A stretch of DNA of 64,000 nucleotides from positions 1 to 64,000 of the forward strand of contig CALXEW010000001.1 in assembly GCA_944387435.1 (NCBI GenBank). Reading direction: 5' to 3'. The notes under the pieces were generated by a model, which was not told where the DNA came from, ran no database searches, and worked only from the letters and a program-made list of their open reading frames with translations. Source of the DNA: an uncultured Clostridia bacterium (GTDB taxonomy: Bacteria; Bacillota; Clostridia; TANB77; CAG-508). The number at the start of each line of letters is the position of its first letter. Position 1 is the first letter of the stretch. Below are positions 1 to 64,000 of this stretch, piece by piece. A program made the translations under genes and the position numbers.

Positions 1-480
1 ATTATCTAAACAAATTCTTGATGAAATGGAATCAAAACTTTTAACTATTCCTGGAATGTCTTACAATCAAGCAACTGCAATTCATGGATTTATTGGTGAT
101 ATTAGCCGTTTTAATAAATCTTGTCAATTACTTGCTTATGCAGGTTTAGATCCATCTATATATCAATCTGGCAATTTTGAAGCACGTTCTACAAGAATGT
201 CTAAACGTGGTAATTCGTTGCTTAGATATAACCTTGTTTATGCTGCACATAATTTAGTCTTACATAATAGAACCTTTAAAGAATATTATGATTTAAAGCG
301 TTCTCAAGGCAAGACTCATTATTGTGCTCTTGGACATTGTGCTCATAAACTTGTTAGAATAATTTTCAAAATGTTAAAAAGTAATGTTGATTTTAATCTA
401 GATTAATTAAATATTTATTTTTCAATGTGTTCAGCCGTTTTAAAAAAATTAACTAAAAACGGTTATTAAGGTTGACCCTT
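1..480 (+). mobile_element. 3' end of an IS110-family insertion sequence
   Basis: The left edge of the window cuts an IS110-type element: the C-terminal half of its transposase, then a short noncoding tail. The tail holds an inverted repeat (CCGTTTT at 435-441, AAAACGG at 456-462) just after the stop codon. IS110 elements usually lack terminal inverted repeats, so the exact right boundary cannot be placed; 480 is an estimate. Confidence 0.45.
2..406 (+). CDS. IS110-family transposase, C-terminal part (5' end outside window)
   Basis: The reading frame is open from base 2, so this is the 3' part of a longer gene and the ATG at 26 is only an internal methionine. The translation matches the C-terminal transposase domain of IS110/IS1111 elements (Transposase_20). 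It has the helix-hairpin-like LLTIPGM segment, the FNKSCQLLAYAGLDP block, the RMSKRGNSLLR block and a basic C-terminus. These enzymes pair an N-terminal RuvC-like DEDD nuclease domain with this C-terminal domain, which carries the catalytic serine in the family; the N-terminal half is not in the window. Composition resembles the neighbouring genes. Confidence 0.85.
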   Translation, partial: LSKQILDEMESKLLTIPGMSYNQATAIHGFIGDISRFNKSCQLLAYAGLDPSIYQSGNFEARSTRMSKRGNSLLRYNLVYAAHNLVLHNRTFKEYYDLKRSQGKTHYCALGHCAHKLVRIIFKMLKSNVDFNLD

Positions 481-621
481 TTTATATAAAAAATTCCAAA
501 AAATTTTTTCACTTTTCTATTGACTTTTCATAGTTGGTCTCCTATAGATTACATAATATATTATATCATAAAATGATTAAGAAAGCTATATTTTTAATTT
601 TTTTGTTTTTATTTATCATAA

Positions 622-649
622 TTGTTTATTTTTCAATGTTTTTATAGTA
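622..649 (+). promoter_or_regulatory. possible asd promoter
   Basis: TTGTTT (622-627) and TATAGT (644-649), 16 bases apart, lie about 70 bases before asd. The match is moderate in very AT-rich sequence. The 481-621 stretch holds nothing else I recognise. Confidence 0.3.
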
Positions 650-717
650 AAATATTATAGGGAATATTTTAATTAAAATTTCTTTATATAAACTTATACC
701 TTTAAGGAGGTATCATA

Positions 718-1713
718 ATGAAAAAATTCAAAATCGCCATTGTTGGCGCAACAGGTCTTGTTGGTAGGTCCTTTATTAAAGTTTTAGAAGAAAAAAATTT
801 ACCAATCGAAAGTTATACTTTATTTGCAAGCAAAAGAACAGCAGGAACTAAACTCACACTTTTAGGCAAAGAATCTGAAGTTCAAGAATTAACTGAGCAT
901 TCTTTTGATTCCGGATTTGACTACGCCTTATTTTCAGCTGGAGGAGAAATTTCTAAAAAATACGCTCCAATAGCTGCTAAAAGAGGATGCATAGTAATTG
1001 ATAACAGTAGTTATTTTAGAATGCATGATGATGTACCTTTGGTAGTTCCAGAAGTAAATTTTGAAGATGCCTATAAAAATAAAGGAATTATTGCTAATCC
1101 AAATTGTTCTACAATTCAGGCAATGTTACCTTTAAAAGCATTAGATGACAAGTATAAAATCAAAAGAGTAATTTATTCTACTTATCAAGCTGTTTCTGGT
1201 GCTGGCAAAGATGCTTTAGATGATTTAAAAAATGAAGATGGTTCAAAACCTTTAAAAAAATTTCCTCATCCAATATTTGATAACTGCTTACCACATATCG
1301 ATTCGTTTTTAGATAATGGATATACAAAAGAGGAAATGAAAATGATTAACGAAACAAGAAAAATTCTACATCATCCAGACCTAAGAGTTACAGCAACTAC
1401 AGTTAGAGTACCCGTATCAAACTCTCATTCAGAATCTATAAACGTAGAATTTGAAAAAGATTATAAAATGGATGATTTAGTTTCTACTTTAAAGAATTTT
1501 CCTAACATTATAGTTGTAGACAATCCTGAAAATAACGAATATCCTATGCCAATAAATAGCACAGGACATGATGAAGTTTTTGTTGGAAGAATACGTCGTG
1601 ATGAAAGTGTAAAATCTGGTGTAAATCTTTGGGTGGTTGCTGATAATATTAGAAAAGGTGCTGCAAGTAATGCAGTTCAAATATTAGAAAAATTAATATC
1701 AGAAAAAATTTAA
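718..1713 (+). CDS. asd: aspartate-semialdehyde dehydrogenase
   Basis: Cytosolic enzyme that reduces aspartyl-4-phosphate to aspartate-4-semialdehyde with NADPH, the branch point towards lysine/diaminopimelate, threonine and methionine. Seen: the nucleotide-binding GATGLVG loop (residues 10-16), the catalytic cysteine in NPNCST (Cys130) and the catalytic histidine in VSNSHSE (His237). The length of 331 aa is normal. A strong AAGGAGG site at 704-710 supports the ATG at 718. It faces the lysC-dapA-dapB operon tail to tail, so the lysine genes form one locus with two transcription units. Confidence 0.96.
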   Translation: MKKFKIAIVGATGLVGRSFIKVLEEKNLPIESYTLFASKRTAGTKLTLLGKESEVQELTEHSFDSGFDYALFSAGGEISKKYAPIAAKRGCIVIDNSSYFRMHDDVPLVVPEVNFEDAYKNKGIIANPNCSTIQAMLPLKALDDKYKIKRVIYSTYQAVSGAGKDALDDLKNEDGSKPLKKFPHPIFDNCLPHIDSFLDNGYTKEEMKMINETRKILHHPDLRVTATTVRVPVSNSHSESINVEFEKDYKMDDLVSTLKNFPNIIVVDNPENNEYPMPINSTGHDEVFVGRIRRDESVKSGVNLWVVADNIRKGAASNAVQILEKLISEKI

Positions 1714-1730
1714 TAGTGAATAAAATAGGA

Positions 1731-1766
1731 AAAGACTAGGATTTTATATTACCTAGTCTTTTATGT
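1731..1766. terminator. bidirectional terminator between asd and dapB
   Basis: AAAGACTAGG (1731-1740) pairs with CCTAGTCTTT (1752-1761), a perfect 10-bp stem with T-rich sequence on both sides. It sits between the converging ends of asd and dapB. Confidence 0.85.
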
Positions 1767-1778
1767 TATAAATACAAT

Positions 1779-2525
1779 CTATTTAACAATATCATTCATA
1801 TCATATAAACCTGTATTTTGTTTTACAATAAACTTAGCTGCCTGTAATGCACCTTCTGCAAAAACTTGTCTTGAATAAGCTTTATGAGTTATTTCTAATT
1901 CTTCATTATCACCAAAGAACTTAACACTATGCTCTCCTACAATGTTTCCACCTCTTATAGAAGAAAATCCAATTTCATTTTTCTTTCTTGCTTCTCTTTT
2001 TTGCATTCTATCAAATGTATAAGTTTTCTTCTCTTTTAATATATCATTAATAGCATTTGCAAGTAAAATTGCCGTTCCACTTGGTGCATCTATCTTTCTA
2101 TTATGATGTGTTTCTACTATTTCTATATCTGTATTAGTTAAAACCTTTGCAACCTCCCCTACTATCTTTGCCATTAAGTTTATATCTAAAGACATATTAG
2201 AACTTCTAAAAATAGGAATTTCTTTTGAAAATTCTTCTATTTGTTCAATCTCTTCTTTTGTAAAACCAGTTGTTGCAATTACTATTGGAACTTTATTATT
2301 TACTGCATATTTTAATATTTTAAAAGTTGCAACCGGTACTGAAAAGTCTATTATAACATCTACTTTTTCTTTAATATCTTCTATATTAGAATAAATAGGA
2401 AATCCTTTCTTTTCGTTTGCAACTCTGTCAACTCCACAAACAACATCAAAACCATCTTGGTCATTTATAACACTTATAAGTTCATTTCCCATTTTTCCAT
2501 CTGCACCGTTTATTAATACATTCAT
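1779..2525 (-). CDS. dapB: 4-hydroxy-tetrahydrodipicolinate reductase
   Basis: Reduces the DapA product to tetrahydrodipicolinate in the diaminopimelate/lysine pathway. In spore formers the same intermediate pool feeds dipicolinate. Seen: the Rossmann loop GADGKMG (residues 7-13) and the signature ETHHNRKIDAPSGTA (138-152), with the catalytic His140/His141 and Lys144. Length 248 aa, slightly shorter than many family members. It is the last gene of the lysC-dapA-dapB operon, 41 bases after dapA. Confidence 0.96.
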   Translation of the reverse strand: MNVLINGADGKMGNELISVINDQDGFDVVCGVDRVANEKKGFPIYSNIEDIKEKVDVIIDFSVPVATFKILKYAVNNKVPIVIATTGFTKEEIEQIEEFSKEIPIFRSSNMSLDINLMAKIVGEVAKVLTNTDIEIVETHHNRKIDAPSGTAILLANAINDILKEKKTYTFDRMQKREARKKNEIGFSSIRGGNIVGEHSVKFFGDNEELEITHKAYSRQVFAEGALQAAKFIVKQNTGLYDMNDIVK

Positions 2526-2566
2526 TTTTTTCTCCTTGTTAATATTTTTTCTTGTTTTCTTTTTTA

Positions 2567-3451
2567 TTAGATTAAGTTATGCTTCTTCATAACTTCTTTC
2601 ATGTTTTCTTTATTACTGTCAGATAATTCTATTAAAGGCATACGAGGCATTCCAAAATCATATCCCATTAAGTTTAATGCATATTTTACTGGTATTGGGT
2701 TAACTTCTGCAAACAAAGCATCTATTAAATCTATTACATCTAATTGCATTTTTGTTGCTTCTTCTACTTCTCCATTAAAATATTTATAAGTCATTCTATG
2801 TGTATATTTGGGCATAACATTTGATAAAACCGATATAACTCCTTTTCCTCCTAATGAAAGGACTGGGATAATTTGGTCATCATTACCTGAATATATATCT
2901 AAATTATCTCCACATAAAGCTGCTATTTTTGCTACTTGTGATATATTTCCACTTGCTTCTTTTACCGCTACTATATTATCCACTTTAGATAATTCTAAAC
3001 AAGTCTCAGGAGTGATATTTACACCTGTTCTACTTGCTACACTATACATTATAATAGGCAAACTTACCGCCTCCGCAATAGCTTTAAAATGTGCAACCAA
3101 ACCTTTTTGAGTTGTTTTATTATAATAAGGTGTTACAACAAGTAAAGCATCTGCACCCGCTTCTTCTGCAAATTTAGACATCTCTATTGCTGATTTTGTA
3201 TTATTACTTCCTGTTCCAACAACTACTTTGGTTCTTTTTGCAATCTTGTCAATTGCAAATTTAATTGTTTCTTTTTTCTCTTTCTCTGACATTGTAGATG
3301 ACTCTCCTGTAGTACCACAAACAATAATTGCGTCTACTCCAGCTTCAATTTGGTCCTCTAACAATTTTCCAAACTCTTCAAAATTAACTCCATCCTCTGT
3401 AAATGGTGTTGCAATAGCTGTTCCACAGCCCTTAAAAACAGTTTTTTTCAT
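2567..3451 (-). CDS. dapA: 4-hydroxy-tetrahydrodipicolinate synthase
   Basis: Condenses pyruvate with aspartate semialdehyde. TIM-barrel class I aldolase, 294 aa. The Schiff-base lysine is Lys164 (VAVKEASGN), the catalytic tyrosine Tyr136, and the GTTGE loop (46-50) carries the triad threonine. The segment usually written YNVPxRTG reads YSVASRTG here, with Arg141 kept; Asn to Ser and Pro to Ala are changes near the active site but no catalytic residue is lost. It starts 4 bases downstream of the lysC stop, so translation is probably coupled. Confidence 0.95.
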   Translation of the reverse strand: MKKTVFKGCGTAIATPFTEDGVNFEEFGKLLEDQIEAGVDAIIVCGTTGESSTMSEKEKKETIKFAIDKIAKRTKVVVGTGSNNTKSAIEMSKFAEEAGADALLVVTPYYNKTTQKGLVAHFKAIAEAVSLPIIMYSVASRTGVNITPETCLELSKVDNIVAVKEASGNISQVAKIAALCGDNLDIYSGNDDQIIPVLSLGGKGVISVLSNVMPKYTHRMTYKYFNGEVEEATKMQLDVIDLIDALFAEVNPIPVKYALNLMGYDFGMPRMPLIELSDSNKENMKEVMKKHNLI

Positions 3452-3455
3452 AACT

Positions 3456-4196
3456 CTATCTCTCCTTTCTTATTAATTTTTTATGTAATAAATCAACTGT
3501 TTCAGAACTAATATCATTTACTACAATCTCAATTTTTGATTGTGTTAGACTGACTTTTATTACTTCTACATTATATTCCTTAAGTAAGTCCATTGTTTTA
3601 TCTAATATTACATTATCTTGTATTATTCCATATCCAATAATACTTAGCTTTATAAAATCTTCTAAAACAATCTCATATTCTGGAAATTTACTATCTAATA
3701 ATTCTTGTACTTTATTTAATTCTGCTTTTTTTATCCTAAACTTAAATGAATCGCTATCTCTTTCAAACCATTCCACAATTATATTTTGTTTTAATAAATT
3801 TCTATATACTGTATAACCTTGCTCACTTGTTACACCTTTTTTATTATTCATTATAACTGTGATTAACCCATCATTTTTAACAATACTTTTTACTTCTCTA
3901 GTTTCTATTCCTTTACAAACTCTAGTCCCTCCGTCGTCCGTAAAAGTAGATTTTGCAATTATATCATTTCCGAACTTTTTTCCTATTTGTATGCATCTAT
4001 TATGTAATACCTTTGCTCCTGCATCTGCAATTTCTTGCATTTCGTCAAAAGATATCTCGTCTAATCTTTTTGCCATAGTCACCATATTAGGATCTGCTGA
4101 ATATATTCCATCAACATCAGAAAAAATATAACACTTATCAGCTTTCAGAGCTGCTTGCAAAGCTACTGCTGTTGTATCTGAACCGCCCCCTTCCAA
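3456..4196 (-). CDS. lysC: aspartate kinase, C-terminal fragment with ACT domains
   Basis: Begins at a TTG inside the shifted region and carries the remaining kinase segment (GGSDTTAVALQAAL, then SDVDGIYSADP) followed by about 140 residues that fit the two ACT domains used for feedback control. No ribosome-binding site is evident before the TTG, so independent translation is doubtful; it is best read as the second half of lysC. Confidence 0.7.
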   Translation of the reverse strand: MEGGGSDTTAVALQAALKADKCYIFSDVDGIYSADPNMVTMAKRLDEISFDEMQEIADAGAKVLHNRCIQIGKKFGNDIIAKSTFTDDGGTRVCKGIETREVKSIVKNDGLITVIMNNKKGVTSEQGYTVYRNLLKQNIIVEWFERDSDSFKFRIKKAELNKVQELLDSKFPEYEIVLEDFIKLSIIGYGIIQDNVILDKTMDLLKEYNVEVIKVSLTQSKIEIVVNDISSETVDLLHKKLIRKER

Positions 4197-4638
4197 GTGT
4201 TGTAATATCTTCTCTTGAATTTAACCCTTGAAATCCTGCTACTATTACAATTTTGCCTTTTGCTAACTCTTTTTCTATTCTATCTGTATAAATCTGTTTA
4301 ATTTTAGCACTTCCATAAACTAAATTCGTTTCTATTCCAGCTTGCCACCCAGTTAAAGATATTGCTGGATGTCCCATTCTGTTTAGTAAAATACTAAGCT
4401 TTGAACTAGTTATTTGCTCTCCTGTTGATAAAAGCATATCCATCTCTCTTTCGTTTGGCACAGCTGATAATTCTTGCGCTTCTTTAATTAATCTGTCTGT
4501 TGTCTTTCCTTGTGCTGATACAACTACTACAATGTTTTTAGCTTCTTTTTTTAAGCTAATAATTTTTTGTGCAACAACATTGAGCTTAATGTTGTCTGCA
4601 ACTGAACTCCCTCCAAATTTTAAAACTATTGTGTTCAT
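4138..4638 (-). CDS. lysC: aspartate kinase, N-terminal fragment
   Basis: Carries the amino-acid-kinase fold start: KFGGSSVAD near the N-terminus (nucleotide binding), the STGEQITSSKL block and VAGFQG. It runs out of the correct frame at 4186-4190 and ends with an unrelated serine-rich tail. On its own it lacks the rest of the kinase domain and the regulatory domains, so it would not be active. Confidence 0.75.
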   Translation of the reverse strand: MNTIVLKFGGSSVADNIKLNVVAQKIISLKKEAKNIVVVVSAQGKTTDRLIKEAQELSAVPNEREMDMLLSTGEQITSSKLSILLNRMGHPAISLTGWQAGIETNLVYGSAKIKQIYTDRIEKELAKGKIVIVAGFQGLNSREDITTLGRGRFRYNSSSFASSSES

Positions 4639-4706
4639 TTTAGTCACAACCTTTATTACTTTAACAAGCTTTATTTAAGTTTAAATAATGCTTTTTTGAT
4701 TTTTTT

Positions 4707-4735
4707 ATTATATTATATATTCCTTGGTTTTTCAA
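4707..4735 (-). promoter_or_regulatory. sigma-A promoter of the lysC-dapA-dapB operon
   Basis: On the minus strand TTGAAA (4735-4730), 17-base spacer, TATAAT (4712-4707). The leader of roughly 65 bases holds only a small AT-rich dyad near 4668-4691; no lysine-riboswitch-sized structure fits. From 4740 to 4900 I see nothing else. Confidence 0.7.
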
Positions 4736-4900
4736 GTAATAATTGAATTAAAGTTCACAAATATATTTACCAATACTAAATTATATTTATGTGTTTATTA
4801 GATTATTATTTAAAATATTAATTATAGAACTTAAATATAATGGGATTAAAAATATAGATAAAACGCCATCTTTACTTTAATTTTGTCTGTTTAGCACAAC

Positions 4901-4929
4901 AAAAGCCCCTAAACAAATTAAGGACTTTT
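4901..4929 (-). terminator. terminator after the spo0E-like gene
   Basis: On the minus strand AAAAGTCCTTA pairs with TTAGGGGCTTTT through Watson-Crick and G-U pairs, followed by a T-rich end. It begins 6 bases after the small gene's stop codon. Confidence 0.7.
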
Positions 4930-4935
4930 ATTCTT

Positions 4936-5100
4936 CTATATCCATACAAGTTTTTTTTTACCTGATTTTAGTTCTTTATAATATTTCGCAATAAGCTCGT
5001 CCAATTCAACACTTAACTTATATGTTTTGCTATAGTCATCTCCTTGTTCAATACTTCTATTTAATTTATCTCTTAATTTACAAATTTCATCATTTAACAT
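4936..5100 (-). CDS. Spo0E-like aspartyl-phosphate phosphatase (54 aa)
   Basis: Small gene easily missed by length cut-offs. The product starts MLNDEICKLRDKLN and carries SVELDELIAKYY at residues 30-41, the Spo0E-family signature (SxxLDxLIxxYY). Members of the family dephosphorylate phospho-Spo0A and so restrain entry into sporulation; acting on Spo0A here is inference. It has an AGGAGAG ribosome-binding site, its own promoter (5143-5171), a Spo0A-box-like site (5221-5227) and its own terminator. A two-helix hairpin fold is expected from family structures. Confidence 0.85.
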   Translation of the reverse strand: MLNDEICKLRDKLNRSIEQGDDYSKTYKLSVELDELIAKYYKELKSGKKKLVWI

Positions 5101-5142
5101 GTCAATCTCTCCTTTTCCAATTATTATCTTTCGTATATTTAT

Positions 5143-5171
5143 AAATTAACACATAATATTTCTCAAGTCAA
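5143..5171 (-). promoter_or_regulatory. sigma-A promoter of the spo0E-like gene
   Basis: TTGACT (5171-5166), 17-base spacer, TAATTT (5148-5143) on the minus strand, about 45 bases before the start codon. The -35 is good, the -10 moderate. Confidence 0.6.
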
Positions 5172-5220
5172 GTATTTTCAATGGTTTTTGCCAACTTTCG
5201 TACGTCAAAAAAACACATTT

Positions 5221-5227
5221 TTCGACA
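5221..5227 (-). promoter_or_regulatory. possible Spo0A box upstream of the spo0E-like gene
   Basis: TGTCGAA on the minus strand is a perfect match to the Spo0A box core (TGNCGAA), in the context TTTGTCGAAAAA, and lies 50 bases upstream of the -35. In Bacillus spo0E is linked to the Spo0A circuit; direct control here is inference. Confidence 0.45.
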
Positions 5228-5243
5228 AATAAAAACACTAAAA

Positions 5244-5278
5244 AACGGCATTATAATTTTTATTTTATAATTACCGTT
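5244..5278 (-). terminator. hairpin, probable old ymfH terminator
   Basis: AACGG-C-ATTATAA (5244-5256) pairs with TTATAAT-TA-CCGTT (5265-5278), followed on the minus strand by TTTTTT. It lies just beyond a remnant of the ymfH 3' end (5309-5340) and may be that gene's original terminator. Confidence 0.55.
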
Positions 5279-5319
5279 CTTTAAACATTTTTCTATTTGA
5301 CTTTTTCTATTCATTTTCC

Positions 5320-5339
5320 ACAATAGAAAGCACCATTTT
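5320..5339 (+). repeat. 20-bp direct repeat, distal copy (ymfH 3'-end remnant)
   Basis: ACAATAGAAAGCACCATTTT is identical to 5891-5910, which encodes the last residues of the ymfH product. Read on the minus strand the remnant gives MVLSIVENE then a stop, against MVLSIVENG in the intact gene, so it is a second, slightly diverged ymfH end. Confidence 0.85.
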
Positions 5340-5428
5340 TCTTGTTTTTATTTTAAATTTATTTATAAACTTAAAGAACTAAAAATTAGATTTGGCTTAT
5401 TTATTTTTTCTTACAAAAAACAATATAA

Positions 5429-5761
5429 AATTCAAAATGGTTATCAAATGGAACAGCAGAAGAACAAGAATGGCTAATAGATAGTACTGGAAAAGGAAAT
5501 TATTCTAATAAGGATAGTAATAGTACAAGTGGTCTATCTAAAACAGGAGCAATAGATGCTTATCAAATAAAACATATTTATGATTTAGCTGGAAATGTAT
5601 TAGAATGGACAATGGAGGCATACTCTACTTCTTACAGAATCCATCGAGGTGGTTACTACGGCGACTATGCTACTAGTCTCCCTTGTAGCGGTCGCGGCGG
5701 CTACAATCCAAACCGATGCTATCCTCAGATTGGCTTTTGCTTAGCCTTGTATATCAAGTAA
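5429..5761 (+). pseudogene. 3' fragment of an FGE-sulfatase/C-type-lectin-like protein with a variable-region-like end
   Basis: An open stretch of 110 codons with no in-frame start near its 5' end and a stop just upstream at 5426. It reads as the C-terminus of an FGE-sulfatase-type domain: YDLAGNVLEWT, then RGGYYG, IGFCLALYIK. The last 40 codons keep the fold residues (RGG, P, S, R, IGF, ALY) but replace the usual Asn-rich positions with varied residues written as NNC/NNT codons. By hand count 60 of 120 bases before the stop are G or C, far above the surroundings. This is what adenine mutagenesis by a diversity-generating retroelement leaves in a variable region. No reverse transcriptase or template repeat is in the window. 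Confidence 0.65.
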
Positions 5762-5781
5762 AATTTATTTATTACAAAAAC

Positions 5782-5807
5782 GGTATTAATTTTGAAATAC
5801 CTTTTTT
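5782..5807 (+). terminator. terminator after the FGE-like fragment
   Basis: GGTATT (5782-5787) pairs with AATACC (5796-5801), followed by six T residues, on the fragment's own strand. The fragment therefore travelled with its terminator. Confidence 0.65.
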
Positions 5808-5847
5808 CTTTTTTATTTATTTTTCTATTTTCTAATATATATAAGCT

Positions 5848-5872
5848 GTTTTTTGAGCCCGTCCCAAAAAAC
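5848..5872 (-). terminator. hairpin after ymfH
   Basis: GTTTTTTG (5848-5855) pairs with CAAAAAAC (5865-5872) with a GGGAC-containing loop, directly downstream of the present ymfH stop. A related GGGAC core occurs in the hairpins near 31490 and 35700. Confidence 0.55.
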
Positions 5873-5877
5873 AACAT

Positions 5878-7164
5878 TTATCCATTCTCTACAATAGAAA
5901 GCACCATTTTATCTTCTTTAAATACATCTTTTAACACTTGTGTTAAATATTCTACATTTATGCCTTCAATTTCTTCTAAATAGTCAAAACTACAAATACC
6001 CTTAAAATAATCAGATAAAAACATTCTAGCAATATCTTGTACATCATTATATTCTTTTACATAGCTACCATATATCATTTTCTTAAGTCTTTCAAAATCT
6101 TCTTTATTTATACCATTATTTTTTAATTCTTCTACTCTTTCTTTAAATGCTTTATATACTTCTCTTGGATTACTAGACATTCCTGTAATTAAAATATGGG
6201 CATAATTTTTTCCAAATTCATAATCTAAACTTGGCTCTCCATATATAATTCCGTCCTTGTATAGTGCTTGATATAGTTTTGAACTTCTTCCAAATATAAT
6301 ATTTAATAATATTTCTATGCTTATATGTTTTTTAATAATTTCATTTTTATTTTCTTTATTTTCTTTCCTTATATCTTTTATTCCAATTGTATAAATTGGA
6401 TTACTTACTTCTAACTTCTGAACTATTTCAGGTTTTACTATTTCTTCTTTTTCTTCTGGATAAATTCTTTTTATTTCTCCACTTGGTTCATTTTTTACTA
6501 ATCTCTTCTTTACCTCTTCTAAAAGTTCTTCTGGATTAAAATCTCCTACTATTACCATCGCCATATTAGATGGGTGGTAAAACGTATTATAACATTTATA
6601 TAAAATGTCTTTATCAATTTTACTTATAGTCTCAATTGTACCTGTTATATCTATTTTTATAGGGTTTTCATGGTACATTGCTTCTAAAGTATTTAGATAA
6701 ACTCTCCATTCTGGATAATCGTCATACATTCTTATTTCTTGGCCTATAATTCCTTTTTCTTTTTCTACATTCTCATCTGTAAAATATGGATGTTGTACAT
6801 AATCCATCAATTCATCCATAGCCTCATAAAAATTATCTGTGCACTCAAATAAATATGCTGTATGGTCATTTGTTGTATATGCATTAGCATTTACTCCTAA
6901 TGCTGTTAAAGTATCTAAACTATTTGTTCCATTTTCTTGTTCAAATAATTTATGCTCTAAGAAGTGCGCAACTCCCTTTGGAACTTCTGTAACTTCTTGC
7001 TCTCCTGGAACTATAAATTTATTATCATTTGAGCCATAATTAGTTCCCCAAATCATATATTTCTTTTTCATACCTGGTTTTGGAACTATCATTACTGTTA
7101 GCCCATTTGATAGTTTTTCTATATATAATTTTTCTTTAACTTTTAAGTTTTCTATTATTTGCAT
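5878..7164 (-). CDS. ymfH: M16-family zinc peptidase, YmfH-like
   Basis: Insulinase-type (M16B) metallopeptidase, 428 aa, cytosolic, no signal peptide. The inverted zinc motif HFLEH (residues 67-71) provides the two histidines and the catalytic glutamate; downstream EKEKGIIGQEIRMY supplies the third ligand region. It follows ymfF by 20 bases; such pairs act as one catalytic and one non-catalytic subunit in related systems, and the pairing here suggests the same. The last residues (MVLSIVENG) are also encoded in a diverged copy at 5309-5340, so the 3' end appears to have been an insertion point. Confidence 0.9.
   Translation of the reverse strand: MQIIENLKVKEKLYIEKLSNGLTVMIVPKPGMKKKYMIWGTNYGSNDNKFIVPGEQEVTEVPKGVAHFLEHKLFEQENGTNSLDTLTALGVNANAYTTNDHTAYLFECTDNFYEAMDELMDYVQHPYFTDENVEKEKGIIGQEIRMYDDYPEWRVYLNTLEAMYHENPIKIDITGTIETISKIDKDILYKCYNTFYHPSNMAMVIVGDFNPEELLEEVKKRLVKNEPSGEIKRIYPEEKEEIVKPEIVQKLEVSNPIYTIGIKDIRKENKENKNEIIKKHISIEILLNIIFGRSSKLYQALYKDGIIYGEPSLDYEFGKNYAHILITGMSSNPREVYKAFKERVEELKNNGINKEDFERLKKMIYGSYVKEYNDVQDIARMFLSDYFKGICSFDYLEEIEGINVEYLTQVLKDVFKEDKMVLSIVENG
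5891..5910 (+). repeat. 20-bp direct repeat, copy inside the ymfH 3' end
   Basis: Identical to 5320-5339. The two copies bracket about 550 bases holding the FGE-like fragment and its terminator, and similarity with mismatches extends some 15 bases beyond the identical core. Confidence 0.85.
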
Positions 7165-7184
7165 TATGTTCTCCTTTCTTAAAA

Positions 7185-8453
7185 CTAATCTTTTAAAAAG
7201 TATATAGTATTTATCTGTACTTTATTTGCAATATCAACAATATCTTCTTTACCTATGTTTTCTATCTTCTTTATATATTCTTCTTCTGATACGTTTGATT
7301 CTGCTAGCTCTTGTCCAAAATAATATGTTATTCCTGTATCTTGTTCATCATCTATTGTTTTTATAGCTGCAATTATTCCTTTTTTACTATTTTCAATATC
7401 TTCTTCTGTAAAATTTCCTTGTTTCATTTCTTCTATTTGTTCTCTAATTACTTTTAATGCTTTATCATAATCTGATATCTCTATTCCACTATTAATAAAT
7501 ATAATGCTTTTAAATCTATAATAAGTAGATGATGCAACATATGCTAAATGTGCTTTTTCTCTTACATTTTGGAATAACTTTGAATTAGCTGAACCTCCTA
7601 AAATACTATTATACATTAATGTCCAATATTTTTCTTCATCATTATCTATATTTACATTTAATCCTATAACTAATTTTCCTTGTGTTACTTCCATTGATTC
7701 AGTAACTATATTTTCTTTTATATCTTTTTTCTCTGGAATTTTAGGTATTTCAAACAATGGTGTTCTTTCTTGTAAGCTTTTAATACTTTCATTTTCTTCA
7801 ATTAACTTTTCCACATCTTCATCTAAATTTCCTGATAAGAAAATATCTATCTTACAAGAATTTATTAATTCTTTATAATACTTATATAAATCTTTTTCGT
7901 TTATATTTTCTAAATCTTCTTCATATCCAAATTTATATAAGCCATAAGGCTCACCCCTGTACATTTCCTCAATTGCTCTTTCCAATGAATACCTTGCTTT
8001 GTTATCAATCTTTCCTTCAATTCTTTGCTTTATATTATTTTTTTCTTGTTCTAAATATTCTTTTTTAAAACCGTCATCTTCTACATATGGATTAAATGCT
8101 ATTTCTAATAAGCTTTCTATTACTATTTTTAATATATTTTCATTATGTTCTGGAAGATATTTATCATTAATTGCTTCTATATAAAATTTTAGTACTTGGT
8201 TATCACCTGTTTTATCAAGTCCACAATCAAAACTCGCTCCATATAGTTCTTCCATTCTTTTACTTATTTCTTCTTGAGTTTGCATTGTTTTGCTTCCTCT
8301 TCTTAGTAACATTGAAACTAAAGCATTTTTAGTTACATTTTCTCTATTTAATTTAGTTGTTAAAAATATTGCAAATAAATTTGTTTTAAATTTATCTATA
8401 TTTAGGATATGGAATTTTATACCCTTTTTTATTTCTTTCACTTTATGTTCCAT
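7185..8453 (-). CDS. ymfF: M16-family peptidase-like protein, YmfF-like (no HxxEH)
   Basis: Paralogue-type partner of the following ymfH gene, 422 aa, with the M16 fold (ALVSMLLRRGSKTMQTQEEISKRMEELYGASF at the N-terminal domain, given here only as its recognisable block 40-70). The position of the zinc motif reads without an HxxEH pair, so it is probably the non-catalytic subunit. A strong AGGAGG site precedes the ATG. A good -10 (TATAAT, 8482-8477) but only a poor -35 lie upstream, close to the rpsU terminator. Confidence 0.87.
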   Translation of the reverse strand: MEHKVKEIKKGIKFHILNIDKFKTNLFAIFLTTKLNRENVTKNALVSMLLRRGSKTMQTQEEISKRMEELYGASFDCGLDKTGDNQVLKFYIEAINDKYLPEHNENILKIVIESLLEIAFNPYVEDDGFKKEYLEQEKNNIKQRIEGKIDNKARYSLERAIEEMYRGEPYGLYKFGYEEDLENINEKDLYKYYKELINSCKIDIFLSGNLDEDVEKLIEENESIKSLQERTPLFEIPKIPEKKDIKENIVTESMEVTQGKLVIGLNVNIDNDEEKYWTLMYNSILGGSANSKLFQNVREKAHLAYVASSTYYRFKSIIFINSGIEISDYDKALKVIREQIEEMKQGNFTEEDIENSKKGIIAAIKTIDDEQDTGITYYFGQELAESNVSEEEYIKKIENIGKEDIVDIANKVQINTIYFLKD

Positions 8454-8520
8454 AAATTTTCCTCCTTTTCGTATTTATTATACACCAAATATTCATTTTT
8501 TATATATTTTTAAAAATAAA

Positions 8521-8555
8521 AATTGGAAGCATAAGTTTTCCCTTTACTTCCAATT
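8521..8555 (-). terminator. rpsU terminator
   Basis: AATTGGAAG (8521-8529) pairs with CTTCCAATT (8547-8555), a perfect 9-bp stem followed on the minus strand by TTTTATTTTT. It begins 10 bases after the rpsU stop. Confidence 0.9.
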
Positions 8556-8564
8556 ACATATGTA

Positions 8565-8738
8565 TTAATTAAATTTTCTTTTTCTAGCTGCTTCTGATTT
8601 TTTCTTTCTTCTTACGCTAGGTTTTTCATAATGTTCTCTTTTACGTACTTCTTGAAGTACTCCATTTCTAGCACATTGTCTTTTAAATCTCTTTAAAGCA
8701 TCTTCTATATTACCATTATTAACTTTTATCTCTGACAT
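8565..8738 (-). CDS. rpsU: 30S ribosomal protein S21 (57 aa)
   Basis: Short basic protein of the 30S subunit. The translation begins [19 protein letters not shown], contains [20 protein letters not shown] and ends in a lysine/arginine-rich tail, matching S21 along its full length. The AGGAGGGG site lies just before the ATG. The 60-base leader holds two small hairpins, GGG-TTAT-CCC and CATAC-TTTTTT-GTATG, which may modulate expression. It forms its own unit with a strong promoter and terminator. Confidence 0.95.
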
Positions 8739-8802
8739 TTATATTTCCCCTCCTTCCGGTCCATACAAAAAAGTATGTGGGATAACCCTTATAACGTTAT
8801 TT

Positions 8803-8832
8803 ATTATACCTTAAAATAGCATATTTTGTCAA
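8803..8832 (-). promoter_or_regulatory. sigma-A promoter of rpsU
   Basis: TTGACA (8832-8827), 18-base spacer, TATAAT (8808-8803) on the minus strand: consensus hexamers. It abuts the nrdG stop codon. Confidence 0.85.
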
Positions 8833-8835
8833 TAG

Positions 8836-9357
8836 TTATAGGTCAAAAAGAACAGTCTTATTTTCTTTTAATGATTTTTTTACATCTATAATCCTCTGAT
8901 TACTTGATCCTCTGAATCTTAATTTAATATCTGCCTTATCTATATCAAACTCTCCATCTACTAAAACATCTATATAAGATAATAGTTCTGAAGTCTCTTT
9001 CCATTCTTTACACATTCTTCCTAAAATGTCTGTTTCAAAAGTATAACCTGAATAACACCAAATATTTTTATCAGGAAATTTTTCCTTAACTTTCTTCACT
9101 AATGGTAATAATCCTTGTTGATTAACATGTTCTAATGGTTCTCCTCCAAGTAATGTTAATCCTGCTATATAAGAATGGTCCATCAAATTTAAGATTTTGT
9201 CTATTTCTTTTTCAGTAAATTCATTTCCATAATGGAAATCCCACGCTTCTTCATTAAAGCAACCTTTACAACGATGTGTACATCCACTTACAAATAAAGA
9301 TATTCTAACTCCTACTCCATTTGCTACATCAGCTTTTTTTATATCTGCATAATACAT
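8836..9357 (-). CDS. nrdG: anaerobic ribonucleotide reductase activating protein
   Basis: Radical-SAM enzyme (173 aa) that installs the glycyl radical on NrdD under anaerobic conditions. The 4Fe-4S motif is CTHRCKGC (Cys26, Cys30, Cys33), with LLGGEPL for SAM binding. The nrdD gene, usually adjacent, is not in this window; here nrdG follows a J-domain gene by 20 bases and shares its promoter. The family assignment is firm; that it serves NrdD is inferred from the family. Confidence 0.93.
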   Translation of the reverse strand: MYYADIKKADVANGVGVRISLFVSGCTHRCKGCFNEEAWDFHYGNEFTEKEIDKILNLMDHSYIAGLTLLGGEPLEHVNQQGLLPLVKKVKEKFPDKNIWCYSGYTFETDILGRMCKEWKETSELLSYIDVLVDGEFDIDKADIKLRFRGSSNQRIIDVKKSLKENKTVLFDL

Positions 9358-9377
9358 TTATTTTTCCTCTTTTCTTT

Positions 9378-9908
9378 CTAGAATGGTATTAAACTTCTCA
9401 TAAAGCCATTTGTTGCTGGTATAAACCATAATGCTACTCCAACTATAACAACTATTATAAGAGTTATTATAGCTGCTAATTTATCTTCTTTCTTTAGTTC
9501 TCTTGGCTTCCCGTCTATATTTCTCTTCCTAAAAACTTGTTTTACTAAATCCACCATAGACATAACAGTTCCTACTTTATGTTGTTTTACCTCTGTATCT
9601 TCTTTTTCATTTTTCTTCTGTCTATGTGCTTCTTTACTATCAATTTCACTATTTTTATTGTTTGTAGTATTTACTCCATTAAATCTTTGTTCTTTTTCTA
9701 ATTCTAAATCATACTGTTCTCTTAAGAAGTCGCTAGATAGTATATGATAAGCTTCATTTAATTCTCTTGTCTTTGCTTCTGCATATATTCTTTCCTCTCC
9801 TTGATATAAATCCGGATGATATTTTTTTATCAAAATTCTATATGCCTTTTCTATTATTTCTTTCGACGCTTTAGGATTAACCTCTAACAAATCATAATAA
9901 TTCTTCAT
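9378..9908 (-). CDS. J-domain membrane-anchored protein
   Basis: DnaJ-type co-chaperone domain at residues 3-65 (YYDLLEVNPKAS, catalytic HPD at 31-33), then a charged linker and one membrane helix near the C-terminus (LAAIITLIIVVIVGVALWF). It lacks the G/F and zinc domains of true DnaJ, so it is a class III J-protein that would recruit DnaK to the membrane. The ATG at 9908 follows a GGGTAGGAAG stretch; a longer ORF starts at 9941. Total 176 aa. First gene of the unit with nrdG. Confidence 0.85.
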   Translation of the reverse strand: MKNYYDLLEVNPKASKEIIEKAYRILIKKYHPDLYQGEERIYAEAKTRELNEAYHILSSDFLREQYDLELEKEQRFNGVNTTNNKNSEIDSKEAHRQKKNEKEDTEVKQHKVGTVMSMVDLVKQVFRKRNIDGKPRELKKEDKLAAIITLIIVVIVGVALWFIPATNGFMRSLIPF

Positions 9909-9943
9909 CTTCCTACCCTTTTCCTTTTTTATCTTACACAAAC

Positions 9944-9972
9944 ATTTTATACTAAAAGAAATAAAATATCAA
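9944..9972 (-). promoter_or_regulatory. promoter of the J-domain gene and nrdG
   Basis: TTGATA (9972-9967), 17-base spacer, TAAAAT (9949-9944) on the minus strand. Confidence 0.65.
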
Positions 9973-9986
9973 TAGAAAATTGATAT
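9966..9986. promoter_or_regulatory. palindrome over the -35 of the nrdG unit
   Basis: ATATCAAT (9966-9973), five bases, ATTGATAT (9979-9986). It covers the -35 hexamer, where a bound repressor would block transcription. It is not the NrdR or FNR consensus as I know them. Confidence 0.45.
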
Positions 9987-10028
9987 TTATAATGTTTACT
10001 TATTAGCAAAAAGAATCAAAATAAAAAC

Positions 10029-10062
10029 GTCTCCAATTGTCATATTTCTAGCAATTGGAGAC
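10029..10062 (-). terminator. ftsH terminator
   Basis: GTCTCCAATTG (10029-10039) pairs with CAATTGGAGAC (10052-10062), followed on the minus strand by GTTTTTATTTTG. It begins 9 bases after the ftsH stop. Confidence 0.92.
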
Positions 10063-10070
10063 TCTCATTA

Positions 10071-11882
10071 TTATTCTTCATTGAATATTGCTTCAAATTC
10101 ATCTGCTTCTATCTTTTCTTTTTCTAATAATACTCCTGCAACCTTGTGCAATTTATCTACATTTTCAGATAGTATTTGTTTTGCTCTATTATAGCCTTGA
10201 TCTACTATTCTCTTTGTTTCTTCATCGATTATAGCTGCTGTTTCCTCTGAGTATTCTTTTGTGTGACCGAAATCTCTTCCTAAGAACACTTCTTCCTGTC
10301 CTTGACCTAATGTCAACGTTCCTATTCTCTCACTCATACCATATTTAGTAACCATACTTCTTGCAATTTTAGTTGCTCTTTCTATGTCATTACTTGCCCC
10401 TGTTGATATATCATTTAATATAAGAGCCTCTGCTACTCTACCACCAAGTAATGATACTATATTTTCTTCCATTTCTGTTTTTGACATAAATGATTTATCC
10501 TCTGTAGGTCTGTACATTGTATATCCTCCTGCCATTCCTCTAGGTACAATTGATATTTGATGTACAGGGTCTTGTGTTTCTAAGAAATGACTTACAACTG
10601 CATGACCTGCTTCATGATATGCAACTAATCTATTTTCTTTTTCACTTCTTACTTTTGTCTTCTTTTCTGGTCCCATTGTTACTTTTACCATTGCATCTTC
10701 AATTTCTTGCATTCCTATTTCATTTAGGTTTCTTCTTGCTGCAAGTAATGCTGCTTCATTTAATACATTCTCTAAATCTGCACCTGCAAATCCTGATGTG
10801 TTTTTAGCTATTATTTTTAAATCTACATCATCTGCTAATCTTTTCTTTCTACTATGAACTTCTAATATTTGCTCTCTTGCCTTTACATCTGGCATTCCTA
10901 CTACTATTTGTCTATCAAATCTTCCTGCTCTTAGTAAAGCTTTATCTAATACATCCGGTCTGTTTGTTGCAGCTAATACTATTACACCCTCATTTTCAGC
11001 AAATCCATCCATTTCTACTAGTAATTGATTTAACGTTTGTTCTCTTTCATCATGTCCTCCACCAAGTCCTGCTCCTCTTTGACGTCCTACAGCATCAATC
11101 TCGTCTATAAATATGATACATGGTGCATTTTTCTTTGCTTGGTCAAATAAATCTCTAACTCTTGAAGCACCAACACCAACAAACATCTCAACAAAGTCTG
11201 AACCACTTATTATAAAGAATGGTACTCCTGCTTCTCCTGCAACAGCCTTTGCAAGTAATGTTTTACCTGTTCCCGGTTGACCTACAAGTAACACTCCTTT
11301 TGGGATTCTTGCTCCCATGTCTGTAAACTTTTTAGGATTTTTCAAAAATTCTACTATTTCTTCTAATTCTTCTTTTTCTTCATCTACACCTGCTACATCA
11401 TCAAATGTTATCCTATTTTTATCTGCTGGAGTCATCATTCTAGCTTTACTTTTTCCAAAAGTCATAGTTTTTCCGCCACTATTACCTTGGCCTACTCCAC
11501 CCATCATTAAGAACCAGAATATGAAAAATATTATTAATAATCCAAATGGTGTAAGTAAACTAAGTACTGTAACAAATATTGATTGAGATTCTTCTTCTAA
11601 TGTAAAAGCTCCTTCTCTCAAATATTCTTCTACATAGTTCATAAAATTACCAATATCAGGAATATTAACTTCTTTTCTTGCTCTATCATCTTTTAGCATT
11701 ACTGTTGCTGTTGTTCCATCAGCCTCAATTTCTATATCTTCTACATTTCCATTGTTGATGTTAGTTATTAACTCTGAATATTGTAATTTCGAATCGCTAT
11801 TTTCTACTATAGATGATAGTACTACAATAAAAATAACCCCTATTATTAACCACATTGCCAATGTTTTAATTCCATTTTTCAA
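10071..11882 (-). CDS. ftsH: ATP-dependent zinc metalloprotease FtsH
   Basis: Membrane-bound AAA+ protease for quality control and regulated proteolysis. With a TTG start it has 603 aa: membrane helices at about 8-25 and 103-127, Walker A GQPGTGKT (201-208; Gln replaces the usual second Pro), Walker B IIFIDEID, the second region of homology, and the zinc motif HEAGH (423-427). The TTG at 11882 is chosen because GAGGAGG lies 7 bases before it and the promoter lies within the longer upstream frame. It follows tilS, without the hpt gene often found between them. Confidence 0.95.
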
Positions 11883-11925
11883 AATAATTCCTCCTCTTGT
11901 TTTACTTTTGCATTTTTCATATTGT

Positions 11926-11954
11926 TTTATAACATATATTTTTTCCTTTGTAAA
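11926..11954 (-). promoter_or_regulatory. sigma-A promoter of ftsH
   Basis: TTTACA (11954-11949), 17-base spacer, TATAAA (11931-11926) on the minus strand, between tilS and ftsH. It rules out the longer ORF start at 11990. Confidence 0.75.
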
Positions 11955-12015
11955 CATTTTTTTTGTGACGTTTTTATTACAAACAAGCACGTTTCGTAAG
12001 TTTAGTTACGGCTAC

Positions 12016-13002
12016 TTAATTTTCCCTTACAAAATAAATTTTATGATTTTTTAATAAAATTTTCATATTTTTATTTGGTGTTAAATATTTATTACCAATA
12101 TTATTTTTGCAAAGCTTTAATATATCTTCTATATGTACTTTTCCTATTCCCTTACTATTTCCAAATAGTCTTGTTATAGTATATAAGATAATCCTTGATT
12201 TTATTACTTTTTCCTGATTATTAAAACTTTTTAAGTCCAAAATTATTTCTCTTAAATTTTCTTTAATTAGTATTTCATTATAAACTTCTTCTACTTGTTT
12301 TTCTATATAAGCTTCTTCATCTATCACAAGCTCAGATAATCTATTTAAAGTCTCTATAATATTTGGATTAAATTCCTTCTTTACATACGGAATAACGATA
12401 TTCCTAATTTTGTTTCTTGTATATGTGTTCTCAAAATTAGTTTTATCTATTCTTGGATCTAATTTTTCCTCTTTACAGTAATTTTCAATTTCGAATCTCT
12501 CACACTCTATTAAAGGTCTTATATATTTATCTCTTCTAGGCTCTATGCCTTTTAATCCTGTTATTCCGCTTCCCCTCATTATGTTCATAATTATTGTTTC
12601 TGCCTTATCATTTTTATTATGTGCAATTGCTACTTTATTAGAACCTGTTTTTTCTAAAATTTCATCAAAAAATTTATATCTTGCATATCTTCCTGCTTCT
12701 TCTGTTCCTACCTTATTATTATTAGCAAGTTTTTGTACATCTATACTTTTTGAATAAAAATCTATTTTATTTTGCAAACAATAATTTCTTACATATTCTT
12801 CATCATCTTTTGCTTCTTTTCTAATCATATGATTTACATGTGCCACGCAAAAATTAAAGTTAATACCCTTTTCATTTTTTAATTTATATAATAAATTCAG
12901 CATTGCCATTGAATCTGGGCCACCAGATACTGCTAAGACTAATTTATCCCCATTTTCTATCAGTTTATATTTTCTAATTGTTTCTAATACTTTTTCTTTC
13001 AT
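12016..13002 (-). CDS. tilS: tRNA(Ile)-lysidine synthase
   Basis: Converts the wobble cytidine of the AUA-reading tRNA-Ile to lysidine, so the tRNA changes from Met to Ile identity; essential. The PP-loop motif SGGPDS is at residues 26-31, followed by the HVNHMIR and HNKNDKAET blocks of the ATPase domain and a shortened C-terminal domain. 328 aa is below the 400-plus of many homologues, consistent with a compact TilS. Located between the dnaB terminator and ftsH. Confidence 0.92.
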   Translation of the reverse strand: MKEKVLETIRKYKLIENGDKLVLAVSGGPDSMAMLNLLYKLKNEKGINFNFCVAHVNHMIRKEAKDDEEYVRNYCLQNKIDFYSKSIDVQKLANNNKVGTEEAGRYARYKFFDEILEKTGSNKVAIAHNKNDKAETIIMNIMRGSGITGLKGIEPRRDKYIRPLIECERFEIENYCKEEKLDPRIDKTNFENTYTRNKIRNIVIPYVKKEFNPNIIETLNRLSELVIDEEAYIEKQVEEVYNEILIKENLREIILDLKSFNNQEKVIKSRIILYTITRLFGNSKGIGKVHIEDILKLCKNNIGNKYLTPNKNMKILLKNHKIYFVREN

Positions 13003-13029
13003 TTTCTTCTTCCTTTTTAAATTAAATAA

Positions 13030-13060
13030 AAATAAGTAATATTCTAAATATTACTTATTT
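13030..13060 (-). terminator. terminator after dnaB
   Basis: AAATAAGTAATAT (13030-13042) pairs with ATATTACTTATTT (13048-13060), a perfect 13-bp stem with T-rich sequence following on the minus strand. It separates rplI-dnaB from tilS. Confidence 0.8.
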
Positions 13061-13109
13061 TACTATATTTTTAGGTCTTTTTCAAGTATCTTCTTTTTTA
13101 CATTTTTTC

Positions 13110-14444
13110 TTAATCATCAAATCCTTTTGCAATATTAACAAATTTTGTATAATTTCCAAGCCATAGAAGTTCTACTGTTCCTGTTGAACCTCCTCTGTGT
13201 TTTGCAATAATTACTTCTGCTATCCCTTTCTTTTCTGAATCTTGATTATAATAATCATCTCTATATAAAAACATTACAATATCTGCATCCTGTTCTATAG
13301 CTCCAGATTCTCTCAAATCCGAAAGCATTGGTCTATGGTCTGGTCTTTGTTCTGCTGCTCTTGATAGCTGAGATAGTGCTATTACCGGAACATCTAATTC
13401 TTTTGCAAGTATTTTAAGTGAACGACTTATTTCTGATATTTCTTGTTCACGACTTCCTCCTCTTTTTCCTGTTCCTTGTATTAACTGTAGATAATCTATT
13501 ACAACTAATCCAATATTTTTTTCTATTTTTAATTTTCTACACTTTGCTCTTATTTCCATTATATTAATACCTGGCGTATCATCTATATACATCTCAGCTT
13601 CTGATAAAGGTCCAATCGTCCCCGCAAGTTTTGTCCAATCATCTTCTTCTAGCTTACCGGTCCTTACTTTATTACTATCTACCATAGATTCACTACATAA
13701 AATTCTATTTACTAACTGTTCTTTTGACATCTCTAGACTAAATACTGCTACTGGCACATTTGCTCTCAGTGCTGCATTAGTTGCTATATTTAATGCAAAT
13801 GCTGTTTTTCCCATAGCTGGTCTTGCAGCAATTAATATTAATTCGGAACCATGAAAACCTGCTGTTCTATAATCTAAATCTGTAAATCCTGAAGGTACAC
13901 CTGTTATATGTTGCTTCCTGTTATATAGTTCTTCTAACTTTGTAAAGCTTTCTACTAACACATCTTTTAGCGGACTATAACCTTTTTGCTCTTTATCTTG
14001 CATAATATTAAATATTTTCTTTTCTGCACCTTCCATTATGTCGTCAACTTCTTCGGTTGGGTTGTATCCAAGTTCTATTATTTCATTTGCTGTTTTAATT
14101 AACTTTCTTAATGCTGATTTTTCTTCTACTATTTTTATATATTTCATAGCATTTGCAGTTGTTGGTACTTTTTCTGGCAATTCTGCTAAATATTCTAGTC
14201 CTCCTACGTTATCAAGCTTCCCCATTGATTCTAGTTCAGCTCTTACTGTTATAATATCAATTGGTTCAGAACGATTATACAAATTTAAAATAGACTCATA
14301 AATTATTTTATTATCTTCCCTATAAAAATCATCTGGTTTTAATATTTCTATTGCAGAAATCACAGCATCTCTATCTGTTAACATGCTACCAATAATTGCT
14401 TGCTCTGCCTCTACATCATTTGGTGGTATTTTACCTAATTCCAT
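13110..14444 (-). CDS. dnaB: replicative DNA helicase
   Basis: Hexameric helicase that unwinds the replication fork and recruits primase. N-terminal domain residues 1-100, then the RecA-like domain with Walker A ARPAMGKTA (Lys213 region) and Walker B VVIDYLQL. The SREQEIS and SGAIEQDAD blocks are also typical. 444 aa, normal length. It starts 11 bases after rplI, the conserved rplI-dnaB pairing of Firmicutes. Confidence 0.96.
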   Translation of the reverse strand: MELGKIPPNDVEAEQAIIGSMLTDRDAVISAIEILKPDDFYREDNKIIYESILNLYNRSEPIDIITVRAELESMGKLDNVGGLEYLAELPEKVPTTANAMKYIKIVEEKSALRKLIKTANEIIELGYNPTEEVDDIMEGAEKKIFNIMQDKEQKGYSPLKDVLVESFTKLEELYNRKQHITGVPSGFTDLDYRTAGFHGSELILIAARPAMGKTAFALNIATNAALRANVPVAVFSLEMSKEQLVNRILCSESMVDSNKVRTGKLEEDDWTKLAGTIGPLSEAEMYIDDTPGINIMEIRAKCRKLKIEKNIGLVVIDYLQLIQGTGKRGGSREQEISEISRSLKILAKELDVPVIALSQLSRAAEQRPDHRPMLSDLRESGAIEQDADIVMFLYRDDYYNQDSEKKGIAEVIIAKHRGGSTGTVELLWLGNYTKFVNIAKGFDD

Positions 14445-14455
14445 TATTCCAACTC

Positions 14456-14902
14456 CTATTTACTAATTACATCTACTTTTAAATTTCCAATAACTCCATC
14501 ATATAGTTTTATTGTTACTGTTCTTAACCCTAATGTTTTTATTGTTTCTTTTAAATCTATTTTCTTTTTATCAATTTCTATATTATAATTTGTTTTCAAT
14601 AAATCTGCTATTTCTTTTGCTGATACTCCACCAAATATTTTTCCATTTTCTCCTGCTTTTACTGGAACCTTTAACTGTATTCCTGAAATTTTTTCAGCAA
14701 CCTTCTTTGCTTCTTCTCTTTCTTGTTCTTTTTTATAAGCTTTTGAGTCTTCTTTAGCTTTTAATTTACTCATATTTTCATTATTTGCTTCCACTGCTAA
14801 TCCTTTTGGCAATAAAAAATTTCTTGCATATCCATCTGATGCATTTATTATTTCGTCTTTCTTTCCAACTCCTTTTATATTATCCATTAATATTACTTTC
14901 AT
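14456..14902 (-). CDS. rplI: 50S ribosomal protein L9
   Basis: Binds 23S rRNA in the large subunit. The N-terminal domain begins MKVILMDNIKGVGKKDEI and contains GYARNFLLPKGLA, followed by the long connecting helix and the C-terminal domain; 148 aa is the usual length. A clear promoter (14928-14956) precedes it and dnaB follows in the same operon. Confidence 0.96.
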   Translation of the reverse strand: MKVILMDNIKGVGKKDEIINASDGYARNFLLPKGLAVEANNENMSKLKAKEDSKAYKKEQEREEAKKVAEKISGIQLKVPVKAGENGKIFGGVSAKEIADLLKTNYNIEIDKKKIDLKETIKTLGLRTVTIKLYDGVIGNLKVDVISK

Positions 14903-14927
14903 ATTATCACGCCTTTCTTAAGACAAT

Positions 14928-14956
14928 ATTTTACTCTATTTTTACATTTTTTTCAA
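14928..14956 (-). promoter_or_regulatory. sigma-A promoter of rplI-dnaB
   Basis: TTGAAA (14956-14951), 17-base spacer, TAAAAT (14933-14928) on the minus strand. Confidence 0.75.
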
Positions 14957-14980
14957 GGAAAAATTAACAATAAAAAGCAA

Positions 14981-15013
14981 ATAATTCAACTAATTACAAT
15001 TTAGTTGAATTAT
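14981..15013 (-). terminator. terminator after the gdpP unit
   Basis: ATAATTCAACTAA (14981-14993) pairs with TTAGTTGAATTAT (15001-15013), 13 perfect base pairs, followed by a T-rich minus-strand tail. Confidence 0.85.
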
Positions 15014-15052
15014 CTACTTCTATTTATATAAACTACTATCTTATTTTTCTCA

Positions 15053-15271
15053 TTATTGATTATCTATCGCTTCATAATAAGCTTGATCCATCATACTATT
15101 TGATTGATTATACTCTTCTTGTATCCTTTCTAGTTGTGCCGCTTGAGAACTACTTTTATTCATCATAGAAAAATAATAAGTAAAAATAACCGCTACAACG
15201 ACTAGCATCGTTGAAAGTACAAATACTGTAATAGAACCTTTTTCATTATTTTTTAATTCTTTTAATAACAT
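15053..15271 (-). CDS. small TadE/pilin-like membrane protein (72 aa)
   Basis: Short positively charged N-terminus (KELKNNEKGSITVF), one membrane helix at about 14-36 and a polar, probably helical outer tail ending in IDNQ. The GSITVF segment before the helix resembles TadE-like and other pseudopilin-like proteins, but no peptidase site or secretion genes are nearby, so the likeness may be superficial. It starts 15 bases after gdpP and shares its transcript and terminator. Good AAGGAGAAGG ribosome-binding site. Function unknown. Confidence 0.6.
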   Translation of the reverse strand: MLLKELKNNEKGSITVFVLSTMLVVVAVIFTYYFSMMNKSSSQAAQLERIQEEYNQSNSMMDQAYYEAIDNQ

Positions 15272-15286
15272 TTTCCTTCTCCTTTG

Positions 15287-17308
15287 TTAACTTTCTATTT
15301 CTGAAAAATACTCATGTATTCTATTTATTAATTCTTGTCTAGCTTCTTCCATAGTCATATCATCAACTTGTGCACCAGCTAAAGTGATATGTCCTCCACC
15401 ACCTAGCTTTTCTAATATGACTTGTACATTAATATCTCCAATAGAACGTCCACTTATACATATTTTATCACCAGTATTTCCAAGCACAAATGAAGCTGTA
15501 ATGTCACTTATTGTTAATAACTCATCTGCTGCCTTTGCACAAATAAGATTTGCATTTTCTGTTACTTCATTGTAGGTAGATATCGCAATTTCCTCTCCTA
15601 TTATCTCTGCTTTTTTCACTATGTCAGCAATAAGATTAAAGCTCTTTAAGTCACTTTGGAACCATTTTTTTACTCTTATTATATCAATACCACATTTACG
15701 TAAATAAGCTGCTGCTTCAAATGTTCTTACGCCTGTTTTAAATGTAAAATTTTTAGTGTCCATCATAATCCCTGCGTATAAACTTTCTGCTTCTATAGTT
15801 TTTAAATTCACTTTAGTTTCTGCATATTGAAGTAATTCTGTGACTAACTCTGCTGCTGAAGAAGCATATACTTCTTGGAACATTAAAGTTGCATCTTCTA
15901 TAAAATCTGTACTCCTTCTATGATGGTCAACTACAACTATTTTTTTGACTTTATCCAATAGTTCGGGACTATCAACATAATTAATTTTATGCGTATCCAC
16001 TACAACTAATAATGTGTCTTCATCTATATTTTCTAAAGCTACTTCTTTATTTATTATTACATCTTCATATTCTGGTTCTTTTTTTACAACATCCATAAAG
16101 CTCTCTAATGCTGGAGTATTATCGCTACAAATTATATAAGCATTTGTATTTAGAGTTTTAGCTAAACGATAAATCCCCATACAGGATCCTATACTATCCA
16201 TATCAGGATTTGTATGTCCCATTACCATAACTTTATTTGCATCTTTTATTAAATTTTCTAATGCATGTGCTACTACCCTTGCTTTTACTTTTGTCCTTTT
16301 TTCTACTTCTTCTACTCTTCCACCATAAAATTTATATATTTCATTTTCACGAATTACTGCTTGATCTCCACCTCGCCCTAAAACAACGTCCATTGCATTT
16401 TGCGCTGATTTATATTTTTCCTTATCAGTATTTCCTTCATTTGATATTGCTATACTTAATGTAAATTGTACTTTTTCATTAGTATCTATATCCTTAATTT
16501 TATCTAATATACTAAATTTATCTTCTCTTACATCATCTAGATATCTTTGTTCAAATAAATATACATATCTATCTCTGTCTGATTTTATTAATACCCCATT
16601 TGTTTTATTTGCCCAATCATATATTTCCTTATCTATCTCTGCTGTTACTTGTGGTTTTTCTCCTGCATCTATTCTTTGAATCGTCTCTTCATAATTATCT
16701 ACCATAATTATTCCAACACAAGATTTAGAATCCCTATATTCCTTTTGCAATTTTATATTTTCTGTATCATCTATAAAGTATAAGATTACCATATATTCTT
16801 TTTTATTTTTTCTGTCCTTATCTCTATTTCTAAAATTAACATATCTTCCCATTACTTTATACATATTGTTTCCAATTTTCAACTCTGTTAATATATCACT
16901 ATTTCCTGTCTCTCCACTTTCTATTTCTTCCTTAATATCAACTATTAAATCATTTAAATAAGTATTAATATCAATGTTAGCAAATTCCGTTGTAAATTTT
17001 GTACTTCTCCATATAATATTTCCATCTGTTTCTAATATAATCAGTGGAAAAGGTGAATTTATTAAACTCGTCTTTGCTGCTGTGTCTACTGTTAATGTTA
17101 AATCCTGTAAAGTTTCTGATATTTCACTTTTTCTTTTTTTATTTGCATAATAAGTATATCCTACTATAACACAATATAGTAGAACTGATGGTAATATCAT
17201 ATTAATGTTTTCTATGCTAATTATCACTAATAAAATTAATATTATCGCTAAATATATCTTTGTTCTAGATAAAAGCGAGTCAAATACTTTTCTATTATTA
17301 TTTTGCAT
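15287..17308 (-). CDS. gdpP: c-di-AMP phosphodiesterase GdpP (DHH family)
   Basis: Membrane enzyme that degrades c-di-AMP, tuning osmotic balance and cell-wall homeostasis. In order: two membrane helices (about 15-55), a PAS-like domain (75-190), a degenerate GGDEF domain (200-330) and the DHH/DHHA1 phosphodiesterase, with NPDMDS (367-372), VVDTHK and the DHH motif (461-463) as metal ligands, then GGGGH near the C-terminus. 673 aa. The start is the second ATG; the first one abuts the AAGGAG site too closely. Confidence 0.94.
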   Translation of the reverse strand: MQNNNRKVFDSLLSRTKIYLAIILILLVIISIENINMILPSVLLYCVIVGYTYYANKKRKSEISETLQDLTLTVDTAAKTSLINSPFPLIILETDGNIIWRSTKFTTEFANIDINTYLNDLIVDIKEEIESGETGNSDILTELKIGNNMYKVMGRYVNFRNRDKDRKNKKEYMVILYFIDDTENIKLQKEYRDSKSCVGIIMVDNYEETIQRIDAGEKPQVTAEIDKEIYDWANKTNGVLIKSDRDRYVYLFEQRYLDDVREDKFSILDKIKDIDTNEKVQFTLSIAISNEGNTDKEKYKSAQNAMDVVLGRGGDQAVIRENEIYKFYGGRVEEVEKRTKVKARVVAHALENLIKDANKVMVMGHTNPDMDSIGSCMGIYRLAKTLNTNAYIICSDNTPALESFMDVVKKEPEYEDVIINKEVALENIDEDTLLVVVDTHKINYVDSPELLDKVKKIVVVDHHRRSTDFIEDATLMFQEVYASSAAELVTELLQYAETKVNLKTIEAESLYAGIMMDTKNFTFKTGVRTFEAAAYLRKCGIDIIRVKKWFQSDLKSFNLIADIVKKAEIIGEEIAISTYNEVTENANLICAKAADELLTISDITASFVLGNTGDKICISGRSIGDINVQVILEKLGGGGHITLAGAQVDDMTMEEARQELINRIHEYFSEIES

Positions 17309-17336
17309 ATACATCTCCTTATACTAACTCTATTTT

Positions 17337-17365
17337 ATTTTACTAGCAAAAGCTCAATTTGTCAA
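17337..17365 (-). promoter_or_regulatory. sigma-A promoter of gdpP
   Basis: TTGACA (17365-17360), 17-base spacer, TAAAAT (17342-17337) on the minus strand. From 17366 to 17650 I see no gene or clear structure. Confidence 0.8.
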
Positions 17366-17650
17366 GGTAAGATATCTTTAATTATATCGTGCAAATATTC
17401 TAACAATCATAATAAATAGGGAACAAAAGTGAAAATTAAATTTTTACACTGGTACTAATTTGAGTTATTATTTTATATAAAAACATTCTCTTTAGGTTTT
17501 TTCCTATTTTTTAGATAAGCTTTTATTTAGTGACTATTGTTCTTGAATAATATCTATCATTATTTATAATTTTAGACTAAAAATAAGTTCCTTTGAATAC
17601 TTTTTATTTTTTACTAAAATTTTAAAACAAATAGGTGATATTTTCTATAT

Positions 17651-17686
17651 AACAAAAAAGTAGGTTTTAAAAACCTACTTTTTTGT
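17651..17686 (-). terminator. rpoC terminator
   Basis: An 18-bp perfect palindrome (AACAAAAAAGTAGGTTTT and its complement) ending in TTTTTTGTT, touching the rpoC stop codon. Strong intrinsic terminator for the rpoB-rpoC region. Confidence 0.92.
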
Positions 17687-20600
17687 TATATTTGTACATC
17701 AGAAGTTTCTTCTAATTCTTTTTCAGTACTAATATGAATATTTTGATATTTCTTCATACCTGTTCCTGCAGGAATTAATTTACCAATAATTACATTTTCT
17801 TTTAATCCAACTAAATCGTCTACTTTACCCTTTACAGCTGCTTCTGTTAATACTCTTGTTGTCTCTTGGAATGAAGCTGCTGACAAGAAACTATCTGTTG
17901 CAAGAGAAGCTTTAGTAATACCAAGTAATACTCTCTTACCTGTAGCTGGTCTTTTTCCTTTTGCAATTGTTTCGTTATTTTTATCTTCAAATTCATACAT
18001 GTCAATTAATTCACCTGGGAACATGTCTGTATCTGCATTATCTTCAACTCTGACTTTCTTAAGCATTTGACGACCAATTACTTCAATATGTTTGTCATTT
18101 ATATCAACACCTTGGTTTCTATAAACCTTTTGTACTTCTGAGATTAAATATTCATAAACTCCTTCTGGTCCTTTGATTTCTAATATATCTGCTGGATTTA
18201 TTGAACCTTCAATAAATGCATCTCCTGCTTTTACCATATCTCCATCTTTTACTCTCATCTTAGAACCAAATGGTATTGTATAAGTCTTTGAATTATCTTT
18301 TGAAGTAACAATAACTTCTTTTTTCTTTTTAGTTTCTTTAATTTTAACTTTACCATCTATTTCAGAGATTATTGCAACTCCTTTTGGCTTTCTAGCTTCA
18401 AATAATTCTTCAACTCTAGGAAGACCTTGAGTAATATCTGCTACACCTGCAACACCACCAGAGTGGATAGTTCTCATTGTAAGCTGTGTACCAGGCTCAC
18501 CAATTGATTGAGCTGCAATTATTCCAACAGACTCACCAATTGAAACTAAATCTCTTCTAGCTAGTCCCATTCCATAACATTTTTGGCATACACCACGTTT
18601 AGAATGACATCCTAGAACTGAACGTACTTTTAATTCTTCAATTCCGGCTGCAACTATTTCTTCTGCTATTTTTTCAGTAATCATAGTATCTGTATCTACT
18701 ATTAATTCCTTAGTTTCTGGATTATAAACATTTTCTAACACATATCTTCCAATTAATCTTTCTTCCATCTTTTCGATTATTTGATTTCCATCTTTAATAT
18801 CATAAACTGTAATTCCTTCTTCAGTACCACAGTCATGTTCTCTTACTATAATATCTTGTGAAACATCAACTAGTCTTCTTGTTAAATATCCAGAGTCTGC
18901 TGTTCTTAAAGCTGTATCTGAAAGTCCTTTACGAGCACCATGGGCTGAAATAAAGTACTCTAATGCATCTAGTCCTTCTGCAAATGATGATTTGATTGGA
19001 ATTTCAACTGCTTTACCAGTAGTACTTGCCATAAGTCCACGCATACCAGCAATTTGACGTAATTGGTTCATATTACCACGAGCTCCAGACTTAACCATCA
19101 TGTATATTGGATTTAATTCATCAAAGTTTTCTTCCATCGCATTACTTACTTTAGATGTGGTATCCTCCCAAATGTTAATAACAGCATTATATCTTTCATC
19201 ATCTGTTATTAAACCACGAACATATTGCTTTCTTATATGCTCTACTTGTTCATCCGCTTCTTTTAATAACCCTTCCTTAGCTTCTGGCACTTTAACATCA
19301 TCCATAGAAAATGTTATACCTGCTAAAGTTGAATACTTAAATCCTAAAGCTTTGATATAATCAATTACTTCTGCTGACTCAGTTAATCCATGTGTTCTTA
19401 TTACTCTTTCAATAATTGTTCCCATTGATTTTTTCATAACTGGGAAACTAATTTCATATTGGAATGGATCTTCTTTTCTATCAATAAATCCTAAATCTTG
19501 TGGAATCCCTTGATTGAAGATAATTCTTCCGACACTTGTTTCGACTCTATGAGATTTTAATTCTCCATCAATCTTCTTTGTTATTCTAACATTTATCTTA
19601 GCATGAATACCAACTTCATGATTTTCATAAGCCATAATAGCCTCTTCTGGATCCTTAAAATATTTTCCTTCACCTTTTTCACCATCTAATACCATTGTTA
19701 GATAATAAGATCCTAAAATCATGTCTAGTCTAGGTACGGCAACTGGCTTACCATCTTGAGGTTTAAGTAAGTTATTTGTTGAAAGCATTAAGTATCTTGA
19801 TTCTGATTGTGCTTCTGGTGATAGTGGTAAGTGAACTGCCATTTGGTCACCATCGAAATCGGCATTAAAAGCTTCACAAACTAATGGGTGAAGTTTTATT
19901 GCTCTACCTTCTACTAGTACTGGCTCAAAGCTTTGAATACCAAGTCTATGTAGTGTAGGAGCACGGTTCAACATTACAGGATGGTCTTTAATAACTTCCT
20001 CTAATATTCCCCACACTTCTGGTCTTAATCTTTCTACCATTCTTTTAGCATTTTTAATATTTTGAGCAATTCCACGACCTACTAATTCTTTCATTACAAA
20101 TGGTTTAAACAGTTCAACTGCCATTTCTTTTGGAAGTCCACATTGATAAATCTTAAGTTCTGGTCCTACAACGATAACAGAACGTCCAGAATAGTCAACA
20201 CGTTTTCCAAGTAAGTTTTGACGGAAACGTCCTTGTTTTCCTTTTAATAAATCTGATAAAGATTTTAAAGGCCTATTTCCAGCTCCTGTTACTGGTCTTC
20301 CACGTCTTCCATTATCAATTAATGCATCTACTGATTCTTGAAGCATTCTTTTTTCATTACGTACAATGATTTCAGGCGCTCCTAATTCTAATAATCTCTT
20401 TAAACGATTATTTCTATTTATAACTCTCCTATACAAATCATTTAAATCAGATGTTGCAAATCTACCTCCATCTAATTGCACCATTGGTCTTAACTCTGGT
20501 GGAATAACTGGTACAACATTCATTACCATCCATTCAGGTTTATTTCCTGAAATTCTAAAAGATTCTACTGTATCTAATCTTTTAACTAATTTACCTTTTC

Positions 20601-21207
20601 TTTGCTCGCTTGCTGTTTCTAATTCTTTTTTAATTTCTTCTGATAATTTCTCTACATCAACTTGTTCTAGTAATTCTCTTATTGCCTCTGCTCCCATTTT
20701 AGCTTTAAAAGAACCTTTGCCATATTTTTCTTCCGCTTCATGGTATTCTTTTTCATTTAAAACTTGGCATTTTTCTAAGTTTGTTGTTCCTTTATCTACA
20801 ACTACATAAGAAGCGAAATATATAACTCTTTCTAGATTTCTTGGTGAAATATCAAGCATTAAAGCAATTCTACTTGGAATGCCTTTGAAATACCAAATAT
20901 GTGCAACAGGTGCGGCTAACTCAATATGTCCCATTCTTTCACGTCTAACTTTTGATTTTGTAACTTCTACACCACATCTATCACAAACAATACCTTTATA
21001 TCTAACCCTTTTATATTTACCACAATGACATTCCCAGTCTTTTGTTGGACCAAATATTCTTTCACAAAATAGTCCATCTTTTTCTGGTTTTAAAGTTCTA
21101 TAATTTATAGTTTCTGGTTTTTTAACTTCACCTTTTGACCATTCTCTTATTTTTTCATCTGATGCTATTCCAATTTTCAACTTATTAAAAGTATTTAATT
21201 CGTCCAC
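17686..21207 (-). CDS. rpoC: DNA-directed RNA polymerase subunit beta'
   Basis: Catalytic subunit of RNA polymerase, 1173 aa. The N-terminal zinc ribbon has Cys60, Cys62, Cys75 and Cys78; the active-site NADFDGDQM motif holds the Mg-binding aspartates; the second zinc site includes [28 protein letters not shown]-type trigger-loop sequence reads [16 protein letters not shown] here. It starts with GTG, with AAGAAGGGGG upstream at a rather long distance. A 160-base gap with a structured leader separates it from rpoB. Confidence 0.97.
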
Positions 21208-21263
21208 TATTTTTCTTTTCCCCCTTCTTTGTCTCTAAAAGACTTCGTATTTTTTATACGGGT

Positions 21264-21337
21264 AATTCTAAAACAGGTAAAGAAGACTAACCCCTGCTCT
21301 TGCAAACTAAAATGTCGCTTCTTTCCTTTTTAGAATT
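21264..21337 (-). ncRNA. structured leader RNA upstream of rpoC (shared with rpoB)
   Basis: On the minus strand AATTCTAAAA (21337-21328) pairs with TTTTAGAATT (21273-21264), enclosing further pairing (AAAGAA with TTCTTT, GAC with GTC) and an apical UUGC-AAGA-GCAG hairpin (21305-21294). The same 12 bases crown the rpoB leader, where the helices differ in sequence but keep their pairing. It ends 57 bases before the rpoC start. Cis-regulatory role inferred. Confidence 0.55.
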
Positions 21338-21367
21338 TATTTAATTAACATTTTACTTGTTACACCA

Positions 21368-24300
21368 TTATTCAATAATATCATCATCATTATCTAAATT
21401 GTCATTTGCTAAGTCATTTCCAAATAGCATTTCTTCGCCTTCGTCATCTAATTCTTCAAACAAATCATCTTTTCCATCGTCTATTGCATCATTTTCTTCA
21501 TCTAGTAAAACACCATCATCTACTTCTTCAGAATATCCGTCTAAATCTCCATCTGCTAAAACTTCATCTTCTGATAATATTTTGCCATCTTTACTTGGAT
21601 CATATTCTATACCTTCGTCTACATCTTCTTTTAGCTCTAATTCTTCATTATCTTCAGAATATAGACGTACATCTAATCCTAATGATTGAAGTTCTTTAAC
21701 TAAAACTTTAAAGCTTTCTGGGACTCCTGGTTCTGGAATATTTTCACCTTTAACGATAGCTTCATAAGTATTCACACGTCCTACAACATCATCTGATTTT
21801 ACTGTTAACATTTCTTGCAATGTATATGCTGCGCCATATGCCTCTAATGCCCAAACTTCCATCTCTCCAAAACGTTGTCCACCAAATTGTGCTTTTCCTC
21901 CAAGAGGCTGTTGTGTTACTAGTGAGTATGGTCCAGTTGAACGAGCGTGTATTTTATCATCTACTAAGTGGTGAAGTTTTAACATATACATAACACCAAC
22001 TGTAATTGGCTTATCAAATGGATCTCCTGTTCTTCCATCATAAAGAATTGTCTTTCCATCTTCACTCATTCCAGCTTTTTTTAGTAATTCTTTTACATCT
22101 TCTTCGTTTGCTCCGTCAAATACTGGTGTTGAAATTTTCCATCCTAAAGCTTTTGCTGCTCCACCTAAATGTACTTCTAGAACTTGTCCTAAGTTCATAC
22201 GAGAAGGAACACCTAATGGATTTAATAAAATATCTATTGGTGTACCATCTGGCATAAATGGCATATCTTCTTCTGGTAATACTCTTGAAATAACACCTTT
22301 GTTACCATGACGTCCAGCCATTTTATCTCCAACTGATATTTTTCTTTTTGTTGCTATATAACATCTAATTATTTGATTTACTCCCGGTCCTAATTCATCA
22401 GAATTATCTCTTGTAAAGATTTTTACATCTACAACTGTCCCTTGTTCTCCATGTGGTACTCGAAGTGAAGTATCTCTTACTTCTCTTGCTTTTTCCCCAA
22501 AGATAGCACGAAGTAATCTTTCTTCTGCTGTTAATTCTGTTTCTCCCTTTGGAGTAACTTTTCCAACTAATATGTCTCCTGGTCTTACTTCTGCACCAAT
22601 TCTTATAATTCCATTTTCGTCTAAGTCTTTTAACGAATCATCACCAATGTTTGGAATGTCACGTGTAATTTCTTCTGCACCTAATTTTGTATCACGGCAT
22701 TCACAGTCATATTCTTCAATATGAATTGATGTAAATACATCTTCTTTAACTAATCTTTCATTAATTAATATAGCATCTTCATAGTTATAACCTTCCCAAG
22801 TAGAAAATGCTACTAGTACGTTTTTACCAAGTGCCATCTCTCCATTAGATGTTGCTGGTCCATCTGCTATCGCGTCGCCTTTTTTAACTTTTTCGCCTTT
22901 TTTCACAATTGGTTTTTGGTTGATACAAGTTCCTCCGTTAGTTCTTTTGAACTTACGTAATTTATGTACTACAGTTTTTCCATTTTTATATTTAACAGTT
23001 ATGCTACTACCTGTTACTTTTTCTACAACTCCATCATCTTCTGCCAAAACTAAGATTCCTGAATCTTTTGCTGCTCTATATTCAATTCCTGTCCCTACTA
23101 TTGGACTTTCTGTTGTCATAAGTGGAACTGCTTGACGTTGCATGTTAGCACCCATAAGAGCTCTTTTTGCGTCATCATGCTCTAAGAACGGAATCATAGC
23201 AGCTGCAACTGATACTAATTGTTTTGGCGATACATCTACATATTGTACTTTATCATTATCAACTTCTATTATTTCATTCTTACGCCTTACTCTTACTCTT
23301 TTATTTACAAAATGTCCTTCTTTATCAACTGGCTCTGATGCTTGAGCTATAATATAATTATCTTCTATATCTGCACTCATATATTCTACTTCATCTGTTA
23401 ATGCATGAGTTTCTGAGTTTACTTTTCTATATGGTGTTTCGATAAAACCATATTCATTAATTTGTGCAAATGATGAAAGTGCTGATATAAGTCCTATATT
23501 TGGTCCTTCTGGAGATTCAATTGGACAAAGTCTTCCATAGTGTGTATAGTGAACATCACGTACTTCAAATCCAGCTCTTTCTCTTGTTAATCCTCCAGGT
23601 CCTAATGCTGAAATTCTTCTTTTATGTGTTAATTCTGATAATGGGTTTGTTTGGTCCATGAATTGTGACAACTGTGAACTTCCAAAGAATTCTCTTATTG
23701 CTGATGTAATAGGTTTTGTGTTAATTAATGTTTGTGGTGTTACTACATCTAAGTCTTGTATTGTCATTCTTTCACGAACTACTCTTTCTAATCTTGTTAG
23801 ACCAATTCTGAATTGATTTTGTAATAATTCTCCAACACAACGAATTCTACGATTTGCTAAATGATCAATATCATCAGCTGAACCTAATCCATGAGAAAGG
23901 TTAAATAAGAAGTTTACAGATGATAACATATCTTCTGTTGTAATATGTTTTGGCACTAATTCATCCATTCTTTCTTCTATAGTTTTAACTAAATCTTTCT
24001 CATCTGTATTTTCTATAATATTTTGTAAAACATTATAATTAACTAATTCTTTAATATGCAAATTGCTTAAATCTACAGTTGGCAATACTTTATGAATATC
24101 TACCGTACTGTTTCCTATTACTCTTATTTGCTTGTCTAAGAATATTATATCAACAGTATTTATTCCTGCATTTTGTATATTTTCTGCAACTTCATCTGTT
24201 ATAGTTTCTCCTGCCCCAACAAACACTTCTCCAGTCTCACTATCTACTATATCTGTTGCTGCAACTTTTCCTTTTATTCTTGATGCCAATGATAATTTTT

Positions 24301-25132
24301 GATTAAATTTGTATCTACCAACTTTTGCTAAATCGTATCTTTTGTTATCAAAAAATAACCCATTAAATAAATTTCTTGCAGCATCAACTGTTGGAAGTTC
24401 TCCTGGTCTTAATTTCTTATAAATTTCAATTAAAGCTTCGTCTTGGTCTTTTATTGTATCCTTATTAATAGTTGCCTTTAACATTTCTTCGTCTCCAAAG
24501 AATTCAAGCATTTGACTATCTGTTGCTAGTCCTATTGATCTTAATAAAGTTGTAATTGGCACTTTTCTTGTTCTATCAACACGTACCCAGAAAATATCGT
24601 TTCCATCTGTTTCATATTCAAGCCATGCCCCCCTTAAAGGCATAACCGTAGATGTATATGTTTTCTTTCCTGTTTTTGTGTCAAATTCTTCTCCATAGTA
24701 ACATCCTGGTGAACGTACTAACTGACTTACTACAACTCTTTCTGCCCCATTTATGATAAATGTTCCACTATCTGTCATAAGTGGAAAATCACCTAAATAA
24801 ATTTCTTGTTCCTTAATTTCACCTGTCTCACGGTTAATTAATCTTACTTTAACGTGTAATCTTGCAGAATATGTTGCATCTCTTTCTTTTGCTTCTTCTA
24901 CTGAGTATTTTGTTTTGTCTTCCATGTAATAATCGAAAAATTCAAGAACTAAATTTCCAGAATAATCTTCAATTGGTGAAATATCTCTTAATACTTCTCC
25001 TAATCCTTCTTTTATGAAATAATCATAAGAATCTTTTTGAACTTTAATAAGATTAGGCATTTCGATAAAATCACCAACTTTTGCGAAATCCTTACGAGAA
25101 GATTTCTCGTGATTAATTTCTCTTATTTTCAA
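21368..25132 (-). CDS. rpoB: DNA-directed RNA polymerase subunit beta
   Basis: Beta subunit, about 1254 aa. The rifampicin-pocket region ([19 protein letters not shown], then [13 protein letters not shown]) is present, as are [10 protein letters not shown] and the C-terminal [18 protein letters not shown] block that contacts beta'. The C-terminus is an extended acidic tail (many Asp/Glu, residues about 1170-1254). The TTG at 25132 has GGGGTGA five bases upstream; a GTG at 25141 is possible. Unusually for the textbook order, rplJ-rplL are not directly upstream; a permease gene is. Confidence 0.96.
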
Positions 25133-25197
25133 AAAAATCACCCCATAAAAAAATTTTAAGCAGAAAAAATATATTTTTTAAAAGAAGTCCCTCTCAG

Positions 25198-25268
25198 AAT
25201 TCAAATTGCTTGTCTAAGTTTTAAGATTGTCTGCTCTTGCAACCTTAATTCTTAGGGCTCTTTGAATT
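25198..25268 (-). ncRNA. structured leader RNA upstream of rpoB (shared with rpoC)
   Basis: AATTCAAA (25268-25261) pairs with TTTGAATT (25205-25198). Inside it CTAAG pairs with CTTAG and TTAAG with CTTAA, topped by UUGC-AAGA-GCAG (25242-25231). The loop is identical to the rpoC leader while the stems differ. It ends 65 bases before the rpoB start. A Lacto-rpoB RNA motif is known upstream of rpoB in lactic acid bacteria; whether this is related cannot be judged from memory. Confidence 0.55.
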
Positions 25269-25306
25269 TGATTCCTCTTCCTTTAATTTTAAACTTTAGA
25301 ACTAAA

Positions 25307-25335
25307 ATTATAATGGATTTTAAGTGTTATGTCTC
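25307..25335 (-). promoter_or_regulatory. probable rpoB promoter
   Basis: GAGACA (25335-25330), 17-base spacer, consensus TATAAT (25312-25307) on the minus strand; leader about 170 bases. The 25336-25646 stretch is AT-rich and holds nothing else I recognise. Confidence 0.5.
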
Positions 25336-25646
25336 CTTAAAAAATGACAACAAAAAAGCAATTGAAAAAATCTTATTTTTCAACTCCTTTTACGCTATTT
25401 TATTAGGTTTTAACTAATATCTTCTCTTTCTATTTTAATCACCCTATCTAAATATTTTGGGTACAAAAATCCATTTTTAGTAAATTCTACATATTAGTTT
25501 ATCATAAACAAAAACACAAGTCAAGCATTTCCGTAGGTTTTTTAAAGTTTTTTTACGAATTTATTACAACTAATTTTTACTACTAATTAATTCATATTTT
25601 AAATTCTTATTGCTGGCCTTTATTTATTTTATTAAAACAAATAAAA

Positions 25647-25666
25647 TACTAGAATATTTTCTAGTA
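25647..25666 (-). terminator. terminator after the AI-2E-type permease
   Basis: TACTAGAA (25647-25654) and TTCTAGTA (25659-25666) form a perfect 8-bp stem followed on the minus strand by TTTTATTTG. Confidence 0.75.
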
Positions 25667-25689
25667 CTTTACTCTCATTTGAAGTTATT

Positions 25690-26835
25690 TTATTCTATTG
25701 TTATTTTTTCCGCTTTTTTTATAGCTAATCTATAATCTACAAAATCCTCTATAAGTATTTTTATAATAGCAATAACAGGAACGGCAAGGAACATACCAAG
25801 TATTCCAAAATAAGCTCCACCAATTGTCACTGCTAAAAGAACTAATATTGGACTAATCTTTAATGATTTACCAACAATCTTTGGATTGATAATGTTAGCA
25901 TCTATTTGTTGTAAAACAATTACTACAATAAGCATCCAAATAGCTTGGGAAAGTCCCCCTGTTATTAAAGTAATAACAGCTGATATTCCGACAGCAATTA
26001 TAGCTCCAACAAATGGTATCATATTAAATAGTCCTATAAAGAACCCAAGAAGTGGTGCGTATCTAACTCCCATAATCGTCATTGCAATTGTGACTAAAAT
26101 TCCAACCACCACTGCATCTAAAAATTGGCTAGCAATAAACTTAAAAAAGATTTCATTTGAATGTTTATAATATTTATCAATATTTTTATAAGTCCTTTCT
26201 TTAAATATAGCCTCTGCAAATCTTTTTACAAAAGTTAAAATTTTTCCTCTTTCTGCTAAAACATATATAGAAACAATTACAGCTACAAAAACATCTACAA
26301 TTCCAGTAACTGCACTTATTGCTCCTGATATATATTCCATCACTCTATCAAAATTGAAATACTCTCTTAAATCTATATGCTGAATACTATCAATAAAATC
26401 ATTAACTTGTTGACTCTTTAATATAGAATTCTCTGGTAATTCATTATATCTATCAATTGCCATTTCGTAATAACTTTGAATATTGCTTACAAAATCCACT
26501 ACACTATCCCATACAACCGGAAAAATAAAACTAACTAAAATAACTATAATCGCTATAATTATTAAATAAACTGTTATAATACTAAAAGTCCTTGCTTTTC
26601 TTCTTAAAAACTTTACTTTTCTTCTTCTATAAAAAGTCTCAAATTTCCTACATGGCATGTATAATATATAAGCAATAAAAATACCCACAAAAAACGGTGC
26701 TATAACACTTAAAAAATTGCCCATCACATCTGTTACAGCTGTAAAATTGTCCAAACATTTATAAATAACAATAAGCACTAATCCCAGTAAAAACCAATAG
26801 CTCCATTTTCTTATTTTTTCTTTTTTATTTTCCAT
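25690..26835 (-). CDS. AI-2E/PerM-family membrane transporter
   Basis: 381 aa, polytopic: two N-terminal helices, a pair near 78-105, a soluble segment (YYEMAIDRYNELPE region), then four or more C-terminal helices. The VGKSLKISPILVLLAVTIGG block is characteristic of the family (PF01594), which includes YtvI and efflux proteins such as TqsA; the transported substrate is unknown. First ATG preceded by AAAGGAGAG. It lies downstream of exonuclease III by 39 bases and probably shares the transcript started at 28624-28652. Confidence 0.85.
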   Translation of the reverse strand: MENKKEKIRKWSYWFLLGLVLIVIYKCLDNFTAVTDVMGNFLSVIAPFFVGIFIAYILYMPCRKFETFYRRRKVKFLRRKARTFSIITVYLIIIAIIVILVSFIFPVVWDSVVDFVSNIQSYYEMAIDRYNELPENSILKSQQVNDFIDSIQHIDLREYFNFDRVMEYISGAISAVTGIVDVFVAVIVSIYVLAERGKILTFVKRFAEAIFKERTYKNIDKYYKHSNEIFFKFIASQFLDAVVVGILVTIAMTIMGVRYAPLLGFFIGLFNMIPFVGAIIAVGISAVITLITGGLSQAIWMLIVVIVLQQIDANIINPKIVGKSLKISPILVLLAVTIGGAYFGILGMFLAVPVIAIIKILIEDFVDYRLAIKKAEKITIE

Positions 26836-26874
26836 TATTCTCTCCTTTAATTAATTTTGTTGTTTTATTTTCCT

Positions 26875-27630
26875 CTATAAATCTATTTCTAATCCTACTG
26901 GACAATGATCACTGCCCATTATTTCTGAATAAATACTTGCTTCTTTTATTTTATCTTCTATCTCTTTAGAAACTATAAAATAATCAATTCTCCAGCCTAC
27001 ATTTTTTTCTCTGGCTTTCCTCATATAAGACCACCAACTATACGCGTCTTCTTTATCAGGATATAAATATCTAAACGTATCTATAAAACCTGCATCTAGT
27101 AATTCTGTCATTTTGTTTCTTTCTTCTATTGTAAATCCTGCATTATGAGTATTTGTTTTTGGGTTTTTCAAATCTATTTCTTTATGTGCTACATTTAAAT
27201 CTCCACACATAATAACTGGTTTTGTTTTATTTAATTTTAATAAATATTTTCTAATCTCATCTTCCCATACTTGCCTATAATCAAGTCTTTCTAATTCTCT
27301 TTTAGAATTTGGTGTATATATATCTACCATATAAAACTTATCAAACTCTAAAGTGATAACTCTTCCTTCTTTATCATGTTCTTCTATTCCTATTCCATAT
27401 TTTACAGACAATGGTTTTATTTTAGTAAATATTGCTGTCCCTGAATAGCCCTTTTTCTCTGCACTATTCCAGAAGCTTTCGTAACCATCATATTCTAAAT
27501 CTACTTGTCCTTCTTGGCATTTTGTTTCTTGTATACAAAATATATCTGCATCTATTTCTTTAAAAAAATCATCAAATCCTTTATTTAAACACGCTCTTAT
27601 TCCATTTACATTCCAAGATACTAATTTCAT
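26875..27630 (-). CDS. xth: exodeoxyribonuclease III
   Basis: AP endonuclease/3'-5' exonuclease of base-excision repair, 251 aa. Family blocks: MKLVSWNVNGIRA at the start, DIFCIQETKC with the metal-binding Glu, MCGDLNVAHKEIDL, the RIDYFIVS block and GSDHCPVGLEI with the catalytic Asp-His. AGGAGG site before the ATG. It sits with two NUDIX hydrolases, a grouping that would fit nucleotide-damage control. Confidence 0.95.
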   Translation of the reverse strand: MKLVSWNVNGIRACLNKGFDDFFKEIDADIFCIQETKCQEGQVDLEYDGYESFWNSAEKKGYSGTAIFTKIKPLSVKYGIGIEEHDKEGRVITLEFDKFYMVDIYTPNSKRELERLDYRQVWEDEIRKYLLKLNKTKPVIMCGDLNVAHKEIDLKNPKTNTHNAGFTIEERNKMTELLDAGFIDTFRYLYPDKEDAYSWWSYMRKAREKNVGWRIDYFIVSKEIEDKIKEASIYSEIMGSDHCPVGLEIDL

Positions 27631-27664
27631 TTATATCCTCCTATTTTATTTTTATTCTTACTAA

Positions 27665-28168
27665 TTATTTACTAAAATTCTCTATTAACTCTATAAACAT
27701 TTCGTAATATAAATTTACACTTCCAGAAACTTCTTTATCATCAATCATCTTTTTAAACTCATCTTTGTTAACCCATTTCACCTCTGAAACCTCTTCCTTT
27801 TGCATAACAACATCTTTTAAATCTACATTTTGTTTCGCAAGCCATACATCGACAAAGCTATGATATCTTTTAAATGAAAGTATAAATTCCATATTATTTT
27901 TATCTAAATCTATTCCTAATTCTTCTTTTACTTCTCTTAAAGCTCCTTGTAATGAAGTCTCACCAGAATCCACTGCTCCACCTGTTTGAGCCCACATGTT
28001 AGGATATATTTTTTTATATGGTGACCTCTTTTGAATTAAAAACTCGTTTTTGTCATTCATTATACACACATGGACATATTGGCAATACTCTCCATCTATT
28101 TTTTCATATCTATCAGTTTTCTTATTTAAAGGTTCTTTCCTCTTATTTAACTTATCTACTACTTCCAT
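27665..28168 (-). CDS. NUDIX hydrolase, YfcD/IDI-like
   Basis: 167 aa. The Nudix box is at about 79-101: GGAVDSGETSLQGALREVKEELG, with the REVKEELG helix carrying the Mg-binding glutamates. The YCQYVHVCIMNDKNEFLIQKR N-terminal part resembles IPP-isomerase-like NUDIX proteins of the YfcD type. Substrate unknown. AAGGAG five bases before the ATG; 12 bases downstream of the other NUDIX gene. Confidence 0.85.
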   Translation of the reverse strand: MEVVDKLNKRKEPLNKKTDRYEKIDGEYCQYVHVCIMNDKNEFLIQKRSPYKKIYPNMWAQTGGAVDSGETSLQGALREVKEELGIDLDKNNMEFILSFKRYHSFVDVWLAKQNVDLKDVVMQKEEVSEVKWVNKDEFKKMIDDKEVSGSVNLYYEMFIELIENFSK

Positions 28169-28180
28169 ACAAACTCCTTA

Positions 28181-28600
28181 TTAGTTTTTATTTATAATAG
28201 CTCTAACTTTATCTTCTATATTACTCCATATTCCTTTTAAATTATCATATGTAAGTAAATTCTTTACTTCATCTACGTCTTTCCAAATAAGTTCTTCTCT
28301 ATCTTTTAATGGTATATTTTTAGAAGTTTCTCCATCATCAATTGCAAAATAATAATATGTTTCTACATTTTTTTCTTGTTCTGAACTATACCTATCAATT
28401 GCAATTACTTTACAATCTATTAAATGATTTTTTCTTAATGTTTCTTCTTCTGTTTCTCTTACAGCACATTCTAAAAGTGTTTCTCCTTTTTCTAAATGTC
28501 CTTTTGGAAATGTATAATCATTTTCATCTTTTCTATATACTAAACCTATTTTTTTACTTTCCAAATTAATTAATATTGTTCCTGCTTTCTTTATACTCAT
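28181..28600 (-). CDS. NUDIX hydrolase
   Basis: 139 aa with a complete Nudix box, GHLEKGETLLECAVRETEEET. The preceding YTFPKGH segment resembles MutT/diadenosine-polyphosphate-type hydrolases; the real substrate is unknown. The ATG at 28600 is preferred over the upstream GTG because AAGGTG lies 6 bases before it. First gene of a unit that continues with a second NUDIX gene, xth and the permease. Confidence 0.83.
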   Translation of the reverse strand: MSIKKAGTILINLESKKIGLVYRKDENDYTFPKGHLEKGETLLECAVRETEEETLRKNHLIDCKVIAIDRYSSEQEKNVETYYYFAIDDGETSKNIPLKDREELIWKDVDEVKNLLTYDNLKGIWSNIEDKVRAIINKN

Positions 28601-28623
28601 ATTTCTCACCTTAACCTTTTTAC

Positions 28624-28652
28624 ATTTTACTATAAATACTCTAAAATATCAA
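28624..28652 (-). promoter_or_regulatory. promoter of the NUDIX-xth-permease unit
   Basis: TTGATA (28652-28647), 17-base spacer, TAAAAT (28629-28624) on the minus strand. Confidence 0.65.
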
Positions 28653-28667
28653 CTAATATTTCACGAT

Positions 28668-28696
28668 AAAAGGCAGTCTATATTCGACTGCCTTTT
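28668..28696 (-). terminator. terminator of the G5/3D-domain gene
   Basis: AAAAGGCAGTC (28668-28678) pairs perfectly with GACTGCCTTTT (28686-28696), with T residues at the 3' end of the minus-strand transcript. Confidence 0.9.
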
Positions 28697-28714
28697 AAAT
28701 TCCATATTCAATTA

Positions 28715-29641
28715 TTATTGCACTACTGAAACATTTAGATATCTAACTCCCCATGCAAGTGCTTCTGCGTGTGAGTTAACAAATATATCTATTTTGTTAC
28801 CATTTATTGCTCCGCCTCTATCTTCTACTGTATAGATATGTCCGCCAATATTTAATTTAGTTCCAAAAGCAAATTTTGAAGATGCTGCAACTGTTCTTCC
28901 AGCCGTTGCTTTTGTTCCTGATGCAGTCATTCCATTTGTTTTGCCACAACATTTGCTACATGGGCAATATGCTGTAATTTTATAAGTTGTTCCTCCTGTT
29001 GTTGTTGATGAAGTTCTTGGTAAAGTAGAACTTCTTGAAGTTGCCTTCTTTTGAACTTGAACAATCTTATCAACTGGCTCTGTAATTACTTTCTCAGAAA
29101 TAACTGTTTTTTCAATCTCAATATCATTTTGATATTTAACCCTGTATGTTACCTCTTTTAAACCGTCTTTTCCTTCTTGTAGAACTTTATTTGTTGTATC
29201 ACCACTTGTTCCACTATTTTTTGTCACAGTTTCATAAGGTATTGTAACTTGTTCCACAACTATTTTTTCAGTAATTGGTGCATAATTTTCTAATAATTGC
29301 TCTAGTGATGTAGACACACCTTCTTCTGAAATCTTAGCTATTTGAACCTCGTTATATGATTTATCAGTTATTTTAATACTTTGACCTGAAGTTACTTCTT
29401 CATTTAAGTCTGGTATTGTCTTTTGATTTTCTTCTAATACAATATTATTTTCTGCTAAAACTTCTGAAACTGTAGCTTTACTTGTTAAAGCCGTCATTTC
29501 ATATCCATTTTGAAGAATAATTTTAACATCCTTTAAGTCTTCGTTTACTGCCATTACTCCTATTCCTGATATTAAAATAAGAATAATTGTTACACAGATG
29601 ATTTTCATGATAGAAATCGAAGCATTTTCTTCTTTTTTCAT
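28715..29641 (-). CDS. YabE-like cell-wall protein with G5 and 3D domains
   Basis: Secreted or membrane-anchored protein, 308 aa: helix at about 10-30, a DUF348-like segment (about 35-85), a G5 domain (about 120-195) and a C-terminal 3D domain (about 225-308). The 3D domain shows KITAYCPCSKCCG and VEDRGG with IDIF, the conserved aspartates. Relatives (YabE, YocH, Rpf-like proteins) act on peptidoglycan. The start at 29641 follows AAAGGAGG; an upstream frame to 29701 is excluded because a perfect promoter lies in it. Confidence 0.9.
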   Translation of the reverse strand: MKKEENASISIMKIICVTIILILISGIGVMAVNEDLKDVKIILQNGYEMTALTSKATVSEVLAENNIVLEENQKTIPDLNEEVTSGQSIKITDKSYNEVQIAKISEEGVSTSLEQLLENYAPITEKIVVEQVTIPYETVTKNSGTSGDTTNKVLQEGKDGLKEVTYRVKYQNDIEIEKTVISEKVITEPVDKIVQVQKKATSRSSTLPRTSSTTTGGTTYKITAYCPCSKCCGKTNGMTASGTKATAGRTVAASSKFAFGTKLNIGGHIYTVEDRGGAINGNKIDIFVNSHAEALAWGVRYLNVSVVQ

Positions 29642-29672
29642 CAATTTAATTCCTCCTTTTGGCAACAACTTA

Positions 29673-29701
29673 ATTATACTATATTTTCTCACATTTGTCA
29701 A
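29673..29701 (-). promoter_or_regulatory. consensus sigma-A promoter of the G5/3D gene
   Basis: TTGACA (29701-29696), 17-base spacer, TATAAT (29678-29673): both hexamers are perfect, so expression in growing cells is probably high. Confidence 0.88.
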
Positions 29702-29872
29702 ATTCTGTTCTTTTCTTACTCTCAGAAGAATTTTAAAATTATAACTTTTTATATAATTTGTCCTTCTTCCTTAAAAATCAGGATTTATTATATGTATAAT
29801 ATATTATATGTATTTTTTTTAATATTATTCCTAAATTTTCCATAATAATTTCATAGAATTTCCATATTATTA

Positions 29873-29901
29873 TTGTATAAGTATGTATAATATGTTATCA
29901 T
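29873..29901 (+). promoter_or_regulatory. possible promoter of lemA-htpX
   Basis: TTGTAT (29873-29878), 17-base spacer, TATCAT (29896-29901). The region 29780-29920 is very AT-rich with several TATGTATAAT-like repeats, so the exact site is uncertain. Confidence 0.4.
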
Positions 29902-29936
29902 ATTTGTATATTATATAGAATAGGAGGAATTTATAG

Positions 29937-30500
29937 ATGGTCGGTTTAATCATTTTGGCTATTTTAGTAATTCTTATTATTGCTGTTATCGCTATATATA
30001 ATGGATTAGTAAAAGCTAGAATAAAGGTTGATAATGCTTGGAGTCAAATAGATGTACAACTTCAAAGAAGATTTGACTTAATCCCAAACTTCGTTGAAAC
30101 TGTAAAAGGTTATATGACACACGAAAGTCAGACTTTCGAAAAAATCGCTGCTCTTAGAACTTCTTGGGCAAATGCAGGAAGTGTATCTGAAAAAGCAAAA
30201 CTTGATAATGAATTATCTGATACATTAAAAACAATAATGGCTATTTCTGAAGGTTATCCTGACTTAAAGGCAAACCAAAACTTTTCAGAACTATCAGAAG
30301 AATTAAGAAACACTGAAAATAAAATTTCATTTGCTAGACAGTTTTATAACGATTCTGTAACTATTTATAACACAAAGTTAGAAGTATTCCCTTCTAATAT
30401 CATCGCAAGTATATTCCATTTTAAAGCTCGTGACTTATTTAATACAGAAAGCGATGAAGCAAGAAAAAATGTTAAAGTAAACTTCGGAAGTAACCAATAA
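29937..30500 (+). CDS. lemA: LemA family protein
   Basis: 187 aa. One N-terminal membrane helix (3-22), then a helical-bundle domain with the family signature VDNAWSQIDVQLQRRFDLIPN and the C-terminal FKARDLFNTE. AGGAGG eight bases before the ATG. LemA proteins are membrane-associated and of unclear function, but are typically encoded with an HtpX-like protease, as here 74 bases downstream. Confidence 0.93.
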   Translation: MVGLIILAILVILIIAVIAIYNGLVKARIKVDNAWSQIDVQLQRRFDLIPNFVETVKGYMTHESQTFEKIAALRTSWANAGSVSEKAKLDNELSDTLKTIMAISEGYPDLKANQNFSELSEELRNTENKISFARQFYNDSVTIYNTKLEVFPSNIIASIFHFKARDLFNTESDEARKNVKVNFGSNQ

Positions 30501-30507
30501 AAAATTT

Positions 30508-30540
30508 AGGAGTTGGGGATTATCTCCTTCTCTTTTTTTT
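30508..30540 (+). terminator. attenuator-like hairpin between lemA and htpX
   Basis: AGGAG (30508-30512) can pair with CTCCT (30524-30528), followed by a run of T residues. The stem is short, so partial termination rather than a full stop is likely. Confidence 0.4.
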
Positions 30541-30574
30541 AGAAAAAGCTAAAAGGAAAGGTGTAAATAATAAT

Positions 30575-31480
30575 ATGTTTCAAAATATAAGAAAAAATAA
30601 AATAGAATCAGGTGTAATAATTGGTATTTTTATTGTTATAATTACATTAATTGTTTATTTTATCTGTAATGCATTAAATTTAGGAACAATTTCAATTGTA
30701 ATAGCTCTAGTTTTTTCAATAGCATCTGCTTGGGGGTCTTACTATTACAGCGATAAAATAGTTTTATCAGTAAATAAAGCAAGACCTGCAACTAAAGAAG
30801 AAGACCAAAAACTAGTAAATATTTTAGATGCTTTGATGGTTTCATCAGGACTTCCTAATAAACCTAGATTATATGTTGTAGATGACCCTCAACCCAATGC
30901 CTTCGCAACAGGAAGAAATCCAGAAAATGCCGTAATATGTGTTACAACTGGTCTTTTAGAAAAATTAGACTACTATGAATTAGAAGGTGTTATAGCACAT
31001 GAAATGAGTCATATAAAAAACTATGATATTCGTTTATCTTGTGTTGTGTCTGTAATGGTAGGTTTTATAGTAATGCTCGCTGACCTATTTTCTAGAGCAT
31101 TATTCTGGGGAGGATTAAATAGAGATAACGATAGTGATAGTAAAGCAAATGGCATATTAATGATTATCGGCTTAGTTTTTCTAATATTATCTCCAATATT
31201 TGGCTCTTTAATGCAACTTGCATTATCTAGAAAAAGAGAATTTTTAGCAGACGCAACTGCAGTAGAATTTACAAGAAACCCTGATGGATTAATTTCTGCT
31301 TTAGAAAAACTAGAAAATGACCCTAATCAATTAGAAACAGCAAACAGTGCTACTGCCAATATGTACATTGTAAACCCATTTAAAAAAGATACTAAAGAAG
31401 GAAAAAGAAGAACAACAAGTATTTGGTCTACACATCCAAGTACTCAAGATAGAATAGCAGCACTTAGAAATTTAAAATAA
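30575..31480 (+). CDS. htpX: HtpX-like M48 membrane metalloprotease
   Basis: 301 aa. Two N-terminal membrane helices (about 13-55), a catalytic domain with HEMSH (zinc ligands and catalytic Glu), two further helices and REFLADATAVEF with the third zinc ligand. HtpX proteases remove damaged membrane proteins. AGGAAAGGTG lies upstream of the ATG. Partner of lemA in a two-gene plus-strand unit. Downstream, GGGAC-containing inverted repeats occupy 31484-31536. Confidence 0.93.
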   Translation: MFQNIRKNKIESGVIIGIFIVIITLIVYFICNALNLGTISIVIALVFSIASAWGSYYYSDKIVLSVNKARPATKEEDQKLVNILDALMVSSGLPNKPRLYVVDDPQPNAFATGRNPENAVICVTTGLLEKLDYYELEGVIAHEMSHIKNYDIRLSCVVSVMVGFIVMLADLFSRALFWGGLNRDNDSDSKANGILMIIGLVFLILSPIFGSLMQLALSRKREFLADATAVEFTRNPDGLISALEKLENDPNQLETANSATANMYIVNPFKKDTKEGKRRTTSIWSTHPSTQDRIAALRNLK

Positions 31481-31557
31481 TTCGCATCAGGGACGTTTCC
31501 TTTGCGTAAAAAATTTCGCATTTGGGACATATCTTAATTAAATAAATTCAAAAACGA

Positions 31558-31585
31558 AAGATGAAGAATTAATTTTCTCCATCTT
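31558..31585. terminator. terminator of the prepilin-LamG gene
   Basis: AAGATGAAGAA (31558-31568) pairs with TTCTCCATCTT (31575-31585), including one G-U pair on the minus strand. The stop codon of the adhesin lies in the stem. T-rich flanks on both sides allow bidirectional use with htpX. Confidence 0.7.
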
Positions 31586-32794
31586 ATTTTTCGCCTTGAA
31601 CTAAAACATTATGATATGCAACTGTTTTATCATAATTTGCTTTTACTTCATCTGCAGTTAATATTTTATTATATAATCTACAAGCATATATATCTACTTT
31701 TGAATAGTCTTCTGTATAAACATTTCCTCCACATTGAAGTCCGATAGTAAATGGAATTTCTGGATTATCAATATCTCCTCCTATCAGCCATTCATGGCTA
31801 CAAACAGTTGAACCAACAAATTCTCCATTCCAATATAAAGCAATTATATTAGAATCAAAATCAACTGTCATAGTAACATATCCACCTTGTTCATTTGCAA
31901 ATGTTCCTATATCATCTTTTCCTATCCAATGTTTTTGAGTTCCTCCGTTTTCATATAAAGCCCAATCTGATTGAGAATTTAAAATAGACATACAGCATCG
32001 AAAGTTATACTCTGTCCATAAAGTTCTAAATTTGTTCGAATACTCACTTTTATCAGTATTTCCTTTTTCTGTTTTGCATAACATTTGAATTTCCTCATCT
32101 ACTTTATTAATATCTGTTTTGCCATAGAACTCAAATGTTAAGCCATTTTCATATTTACATTTTCTTGAGGATATACTTCTATATAATCATCTACGCCATC
32201 TAATTTAAATTCTGTTTCATTCCAACCATATCCATCTCCTTCTTGTATTCCATATACTGTTACTCCTTCCCCCCAAGAATTTTCGTCACTCATATTTATT
32301 GGGTCAGCATTTAAAATTATTTCGTCTCTTACTGCTAAATTCTCTCCATAAGATAATTTCACGAAACCTTTTTCTGGTAATTCTATTACTTCTCCTGTAT
32401 TATAGTTTATTACCCATTCATATTTTGTTTCTCCATAGTTTTCTAAATTTACACCTGTTTCTACATAATACCAATCTGTTCCATATATTTGCTTTGTATC
32501 ATTTACTGATATTATCTTCCAATTATCTCCATTTGCTAAAGTTCTATCTTTTAACTCTTCTCCTATATTATATTTTTCTTCATTTGTTAATTCTTTATTT
32601 ATCATTGTTAGCTGAATAGCTTCTCTTTCTGATGAATTTAAAGTTTCTTCTTTTGCTTTTTGTGCTTGAGTTATTATTCCATTCTCACCTGTTAGCATGG
32701 CAATTGAGACACCAGCAAGTATTAGTAAAATTATTATAGTAATAACTAATGCTATAAGTGTAATTCCTTCAATTTTAATTGTTTTTTCTTCCAT
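31584..32794 (-). pseudogene. prepilin-like protein with C-terminal LamG domain, frameshifted
   Basis: Surface adhesin candidate. The N-terminus has a prepilin-type leader and helix (KIEGITLIALVITIIILL), with Ala in place of the usual Glu at mature position 5, then GENGIITQAQKAKEET as in many clostridial pseudopilin fusions. The C-terminal half is a LamG/concanavalin-A-like lectin fold ending IYACRLYNKILTADEVKANYD. The two halves are in different frames: four T residues at 32146-32149 (plus strand), where five would give NMKNGLTFEFYG and a protein of about 400 aa. The start at 32794 follows GAGGAGG; the longer ORF overlaps the promoter. Either a real mutation or a homopolymer error. Confidence 0.75.
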
Positions 32795-32826
32795 TTCATT
32801 CTTCCTCCTCTTATGTGTTTGAAACA

Positions 32827-32855
32827 ATAATATCTTAAATTAAGATAAAAGTCAA
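32827..32855 (-). promoter_or_regulatory. promoter of the prepilin-LamG gene
   Basis: TTGACT (32855-32850), 17-base spacer, TATTAT (32832-32827) on the minus strand. A palindrome fills the spacer and a second one covers the -35. Confidence 0.75.
32831..32847. promoter_or_regulatory. operator 1 (perfect 17-bp palindrome)
   Basis: TATCTTAA-A-TTAAGATA, lying between the -35 and -10 of the adhesin promoter. A natural site for the small HTH regulator encoded divergently. Confidence 0.7.
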
Positions 32856-32875
32856 TATCGTGATTTAAGATATTG
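32853..32875. promoter_or_regulatory. operator 2 (palindrome with 9-base spacer)
   Basis: CAATATC (32853-32859), nine bases, GATATTG (32869-32875). It contains the TTAAGATA half-site of operator 1 at 32865-32872, 25 bases further along, and overlaps the adhesin -35 and the HTH gene's upstream region. Confidence 0.6.
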
Positions 32876-32898
32876 TAAAATTTTATTGGTGATTAATA

Positions 32899-33132
32899 AT
32901 GTATAAAAGAATAAAAGATTTAAGAGAAGATAAGGATTTAACACAAAAAATCATTGCGGAATACTTAAATATGTCACAAAATGGATACTCTCAATATGAA
33001 ACAGATACAAATAAAATTCCTGTTGAAGTCTTAAAAAAACTTGCTATTTATTACAATACAAGCATAGATTATTTAGTAGAATTAACTGATGAAAAAAAAC
33101 CTTATAAGAGAAAAAATAATTTAATTTTATAA
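32899..33132 (+). CDS. Cro/CI-type HTH transcriptional regulator (77 aa)
   Basis: Single HTH_3 domain: KDLREDKDLTQKIIAEYLNM-type helix 1-2, then SQNGYSQYETDTNKIP as the recognition region, and AIYYNTSIDYLVELTDE, typical of small Xre-like regulators. No effector domain. GGTGA six bases before the ATG. It is transcribed away from the prepilin-LamG gene, and the shared 70-base region holds two palindromes sharing a TTAAGATA half-site, so it probably represses the adhesin and perhaps itself. Confidence 0.9.
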   Translation: MYKRIKDLREDKDLTQKIIAEYLNMSQNGYSQYETDTNKIPVEVLKKLAIYYNTSIDYLVELTDEKKPYKRKNNLIL

Positions 33133-33137
33133 AAAAG

Positions 33138-33191
33138 TATATCTTCCGGATTATTTTAATATATATACCTAAAAATAGTCTGGAAGATATA
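33138..33191 (-). terminator. long hairpin between the HTH gene and tsaC
   Basis: A 20-bp stem (TATATCTTCC pairs with GGAAGATATA, continued by G-U-containing pairs) with a 14-base loop. On the minus strand it is followed by CTTTTTT, so it terminates tsaC, and it may also stop the HTH transcript. Confidence 0.75.
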
Positions 33192-33211
33192 AAGTTTTAA
33201 TCATTTATTAC

Positions 33212-33844
33212 TCACAACTTTTTAACTTTTTCTACTTGTTCTTTTGAAATCGTTCCTTCTCTTAAAATATTGGGAACGTTACCTACCACTTTTACAATCG
33301 TAGATGGAATACCTAACTCACTTAAACCTGTATCAATAATATAATCTACCTTTCCTTTAAAATCCTCTATAATATCATTTATACTAGTTCCACTAGGTTT
33401 TCCTGAAATGTTTGCACTAGGAGTAGCAACTGGTACTCCAGCATATTCTATTAGTTTTTTAGCAACTATACCATTTGGCATACGAACTCCAACAGTATCA
33501 CTATTTGCCGTAAGAATATCTGGTACTATTTTTTTCTTTTTTAATATAATAGTAAAAGGACCTGGCCAAAATTTTTCCATTAAGGCATATTCCAAATCGG
33601 AAACATCTTCTGCAACCATTTTTACCATTTCCATATTACTTACAAGTAAACTTATAGGCTTACTAAAATCTCTTTTCTTTATTTCATAAATTTTTCTTAT
33701 AGATTCTTCATTAAATCCATTTGTTCCTATTCCATAAACAGTTTCAGTTGGAAATATTGCAATTCCACCATTTCTAATTATATTAGCTGGTTCTCTTAAC
33801 TTTTCTAAATCCAAATCATTTTTTAAGTCAATATATTTTTGCAT
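33212..33844 (-). CDS. tsaC: L-threonylcarbamoyladenylate synthase
   Basis: TsaC/Sua5/YwlC family, 210 aa. Makes threonylcarbamoyl-AMP from threonine, bicarbonate and ATP, the first step of t6A37 tRNA modification. Seen: FPTETVYGIG, KKRDFSKPISLLV and the PSANISGKPSGTS block of the active site. Short form without the Sua5 C-terminal extension. First ATG at 33844; no convincing promoter just upstream. Confidence 0.93.
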   Translation of the reverse strand: MQKYIDLKNDLDLEKLREPANIIRNGGIAIFPTETVYGIGTNGFNEESIRKIYEIKKRDFSKPISLLVSNMEMVKMVAEDVSDLEYALMEKFWPGPFTIILKKKKIVPDILTANSDTVGVRMPNGIVAKKLIEYAGVPVATPSANISGKPSGTSINDIIEDFKGKVDYIIDTGLSELGIPSTIVKVVGNVPNILREGTISKEQVEKVKKL

Positions 33845-33895
33845 AAAATTCTTCCTTTACTTCTAAATTTTTTATATGTTTACCCAATTGCAGAA

Positions 33896-33932
33896 AAATG
33901 TGCTAAAAGGAAACATTCCCAATAGCACATTT
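33896..33932 (-). terminator. terminator of the small membrane protein gene
   Basis: AAATGTGCTA (33896-33905) pairs with TAGCACATTT (33923-33932), followed on the minus strand by TTTTTC. Confidence 0.85.
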
Positions 33933-33936
33933 ATTT

Positions 33937-34365
33937 TTATTTATTGTCTTCTGATTTCTTCTCTTCAACTTTTTTTGTGTTTTTAGCAATTTCTGTAGTA
34001 TTTCTACAAATTACTAATAATATTAATGAAAATTCATAAACAACTCTTGCAATTACATTTCCTAGTACTAATTGAAGTAAGAACGCTAAGAAGCTCTCTC
34101 CTATTAAAGCAAAAGATGATAATGTTATATAAATTGCAATAATTAAGTAAGTTACTTTTAATAAAGTTTCTAAGAACATTTTCTTAAATGATAAGAAATC
34201 ATATAACCATCCAAGAAATCCTGTAAATTTTCCTTCATTTTTCTTACTTAAGAATAAGAAATAAACTAGAATACCACCTACTATTGCTAGTATTAATGAT
34301 AAAATAATCCATACTGTACTTCCTACAGCACTTGAAAAACTTGTTATTGATCTTGTTCCGTACAT
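33937..34365 (-). CDS. hypothetical membrane protein (142 aa)
   Basis: Three predicted membrane segments: about 15-38 (STVWIILSLILAIVGGILVY), 68-90 and 93-122, and a charged C-terminus rich in Lys and Glu. No recognised domain. The start at 34365 follows GGGGG and is fixed by the promoter at 34392-34420, which overlaps the longer ORF. It forms its own unit with promoter and terminator. Function unknown. Confidence 0.75.
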   Translation of the reverse strand: MYGTRSITSFSSAVGSTVWIILSLILAIVGGILVYFLFLSKKNEGKFTGFLGWLYDFLSFKKMFLETLLKVTYLIIAIYITLSSFALIGESFLAFLLQLVLGNVIARVVYEFSLILLVICRNTTEIAKNTKKVEEKKSEDNK

Positions 34366-34391
34366 TTTCAATCCCCCTTTATTTTTTTCAC

Positions 34392-34420
34392 ATTTTATCA
34401 CAAAAACTTAAATTCGTCAA
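34392..34420 (-). promoter_or_regulatory. promoter of the small membrane protein gene
   Basis: TTGACG (34420-34415), 17-base spacer, TAAAAT (34397-34392) on the minus strand. Confidence 0.7.
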
Positions 34421-34438
34421 TTTTAACCAAAAATTGAC
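34416..34438. repeat. inverted repeat with two TTGAC boxes
   Basis: GTCAATTTT (34416-34424) and AAAATTGAC (34430-34438), five-base loop. One arm includes the -35 of the minus-strand promoter; the other presents a plus-strand TTGACA without a good -10. Could be an operator or chance. Confidence 0.35.
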
Positions 34439-34499
34439 AAAAGCAATTTATTCTTATACTTTAATTATAATATTGAATTTTTTATAATATAACTTTAAA

Positions 34500-35279
34500 T
34501 TACTTTATCTTATAAATTTTTTTTACATTTTCGAATGTAATTCTAGCTACTTCTTCCTCTGAAATTCCTTTTTCTTCAGCAATTTTCTTAGCTATATATT
34601 TTACATTTCTTGGGTCATTTCTTTTTCCTCTTAATGGTTCTGGAGATAAATAAGGACTATCTGTTTCAATTAGCATCTTATCATTTGGTACCATTTGTAT
34701 TATTTCATTTGCATTTTTAGAATTTTTAAACGTTACAGGACCTGCAAATGATATATAAAATCCAAGTTTTAATCCTTCTTTTACAAGCTCTCTATTTAGA
34801 GGACAACAATGAAAAACTCCTTTATTTTTAACACTATTTTCTTTTAAAATCTTTAATGTGTCCATTACAGCATCTCTTGTATGTATTACTATTGGTAAAT
34901 CTAATTCATTTGCTAGATTTATTTGCTCTATAAAGGCCTTTTTTTGAAGTTCTTGCATTTTTTGATTTTTTTCCCAATAATAATCTAATCCAATTTCCCC
35001 TATTGCTAAAACCTTTGGATTTTCTTTAGCTAAAGCTTCTATTTCTTTTAACATTTTCCACAATTGTTCTTCAGTTTGTGGAATATCATTTGGAGAAATA
35101 CCACAAGTTGCATAGATAAAATCATATTTCTTAGAAAGTTCAATTGCTTTTTTTGAACCTTCCAAACTATATCCCGCAGAAATAAAACTTACTCCTTCAC
35201 TATGTACTTTTTCTATTATTTCTTCTCTATCACTATCAAATTTTTCATCATCTAAATGTGCATGATTATCAAAAAACAT
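34500..35279 (-). CDS. tatD: TatD-family metal-dependent DNase
   Basis: 259 aa amidohydrolase-fold nuclease. Metal ligands: His6 and His8 in DNHAHLD, the GEIGLDYYW glutamate, the IVIHTRDA and FHCCP histidines, and the ETDSPYL aspartate. Family members have 3'-5' exonuclease/AP-endonuclease activity in DNA repair. It follows acpS by 15 bases. Confidence 0.93.
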   Translation of the reverse strand: MFFDNHAHLDDEKFDSDREEIIEKVHSEGVSFISAGYSLEGSKKAIELSKKYDFIYATCGISPNDIPQTEEQLWKMLKEIEALAKENPKVLAIGEIGLDYYWEKNQKMQELQKKAFIEQINLANELDLPIVIHTRDAVMDTLKILKENSVKNKGVFHCCPLNRELVKEGLKLGFYISFAGPVTFKNSKNANEIIQMVPNDKMLIETDSPYLSPEPLRGKRNDPRNVKYIAKKIAEEKGISEEEVARITFENVKKIYKIK

Positions 35280-35294
35280 AATTATTATCCTCTC

Positions 35295-35669
35295 CTACTT
35301 TGATAAGACTGTTACAGTTGCTATTGCATAATCCTTACAGTGAGAAATACTAACATCTATATTTTCTATATCTTTTAAATCAATACCAATTATTTTTAAA
35401 GCCGGTCTTCCCTGAATATTATTATTCACTTCGAAGTCTGTCCAGCAAATAGAATATTTATCTTCTATCTTCCAAGATAATGCCTTGAGAGCTGCTTCTT
35501 TTGCCGCAAATCTTGCAGCATAATGTTGATATTTTTGTTTTTTCTTACTTTCACAATATTTTATTTCATTTTCAGTAAATACCCTATTTAGAAAAGCTTC
35601 GCCTAATTTTTCTATACTTTCTCTAATTCTATAAATTTCAATGATATCTGTTCCACAAGTTACTCTCAT
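35295..35669 (-). CDS. acpS: holo-[acyl-carrier-protein] synthase
   Basis: Transfers 4'-phosphopantetheine from CoA to the ACP serine, activating fatty-acid synthesis. 124 aa. Mg-binding Asp8 (TDIIEIYRI) and Glu58 (RFAAKEAALKAL) are in place. AAGGAGAAGG precedes the ATG. It sits downstream of the tail-anchored protein gene, separated by a terminator hairpin, and is followed by tatD. Confidence 0.95.
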   Translation of the reverse strand: MRVTCGTDIIEIYRIRESIEKLGEAFLNRVFTENEIKYCESKKKQKYQHYAARFAAKEAALKALSWKIEDKYSICWTDFEVNNNIQGRPALKIIGIDLKDIENIDVSISHCKDYAIATVTVLSK

Positions 35670-35685
35670 TTCCTTCTCCTTAAAA

Positions 35686-35720
35686 AATGAGACAAAAGGC
35701 CTGTCCCTTACTGTCTCATT
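35686..35720 (-). terminator. terminator overlapping the end of the tail-anchored protein gene
   Basis: AATGAGACA (35686-35694) pairs with TGTCTCATT (35712-35720), followed on the minus strand by six T residues. The last four codons and stop of the upstream gene lie inside the hairpin. Loop contains AGGGACAGG. Confidence 0.85.
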
Positions 35721-36937
35721 AAAACTATAAAATTCAATATATTAAATATTAATGATGCCGCAAGTATTAGTCCAATTGCAATAGTTGATGTTCTATTTTT
35801 TTCTATATTTAAGTCTTTATATAATATATCATATTTATTTTTTACTTGACTATATAATTTTTCTAACTCCAATGTTTCTGCTATTCTATGATTTAACATT
35901 GTCCCTGTTTCATCATCTGTTATTTCTCTTATCCATAAATTTTTAGTAAAATCTATAAATTTTTTTCTTGCCTTTTTTACTTTCTTTGGATTCTTTAATT
36001 CTAATTCTATCCTTTTTAAGTATATTTTTTTATATAGATTAATTACATATGTATATAAAAATTGATTCTCAAATTCATCTGGTAATATTGTATAGTTATT
36101 CATGTCTTCACTAGATGAAAATAACATAATTCCTAATTTGCTTAATGCTAATTTTACATATTTCCAACTTGATACTGTTATTACTTTTTCTTCTTCTATC
36201 TTTCTACTATTATCTGCTGGTAATATGTTTGCATATCTAATATAATGGTGAGCTATTTTATCAAAATCATTTGTACTATTCCATGCCTCTTGATCTATAC
36301 AGATATATGAGTATGTTAAAAATCTTTCTGTATCAATATCAAGTTTCATTGCATCTAAATTAGAACCTGTAACTTTTCTTATAAAATCTCTAAATGTTTC
36401 GCTATTTGCAAAACTATTTGTTTGAAGACGAATATTATCATAAGTATCAAATGCCACATCAGCATTTATGTCCCTAAATTTATAATTAAAGTTTAATATA
36501 TTAGAAAAACTATTATCATCTTCCACATTTGTTTTAATTACTAAGAAACATATTCCTGTTTCAAAACATATAATTTCTATTTTTGATATTGTAAAAAATA
36601 TTCCTTTTGTATCATCAACTTTACCTTGTATGTCTTTTTTTATTCTATATTCGAATATATTACAAGGGTATTTACTAAGTATTGCCGCCCTTGTCTCGTC
36701 CGGTAATTCCTCCAATTTCTTCAATTTGCTATTTCCAAAGCTAAAACTTGAAAATAGGAAATCTCTTGTTTTAGGCAAAAAATATTGATACATTTTAAAA
36801 TCTTTTTCTCTTTGAAAAGTCTTTAATCTAAAATCTTCATCTCTTAACATTTTTAATATGTATTTTTGATATTTTCCTTCTTTTATCACAAACGGATGAA
36901 TAAAATATGTATATTGATAATTTGTCTTTAGTTCCAT
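35708..36937 (-). CDS. hypothetical tail-anchored protein (409 aa)
   Basis: No recognised domain. Residues 1-350 are soluble and mixed alpha/beta with many aromatic residues (YFIHPFVIKEGKYQKYI at the start). Residues about 350-380 are probably coiled coil and 384-406 are a membrane helix (ILAASLIFNILNFIVLM), giving a C-tail-anchored topology facing the cytoplasm. It starts 17 bases after the WG-repeat gene and shares its promoter. Possibly a membrane-surface partner of that protein. AGAGGTGG ribosome-binding site. Confidence 0.65.
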   Translation of the reverse strand: MELKTNYQYTYFIHPFVIKEGKYQKYILKMLRDEDFRLKTFQREKDFKMYQYFLPKTRDFLFSSFSFGNSKLKKLEELPDETRAAILSKYPCNIFEYRIKKDIQGKVDDTKGIFFTISKIEIICFETGICFLVIKTNVEDDNSFSNILNFNYKFRDINADVAFDTYDNIRLQTNSFANSETFRDFIRKVTGSNLDAMKLDIDTERFLTYSYICIDQEAWNSTNDFDKIAHHYIRYANILPADNSRKIEEEKVITVSSWKYVKLALSKLGIMLFSSSEDMNNYTILPDEFENQFLYTYVINLYKKIYLKRIELELKNPKKVKKARKKFIDFTKNLWIREITDDETGTMLNHRIAETLELEKLYSQVKNKYDILYKDLNIEKNRTSTIAIGLILAASLIFNILNFIVLMRQ

Positions 36938-36954
36938 TATTTACCACCTCTTAT

Positions 36955-38475
36955 TTATTTCCTATAATAATTCATATTAAGGTCTTTTCCTAAGTACCAA
37001 TTTCCAATGAAGTCAATTTGTAAATACTCCTCTAAATCATACATTGGTTCTTGTATAACCTTTCCTTCTCTATTAATTGCTCCCCATTTTCCATCTTGTT
37101 TTATTCCTGCATATCCAAAAGCATTTTGATTAGTTACATCATCATATATATAATCAACTACTATATTTCCATCTTTATCTACAAATCCATATTTTCCATT
37201 TTGCTTACTTACAAACAATGTGTTAGATGTAAATATGTCTGCTTCATTTTCTTCTTCAAATCTAAAATTATAATATTTATATTCATCGTCTTGTCTTATT
37301 TCTATATAGCCTTTTTCATTATCTAAATCTGTTACCATTCCTGTTAGCTTGATTTCATAGTTACCATTTAATACTTCATTATTATAGTTCTCATCTTCTG
37401 CTACATATAAGTCAGCACTATCATTATATGTTATTCCTCTATATTTAAATTCAACTTGTGTTTCATCAACTTGATTTATTATTCCATAATTTTCTCCTGT
37501 CTTTGCAATAAATATCCCTGTTTTAGCTTCTTTTAAGTCATCATATTTTGCATTAATAACTTTTTCACCAGACAAATTCATAATACCAAATTTTTCACCA
37601 TCTTTATAGATTACTCCATCTTCTGGATTTTTTAAAATTGCTATTATTTCGTCGTAGTCTCCATTTAAAACTTCAGTTCCGTCTTTTCTTACAACCTTTT
37701 GTTTTCCGCCTTCAGTTACTACATAATAGTCTCCTTGATGTATTTTAGATATACCATCATAATTTATAGCTAATACTTGTCCATTTGAGGTATCTACTAT
37801 TCCATATTTCCCATCTGCATTTCTTACTATAAAACCTTGTGATGTTTCCTCTCCTAAAGCTTGTATTTCTGTGTATTCAGTAGGGATCAATATATTTCCT
37901 TCATCATTAACAATTCCATAACTTTCATCTTTAAGAACAATCAAAGCACCTTCTACTCCTTGAAGAGCTGTTATCTCTTCATATTCACATGGTAAGACTT
38001 CTTTTCCATCCATATTTATTAAACCATATTTTCCAGCATTTTGTACTTTTAACACTTTTCCATTATAATATAAATTTTGATTTTCATCTGTACTTGAAAT
38101 TGCCTCTACTTGTTCATAATTTGTAAAAATTTCTTCATTTTTGCTATTTAATACTTTCGTACTATACGTTCCATCATCATAATTTACATCAAATGTGCAT
38201 AAGAATACATCTTTTTTACTATTTGGCACGATTATCATTTCACCATATGCTGGGTCTATTACTATATTTCCGCTAGAATCTATTACTCCCCATTTATTAT
38301 TTTGATATGCTGCAAAATAATCTATACTTGTAATATTTCCTCCCTGCATATCTTCTCCATCTAATATACCTTTTAACATAACAACACACATAATAATTAC
38401 AATAAACAAAATTATTACTGCAAATACTTTTTTTAGATTTAATTTGGGTTCTTCATATCTTTTTCCTTTACTCAA
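36955..38475 (-). CDS. WG-repeat membrane protein (506 aa)
   Basis: One membrane helix at about 14-37, then nine or ten WG (KWG) repeats filling the outer part: KWGVIDSSGNIVIDP, KYGLINMDGKEVLP, SYGIVNDEGNILIP, KYGFVDKDGNIVVD, KWGAINREGKVIQ and others, about 45 residues apart. WG repeats make a propeller-like or solenoid binding surface; the ligand is unknown. TTG start with GGGAGG upstream. Own promoter just behind spoIIE. Confidence 0.85.
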   Translation of the reverse strand: MSKGKRYEEPKLNLKKVFAVIILFIVIIMCVVMLKGILDGEDMQGGNITSIDYFAAYQNNKWGVIDSSGNIVIDPAYGEMIIVPNSKKDVFLCTFDVNYDDGTYSTKVLNSKNEEIFTNYEQVEAISSTDENQNLYYNGKVLKVQNAGKYGLINMDGKEVLPCEYEEITALQGVEGALIVLKDESYGIVNDEGNILIPTEYTEIQALGEETSQGFIVRNADGKYGIVDTSNGQVLAINYDGISKIHQGDYYVVTEGGKQKVVRKDGTEVLNGDYDEIIAILKNPEDGVIYKDGEKFGIMNLSGEKVINAKYDDLKEAKTGIFIAKTGENYGIINQVDETQVEFKYRGITYNDSADLYVAEDENYNNEVLNGNYEIKLTGMVTDLDNEKGYIEIRQDDEYKYYNFRFEEENEADIFTSNTLFVSKQNGKYGFVDKDGNIVVDYIYDDVTNQNAFGYAGIKQDGKWGAINREGKVIQEPMYDLEEYLQIDFIGNWYLGKDLNMNYYRK

Positions 38476-38502
38476 AGTATTTTCCTCCCTTAGTACATTT
38501 AT

Positions 38503-38531
38503 AATATATCATATGTTATACAGGTTATCAA
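38503..38531 (-). promoter_or_regulatory. promoter of the WG-repeat gene
   Basis: TTGATA (38531-38526), 17-base spacer, TATATT (38508-38503) on the minus strand, immediately after the spoIIE stop. No terminator separates spoIIE, so read-through is possible. Confidence 0.6.
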
Positions 38532-38537
38532 CAAATT

Positions 38538-40988
38538 TTAATTTTCTTTTTTTCTAAATTTACAAACCAAAACACTCATATCGTCTTTTGCCACACCATA
38601 ATTATTATCTACAGCTTCTTCTAATATCAAATTAGCAATTTTTTGTGTATTAGTTGTATCTATATCTTCTAATAAGTATTTAATCCATAGTTCTTTATTT
38701 TTATATTCTACATTTGAATCTAAAATTCCATCTGAGCAAAGTACCATTATCTCTCCTGACTCTACATCTCTATCAAATGTTTGAATTTTACTTTCTTCTA
38801 TTATTCCTGTAGGTAGCGAATTTGATTTTATCATTTGAACCTTTTTACCATGTTTTATATACGTCGGACACGCTGCACTTTTTATAAACTCAACATTACC
38901 TAAATACAAATCAACTATTACTATATCTAATGTTGCAAAAGTCTCTTTATTTTGGTTGATTAATGCATTATTTATTAAATCTAATGATATATCTTTATCA
39001 AAACCTGATAATAATAAGTTCTCCAATAATCTCAAAGCATTTGAACTACTGTTTTTTGCTTTCTCTCCACTTCCCATTCCATCACTTATCGCTATTAAGT
39101 ATTTTCCATCTTTTAATCTAACTGTTAACATACTATCTCCGGAAGTACTACTTTTTGATTTAGTTTTACTTGCTGTACCCATTGCCATTACATATCTATC
39201 TTCTGATAAAAAATCTAGCTTCTTTCCTACTACTGCTTCTTCATTTAATACAATCTTTTCACCTAATATTTTAGTAAGTATCTTTTCTATTGTTTTAATC
39301 TTGGATGTCTCTAAATTCTCACTTAAATAAATTTCTACTATAAATCTATTTTCTTTCTTTATTACTATATCTTGTATTTCTACTTGTTTTTGTTCTAGTA
39401 TTTTTGTTATTTCTTGTTTTTCATTTATATATTTTTCTTCATTATCTATATCATTTTCTAATCCTTCTGCCATACTTTCTATTGCTCTTGACACACCTTT
39501 TAACTGTTTTTCTATATTCTTTTTATTTTGTGCAATTTTCTTTTTCCAGATAAAATCTGATTTACTTACTTTATAAGAAACATTTATTGTTCTTACTATT
39601 TGCATAATATTTTCTTCTAGACGTTTACTTATATCCTTATCATCAAACCCTATTATATAACTATTACAATCTGCAAACACTTTTAATAAATCTTGTCTAC
39701 TTATTTCTTGTTTATCTAGCAATAAATTAAATATCTTGTCTACAATCTTACCATTTACATCTGCTATATCATCATATAACATATTATCCTTATAAGGTTC
39801 TAAATTGTTTAACAATTCTGTTATAAATATTCTTTTATTTTCCTCTTGTTCTTTATTTACCTCTTCTTTTCCTATTGGTAACTCTTTATAAGTTGTAGCT
39901 ATTTTATCTATTGCCTGAGACACATTATTTAAACTTTCTGCAACCTCTCTACTTTTATTTAATGCTCTTTCTCCAGCTGAAGGTAAAAATTTTGAATTTC
40001 CTATAAATTCTTCTAAATCTATTTGTAAGTTCTTTGGTACTACTAATAATCCTATAGAAGCAATTAGTATTTCTTTAAAATGTATTAATTCAACTGTATA
40101 TCCGTTTGAAACATACGCCAAAACTATATTTCCTAATGTAAATCCAACAGCCACTCCTATTTTTCCAAATCTATTTAGTATACCTGCTATCATTCCTGAT
40201 ATTGCATATGCTGCTATCATTATTGGTTCATTATTACTAATAACTCCTAAAGTCACTCCTATTGTTACTCCTGATGTCGTTCCAACTAATATCCCATTTT
40301 TCCAACCTAAAATCATTACAATTAATATACTAAATATATTTCTTATGTTAAATCCATATATATTCGTATCTCTGAAAGCAGCTACTGCTATTGCAAATAG
40401 TAAACTTGCTCCTATTACTTCTTCTATCGAAAAAGCCCTTTTTCTATAAAATTCTTGTACAACTACTAATGAATTTACAAAAATTTTGTAAAATACCAAA
40501 GCTATTATTGCAAGCGTAATTGTACTTAGTACATCATATAATGTAAATACTGACATGAATATTTTTATTATACCAATTAAAAAACTAGCAATAAATACAT
40601 TTTTCCCTACTTTTATTTTTTCATTTCTTTCTTGTTCGTTGTATCGTGGTTTTATTATAAACAATGTTGCAATCATTACTAATGCTGTTAATAAATATTC
40701 TGCTGCTCCTCCAACGCCAAATTTTATAAGATTCCCAAGTAATGAAATCACCACTATTCCTAGGGCTGGAATAGAAAAAGCTAGACATGCACCTAATAAA
40801 CTTATACTAAATATTGAAAATTCTCCTCCGAGACTTACAAATGATAACATAAACGCTACAATATATACTACTATATTTTCTTTTGTAAATACATTTCCCA
40901 ATATGTTAAATTTATTTTTTTCTTCATTACTATTTAAATTATTTCCACTATTAAAATCAATTGTATCTTCACTTAAATTTTGAAACAT
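38538..40988 (-). CDS. spoIIE: stage II sporulation protein E
   Basis: Membrane serine phosphatase that dephosphorylates SpoIIAA, releasing sigma-F in the forespore, and helps place the polar septum. N-terminal half: about ten membrane helices (residues 30-320), a central coiled-coil linker, and a C-terminal PP2C domain with ISDGMGSGEKAK and CSDGILD metal-binding aspartates. ATG at 40988 (816 aa), with AGAGGTGG upstream; a GTG lies three codons earlier. Unlike in Bacillus, tilS and ftsH are not adjacent; WG-repeat and tail-anchored genes follow. Confidence 0.95.
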   Translation of the reverse strand: MFQNLSEDTIDFNSGNNLNSNEEKNKFNILGNVFTKENIVVYIVAFMLSFVSLGGEFSIFSISLLGACLAFSIPALGIVVISLLGNLIKFGVGGAAEYLLTALVMIATLFIIKPRYNEQERNEKIKVGKNVFIASFLIGIIKIFMSVFTLYDVLSTITLAIIALVFYKIFVNSLVVVQEFYRKRAFSIEEVIGASLLFAIAVAAFRDTNIYGFNIRNIFSILIVMILGWKNGILVGTTSGVTIGVTLGVISNNEPIMIAAYAISGMIAGILNRFGKIGVAVGFTLGNIVLAYVSNGYTVELIHFKEILIASIGLLVVPKNLQIDLEEFIGNSKFLPSAGERALNKSREVAESLNNVSQAIDKIATTYKELPIGKEEVNKEQEENKRIFITELLNNLEPYKDNMLYDDIADVNGKIVDKIFNLLLDKQEISRQDLLKVFADCNSYIIGFDDKDISKRLEENIMQIVRTINVSYKVSKSDFIWKKKIAQNKKNIEKQLKGVSRAIESMAEGLENDIDNEEKYINEKQEITKILEQKQVEIQDIVIKKENRFIVEIYLSENLETSKIKTIEKILTKILGEKIVLNEEAVVGKKLDFLSEDRYVMAMGTASKTKSKSSTSGDSMLTVRLKDGKYLIAISDGMGSGEKAKNSSSNALRLLENLLLSGFDKDISLDLINNALINQNKETFATLDIVIVDLYLGNVEFIKSAACPTYIKHGKKVQMIKSNSLPTGIIEESKIQTFDRDVESGEIMVLCSDGILDSNVEYKNKELWIKYLLEDIDTTNTQKIANLILEEAVDNNYGVAKDDMSVLVCKFRKKEN

Positions 40989-41144
40989 CCTTACCACCTC
41001 TTAAAATTTGATAAGCTTATTTTACTACTTGTCCTTTGTGGTTTTTGTCTTTTCTAGTCTCCTAAACTAAAAAAGTTTTTTACAATTTTATATATATTTT
41101 TTTTGCTTTTTTCATATTAATATAATATACGATTTTTATTTTAT

Positions 41145-41160
41145 TACATAATATCGAAAA
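41145..41160. promoter_or_regulatory. Spo0A-box-like site upstream of spoIIE
   Basis: TATCGAAAAAAG on the plus strand differs from the Spo0A core TGNCGAA at one position. The same 12 bases occur in the A2 promoter (52043-52054). The 41000-41261 stretch otherwise shows no gene; the sigma-A hexamers expected for spoIIE are not clear. Confidence 0.3.
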
Positions 41161-41261
41161 AAGCAATATTTAGAAAAAAGGTTGTTGTTTTTTATTTAAA
41201 ATATTTTTATAAAACATTTTATTTATTTTGTACTTTTATGAGAACAAAAGTGGAAGTCATA

Positions 41262-41297
41262 AAAATCAGGTTAAATATTTCTATTCAACCTGATTTT
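41262..41297 (-). terminator. terminator after the B2 surface gene
   Basis: AAAATCAGGTT (41262-41272) and AACCTGATTTT (41287-41297), perfect 11-bp stem, then TTTTTATG on the minus strand. It resembles the terminator of the other module copy (52255-52298). Confidence 0.9.
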
Positions 41298-41315
41298 ACG
41301 TATCTAATTATTTAA

Positions 41316-44300
41316 TTATAATACTTTTTTCTTAATGAATACAATTCCTGCACCTAATATAACAAATGTACTAATTCCTAAAATAACATATGGTACATAG
41401 TTTTGGTTTTCTCCAGTAGGTCCTGTAATTGTTGCATCTACATGATCGTCATCATTTTCATACGTTGTACTATTTCCTGGTACAAGGTTACCAGGTGTTG
41501 ATTCATCCATAGGTTTATCCCATAGAATGTTAACTTCGATATAATTGTCAAGTGTGAAATCATCTGCATCATTTGATAACAATCTTGATACTTCCATTTC
41601 AACAGTTTTTGTTTCCCCTGGTTTCATGTTTTCAAATGCTTCTGTCTGTAATACTTGATTATATCCTTTAATTACCTCATATGCTTCTGGTGATAAATAT
41701 CCTTGTGTTACTAAGTCTTCTGTAATATCAACTAGTGTCCAATCCCCGTTTAAAGGATTATCTGGATCAAATTGTAAATCATTTGATAAGTAATCAAATA
41801 GTCTTTTTACTGTTGCTAATTTAAACTTATTTTCTCTATCTGATGGTACAATTCCATAGATATAGTAATCTTGGTCATTATAATCAATTTCTGCTTTTGT
41901 ATTATCAACTGTTATTCCATATCTTATTGTTAATGTAGCACCTTGTATTAACTCACTATCTAACTCAATAGCAACATTTCCATCTGGCAAGAATCTTACA
42001 TGTTGAAGATTATCTGTTTGAGGATTTCCCTCTATAACAACTTGTCCGTTAGCAAGAGTTACTCTAATATATGTAATATTTTTACTTAATTCAAGTGTTT
42101 GTATTGGTCTTCTTATAATTCCTAAATCAACATGTTGGAATTCAATTCTGAAATATTCTCCATATTCACTTATATGATTTAGGTCTTCATCATAGTCAAG
42201 TTCTACTTCAAATCCTCTTGTTGCTGCTTCTATTTCTTGTAGTTGAGTTTCCTCATTTGTCATAAGTCCATAATTTATTTCACGAGGTGTAGTTCTATAA
42301 TCAACTATATCAATTCTATCACCATTTTTGTTTATACCAACTTGGTCTCTTGCATCTGACAATCTATTTGCATCATCTGTACTATCTTCTCTATACCAGA
42401 AGTTACTCATTGAAGTAGCTGAGTCTTTATCTCCGCCTCTATAGATTGTTGCCTTATAATTTATAATTTCTATATCACTTACTTTATTTCCTTCTGTATC
42501 ATAAATTACAGAATTATTTCCATAAGTATAACGTATTAAGTATTTTCCTGGTATTACACCAACAAACTCGTAATATCCATCTGTTCCTGTTGTATACGTT
42601 GCATCTACAACAGATGTGTCCATCTTATATAATTGTGCAATTGATAAATTATTATCCAATACATTTACATTGCTTAAGTCTACATCGTCGCCAACACTTA
42701 ACAAATCAACTTTGACTCCTTCAATTCTACCTTCAGCATCTCCTAGGTATCCGTCACCTTTTCTTTCTTTATCATACCCTGTTAATCCAAGTAATTCTTC
42801 TCTTGCTGCATCTTCCCATACTGTACCTGTAATTTTTCTACCTTCTCTAACAGTTACGATAAATGATGGTGCTGAGTCTGTATCATCTTCATATGTTTCT
42901 CTACTAGTTGGTTCTGCAGAACCTGGATTTGAATCTTTATCAATTCCTGCATATCTAGTACTAAAGTCCTCTTCATATGAAGAATATGAAGTTATTTCTG
43001 TTACAGACTTTAACGTTACATCTTGATTTAGTACTGTATTTATAGCATCATTTTGTAATTGATATTCTATATATACTATAGTATCTGATTGTGGTCTATT
43101 TTGTGAGTTAACATCTATATATACCCTCTTATATCCATTTTGATTATATGAAGAATCTACTGTATAATTTAATTCTTCTCCACTTTCAGTCTGAATACTA
43201 CTTATATCATAATTTTCATCAAAGTAATTAACGATTTGATTTGTAGTTGTATATACAGTTGTAGCTTCGTTTCTTATAGCCACTTTATATCTTATGAACA
43301 TTTGTAATGAACCTGGATTGTTTACGTTATATGATACATCTGAAGAGAATATTTCCCTTGTATATGATGCATTTCCATAGTCAGTTCCAAACTTAACTGT
43401 CATATTAAATCCATCTGTTTCTTGGCTATCATTAAATCTTTGGTCATATCTATAAGTATGTGTATATCCGTTTAATGATATAGTAGCTTGTTCGATATCT
43501 TCTTTAACAGCTAAATCTGGCATTTCTCTTTCATAAACACCTAAGTTTATGTATGGAATCTCATCAATACTTTGTTTACGTATTGAATCATATGAAATTG
43601 CTGTTTGTCCAAGGAACGCACTTGGTGTTGCATCTTTTGTATTTGCAGTAATTAAATATTGTTCATCAATTCCTGCAATTGGGTATCTTTGTCCATCATA
43701 TCCATATAGATATTGTCCACCATAATTTAATGTACTTACATTATTAGCAAAATCATAGTTTAATCTATATACACTTTGTCCATTTCCATTTTGTGCCTCA
43801 TTATTTACTATTATTGCATAATTCTCATTAAATTGTGGTCTTAGTGCATCATCTGTTGCCTTACTTCCATTATTTAAGTCTGCGTGCACTTCAACTGATT
43901 TGTAGCACATACCATTATATACGAACTCAATATATGCTCCATCTAAATCATCAATTTTTATCTTCTTAGCTGATGGATCTCTTAAGTAATCTCCAAAAAT
44001 ATATGCTCCTTCTTCTTGTTCATTATTACTATTTGTTATAGTTCCTGTAGTTCTAGTATCAAGAACACTTCCATCGGCTTTCTTAAGTGTTACTTGTACG
44101 TTTGCTAATCTCTTATCTGCATCATCATTTGTGTCATCTTTCCACAAATCATTTTTATATGCTTGTTTTCCAGAAACAATATCTTCCCAAACATATCCAC
44201 TTAATTTTACATATACTCTCTTATTCTTAATTGTTAAAATATCAAATATTTCGTCATTTGTTCCTGCTCCTGGTCTTGTATCTACTGAGGATTGTCTAAA

Positions 44301-46577
44301 TATTTCTATAGATGATGTAGTTCCTGTTCCACTTCCCATATTGCTTTCCCAGCTTATAATAGCATTTATATCAAGACCATTTTCTTGAGCTTCATCTAAT
44401 TCGTAACCAAAGTTATCTCCTATAGATACCTCTACTACTTGATATTCTCCAATTAGTAAGTCATAAATTCTTACCACTCCATCTTGGTCTGTTATAAATT
44501 CGGTTGCTTCAGCTTCATTTGATGTTGTTTCTAATCCTCCTAAGTTGATAGTTCCTTCTACTCGTTTTTGAACATTACCATCATTGTCAATTGCAATTAT
44601 ATATCCTTCTGAATTTCTTAACTTAAATGACACCCCTGGTAATGGATGACTTTCGTTATCCATATCTATTTTTTCTATTTTCAAATTACCTGTTTGCTTC
44701 TCATTTGTTACTGTTACTAAAGTTCCTTCTTCCTTATGTTCGAATTGGACGTTGTCTGGTATAAGTGTATATCCATAATTTGGATTGTTAAGTTCTATAG
44801 TTTCATAATTACCAACATCTAAACCTGTTATTACTATTGTTCCATCAGTAGAATTAGTTACAAATACTGTAGCTTCTGCTTCATTTTCTGTATATGCTGT
44901 CATTGGATCTGTAATTTCATATACACCATCTGATACTTTATTTGCTATTACATAACGTCCTGTATCAGTATTTCTTATCTTAAATTCTACATTCCCTAAT
45001 TTTGTATTGTAATCATCTGCATCAACTTTTTCTATTGTCAAATTTGCTCTTTTTCTATAATCAACTAATTTAACTTTAGTTGCTGTATTATTAGGTCCTT
45101 TCAATTCTACCTCTATAGGTCCCGCTATATTTCCATCTATTGGTAAATTCGTTTCAGCTCCATTTCCTATTTGAACTGTTGCTTCTATAAGTTCAGCAGC
45201 ATAATTTGTTAAATCTTCATCCACCTCTTCTATGTAGTATTGATATTCAATTGATATGTTGTCAATTGTAACACTACCGTTATCAGATGTATGTATTACA
45301 GTAGCATTAGAAGAACTTGCATCATATGATGTTGATGCTCCAATTGATATAGTTGTTTGCCCTCTTATAGAACTTTGATCATTAATTCTTAAATATTTCT
45401 TTTGACCACCACTTAAATAATATATCTTAAATCCAAAGTCTTTAACATTTTCATAATTTTCTATTCCTGTATAATTACCAATCTTTCTAACTATTAATTT
45501 TCCTAAATTATTTTTAGCAGTAAATTCCACTTCGTCAGTAGATGGTTGTGTTGGTACTGGGTCTCCTCTAAATACTGATGTTCCTTGGCTACTGTCAGCT
45601 CCTATAAAAATTATTCTTGCTTTAATATATCCTGTTGATACAGCTCCAGTATTAGGATTTACTATCTCTCCTCCTCCTGATGAACCTGAAGTAGTTATTC
45701 TTACTTTTACTTCTAGATTCGTTAAAACTGCTGTTGTTACAATATAAAATTTATTTCCATTTGTAGGTATTCCTGAAACATTTTGAACTGTTCCACCTAC
45801 TGAATTTGAAAATCCAGCTACTGTTGGATTATTACTTCCATCAGTAATAGTAACTCCACTTATTGTTCCTGCCGTAGTCATTGAAAATGGTCCTATATAA
45901 CTATATGATGTCCCATTAGATTCTGTTACCTTTACTTCCGCATCTGTATCACTATGTGATGTTATAGTTGCACTAGAGCCTGTTGTTTCAGTTCTTGCAT
46001 ATCTATCCGCATAGCCTAATACTGTTGCACCTACCTTACCTGACTGTGTAAGATAAGATGACTCTCTTTTATTACTAAAAGGTCCTATTAAACTACTCAA
46101 ATCAGTAGAATTAAAGAAGTAATACAAAGCATTTCTTGCTCCATTATTTACACTTCCTCCACCTACTAGTCCTGTACCACCAGCTACTGTTGCTGCATAA
46201 CATAGATAAGCTAATTTTTTGGCATTATAAGTGTTATTGCCACTAATAGTTCCTTGTCCATAAATCTGTGTCGTATATGTTCCATTTCCATTAATATCTG
46301 TAATACTTCTAACTCTAATACCATTATTTCCAATTCCACTATTTTTCTTCTCTGTAAAACACATCCATTGTCTTTTACTATATACATTAGTTTCACTAGC
46401 AAATGCATGTCCTGCTGTTACATTCCAGAAATCACCACTATTAGCTGCTGCTGAATCTGCTAGTGATCCAATGTCAGTAGTAATAGCAATAGTATAGCCT
46501 GTACCAATTATTATCAATATTATTGCAATAATTATAGAAAAAATAATTAAGCTTTTCTTACTTTTCTTCTCTTCCAT
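41316..46577 (-). CDS. B2: giant thioester-like/SpaA/SdrD-B surface protein (1753 aa)
   Basis: Second gene of module copy 2. N-terminal membrane/signal helix at 9-30, then a thioester-domain-like region (about 60-300) with Cys73 (WMCFTEKK) but Arg148 where the partner Gln is expected (GARNALYYF). Three SpaA/Cna-B domains follow (LIVRKIGNYTG, LTIEKVDADDYN, LKIEKIDMDNES; Lys in strand 1 and Glu before NPNYGY fit isopeptide bonds), then SdrD-B-like domains and DKDSNPGS. C-terminus: GPTGENQNY, membrane helix, KKK. No LPXTG. ATG at 46577 with AAAGGAGG. Starts 19 bases after A2. Confidence 0.8.
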   Translation of the reverse strand: MEEKKSKKSLIIFSIIIAIILIIIGTGYTIAITTDIGSLADSAAANSGDFWNVTAGHAFASETNVYSKRQWMCFTEKKNSGIGNNGIRVRSITDINGNGTYTTQIYGQGTISGNNTYNAKKLAYLCYAATVAGGTGLVGGGSVNNGARNALYYFFNSTDLSSLIGPFSNKRESSYLTQSGKVGATVLGYADRYARTETTGSSATITSHSDTDAEVKVTESNGTSYSYIGPFSMTTAGTISGVTITDGSNNPTVAGFSNSVGGTVQNVSGIPTNGNKFYIVTTAVLTNLEVKVRITTSGSSGGGEIVNPNTGAVSTGYIKARIIFIGADSSQGTSVFRGDPVPTQPSTDEVEFTAKNNLGKLIVRKIGNYTGIENYENVKDFGFKIYYLSGGQKKYLRINDQSSIRGQTTISIGASTSYDASSSNATVIHTSDNGSVTIDNISIEYQYYIEEVDEDLTNYAAELIEATVQIGNGAETNLPIDGNIAGPIEVELKGPNNTATKVKLVDYRKRANLTIEKVDADDYNTKLGNVEFKIRNTDTGRYVIANKVSDGVYEITDPMTAYTENEAEATVFVTNSTDGTIVITGLDVGNYETIELNNPNYGYTLIPDNVQFEHKEEGTLVTVTNEKQTGNLKIEKIDMDNESHPLPGVSFKLRNSEGYIIAIDNDGNVQKRVEGTINLGGLETTSNEAEATEFITDQDGVVRIYDLLIGEYQVVEVSIGDNFGYELDEAQENGLDINAIISWESNMGSGTGTTSSIEIFRQSSVDTRPGAGTNDEIFDILTIKNKRVYVKLSGYVWEDIVSGKQAYKNDLWKDDTNDDADKRLANVQVTLKKADGSVLDTRTTGTITNSNNEQEEGAYIFGDYLRDPSAKKIKIDDLDGAYIEFVYNGMCYKSVEVHADLNNGSKATDDALRPQFNENYAIIVNNEAQNGNGQSVYRLNYDFANNVSTLNYGGQYLYGYDGQRYPIAGIDEQYLITANTKDATPSAFLGQTAISYDSIRKQSIDEIPYINLGVYEREMPDLAVKEDIEQATISLNGYTHTYRYDQRFNDSQETDGFNMTVKFGTDYGNASYTREIFSSDVSYNVNNPGSLQMFIRYKVAIRNEATTVYTTTNQIVNYFDENYDISSIQTESGEELNYTVDSSYNQNGYKRVYIDVNSQNRPQSDTIVYIEYQLQNDAINTVLNQDVTLKSVTEITSYSSYEEDFSTRYAGIDKDSNPGSAEPTSRETYEDDTDSAPSFIVTVREGRKITGTVWEDAAREELLGLTGYDKERKGDGYLGDAEGRIEGVKVDLLSVGDDVDLSNVNVLDNNLSIAQLYKMDTSVVDATYTTGTDGYYEFVGVIPGKYLIRYTYGNNSVIYDTEGNKVSDIEIINYKATIYRGGDKDSATSMSNFWYREDSTDDANRLSDARDQVGINKNGDRIDIVDYRTTPREINYGLMTNEETQLQEIEAATRGFEVELDYDEDLNHISEYGEYFRIEFQHVDLGIIRRPIQTLELSKNITYIRVTLANGQVVIEGNPQTDNLQHVRFLPDGNVAIELDSELIQGATLTIRYGITVDNTKAEIDYNDQDYYIYGIVPSDRENKFKLATVKRLFDYLSNDLQFDPDNPLNGDWTLVDITEDLVTQGYLSPEAYEVIKGYNQVLQTEAFENMKPGETKTVEMEVSRLLSNDADDFTLDNYIEVNILWDKPMDESTPGNLVPGNSTTYENDDDHVDATITGPTGENQNYVPYVILGISTFVILGAGIVFIKKKVL

Positions 46578-46595
46578 CAAAATACCTCCTTTCCT

Positions 46596-49500
46596 CTAAA
46601 TTTTTTTATTATCTTTCTTTAATACTTTCTTATTTATTATATAAACACCTGCTGCTATTATTGCAAGTATTGCAAATATAATTGATACAAATATTATGAC
46701 TCTACCTGTTGATATACCAATAATAACTTCGGCCTTTCCATAATCATCTTCTGAAGCATTATTATTTCCTGGAGTTGAGTCTGAATCATTTAATCCTTGT
46801 GGATTAGATGCTTGTGCAATCTCCGCTATATTTATAACCGTTCCTGTATTATCTTCAGTCATATTCTTTACTAATACTAAATCTACAGTCGTTTCTTCAC
46901 CTGGTCCTATTGGCGTATTAGATAAACTATTATTTTGTAAATTTGTATTTGATTGATACCAATCTTTATTTAATTCTGAATTAAAATTCAAATCAGATGG
47001 TATGTAATCAACTATATTTTGAACATATCCTGCAACTTCTCCTGTATTTCTTATTTTTATTGTGTATTTTATGATAACAGTTGCATTATTTACTTCTCTA
47101 GAATGTATTTCAACTCTGGCTAGAGTTTGTTCTCCATAACTATATTGAGTTGTTCCTTTATTTGTTTGTACTGTAATTTCACTTACATATTTATCTAATT
47201 CTAAATCAAATGTTGAAGCCTCAATTAAACCAATATCTATATTTGTAGCATCTTCTGATACATTAATTGTGTCTGTAGCACCTACTGTACTATTAACCCC
47301 ATCTATCATAATAGATTTACTTATAACGTCTGAGTTTTGATTTTCATCAACACCCGCTTTTCTATACTCTGTAAGTATATATCTTTGCGTATCATATTCG
47401 AATACTAATATATAACTTCCTTCATTTACATTTATTTTATATTGACCATTTCCTTCAGTAGTAACATTTATATTATCTATATACATTCCATTTTCTGCAT
47501 CTATTACTTTAACGCCTACTCCTGATAATGTTTTTTCTGTAGAATCTCTTCTTCCATCTTTATTTTCATCTATCCAAGCTACACCACTTATTGTATATTC
47601 TCCATCTCCACTTGGATTATCTGGATTACCTGGATTGTCTGGATTATCCGGATCTTCTGTTCCTGGATTATCTGGATTGTCTGGATTGTCTGGTTCTTCT
47701 GGATTTTCCTCCTCTGAAAGTCTATATACTATATCGTTTGATGTAATATCTCCCATTACTGTTGAAACTGTTAGGTTATTTACAATCTCATTATTAGGAA
47801 CTTGATTTATTGCAACATGTCCTATTATTTCTAATTTTGATGTTTCATTAGCTGCTATCTTATGTCCTTCTATATATACATCTCCTGCTTCTAATTCTTC
47901 TCCATCAAGTGTTACTGAATCTACTATAATTCCTTTTGGAATATAATCATATAAAGTAGTAGAAATTTCATTATTCGTCGTATTTTTAATTTCAAATGTA
48001 TATGTAACTTCTTGACCATCTTCTACTATTGTATCATTCTCTGGATTTGCTGTTTGTATTACCTCAACCCAATTTTCTTCTGTATCAACTTTTTGCATAG
48101 TAAAATCTTTTTCTGTACTAACTAAGTAACTCCATTCATATTCATAAGGACCTTCTTCAGCTAACTTACCATATGATAAATCAATCTTGTTTGTTACAGT
48201 ATCTGTAGCTATCTTTTCAGCATCTATTTCGATTGTAACTACAATTTCCATGCTTGTATTTCCAGATAATAATTTACCTCCTCCAAGTATATTATCTCTT
48301 ATAACAAATGCATTTTGATCTTCATCTTCCTTTATAGGTTCAGATGTTATAGGTATTTGCTCTTCACTTCCCATATATTTTACTACAGCACTTTTTGCTG
48401 TAAATCCTTCTGGCAAGCTATCTGTAACTTCAAACATTAACTCTTCTTGTTCTCTATTTTCTACAGTAATTGTTAAGTCAAAAACATCTTCGTCCTTTAA
48501 TCCTATATTTTCATCAATATTAGTACTTTGGCTTATTCCTACATTTTTTTGTTCATTATGAACTTTTATTGTCGCCATATTTGAAACATATGTATTTGTT
48601 GCTGTTGCTTCGTACATAAATGATATGTCTTTTTCTTCTTCTTCAAAGTTATCCATTTCAACATATAATTCCATTTTAGTAAGCTCTTCCGCTTCCATAT
48701 TCTGAATTTCAAATGTTAATGTATTACTTTCTCTATCATATACAATATTACTTATTCTATTTATAGTATCTGGTCTATCTTCACCAGCAACACTAGTTGA
48801 CTCCCATACTAAATCAGTTTCACTATTACAGTAAACACCTTCTGGTAATTCTACTTTTGCCCTTACATTATCTAGAGTTTCTCCTGAAATATTTTCAATA
48901 GACAAATTCATATGTACTTTTCTTCCTAAATTTATTGTTTCTTCTTCAAAGAACGAACTTGCCATTGTTAGTTTTAATTCTGCTTGGCTTATATTATTCT
49001 TTATTGTAGAAATATTTATATCTTCCATCCCATCTGCTGTAACTAAAACATCTCCATATGTTTGCTCACTATCTCCATCTACTTCTGAAACAACAATTTC
49101 ATAAGATACTACTATACTTTCTCCATTGGCTAAAGTATCAATTGTATCAAAAGTTTTTTCATTTGTATTTAGTTCTCCATACAAGTGATATATTTTTGAT
49201 GGTCCTTCTTCAGCAGCAGGATCAAAAGCTTCATACTCAACTAAATCATATAAATTACCATTTGTTTGTGTTGCTTTTATATTTACATTATTTAAATCTG
49301 CGCCTGTATTATTTGTTATTTGCATTGTATATCTAACTTTTTGTCCCTCATAAACAGAAGTTCCATCTTCTAGTTCGACTCCACCAGATACAGTTGATAT
49401 CGCAACACCAACATTATTTGCCTCTCTTGTTACAGTATTTTCTAAAGCTAATATATTATCTGTAATGATTTCTTCTGTTTTAGCACCTACTGTAGAAGAT

Positions 49501-51983
49501 TGTGTACTTACATTTCCTAGATATGTATAAGTTGTTTCTGTTTGAGCATATATACTTTCTCCATAACCTATATTTTCTGGCGTTGAAACCTGGTATCCTA
49601 CTGTAACAACTTGTCCTGCTGTCATAGTACCTAATTTTATCATATAAGAACTTGCATTTGTATAATCACCACTCCAAGATCCATCATCTTGCACAGCTGA
49701 TATATTTGGTGAATATGATACTTCAGCTCCTCCAACATTTGTACTTATTCCTTGAAGTAATGTCGTATCTAATGTAGCTCCATTCACTCCTTTTTTAGGT
49801 AATCTTCCAATAATTACAACATTATTAATGTCTGTATCATAGTTGTTAATTACTGCTGTATTAATTGTTGCAGTATTTGAATTACTATTTAGACTTAGTG
49901 TTCCTACTGGTATATTATTATCTACTGTGTATATTGAATCTCCATTATTGTTAAATCCTGATAAATTATTATATATCATCATACCTGGCTTAGATGATAC
50001 ATTTATTTCTACTGATGTACTATAAGTTCCCTCATTTCCATTTTCATTTGTATAAGTCATTGAAACATTTGTTTTTTGGCTAGGTGTTAATATATCAAAT
50101 TCGATATCAGCATTTATAACAATTGATAATTGGTTTATTTCGTTTGAATAGTCACTTTGCTCTCCTGATAAAGCAATTTGCATAACTTTTTCGCCATTAT
50201 CTCTATCTACTAATCTAGCATATTCTACACCGAACTCGTCTGCATAAACCTTGCTTATAGATTTTACAGTTAAATTAGAAATGCAACTTGGCAATGTTAT
50301 CTCAATAACAGGATTTTTAAATAAATCATAATTTTCTGAAGATGTTTTTAATGTTACTGTAAATTGAACATTTTCATTTTTTTGTAAAGTTGATAAATTT
50401 ACATTATTAATTTCTAAACTAGCTTCTGTAGTTGTATCTAATAAATTTGTTCTAGCTTCTCCAACTTGTTCTGAAATATTTGTGCTTACTTTTGTCATTG
50501 AACTTAAGGTTGTAAATTGTTTTAGTTGCTCTCTACTATATCCTGTATTTCCTTCAATGCCTTTCTTATTTCTTATAAGTAATGTTCCAACATTTATTGG
50601 TTTTGTTGTTGATATTGTTATTCCTCTTACAGGTGATGCATAACTAACTACTATATTCCCAACTTCATTTGCCATACTTTGAGAATTAATAACTGAAAGT
50701 ACACTTCCATTAACATCTTTAATTGTTATTACTCCATCTTGTCCCAATAAATTAATTATATTTTCTTTATTAAACATTGTTTCTTGATATACAGTTTTTG
50801 AACTAATATCAAATTGATTTCCATTTCCGTCTAAGAAATTCTCTTGGTTTTCAGCAATTTCTAAATTTGAAATTTCTGATTCATTAGAAATCTCTATTTT
50901 CTCTAATTCGTCATATACTGTTAAATTACTACTGTTGGCATATAAATATCCTTTATATTTAGAATCTGTTGTTTGTTTTTCTATACTTACCACATTTCCT
51001 ATCGGACTAATTTCAATATTTTGAGAATCATTTTTTTGAACATTATCTTGAGTATATAATTTAGTTGTCATATTTGTATTTAAACTAACATTTTTATTAG
51101 TAAATTCTACATTCTCGTATTCATATATAAGCTTATATACATTATTTTGTAAACTCCACACTCCATTGCTTTCATTATTTATTTGAACAATTCCTGTTTC
51201 ATTATTATATACAGCTTTATCATCTTGCATCTTATCTCCATTTAATAATACTCTTACTTTGCTTGGTTTTTGCTCATCTAAAACAGGTACTTTTACTTCT
51301 AAACTTTCATTTTCTCTCGGTAATTTGTTATCTTGAACAGATGTAGTAATATTTTGTTGTAATAATACTTTATTATTTAAGTTTATATATTTATCTATAC
51401 TTTGCATTAAAGTTACATCTGTAGAATGTTTCCAAATCACTCTTGTTTTTATTTGTGAAGATACTTCTTCACTTTTATCTTCACTCTCAGAATAATTTCC
51501 TGTAATAGTTATATTATTTTCCTTTTCAAAATAATCCACATCAAAACTATCTTGTTTTTTGAAAGTAATTGGTAGTACTATTTCCACATTATTTTGATAA
51601 ATAATCTGATTCAACTCTATTTCATTTGTATCCGCATTTATACTTTTAACATATTGACTGTTTACTTCATCCTTTAATATAGTAAAGTTTGTATTTTCAA
51701 GCTTTATTTTTGCATCATTTAAAGAACCTTTATCTTTAACATTTACATTCAAGATTAAGGTTTCTTTACTATCTAAATCACATTCTTTACTATGAACTTT
51801 TTGATTATCATTCAAAAAATAAGCATCAAATTCAACATTCTTTACATTAGTTTCTCTACTTTGACTCTCTAGTTCTTCATACATAGCAACAGAAACTTTA
51901 TAACCTAAAAATATAAAGTCTGTCATTGTAAATGTAAAAACTAACAAAACAGTCAAAAAAATCTTTAAAATTTTACTTTTCAT
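46596..51983 (-). CDS. A2: giant DUF11/SdrD-B-like surface protein (1795 aa)
   Basis: First gene of module copy 2. Signal-anchor helix at 5-30, a long extracellular region of beta-sandwich-like repeats, DUF11-type repeats in the second half (GQKVRYTMQITNNTG, GQEVTYTFEIKNTTN), a PDNP-rich linker, an SdrD-B-like domain from about 1463 (GVAWIDENKDGRRD), then a conserved C-terminal block with ELNKDWYQ and DSDSTPGNNN, a membrane helix (about 1762-1785) and a Lys-rich tail. Clear paralogue of A1 from MKSKI to the tail. GGGGAGG six bases before the ATG at 51983. Confidence 0.8.
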   Translation of the reverse strand: MKSKILKIFLTVLLVFTFTMTDFIFLGYKVSVAMYEELESQSRETNVKNVEFDAYFLNDNQKVHSKECDLDSKETLILNVNVKDKGSLNDAKIKLENTNFTILKDEVNSQYVKSINADTNEIELNQIIYQNNVEIVLPITFKKQDSFDVDYFEKENNITITGNYSESEDKSEEVSSQIKTRVIWKHSTDVTLMQSIDKYINLNNKVLLQQNITTSVQDNKLPRENESLEVKVPVLDEQKPSKVRVLLNGDKMQDDKAVYNNETGIVQINNESNGVWSLQNNVYKLIYEYENVEFTNKNVSLNTNMTTKLYTQDNVQKNDSQNIEISPIGNVVSIEKQTTDSKYKGYLYANSSNLTVYDELEKIEISNESEISNLEIAENQENFLDGNGNQFDISSKTVYQETMFNKENIINLLGQDGVITIKDVNGSVLSVINSQSMANEVGNIVVSYASPVRGITISTTKPINVGTLLIRNKKGIEGNTGYSREQLKQFTTLSSMTKVSTNISEQVGEARTNLLDTTTEASLEINNVNLSTLQKNENVQFTVTLKTSSENYDLFKNPVIEITLPSCISNLTVKSISKVYADEFGVEYARLVDRDNGEKVMQIALSGEQSDYSNEINQLSIVINADIEFDILTPSQKTNVSMTYTNENGNEGTYSTSVEINVSSKPGMMIYNNLSGFNNNGDSIYTVDNNIPVGTLSLNSNSNTATINTAVINNYDTDINNVVIIGRLPKKGVNGATLDTTLLQGISTNVGGAEVSYSPNISAVQDDGSWSGDYTNASSYMIKLGTMTAGQVVTVGYQVSTPENIGYGESIYAQTETTYTYLGNVSTQSSTVGAKTEEIITDNILALENTVTREANNVGVAISTVSGGVELEDGTSVYEGQKVRYTMQITNNTGADLNNVNIKATQTNGNLYDLVEYEAFDPAAEEGPSKIYHLYGELNTNEKTFDTIDTLANGESIVVSYEIVVSEVDGDSEQTYGDVLVTADGMEDINISTIKNNISQAELKLTMASSFFEEETINLGRKVHMNLSIENISGETLDNVRAKVELPEGVYCNSETDLVWESTSVAGEDRPDTINRISNIVYDRESNTLTFEIQNMEAEELTKMELYVEMDNFEEEEKDISFMYEATATNTYVSNMATIKVHNEQKNVGISQSTNIDENIGLKDEDVFDLTITVENREQEELMFEVTDSLPEGFTAKSAVVKYMGSEEQIPITSEPIKEDEDQNAFVIRDNILGGGKLLSGNTSMEIVVTIEIDAEKIATDTVTNKIDLSYGKLAEEGPYEYEWSYLVSTEKDFTMQKVDTEENWVEVIQTANPENDTIVEDGQEVTYTFEIKNTTNNEISTTLYDYIPKGIIVDSVTLDGEELEAGDVYIEGHKIAANETSKLEIIGHVAINQVPNNEIVNNLTVSTVMGDITSNDIVYRLSEEENPEEPDNPDNPDNPGTEDPDNPDNPGNPDNPSGDGEYTISGVAWIDENKDGRRDSTEKTLSGVGVKVIDAENGMYIDNINVTTEGNGQYKINVNEGSYILVFEYDTQRYILTEYRKAGVDENQNSDVISKSIMIDGVNSTVGATDTINVSEDATNIDIGLIEASTFDLELDKYVSEITVQTNKGTTQYSYGEQTLARVEIHSREVNNATVIIKYTIKIRNTGEVAGYVQNIVDYIPSDLNFNSELNKDWYQSNTNLQNNSLSNTPIGPGEETTVDLVLVKNMTEDNTGTVINIAEIAQASNPQGLNDSDSTPGNNNASEDDYGKAEVIIGISTGRVIIFVSIIFAILAIIAAGVYIINKKVLKKDNKKI
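47611..47706 (-). repeat. short tandem repeats encoding the PDNP linker of A2
   Basis: Repeated 9- to 12-base units (TCTGGATTGTC and variants on the plus strand) encode a Pro-Asp-Asn linker before the SdrD-B-like domain. Such repeats can change in number between strains. A1 has an Asn/Asp/Gln linker at the same place instead. Confidence 0.75.
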
Positions 51984-52031
51984 TTTGTTCCTCCCCATTT
52001 TCAAAAGATAATTTTGATTTCTTTAATATAT

Positions 52032-52060
52032 ATATTAACGACTTTTTTCGATAAAATCAA
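52032..52060 (-). promoter_or_regulatory. promoter of the A2-B2 unit
   Basis: TTGATT (52060-52055), 17-base spacer, TAATAT (52037-52032) on the minus strand. The spacer contains ATCGAAAAAAG, a Spo0A-box-like sequence also found upstream of spoIIE. Confidence 0.6.
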
Positions 52061-52254
52061 TATAATATTTTTCCATATATGGCAAATATTACAAAAAAAC
52101 TTCTTTTTTCCTCTAGGGATGCTTTATTTGGGATTTTGATATGTAATTTTTTTTAATTTTTTATTACAAGTTCTTTACAAAAAATCCAAATACACTTTAC
52201 TAAAACCCGCAAATCCCTTATTTACGTAGCTTTCACGATTTTTTCATAAAAAAG

Positions 52255-52298
52255 AAGAACCTGATTTGTTAGATATACAATCTATAAATCAGATTCTT
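52255..52298 (-). terminator. terminator after the B1 surface gene
   Basis: AAGAACCTGATTT (52255-52267) pairs with AAATCAGATTCTT (52286-52298) with one mismatch, followed by CTTTTTT on the minus strand. It shows that A1-B1 and A2-B2 are separate transcripts. 52061-52254 holds nothing else recognisable. Confidence 0.85.
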
Positions 52299-52315
52299 TT
52301 AATAGTTTATAACTG

Positions 52316-55300
52316 TTATTTATTTCCTAAAGCTTTTCTTTTAATTAATAATATTCCTACTCCTAATATTACTAATGCTGCTACGCCTATTGCAACCGGT
52401 ATAATAAATGATAAATTCTGACCTGTACTTGGTGTAACAATAACTGTTTCGGCAATATTATCATCAGCTTCTGTTCTTCCTGATCCTGGAATATAACTTC
52501 CTGGTGTTTCGTCTGGTTTAGAACCTCCTGTTTTATCTAATCTATTAATTTCTGTTTCGTTATCTATTGAGATATCTTCAGATGTTGACAATATCTTAGA
52601 TACTATTAAGTCTACACTAGCTGTTTGCGTTGGTTCTAATTTTTCATCACTTAAGCTTTCTGTATATAAAATAGTCTTATCATCAATAGTTGAATTTTCA
52701 TCATTATATACTACTTCGGCTATTGTATCTTTAATTTCGTCTAATGTTTTAACTTCCCAATCAGGATTTCTTGTATTATCAAATGCCCAATCATTATCTA
52801 GATAATCTATTATAGCTGTTGGCGTAATTGTTACAACATCACCTTCTACTATTCCATATGTATAGAAGTTTTCTGATAAGTAATCTAATTCACTTAAGTT
52901 CGTTGTCTTGATTTCATATCCAACCTCTAATCTTGCACCTTGTATTAGCTCATTATCTAGCTCTACTCTTACATATCCATTTTTTGGACTTGCTGTTTCT
53001 GATGGTCCCATATGTGTTAGATGTCCAGTTTCTCCTGTTATATTACCATCTTCATCAAATGTTACATCTGTTACAACTTGCCCATTTGCAAGGGTTACTT
53101 TTAATGTTTTTACTCTCTTAGATAAATCTAATTTTTGTCTTGCTCTTTCAACTATACCGAAATCAATATTGTTAATTTCATAAGTATATTTATCTCCTGA
53201 AGATGCAGTATAACTACTTTCATATTCTACACCGATTCCCATCGTAGGAGTATATGAGTTCATTTTATCAATTGTTGTTTGTGTGTTATTAGTAATTGTC
53301 TTGATTTCTTCATCAATTTGTTGTCTTAGTTCATAATCATCAATAGCATCTGTTAACCTTGTGTCTACATTTTCTTTAAACCATTGCTTATTGGTTTGGT
53401 CTCTTGTGCTATCATATACTGTTCCTTTGTATTTTTGTACTGTATATGTTTCGTCTCCCCAAGTATATGTTAGAACATAATCTCCTGGTATATAATCTGT
53501 AATTAAGAAGTCACCATTACTATCAGTTGTAGCTGTATAAACTTTCCCACTTCCTGTATTTTCTGTTAAAGTAACTGCTACTCCTTCAATTCCAATTTCT
53601 CCTTCTTCATATGCTCCAGAACCTTGTCTTACCTGTCCTGTCATTAATTCTCCTGATGTTGAGTCTAAGAAGACCTTACCAGATAATTGTCTTGCATCAG
53701 CAAGTTCTAGTTTGAAACCAGGTGCTGAATCTGTATCATCTTGATATGTTGTTGTATCTCCTGGTGTACTATTTCCTGGGTTAGAATCTTTATCTATACC
53801 TGCATATACACTTCCATTTCCATCAAATACTGAATAAGAATTAATTTCTACAACATTGTCTAAAACTTCACCATCATTTAATAAGTTAACTACTTGTTCT
53901 CTACTTAATTGGAATTCTATATATATGTCTGTTTGTTTTTGAGCTTCTAATCTACTATTTGTTTCTATTACTGTTTTCGTATATTCATCGTTATATGCTG
54001 TATCTGTGTGAACAAGTTCTTCTCCTGTTATACTTCCGTTTTCGTCTAAAGTTGTACCTGCTCTTAGAAGTGTATAATTACTGTCATAGTAATCTACTAT
54101 GCTATTTATTTGAGTGATTAAATTTGTAGATTCATTTCTTAGAGCTATTCTGTATGTTACATAAACCTTTAATTCTCTACTTGAATCTTCTTCATTTATA
54201 TACTCATAATCGGCTTTATAAATTGCTCTTGTATACGACATTGAACCATATTTTTGTCCGAATTTTACACCAACATTAAATCCATCACCGTATTCACCTT
54301 GATTTACAAATCTTTGTGAATATTGATATACATGTTGATATCCATTAACTGCAACTCTTACATTCTCCAAGTCTTTTATTAACGCCATATCTGGTTGTTC
54401 TCTTTCATATAAACCTTGATTAATCCATTTAATCTCTTCCATACCATATGTAAAATTATCCCAAATGCTATAACCTGTCTCATCAGTATTTCCAGTAATT
54501 AAATATTGTCCATTATTAATTAATGTTGCTATATGTTCATTCTTATCTAAATTATAGCTTAAATCATGAACTTTATTTCCATTTTCATCAAGAGTTATGC
54601 CTGTATCTTCTGTTTCTCCACCTTCTACAATGCTAAAGTTTTTATTAAATCTATCTCTAACTTCTGCATTTTCTGCGGATTTAGAACCTTTTTCTTCATT
54701 TTCTAAATGTGGAATTACATTTGTATATGTTAATCCATCATATTCAAATTCAATATAGTAATCTTGTAATTTTTCAATTAAGACATCCATAAACAAGTAT
54801 TTTCCACCATCTGCCGTTGTAGCCTCCATTACAGTTTCACCTGTTGTTCTATCTTTTAATCTTACTGTAATTCCATCTAATAGGATATCACCATCATCCA
54901 AATCATTTTCTTGGAATAAATCATTCCTGTATGATTGCTTTCCTGATATCTTGTCTACCCATACAATTCCTGATAATTTTACATAGATTTGTTTGTTTTC
55001 TATCATGAATTCTGTTGTCTCATCAGCTACTATTGTTGTCACTTGTCCATCCGTTAAGAACTCGTAACCATAATTTGGATTCTGAGTTTCATATGCTGTA
55101 TAAGTTCCTACTACTAAATTTTCAATATAAATTTCCCCATTTTCATCTGTTATAAACTCTGTCGCCTCTTCTCGAGTATCTACATATGAAATAGTTCCAT
55201 CTTCATTTTGTTTAACATATTTTCCAAGTTCATTATTCATAATGTAGAATCCTACACCTGGTAATTTGAATTCATGATTATCTTTATTTACTTTTATTAT

Positions 55301-56218
55301 TCTTAAACGCCCTATTGTTGTTATATCATAATCAAAATTTATTTCTATATTTTGAGTAGTAGTATATGGTTCTCTAACCAACATGTTTTGCAAATAGTAT
55401 TCATTATTTTCCAAAAACCATATATTTACTCCTTTAACTTCTATTTGTGCATTACCTGTAATCTTAGTTATCTTTGTAATATTTCCATCTAACGGAACTG
55501 AAATATAGAAATCTACACCTGATTTTATTCCACTTACATCAAAGAAATTTTCTGTTGTTCCTGAAAAACTGCTATATAATTTTTCAGCTATTGGATTAGA
55601 ATCTTGATCAAACACATTTACTTCTGTTATCGTTCCACCAAAACTCCAGTTAAATGGTCCTATTCTCATATAAGCTTTGCCATCTTTTTCATAAGCTACT
55701 ACTTGTATATTGTCTTTATTGGTATTATCTGTGGCATTATTCATATTTGATATTTCATTTGCATAATCTATAGCATCTTGGTCTAATAATGTTGAGCTTC
55801 CTTGTTGACTACCCGCAAACCCTGCATATAATCCTGCATGATATTGTCCTACATTATTCATCCATGTATATCCAAAATTCCAAATAGCATTTTGTACAGG
55901 TCCCGTAGTTTTTATGGGTCCATTATCTTGAGATAGTATATATGCAAATCTAGCATTATCAAAACTATCTATTGTTTTTCCTGTATGATCTGTAGATTTA
56001 GTTCCTTCAATCCTTACATTTGATATAACTCTGTAACTCATAACACTTTTAGTATATTGTCCATGCTCCATACAAAATATATTGCTACTATCTAAATATT
56101 GACGTTGTGTTAATGTTAAATTTTGTCCTACATAATATGCATTTGATATTGTTGTAACTCCTAATATTAAAGCTACTATAATTACCGCCATAAATGCTAA
56201 TTTCTTTAATTTGCTCAT
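52316..56218 (-). CDS. B1: thioester-domain/SpaA/SdrD-B surface protein (1300 aa)
   Basis: Second gene of module copy 1. Signal peptide 1-27, then a thioester-like domain with Cys49 (IFCMEHGQ) and Gln109 in VQNAIWNF, the pair that forms the internal Cys-Gln thioester in this family. A SpaA/Cna-B domain follows (302-410; LRIIKVNKDN and YETQNPNYGYEF fit a Lys-Glu isopeptide bond), then SdrD-B-like domains (413-500 and about 850), DKDSNPGN, and a C-terminal TPSTGQN, membrane helix and Lys/Arg tail. Thioester domains bind host or surface molecules covalently. 22 bases after A1. Confidence 0.83.
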   Translation of the reverse strand: MSKLKKLAFMAVIIVALILGVTTISNAYYVGQNLTLTQRQYLDSSNIFCMEHGQYTKSVMSYRVISNVRIEGTKSTDHTGKTIDSFDNARFAYILSQDNGPIKTTGPVQNAIWNFGYTWMNNVGQYHAGLYAGFAGSQQGSSTLLDQDAIDYANEISNMNNATDNTNKDNIQVVAYEKDGKAYMRIGPFNWSFGGTITEVNVFDQDSNPIAEKLYSSFSGTTENFFDVSGIKSGVDFYISVPLDGNITKITKITGNAQIEVKGVNIWFLENNEYYLQNMLVREPYTTTQNIEINFDYDITTIGRLRIIKVNKDNHEFKLPGVGFYIMNNELGKYVKQNEDGTISYVDTREEATEFITDENGEIYIENLVVGTYTAYETQNPNYGYEFLTDGQVTTIVADETTEFMIENKQIYVKLSGIVWVDKISGKQSYRNDLFQENDLDDGDILLDGITVRLKDRTTGETVMEATTADGGKYLFMDVLIEKLQDYYIEFEYDGLTYTNVIPHLENEEKGSKSAENAEVRDRFNKNFSIVEGGETEDTGITLDENGNKVHDLSYNLDKNEHIATLINNGQYLITGNTDETGYSIWDNFTYGMEEIKWINQGLYEREQPDMALIKDLENVRVAVNGYQHVYQYSQRFVNQGEYGDGFNVGVKFGQKYGSMSYTRAIYKADYEYINEEDSSRELKVYVTYRIALRNESTNLITQINSIVDYYDSNYTLLRAGTTLDENGSITGEELVHTDTAYNDEYTKTVIETNSRLEAQKQTDIYIEFQLSREQVVNLLNDGEVLDNVVEINSYSVFDGNGSVYAGIDKDSNPGNSTPGDTTTYQDDTDSAPGFKLELADARQLSGKVFLDSTSGELMTGQVRQGSGAYEEGEIGIEGVAVTLTENTGSGKVYTATTDSNGDFLITDYIPGDYVLTYTWGDETYTVQKYKGTVYDSTRDQTNKQWFKENVDTRLTDAIDDYELRQQIDEEIKTITNNTQTTIDKMNSYTPTMGIGVEYESSYTASSGDKYTYEINNIDFGIVERARQKLDLSKRVKTLKVTLANGQVVTDVTFDEDGNITGETGHLTHMGPSETASPKNGYVRVELDNELIQGARLEVGYEIKTTNLSELDYLSENFYTYGIVEGDVVTITPTAIIDYLDNDWAFDNTRNPDWEVKTLDEIKDTIAEVVYNDENSTIDDKTILYTESLSDEKLEPTQTASVDLIVSKILSTSEDISIDNETEINRLDKTGGSKPDETPGSYIPGSGRTEADDNIAETVIVTPSTGQNLSFIIPVAIGVAALVILGVGILLIKRKALGNK

Positions 56219-56239
56219 TTAATTTCCCCTCCTTTCCTT

Positions 56240-59200
56240 CTATATTTCCTCTTTATTTTTTTTATTTTTTCTAATTAATACATAAGCGATTACTCCTAGA
56301 ATTGCAACTGTCCCTATAGCTACACCTATATAGATTGCTCCACCTGTTCTAATTCCTAAAAGAACATCTGCTGAACCCATATCATTTTCTCCATTTGTTC
56401 TATTTCCTGGTGTTGAGTTGCTATCTGTTAAACCTAATTCATTATAAGCTTCATCTATTTCTGCTGTATTGTTAATTAGTCCTACATTATTTTCTGTCAT
56501 TGATTTTGTTAATGTTAATGTTATCTCTCTTGATTCTCCAGCTGCTATTACATCGTTTGCTAAACTTTCATTATATAGTCCATTTCCTGTTTGATACCAA
56601 TCTTTATTTAATTCTGAACTAAAACTTAAATCACTTGGCATATAGTCTGCAACTCTTCTAACATATCCTTCAACTTCTCCTACATTAGTTACTCTTATTT
56701 TATATTCTATTAATACTGTTGCCCCATTTATCCTTTTTGCATCTAATTCTGCTCTTGCTAATATTTCTTCATTGTATTCTTTTACCGTACTTCCACTTGA
56801 ATCTTGAATTACAATTCTGCTAACAAATTTTTCAAGTTGTAAATCAAAATTTTGTAATCTTACAAATCCTACGTTAATATCAGAAATATTCTCTTCATTC
56901 ATTTCTAGAATGTCTGTTGATGCAAACTCCTCTGTTTGTCCTTCTATGCTTAATTCTTTCATAATAGCATCTGAATTATTTGATTCATTTACTCCCTGTG
57001 CTTTATATTTTGTTAGTGAATATTCTGCATTATCGTAGTCAAATATTACTATATATTGTCCAGTTGTTATATGATCTAGTACATATACTCCATTTTCATT
57101 AGTTGTAGTCTCTAAAATACTTCCGTCTTGTTTTTTCACTAAAGTATTTGTTTGTGTATTATATAGTCTAACTTTTACTCCTGATACAACTTGTTCACTA
57201 CTATCTTTTTGTCCGTTAGCATTTTCATCAAACCATGCAACACCTGTTATAATTCCTGTTCCATTGGCTACATCATTACCATTTGAATTATTATTATCGT
57301 CATTACCAGGTTGATTTGTATTTCCATTATCTTGATTGTCTTTTGCCTCTATTATATGAGTAACTTCTGTAGTTGTAGCTATCCTTTCTGCCAATAACTC
57401 TGCATAAGCAATATTAGTAATTGCTTCTGCTTCTGTCCTTCCTTCTGAATAATTTACAAGTGTTTCTATTTCTATATTGCTTTCACTTCCTGAAGCAATG
57501 TTACAACGAATTTCTATGTTATTTTTTTCTTTTAATTCTGTAATTTCTTCACCATCAAATGAAACCTTAGTTACAGTTAAACTAGATGGCACTGTATCTT
57601 TTATAATCAAATTATTAATATCTTGTGTTCCATTATTTTTAATATTAATAGTGTATTTTATTGTATCTCCAGCTTTTACATAATTACTTTCTGGTTCTGC
57701 TGTCATAGATAAACTTACATCTACTTTTCTTACATTATCCTTTATTTCATTTGAACGATATTTATCATTATTAACACTTGCGGATACAGAAAAATCAATT
57801 GTCTCTCCTTCATTAAGCTTATTAATTTTCAAATCATAGCTTAATACTTTGTTTTGACCTGGCTCTAAAGATCCAATATTCAACTCTTCTTGATACTCAA
57901 TTTCTTCTGTTTGGGTAACATGACCACTAGTATTCTGAGTTAGCTCTTCCTCTGTAACCTCTGTAACTCCCGCTGTTTCTCCTTGTTCGCTATCTGATGT
58001 TATTGGAAATAAATCATCGTCAGAAACATCTTCTGATGACATTCCTGTAACTAAATTTAATCTTGCCACTTCTAATGAGCTTGGCATATTAGTTTTTACT
58101 ATTATATCATTTTGTGTCTCGCCTGAAATATTCTCTACTATTGCAAAATATTGTACATTCCCTGTTTCGTATAAATCAGTACTTCTATCTGTTACTCTTT
58201 TAACAGTAATACGAACATTTCCATTAGCTGTAATTAAACTTGATTCTTCAGATTCTTTAGTTACATCACCATATGTTATACTTGATTTATTTACTAAATT
58301 TGTTCCTACTTGTGTATCATTGTTAACTCTTACTTCATATTCTCTTGTTGCGACTTCCCCAACTCCTAAAGATTCAATTGTATCTTTATAAGTTCTACTA
58401 TCTAATTCATCGTAATATGAAGCTCCTGTATATTCATAATTATCTTTTGGCGTAACTAAAGTTGTTCCTTCTGGTACATTTCCTTGAAGTACTACATTGC
58501 TTATATCTTCACTTCCTATATTTGACACTTCTATTTTATATTTAATTACTTCACCATTTCTCACTGTTGCACCATTTTGTTCTTCTGTCCCTGACACACT
58601 TGCTATTAATCTTGTTTCTAAATTTGGTCCAACTCCTGTCTCTAATTCGATTGCTGTAGCTTCCATTTGATTTGTAGCTTTTGTTAATGAATTTTGGTAA
58701 TTAACTGTATAGTCTTGACTAGCCTCTTGATTATATTCTAATGATGCAGGGACCTTTGTTGTATAATCAGCTAAAATACTTGTTCCAGCTTCCATTGTAG
58801 GTACTTCTATTAAATATTTTCTAACTTTTGTACCATCTGTTATACTTTCCTGCCATCCATTTTCTCCATTTTGTAAATCATCTGTAGCGTTCTCATTTTC
58901 AGTATAATATACTTTTACTCCTTCTACCCCTTGAACATTAAGTCCTTGAATTACAGTCGTATCTATATTATTCTTTTCATTTTTTGTTGGGAATGTTCCT
59001 AAAACTTTTACATTCTCCATAGTATTTTCATTGTTGTTTATTACTTCTATTTGCGTTTGCAAATCTTTTTCTTCAGAGCCTCTATCAAGACTTACTACTT
59101 TTGTCTCTTCTTGTCCTATTGTCTCTATTCCTAAATCTTTTATATTATGAATTACTGTCATATCTGTTGGCGCAACTACCTTTATTCCATTTTCTGCTGT

Positions 59201-61081
59201 TACTACTTCTCCTTTGTTTTCAACTGTCATTATTACTTTCCCATCTTGTGTCGCAGATTTTCTATTTACATTTGCTATTGCATCTATTACCAACATAGCT
59301 CCATCTATTCCCGCTTCTTTATAGCCTGTTTGTTTTCCTGATAATTCAACAGTTATTGTTCTTCCATCAGTCCAATAATTCGCTATTGATAATTCCGTTT
59401 CATATAATAGTTCTATATTGTTTATTGTAATATTTTCTACTGGCTCTGGTAATTCAAAAGTAACTCTTGGATTTTCATATAGGTTATATTGTTCGTTGTT
59501 ACTTCTCAAAATTGTTCTTATTTCTACATCATTTGATACAACTGTTGATAAAGTATCTTTATCAACGCTTAAAGCTGCTACTGTTGTTGACTCTTCTAAT
59601 TTTATTCTTGCTTCTGAATTAGATGTTACTCCTAAAGAATAATCAATTGTTACATTTGAAACTAATTCATTTGCATTTACAATATTATTTTCTTGTCCAG
59701 ATTTTATTGTCTTTGTATGTGTAAATATTAGATTTCCTTCTGATATAGGTGTTGTTACCCTTATTTTCAAACTAGACGGTTCTCTTCCCTCATAATCAAT
59801 AACTAAATTTCCATTTTCGTCCACTGGAGTTGCTGAATTTATTGTTCCTAAAATTCCTCCGGCTTCATTTAATATAGTTATACTTCCATTTTGTCCTAAT
59901 ATTTGGTCAAAACTATTTTTTGAAATACTTGTCTTATTGTAAACAACATTTGCGCCAATAGTTTGTCCGTCATTTAAAGAATAATAACTTGCATCTTCTT
60001 TTATAGAAACATCTTCTTCACTATTTGCTAGGTTCACAATTAATTCAGTTCTAGTTTCAAAAGTTCTGTCTAAAGAAGCATTTATTTTTCCCTTATACAT
60101 TGTTCCTTCTAATGGAACATTTTTAATTTGCATTAAAGCATCTTTTTCTTCATTCCCTAATTCTAATGTATTTGAAACTTTTATTTCTTTATCATTATAC
60201 AATTTTACAGTTTGTTCTATAGGTAGTTTATTACCGTTTAATTCGACATCTTTACTATAAACTAAAGTTAATATTACATTTTCACATCCTGTTTTTTTCC
60301 ATAAAATTTTATTTTCCTCATTTGGTTCATTTGTGAATTGTAAATTAACACTTTGATCATCTAAATTGTATTCAAAATGCGTCATAGTATTAAAATTAGC
60401 CTTTGTTACAATTTCTGGAGTTTCTTCACTATTTGGTAAAGTAACATTTGTATTTATTTCTTTTATAGGATAATTATTTTCTTTTAACCCCATATTCATA
60501 GAAAGTTGTACAATTCTTCTTTCTTCTCCATTTACTTTCACAATTTTATTTGTGATTATATCCATTGTGTCTTCTACATTTTCTTCATTATTGTTTTCAG
60601 TATACTCTAATTCAATCTCTCTAGTTGCCTTTATATTTATATCTTTTTGAGTACTATCTTTATATATGCCTGTCAAGCTTAAACTTGATACAGCATTTAA
60701 TAACCCTACATCTAGATTATCTTCTTTTATAGGTTCTATTTCAACATCAAAACTAGCTGTACTGCCAGCATTTATTTGATTTAATGTTATTTTGTTTCCT
60801 TCTATTTTGTTTACATATTCACTAGTAGAGTTTTTAAAGTTAAAATTACTATTTTCTAAAGTAATTTCACCATTAAAATATCCTTCATTTTTTACTGTAA
60901 CACTTAATGTTAAAAGATTTTCACTCTTTAATTCAGCTATATATTCTATATTTCTATGATTAGTAGAAATATCTTCTGCTGCTAAACTTACAAGTCCCAC
61001 TCCAACGTAAACAAAATTAATCATTGTTAGAGTGATTAATAATAACATAACTGTCACTAATTTTATAATTTTACTCTTCAT
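56240..61081 (-). CDS. A1: giant DUF11/SdrD-B-like surface protein (1613 aa)
   Basis: First gene of module copy 1. Signal-anchor helix (about 8-34), beta-rich repeats, DUF11-type repeats (GEVIKYKIEVSNIG, GDTIKYTINIKNNG), an Asn/Asp-rich linker, an SdrD-B-like domain from about 1276 (GVAWFDENANGQKD), then the conserved tail with ELNKDWYQ and DSNSTPGN, a membrane helix at about 1583-1603 and a Lys-rich end. Paralogue of A2 throughout. AAGGAGG before the ATG. Consensus-like promoter upstream. Confidence 0.8.
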   Translation of the reverse strand: MKSKIIKLVTVMLLLITLTMINFVYVGVGLVSLAAEDISTNHRNIEYIAELKSENLLTLSVTVKNEGYFNGEITLENSNFNFKNSTSEYVNKIEGNKITLNQINAGSTASFDVEIEPIKEDNLDVGLLNAVSSLSLTGIYKDSTQKDINIKATREIELEYTENNNEENVEDTMDIITNKIVKVNGEERRIVQLSMNMGLKENNYPIKEINTNVTLPNSEETPEIVTKANFNTMTHFEYNLDDQSVNLQFTNEPNEENKILWKKTGCENVILTLVYSKDVELNGNKLPIEQTVKLYNDKEIKVSNTLELGNEEKDALMQIKNVPLEGTMYKGKINASLDRTFETRTELIVNLANSEEDVSIKEDASYYSLNDGQTIGANVVYNKTSISKNSFDQILGQNGSITILNEAGGILGTINSATPVDENGNLVIDYEGREPSSLKIRVTTPISEGNLIFTHTKTIKSGQENNIVNANELVSNVTIDYSLGVTSNSEARIKLEESTTVAALSVDKDTLSTVVSNDVEIRTILRSNNEQYNLYENPRVTFELPEPVENITINNIELLYETELSIANYWTDGRTITVELSGKQTGYKEAGIDGAMLVIDAIANVNRKSATQDGKVIMTVENKGEVVTAENGIKVVAPTDMTVIHNIKDLGIETIGQEETKVVSLDRGSEEKDLQTQIEVINNNENTMENVKVLGTFPTKNEKNNIDTTVIQGLNVQGVEGVKVYYTENENATDDLQNGENGWQESITDGTKVRKYLIEVPTMEAGTSILADYTTKVPASLEYNQEASQDYTVNYQNSLTKATNQMEATAIELETGVGPNLETRLIASVSGTEEQNGATVRNGEVIKYKIEVSNIGSEDISNVVLQGNVPEGTTLVTPKDNYEYTGASYYDELDSRTYKDTIESLGVGEVATREYEVRVNNDTQVGTNLVNKSSITYGDVTKESEESSLITANGNVRITVKRVTDRSTDLYETGNVQYFAIVENISGETQNDIIVKTNMPSSLEVARLNLVTGMSSEDVSDDDLFPITSDSEQGETAGVTEVTEEELTQNTSGHVTQTEEIEYQEELNIGSLEPGQNKVLSYDLKINKLNEGETIDFSVSASVNNDKYRSNEIKDNVRKVDVSLSMTAEPESNYVKAGDTIKYTINIKNNGTQDINNLIIKDTVPSSLTVTKVSFDGEEITELKEKNNIEIRCNIASGSESNIEIETLVNYSEGRTEAEAITNIAYAELLAERIATTTEVTHIIEAKDNQDNGNTNQPGNDDNNNSNGNDVANGTGIITGVAWFDENANGQKDSSEQVVSGVKVRLYNTQTNTLVKKQDGSILETTTNENGVYVLDHITTGQYIVIFDYDNAEYSLTKYKAQGVNESNNSDAIMKELSIEGQTEEFASTDILEMNEENISDINVGFVRLQNFDLQLEKFVSRIVIQDSSGSTVKEYNEEILARAELDAKRINGATVLIEYKIRVTNVGEVEGYVRRVADYMPSDLSFSSELNKDWYQTGNGLYNESLANDVIAAGESREITLTLTKSMTENNVGLINNTAEIDEAYNELGLTDSNSTPGNRTNGENDMGSADVLLGIRTGGAIYIGVAIGTVAILGVIAYVLIRKNKKNKEEI

Positions 61082-61117
61082 AATAAACCTCCTTAGCTTA
61101 TAATACCTCTATTTACT

Positions 61118-61146
61118 ATTATAACCTTTATTGGTAGATTTTTCAA
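61118..61146 (-). promoter_or_regulatory. promoter of the A1-B1 unit
   Basis: TTGAAA (61146-61141), 17-base spacer, TATAAT (61123-61118) on the minus strand. A small perfect dyad (AGTGTT-TTTGT-AACACT, 61235-61251) lies further upstream in this divergent region. Confidence 0.8.
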
Positions 61147-61322
61147 GGTTTTTGTGAACTTTTTATAACTTTTTATGTAAATTTATGGTATGAATGGTCT
61201 TTTTTATTACTAATCCTATTTTATCAGCATTTTTAGTGTTTTTGTAACACTTTCTTTCTTACATTAATATTATATTTCATAGATAAGATTTGCTTGCATA
61301 TATTTTATTAGAGGTGATTTAT

Positions 61323-61748
61323 TTGGATAATAAATTTAATATTGATCAAAATTCTTTAAATAAATTAAATGATATGATGAAAAACGGGAATGTTTCTGAA
61401 TTACTATCTCAAATTCCCCCTGATGTTATGCAAAATTTTTCTTCGATAATGAACAATCAAGATAATAATCAAAATAGCAATCAACAAAATTCCAATAATA
61501 GTAAAAGTGATAATAATTTTAATCAAAATTCATTTGACTTTAGCAATATCGACATGAATACCATTATGAAAATGAAAAATATTATGGATAAGATGAACAA
61601 TTCAAATGATCCAAGAAGTAATTTACTTGCTTCACTAAAACCATACCTACGTGATAATAAAAAGGAAAAACTGGACCAATACGCAAATTTAATAAACTTT
61701 GCTAAAATCGCTGAAATATTAAAAAATGATAATAAGGAGCCTAAATAA
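61323..61748 (+). CDS. conserved-type hypothetical protein (141 aa)
   Basis: Starts at TTG 61323, six bases after GAGGTG; the longer ORF from 61290 has no such site. The product is hydrophilic, with an Asn/Gln-rich middle and a more ordered C-terminus (SNLLASLKPYLRDNKKEKLDQYANLINFAKIAEIL). No membrane helix. The next gene starts directly after its stop, so the two are translationally coupled. Function unknown; I recall similar small proteins in clostridia but cannot name a family. Confidence 0.7.
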   Translation: MDNKFNIDQNSLNKLNDMMKNGNVSELLSQIPPDVMQNFSSIMNNQDNNQNSNQQNSNNSKSDNNFNQNSFDFSNIDMNTIMKMKNIMDKMNNSNDPRSNLLASLKPYLRDNKKEKLDQYANLINFAKIAEILKNDNKEPK

Positions 61749-62144
61749 ATGCTTAATTTTCCTTTTTTACCATTTCCTTATAATAATTATTACAAAAGTT
61801 CCTATCCTCATTATTATAAAAATAATGGGGATATTCAAAATGTTTCTACCATAAGAAATAAAGAAATAAAAAAAGGAATAAAAGAGCACTCAAATGAAAA
61901 CGTTGAAAAAAAAGAAGCAGAAACAAATAAAGACCAAAAAAGATCAACTAAAAATAATTCTTTTGCTAATATTAATTTATCTGCTATTCTAGAATCTGAT
62001 TTAAATACTCCGATTATAGAAATATTAGGCATAAAATTATATTTAGATGACCTTATTATTATTGGTTTATTGTTTTTCCTTTATAAAGAAGATGTTCAAG
62101 ATGAAATCTTGTTTGGCATTCTTCTACTGTTATTATTAAGTTAA
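61749..62144 (+). CDS. hypothetical membrane protein (131 aa)
   Basis: Aromatic N-terminus (MLNFPFLPFPYNNYYK), a Lys/Glu-rich middle, and a hydrophobic C-terminus with two probable membrane segments (YLDDLIIIGLLFFLY and DEILFGILLLLLLS). AAGGAG lies inside the previous gene. Its stop codon directly abuts that of minC on the other strand, with no terminator between. Function unknown; coupling with the preceding gene suggests they work together. Confidence 0.65.
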   Translation: MLNFPFLPFPYNNYYKSSYPHYYKNNGDIQNVSTIRNKEIKKGIKEHSNENVEKKEAETNKDQKRSTKNNSFANINLSAILESDLNTPIIEILGIKLYLDDLIIIGLLFFLYKEDVQDEILFGILLLLLLS

Positions 62145-62759
62145 TTAATCTATTATTATTTTATCTTCTATAACACTAAGATACGCTTGCTTATGCAATG
62201 GCTCCTCGTCTCTATTAATTTCTTTTACTATATTTGCAATTCTAACTTGCACAGCATCAAAAAGTCCAGATGCAATAATTGCTTGTTTATTCCCTTTTGC
62301 TCCTGCATGTGCTAACCCTCTTAATGCTCCTAATACTACAATATTATCAGAAGCTACAACTTCTGCTCCAGAATTTACATCTCCTAAAATCACTAAGCTT
62401 CCTTCGACTTCCATTCTTTGTCCAGACCTTAATGAGCCTCTGTGGAATTTTGTCTCTGACATTGCTATTTCTTTATCAAAAGTTCTTTTAATACTAGAAA
62501 GCCCTAAGCTTTTTGGCATATCAAAATCTATCTCAACATCTATTTTTCCTTTTATTATATCTTGTATTTGGTCAATTTCTTTATTTTTCAATATCTTTCC
62601 AGTTACCCTTATTGGTGTCTTTTCATCCTTGTATAATTTTCTTAACTCAGGTAATTTCTTTTTTAATACTGTAATTATTTGTTCTTGTTCTGCATTTTCA
62701 TCTAGTTTAATTACTATTTCGTCTTTTCTTAAATTAACACTTACATAATTATTTTTCAT
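62145..62759 (-). CDS. minC: septum site-determining protein MinC
   Basis: FtsZ polymerisation inhibitor that keeps division at midcell, with MinD. 204 aa from ATG 62759 (GGAAGG upstream; a GTG lies seven codons earlier). N-terminal domain about 1-95; C-terminal beta-helix with RSGQRMEVEGSLVILGDVNSGAEV, GALRGLAHAG and NKQAIIASGLFDAVQVRIA. It follows the mrdA gene, as in mre-mrdA-min clusters; minD is not next to it here, since two unrelated genes converge on its end. Confidence 0.93.
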   Translation of the reverse strand: MKNNYVSVNLRKDEIVIKLDENAEQEQIITVLKKKLPELRKLYKDEKTPIRVTGKILKNKEIDQIQDIIKGKIDVEIDFDMPKSLGLSSIKRTFDKEIAMSETKFHRGSLRSGQRMEVEGSLVILGDVNSGAEVVASDNIVVLGALRGLAHAGAKGNKQAIIASGLFDAVQVRIANIVKEINRDEEPLHKQAYLSVIEDKIIID

Positions 62760-62861
62760 TTTTACATCCTTCCAATTCACATTTTACATTTAAAATATAA
62801 TATAGAAATCATCTATTGTCAATATTCACATTATATTTTATACATTTATAAATTTTATAAC

Positions 62862-62890
62862 AAAACTCTAGCGATATTGGCTAGAGTTTT
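62862..62890 (-). terminator. terminator between mrdA and minC
   Basis: AAAACTCTAGC (62862-62872) and GCTAGAGTTTT (62880-62890), perfect 11-bp stem, T residues at the minus-strand 3' end. minC is therefore likely to need read-through or its own promoter in 62791-62861, which is AT-rich and ambiguous. Confidence 0.85.
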
Positions 62891-62896
62891 CCTATA

Positions 62897-64000
62897 TTAA
62901 TTCATTATTTGAACATAAGGTTCTGCTGTCATATCTTCTTCAATTGTTTCTACATTCATTCCGAAATATTCTTCCATTATATCTCTTACAACTTCTGCTG
63001 TATAATTTCCATGTCCACCATTTTCTACTATAACTACAATCGCTATTTCTGGATTTTCAAATGGTGCAAATCCTACAAACCAAGCATTAACTTTGTTTCC
63101 AGCCTCCGCTGAACCTGTTTTTCCTCCTACTGTTACATCAAAATCTCTAAATCTAACATATGCTGTACCTGAACTATCTTGTGTAACAGATTCCATACCT
63201 GCAAGCACCGCGTCTATATACTCTTGGTTTATATCAATCTCTTCTACTGTTTCTTCTTCTATTCCTAATTTTTGATTTACAAAGTTTCTAATTTCTTCTT
63301 CTGACACTTCTGATCCATCTGCATTTCTAATAGTTCTTACTATTGTTGGTTGTATTCTATTTCCTCCATTCGCTAATATGCTAATATATCTTGCCATTTG
63401 TACAGGACTAAATGAATTATCATTCTGACCTATAGCTGCTTGTAATGTATCTGCTGCATACCAATTTGGATCATCATTTGCATGTAATTCTGCTTTTGTT
63501 TCTTTACTTGCAACAGAACCTGATGTCTCACTTGGTAACTCAACTCCGGTTTTACTTCCTAAACCAAAATACCTTGCAAACTTAGCCAAAGTATCTATTC
63601 CCATTCTATCTGCTGTTTCATAAAAGAAATAGTTACAAGACCTTTCTATTGCTTGTGATACATTAAGCCATCCATGACCTCTTCTATAATCAGTATAATA
63701 CCAACAAACTGGCTGATAATCCCTATATTTTGTATATCTTCCTGTATCGTTTATTCTTGTATTTAAGTCTATAGCTCCTGATTCTAATCCTGCTATCGCT
63801 GTTACCATTTTAAACGTTGACCCTGGTGAATATGCATTTTGTACAGCCTTATTTACTAGTGGATGTGCTGTATCATTATTATAATTATTCCAATTTTCAG
63901 TACTTATTCCTCCTACAAAGTCAGCTGGATTGTATGTTGGATAACTTGCCATTGCAAGTATTTCACCAGTATTTACATTCATAACAACACAAGCTCCAGC
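62897..64000 (-). CDS. mrdA: class B penicillin-binding protein, C-terminal part (5' end outside window)
   Basis: Transpeptidase of lateral-wall peptidoglycan synthesis (PBP2 group). The frame is open to the right edge, so the N-terminal part is missing. Catalytic motifs are all present: SxxK in YSPGSTFK, SCN in ERSCNYFF, and KTGSAE. The start AMASYPTYNPADF block is typical of PBP2/SpoVD. Position before minC favours MrdA over SpoVD or FtsI, but the missing N-terminus leaves some doubt. Confidence 0.85.
   Translation of the reverse strand, partial: AGACVVMNVNTGEILAMASYPTYNPADFVGGISTENWNNYNNDTAHPLVNKAVQNAYSPGSTFKMVTAIAGLESGAIDLNTRINDTGRYTKYRDYQPVCWYYTDYRRGHGWLNVSQAIERSCNYFFYETADRMGIDTLAKFARYFGLGSKTGVELPSETSGSVASKETKAELHANDDPNWYAADTLQAAIGQNDNSFSPVQMARYISILANGGNRIQPTIVRTIRNADGSEVSEEEIRNFVNQKLGIEEETVEEIDINQEYIDAVLAGMESVTQDSSGTAYVRFRDFDVTVGGKTGSAEAGNKVNAWFVGFAPFENPEIAIVVIVENGGHGNYTAEVVRDIMEEYFGMNVETIEEDMTAEPYVQIMN

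Follow-up and report, generated by a model that had tools for sequence, protein, structure and literature searches.

Gene content of the A1-B1-A2-B2 array

The window analysed here is the whole stretch of 64,000 nucleotides of DNA from an uncultured Clostridia bacterium, and all coordinates are counted from its first letter. Four giant genes were found in the order A1-B1-A2-B2 described in the original prediction; all are intact and encoded on the minus strand. The length of A2 was counted from the ATG behind GGGAGG. The array and its flanks comprise the following features.

62897..63982, minus strand: penicillin-binding transpeptidase gene (mrdA-like), conserved upstream flank
62145..62780, minus strand: minC, conserved upstream flank
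61118..61146, minus strand: promoter-like site before A1, TTGAAA-17-TATAAT, 11/12
56240..61081, minus strand: A1, multi-Ig stalk protein of 1613 aa with a signal peptide (1-30) and an SdrD_B domain
within 56240..61081, minus strand: A1 C-terminus, putative isopeptide-type domain (K1418/D1479/N1538), then LGIRTG, a transmembrane segment and a basic tail
52316..56218, minus strand: B1, predicted class II thioester-domain adhesin of 1300 aa (C49/Q277)
55319..56137, minus strand: part of B1 (residues 28-300) predicted to be a class II thioester domain, with Cys49 and Gln277
within 52316..56218, minus strand: B1 downstream modules, CnaB/SpaA (K309/E377/N408), SdrD_B and the predicted sorting signal TPSTGQ
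52246..52305, minus strand: terminator hairpin 3' of B1, fold -17.3 kcal/mol, z -4.9
46596..51983, minus strand: A2, A paralogue of 1795 aa with IGISTG and a transmembrane segment
41316..46577, minus strand: B2, B paralogue of 1753 aa with a TED-like head, several SpaA domains and the predicted sorting signal GPTGE
41255..41305, minus strand: terminator hairpin 3' of B2, fold -19.4 kcal/mol, z -7.8
38538..40997, minus strand: spoIIE, conserved downstream flank

A1 and B1 are separated by 21 bp, B1 and A2 by about 0.3 kb, and A2 and B2 by less than 20 bp, and a Shine-Dalgarno sequence (AAAGGAGG) stands ahead of the B1 and B2 starts. The hairpins behind the two pairs have like arms (AATCAGGTT/AACCTGATT), which, together with their folding energies, agrees with the claim that similar terminators follow both pairs. 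The companion claim, that each pair has its own promoter, was half supported: TTGAAA-17-TATAAT directly 5' of A1, sigma-70-like in form, is the top promoter-like site in the region, whereas no site of comparable strength was found by the scan before A2. Since the region-wide promoter scan returned 112 sites against 128.6 in shuffles, i.e. no excess, position-specific sites alone were considered.

Beyond the array, a small Asn/Gln-rich gene (61290-61748), for which no Pfam match was found, and its neighbour (61749-62144) run on the plus strand, in the opposite direction to A1, and are kept beside the array in many relatives. A WG-repeat protein is encoded at 36955-38475, just 3' of spoIIE.

Predicted domains of the B and A proteins

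In thioester domains (TEDs), the cysteine occurs in a [YFL]C(hydrophobic)(polar) motif, and its bond partner is not the helix motif (as VQNAIW) but a late Gln, which in class II TEDs stands in a weak (hydrophobic)Q(polar)(hydrophobic)(hydrophobic) motif (PMC4450167, PMC6194298). The corresponding stretches of B1, FC49ME and LQ277NML, fit both patterns. C49 is present in 67/67 aligned B heads and Q277 in 39 of the 40 heads where the alignment reaches; in a wider B set the counts are 76/77 and 86/92, respectively. Gln109, which lies in the VQNAIW helix, was considered as the thioester Gln and rejected, because the late Gln is the bond partner and Q277 is conserved; Gln109 is changed to Ala in many species, so that a bond at this residue would have meant repeated loss.

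The model of B1 residues 1-310 has a pLDDT of 92.9, and its top two solved structures in Foldseek are the class II TEDs 6fwy (E=3.8e-6, prob 1.00) and 6fwv. TM-scores to known TEDs are low (0.2-0.3), and VIA-align gives Z 7.0-7.7 (7.7 over 207 residues), a range flagged by the tool's own warning, so the placement of the lobes is uncertain. The modelled head has the beta-barrel and the helical lobe with a beta-sandwich insert of a class II TED, in an uncertain lobe arrangement. Pfam TED (PF08341) matched none of 12 B proteins at E 0.01, and NCBIfam gave little beyond DUF11 repeats.

Behind the head, SpaA (PF17802) scores above cut-off in B1, and the triad K309/E377/N408, a Lys-Asn pair with a catalytic Glu, is kept in nearly all B proteins, which is consistent with a CnaB-type isopeptide domain; SdrD_B-type domains come after it. 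The head of B2 carries C73 and Q331, both conserved among slot-2 orthologues, with a poor motif around Q331. Most B tails contain P-x-T-G, commonly as [IV]TPxTG[EAQ], an LPxTG-like signal that predicts sortase anchoring. With these conserved residues and the confident fold, the thioester and isopeptide assignments of the original prediction are supported, and B is best described as a predicted class II thioester-domain (TIE-type) adhesin whose head is probably thioester-reactive.

The model of the first 880 residues of A1 (pLDDT 87) is a string of Ig-like domains, whose closest bacterial counterparts are the stalk domains of PrgB, antigen I/II and pilins; an SdrD_B domain is also present in A. 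Integrin-like matches of the same model were taken to reflect generic strings of Ig domains, and comparison with solved structures turned up no full-length relative of A. K1418, D1479 and N1538 in the C-terminal domain are each kept in 88/89 A proteins, and the triad fits an isopeptide bond. The anchor of A reads [SG][IV]xTG, with xTG, a hydrophobic segment and a basic tail in 88/89; its Pro is replaced, mostly by I or V, in almost all, and this proline-less form is not among the established sortase motifs. Eight sortases are encoded in the genome, none of them on the contig that carries the array. The B tails suggest anchoring by sortase, and A may be anchored likewise.

Given the pilin-like Ig, CnaA and CnaB domains in both proteins, A and B could be subunits of a sortase-assembled pilus, with A as the shaft and B as a tip resembling Cpa of Streptococcus pyogenes, a tip pilin that bears a TED (PMC4450167, PMC8092201). 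We consider such a pilus improbable, since neither the array nor its contig holds a sortase, a linked class C sortase included, and A has about 1600-1800 residues and an anchor of its own. Known shaft pilins are far smaller.

Conservation of the pair and exchange of cassettes

When the genome contigs were scanned with B1 alone, 17 loci were obtained, and A lies upstream wherever the locus extends that far. At genus level an A match occurs in 144/147 genomes and a B match in 137/147. Within the GTDB family, the A profile matches 191/195 sampled genomes and 38/39 genera (E <= 1e-20; some weaker A matches may represent the C-terminal domain alone), and the B profile matches 163/195 genomes and 37/39 genera. 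A is nearly confined to this one family: in other families of the order it is nearly absent, the main exceptions being one genome (G367) and a fragment in another (G352). The match in G367, which belongs to a different family of the same order, is full-length (contig C64:7610-12469, 1533 bits) and may reflect transfer or binning contamination.

Across all related loci, A lies directly 5' of B in 93/97 unfused B genes having their 5' end, with a modal gap of about 20 bp, and in 20 loci picked through B matches in other genera, covering about 17 further genera, A is just upstream in nearly all. A and B are thus consistently neighbours, as they should be if the proposed pairing is real. Among the four B genes without a direct upstream A, that of L041 is frame-broken, with A further up, and that of L048 is cut at the locus edge; at L044 and L082, which may be true exceptions, B stands without a recognisable A. 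The site of the array is also fixed, other genera included: it is bordered upstream by minC and the mrdA-like transpeptidase gene and, as far as the sequence extends, downstream by spoIIE. In relatives an array holds one to about five cassettes. L046, L047-L048, L049 and other loci of the genus contain up to about five A-B cassettes with the site unchanged. Multi-cassette arrays occasionally include short A remnants (e.g. 830 and 871 aa), as if cassettes had been gained and eroded.

The distance trees of A and B correlate with a mirror-tree r of 0.72. When partners were exchanged between the two pairs of one genome, the mean r was 0.39 and the maximum 0.61, and 0/1000 exchanges reached 0.72. 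A and B co-diverge as cognate pairs, a pattern that tight linkage alone can yield.

A1 and A2 align with 29% identity over residues 1-1050 (E=1.8e-39) and 36% over 1009-1608 (E=3.1e-89), and their homology runs end to end, in line with the predicted alignment from start to tail. B1 and B2 are 40% identical over B1 residues 404-1297 (E=2.8e-115), and matches in the SpaA and TED regions are weaker; the common regions claimed for them are clear in the last two thirds and fainter in the front part. The genome contains no A-B pair besides A1-B1 and A2-B2.

More large proteins are encoded on two other contigs of the same genome (C34 and C41), and what they have in common with A is the C-terminal domain only. 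These proteins (L011:4585-8508 and 8671-10068 on C41; L012:1-4049 on C34) carry TED-like motifs of their own (e.g. YCVKAG, QQAAIWYF), DUF11-type repeats, the A-like C-terminal domain and an SVSTG anchor. They are apparently tandem and lie close to plsX and a D-Ala-D-Ala carboxypeptidase gene, and the two contigs may join within the large-protein repeat.

In a sister species, identity is 81% to A1 and 85% to B1, while slot 2 holds a distinct fused subfamily with about 31% identity in the A part and about 45% in the B part. This contrast between the slots marks slot 2 as a site of cassette exchange rather than a recent copy of slot 1, with cassettes there swapped between species. In the A tree, A1 and A2 fall in separate, old clades; they are old paralogues and do not stem from a recent duplication. 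The idea that a local duplication had let the pairs diverge was therefore not upheld.

Fused A-B proteins and a proposed two-component surface unit

One clade encodes A and B together in a single ORF, 2770-3180 aa long where complete. Counting partial ones, 17 distinct fused ORFs were found in different species, and the 16 that could be placed in the A tree form one clade. At the junction, A's anchor helix leads into a short loop bearing 3-7 Lys/Arg, behind which comes a second hydrophobic helix, corresponding to the B signal peptide, which ends at a small-residue, signal-peptidase-like site (VYA, VFA, SYA, VSA and similar); the site residue is Ala in 15/17 by script and Gly in the remaining ones by eye. 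A start codon preceded by a Shine-Dalgarno sequence is absent from the loop but present in 77/93 separate B genes, which suggests that the fused chain is made as one piece with a hairpin topology.

The related loci are metagenome-assembled and a few arrays (L025, L041) contain broken genes, so the fused ORFs might be assembly or readthrough artefacts without functional message. We regard this as very improbable, and it is largely refuted by the recurrence of the fusion in different species and in a single clade; both hydrophobic helices, the basic loop and the cleavage site are all kept, and the internal start is absent.

Of the thioester head, the fused B proteins retain the beta-sandwich part but not the Cys lobe, which suggests that thioester chemistry is not essential for A-B pairing. 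In such heads (e.g. L018:14781-23804), a short Cys-containing, Gly/Ser-rich segment replaces the Cys lobe, often with two nearby Cys.

The junction sequence suggests that the fused chain could be processed into separate A and B proteins. FbcH offers a precedent, as a bacterial polyprotein that signal peptidase cleaves. We tentatively propose, as a possibility with less than even chances, that A and B together make up an obligate surface organelle of two proteins, characteristic of one clostridial family, and that one clade makes it as a polyprotein: a single-ORF transmembrane hairpin whose A anchor helix and B signal peptide would be cut by ordinary sortase and signal peptidase, giving strict 1:1 delivery to the wall.

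That A and B are joined in a single protein suggests one working unit. Taken with the adjacency in 93/97 and the cognate co-divergence, this fusion makes the two-component surface unit put forward in the original prediction the best reading, and we infer a physical interaction between A and B. It seems to us somewhat probable that the locus consists of arrayed A-B cassettes, each specifying two cognate, wall-anchored giants that work as one unit, with B as the covalent capture head and A as the partner stalk. At the tip of B, the class II TED would form an internal Cys-Gln thioester and react with a nucleophile on the target surface; it would be carried on isopeptide-stabilised CnaB and SdrD_B domains, with TPxTG anchoring B. 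A would be a longer rod, built of Ig-like domains and anchored through a proline-less [SG][IV]xTG motif of its own, acting as scaffold or spacer. Most likely, the two would be made at a fixed ratio and co-exported, and would come together at the wall as a paired stalk or a single heteromeric fibre.

The main rival is that A and B are linked yet independent adhesins, brought together by operon inheritance, common regulation and joint duplication without contact. Tight linkage would suffice for their co-divergence and synteny, their sorting motifs differ, and the C-terminal domain of A also occurs in proteins without B. Even so, the A-then-B order is near-invariant across the whole family, whole cassettes are swapped at slot 2, and natural fusions occur, all of which exceeds simple neighbourhood, and we therefore hold independent adhesins to be the clearly less probable explanation, though a serious one.

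Compared with the TIE adhesins (BaTIE 6FWV, EfmTIE86 6FWY and TIE-pLS20), B likewise has an N-terminal TED with the [YFL]C-hydrophobic-polar Cys motif, the late hydrophobic-Q-polar-hydrophobic-hydrophobic Gln and the beta-sandwich insert, followed by CnaB domains and a C-terminal anchor. B differs in being longer, with SdrD_B domains and a TPxTG motif, in escaping the Pfam TED model, in being paired with an upstream A gene, and in having one sub-branch that lost the Cys lobe. The S. pyogenes Cpa/FCT pilus tip resembles the array in that a TED adhesin is encoded with a partner surface protein, but the array lacks a linked pilus sortase, and the partner is a 1600-aa multi-Ig rod instead of a shaft pilin. 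The Ig-like folds of the A model match the stalks of PrgB (8beg, Foldseek E=6e-19) and antigen I/II (C-terminal domains, VIA Z about 11), and the SdrD_B domain is common in sequence to the SdrD/UafA B domains (10ps); the likeness to all of these is, however, limited to common stalk folds. A literature search returned no description of the A-B pairing, an absence that is weak evidence. The fused ORF is a candidate for a bacterial surface polyprotein that is processed by housekeeping enzymes, and the A-B pair is likely a key surface system of a large uncultured group. With a fixed chromosomal site, exchangeable cassettes and natural fusions, the idea of covalent adhesins as two-component devices becomes testable. 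Thioester adhesins known so far are single proteins or pilus tips; here, such an adhesin comes with a giant partner of its own in nearly an entire family of uncultured Clostridia.
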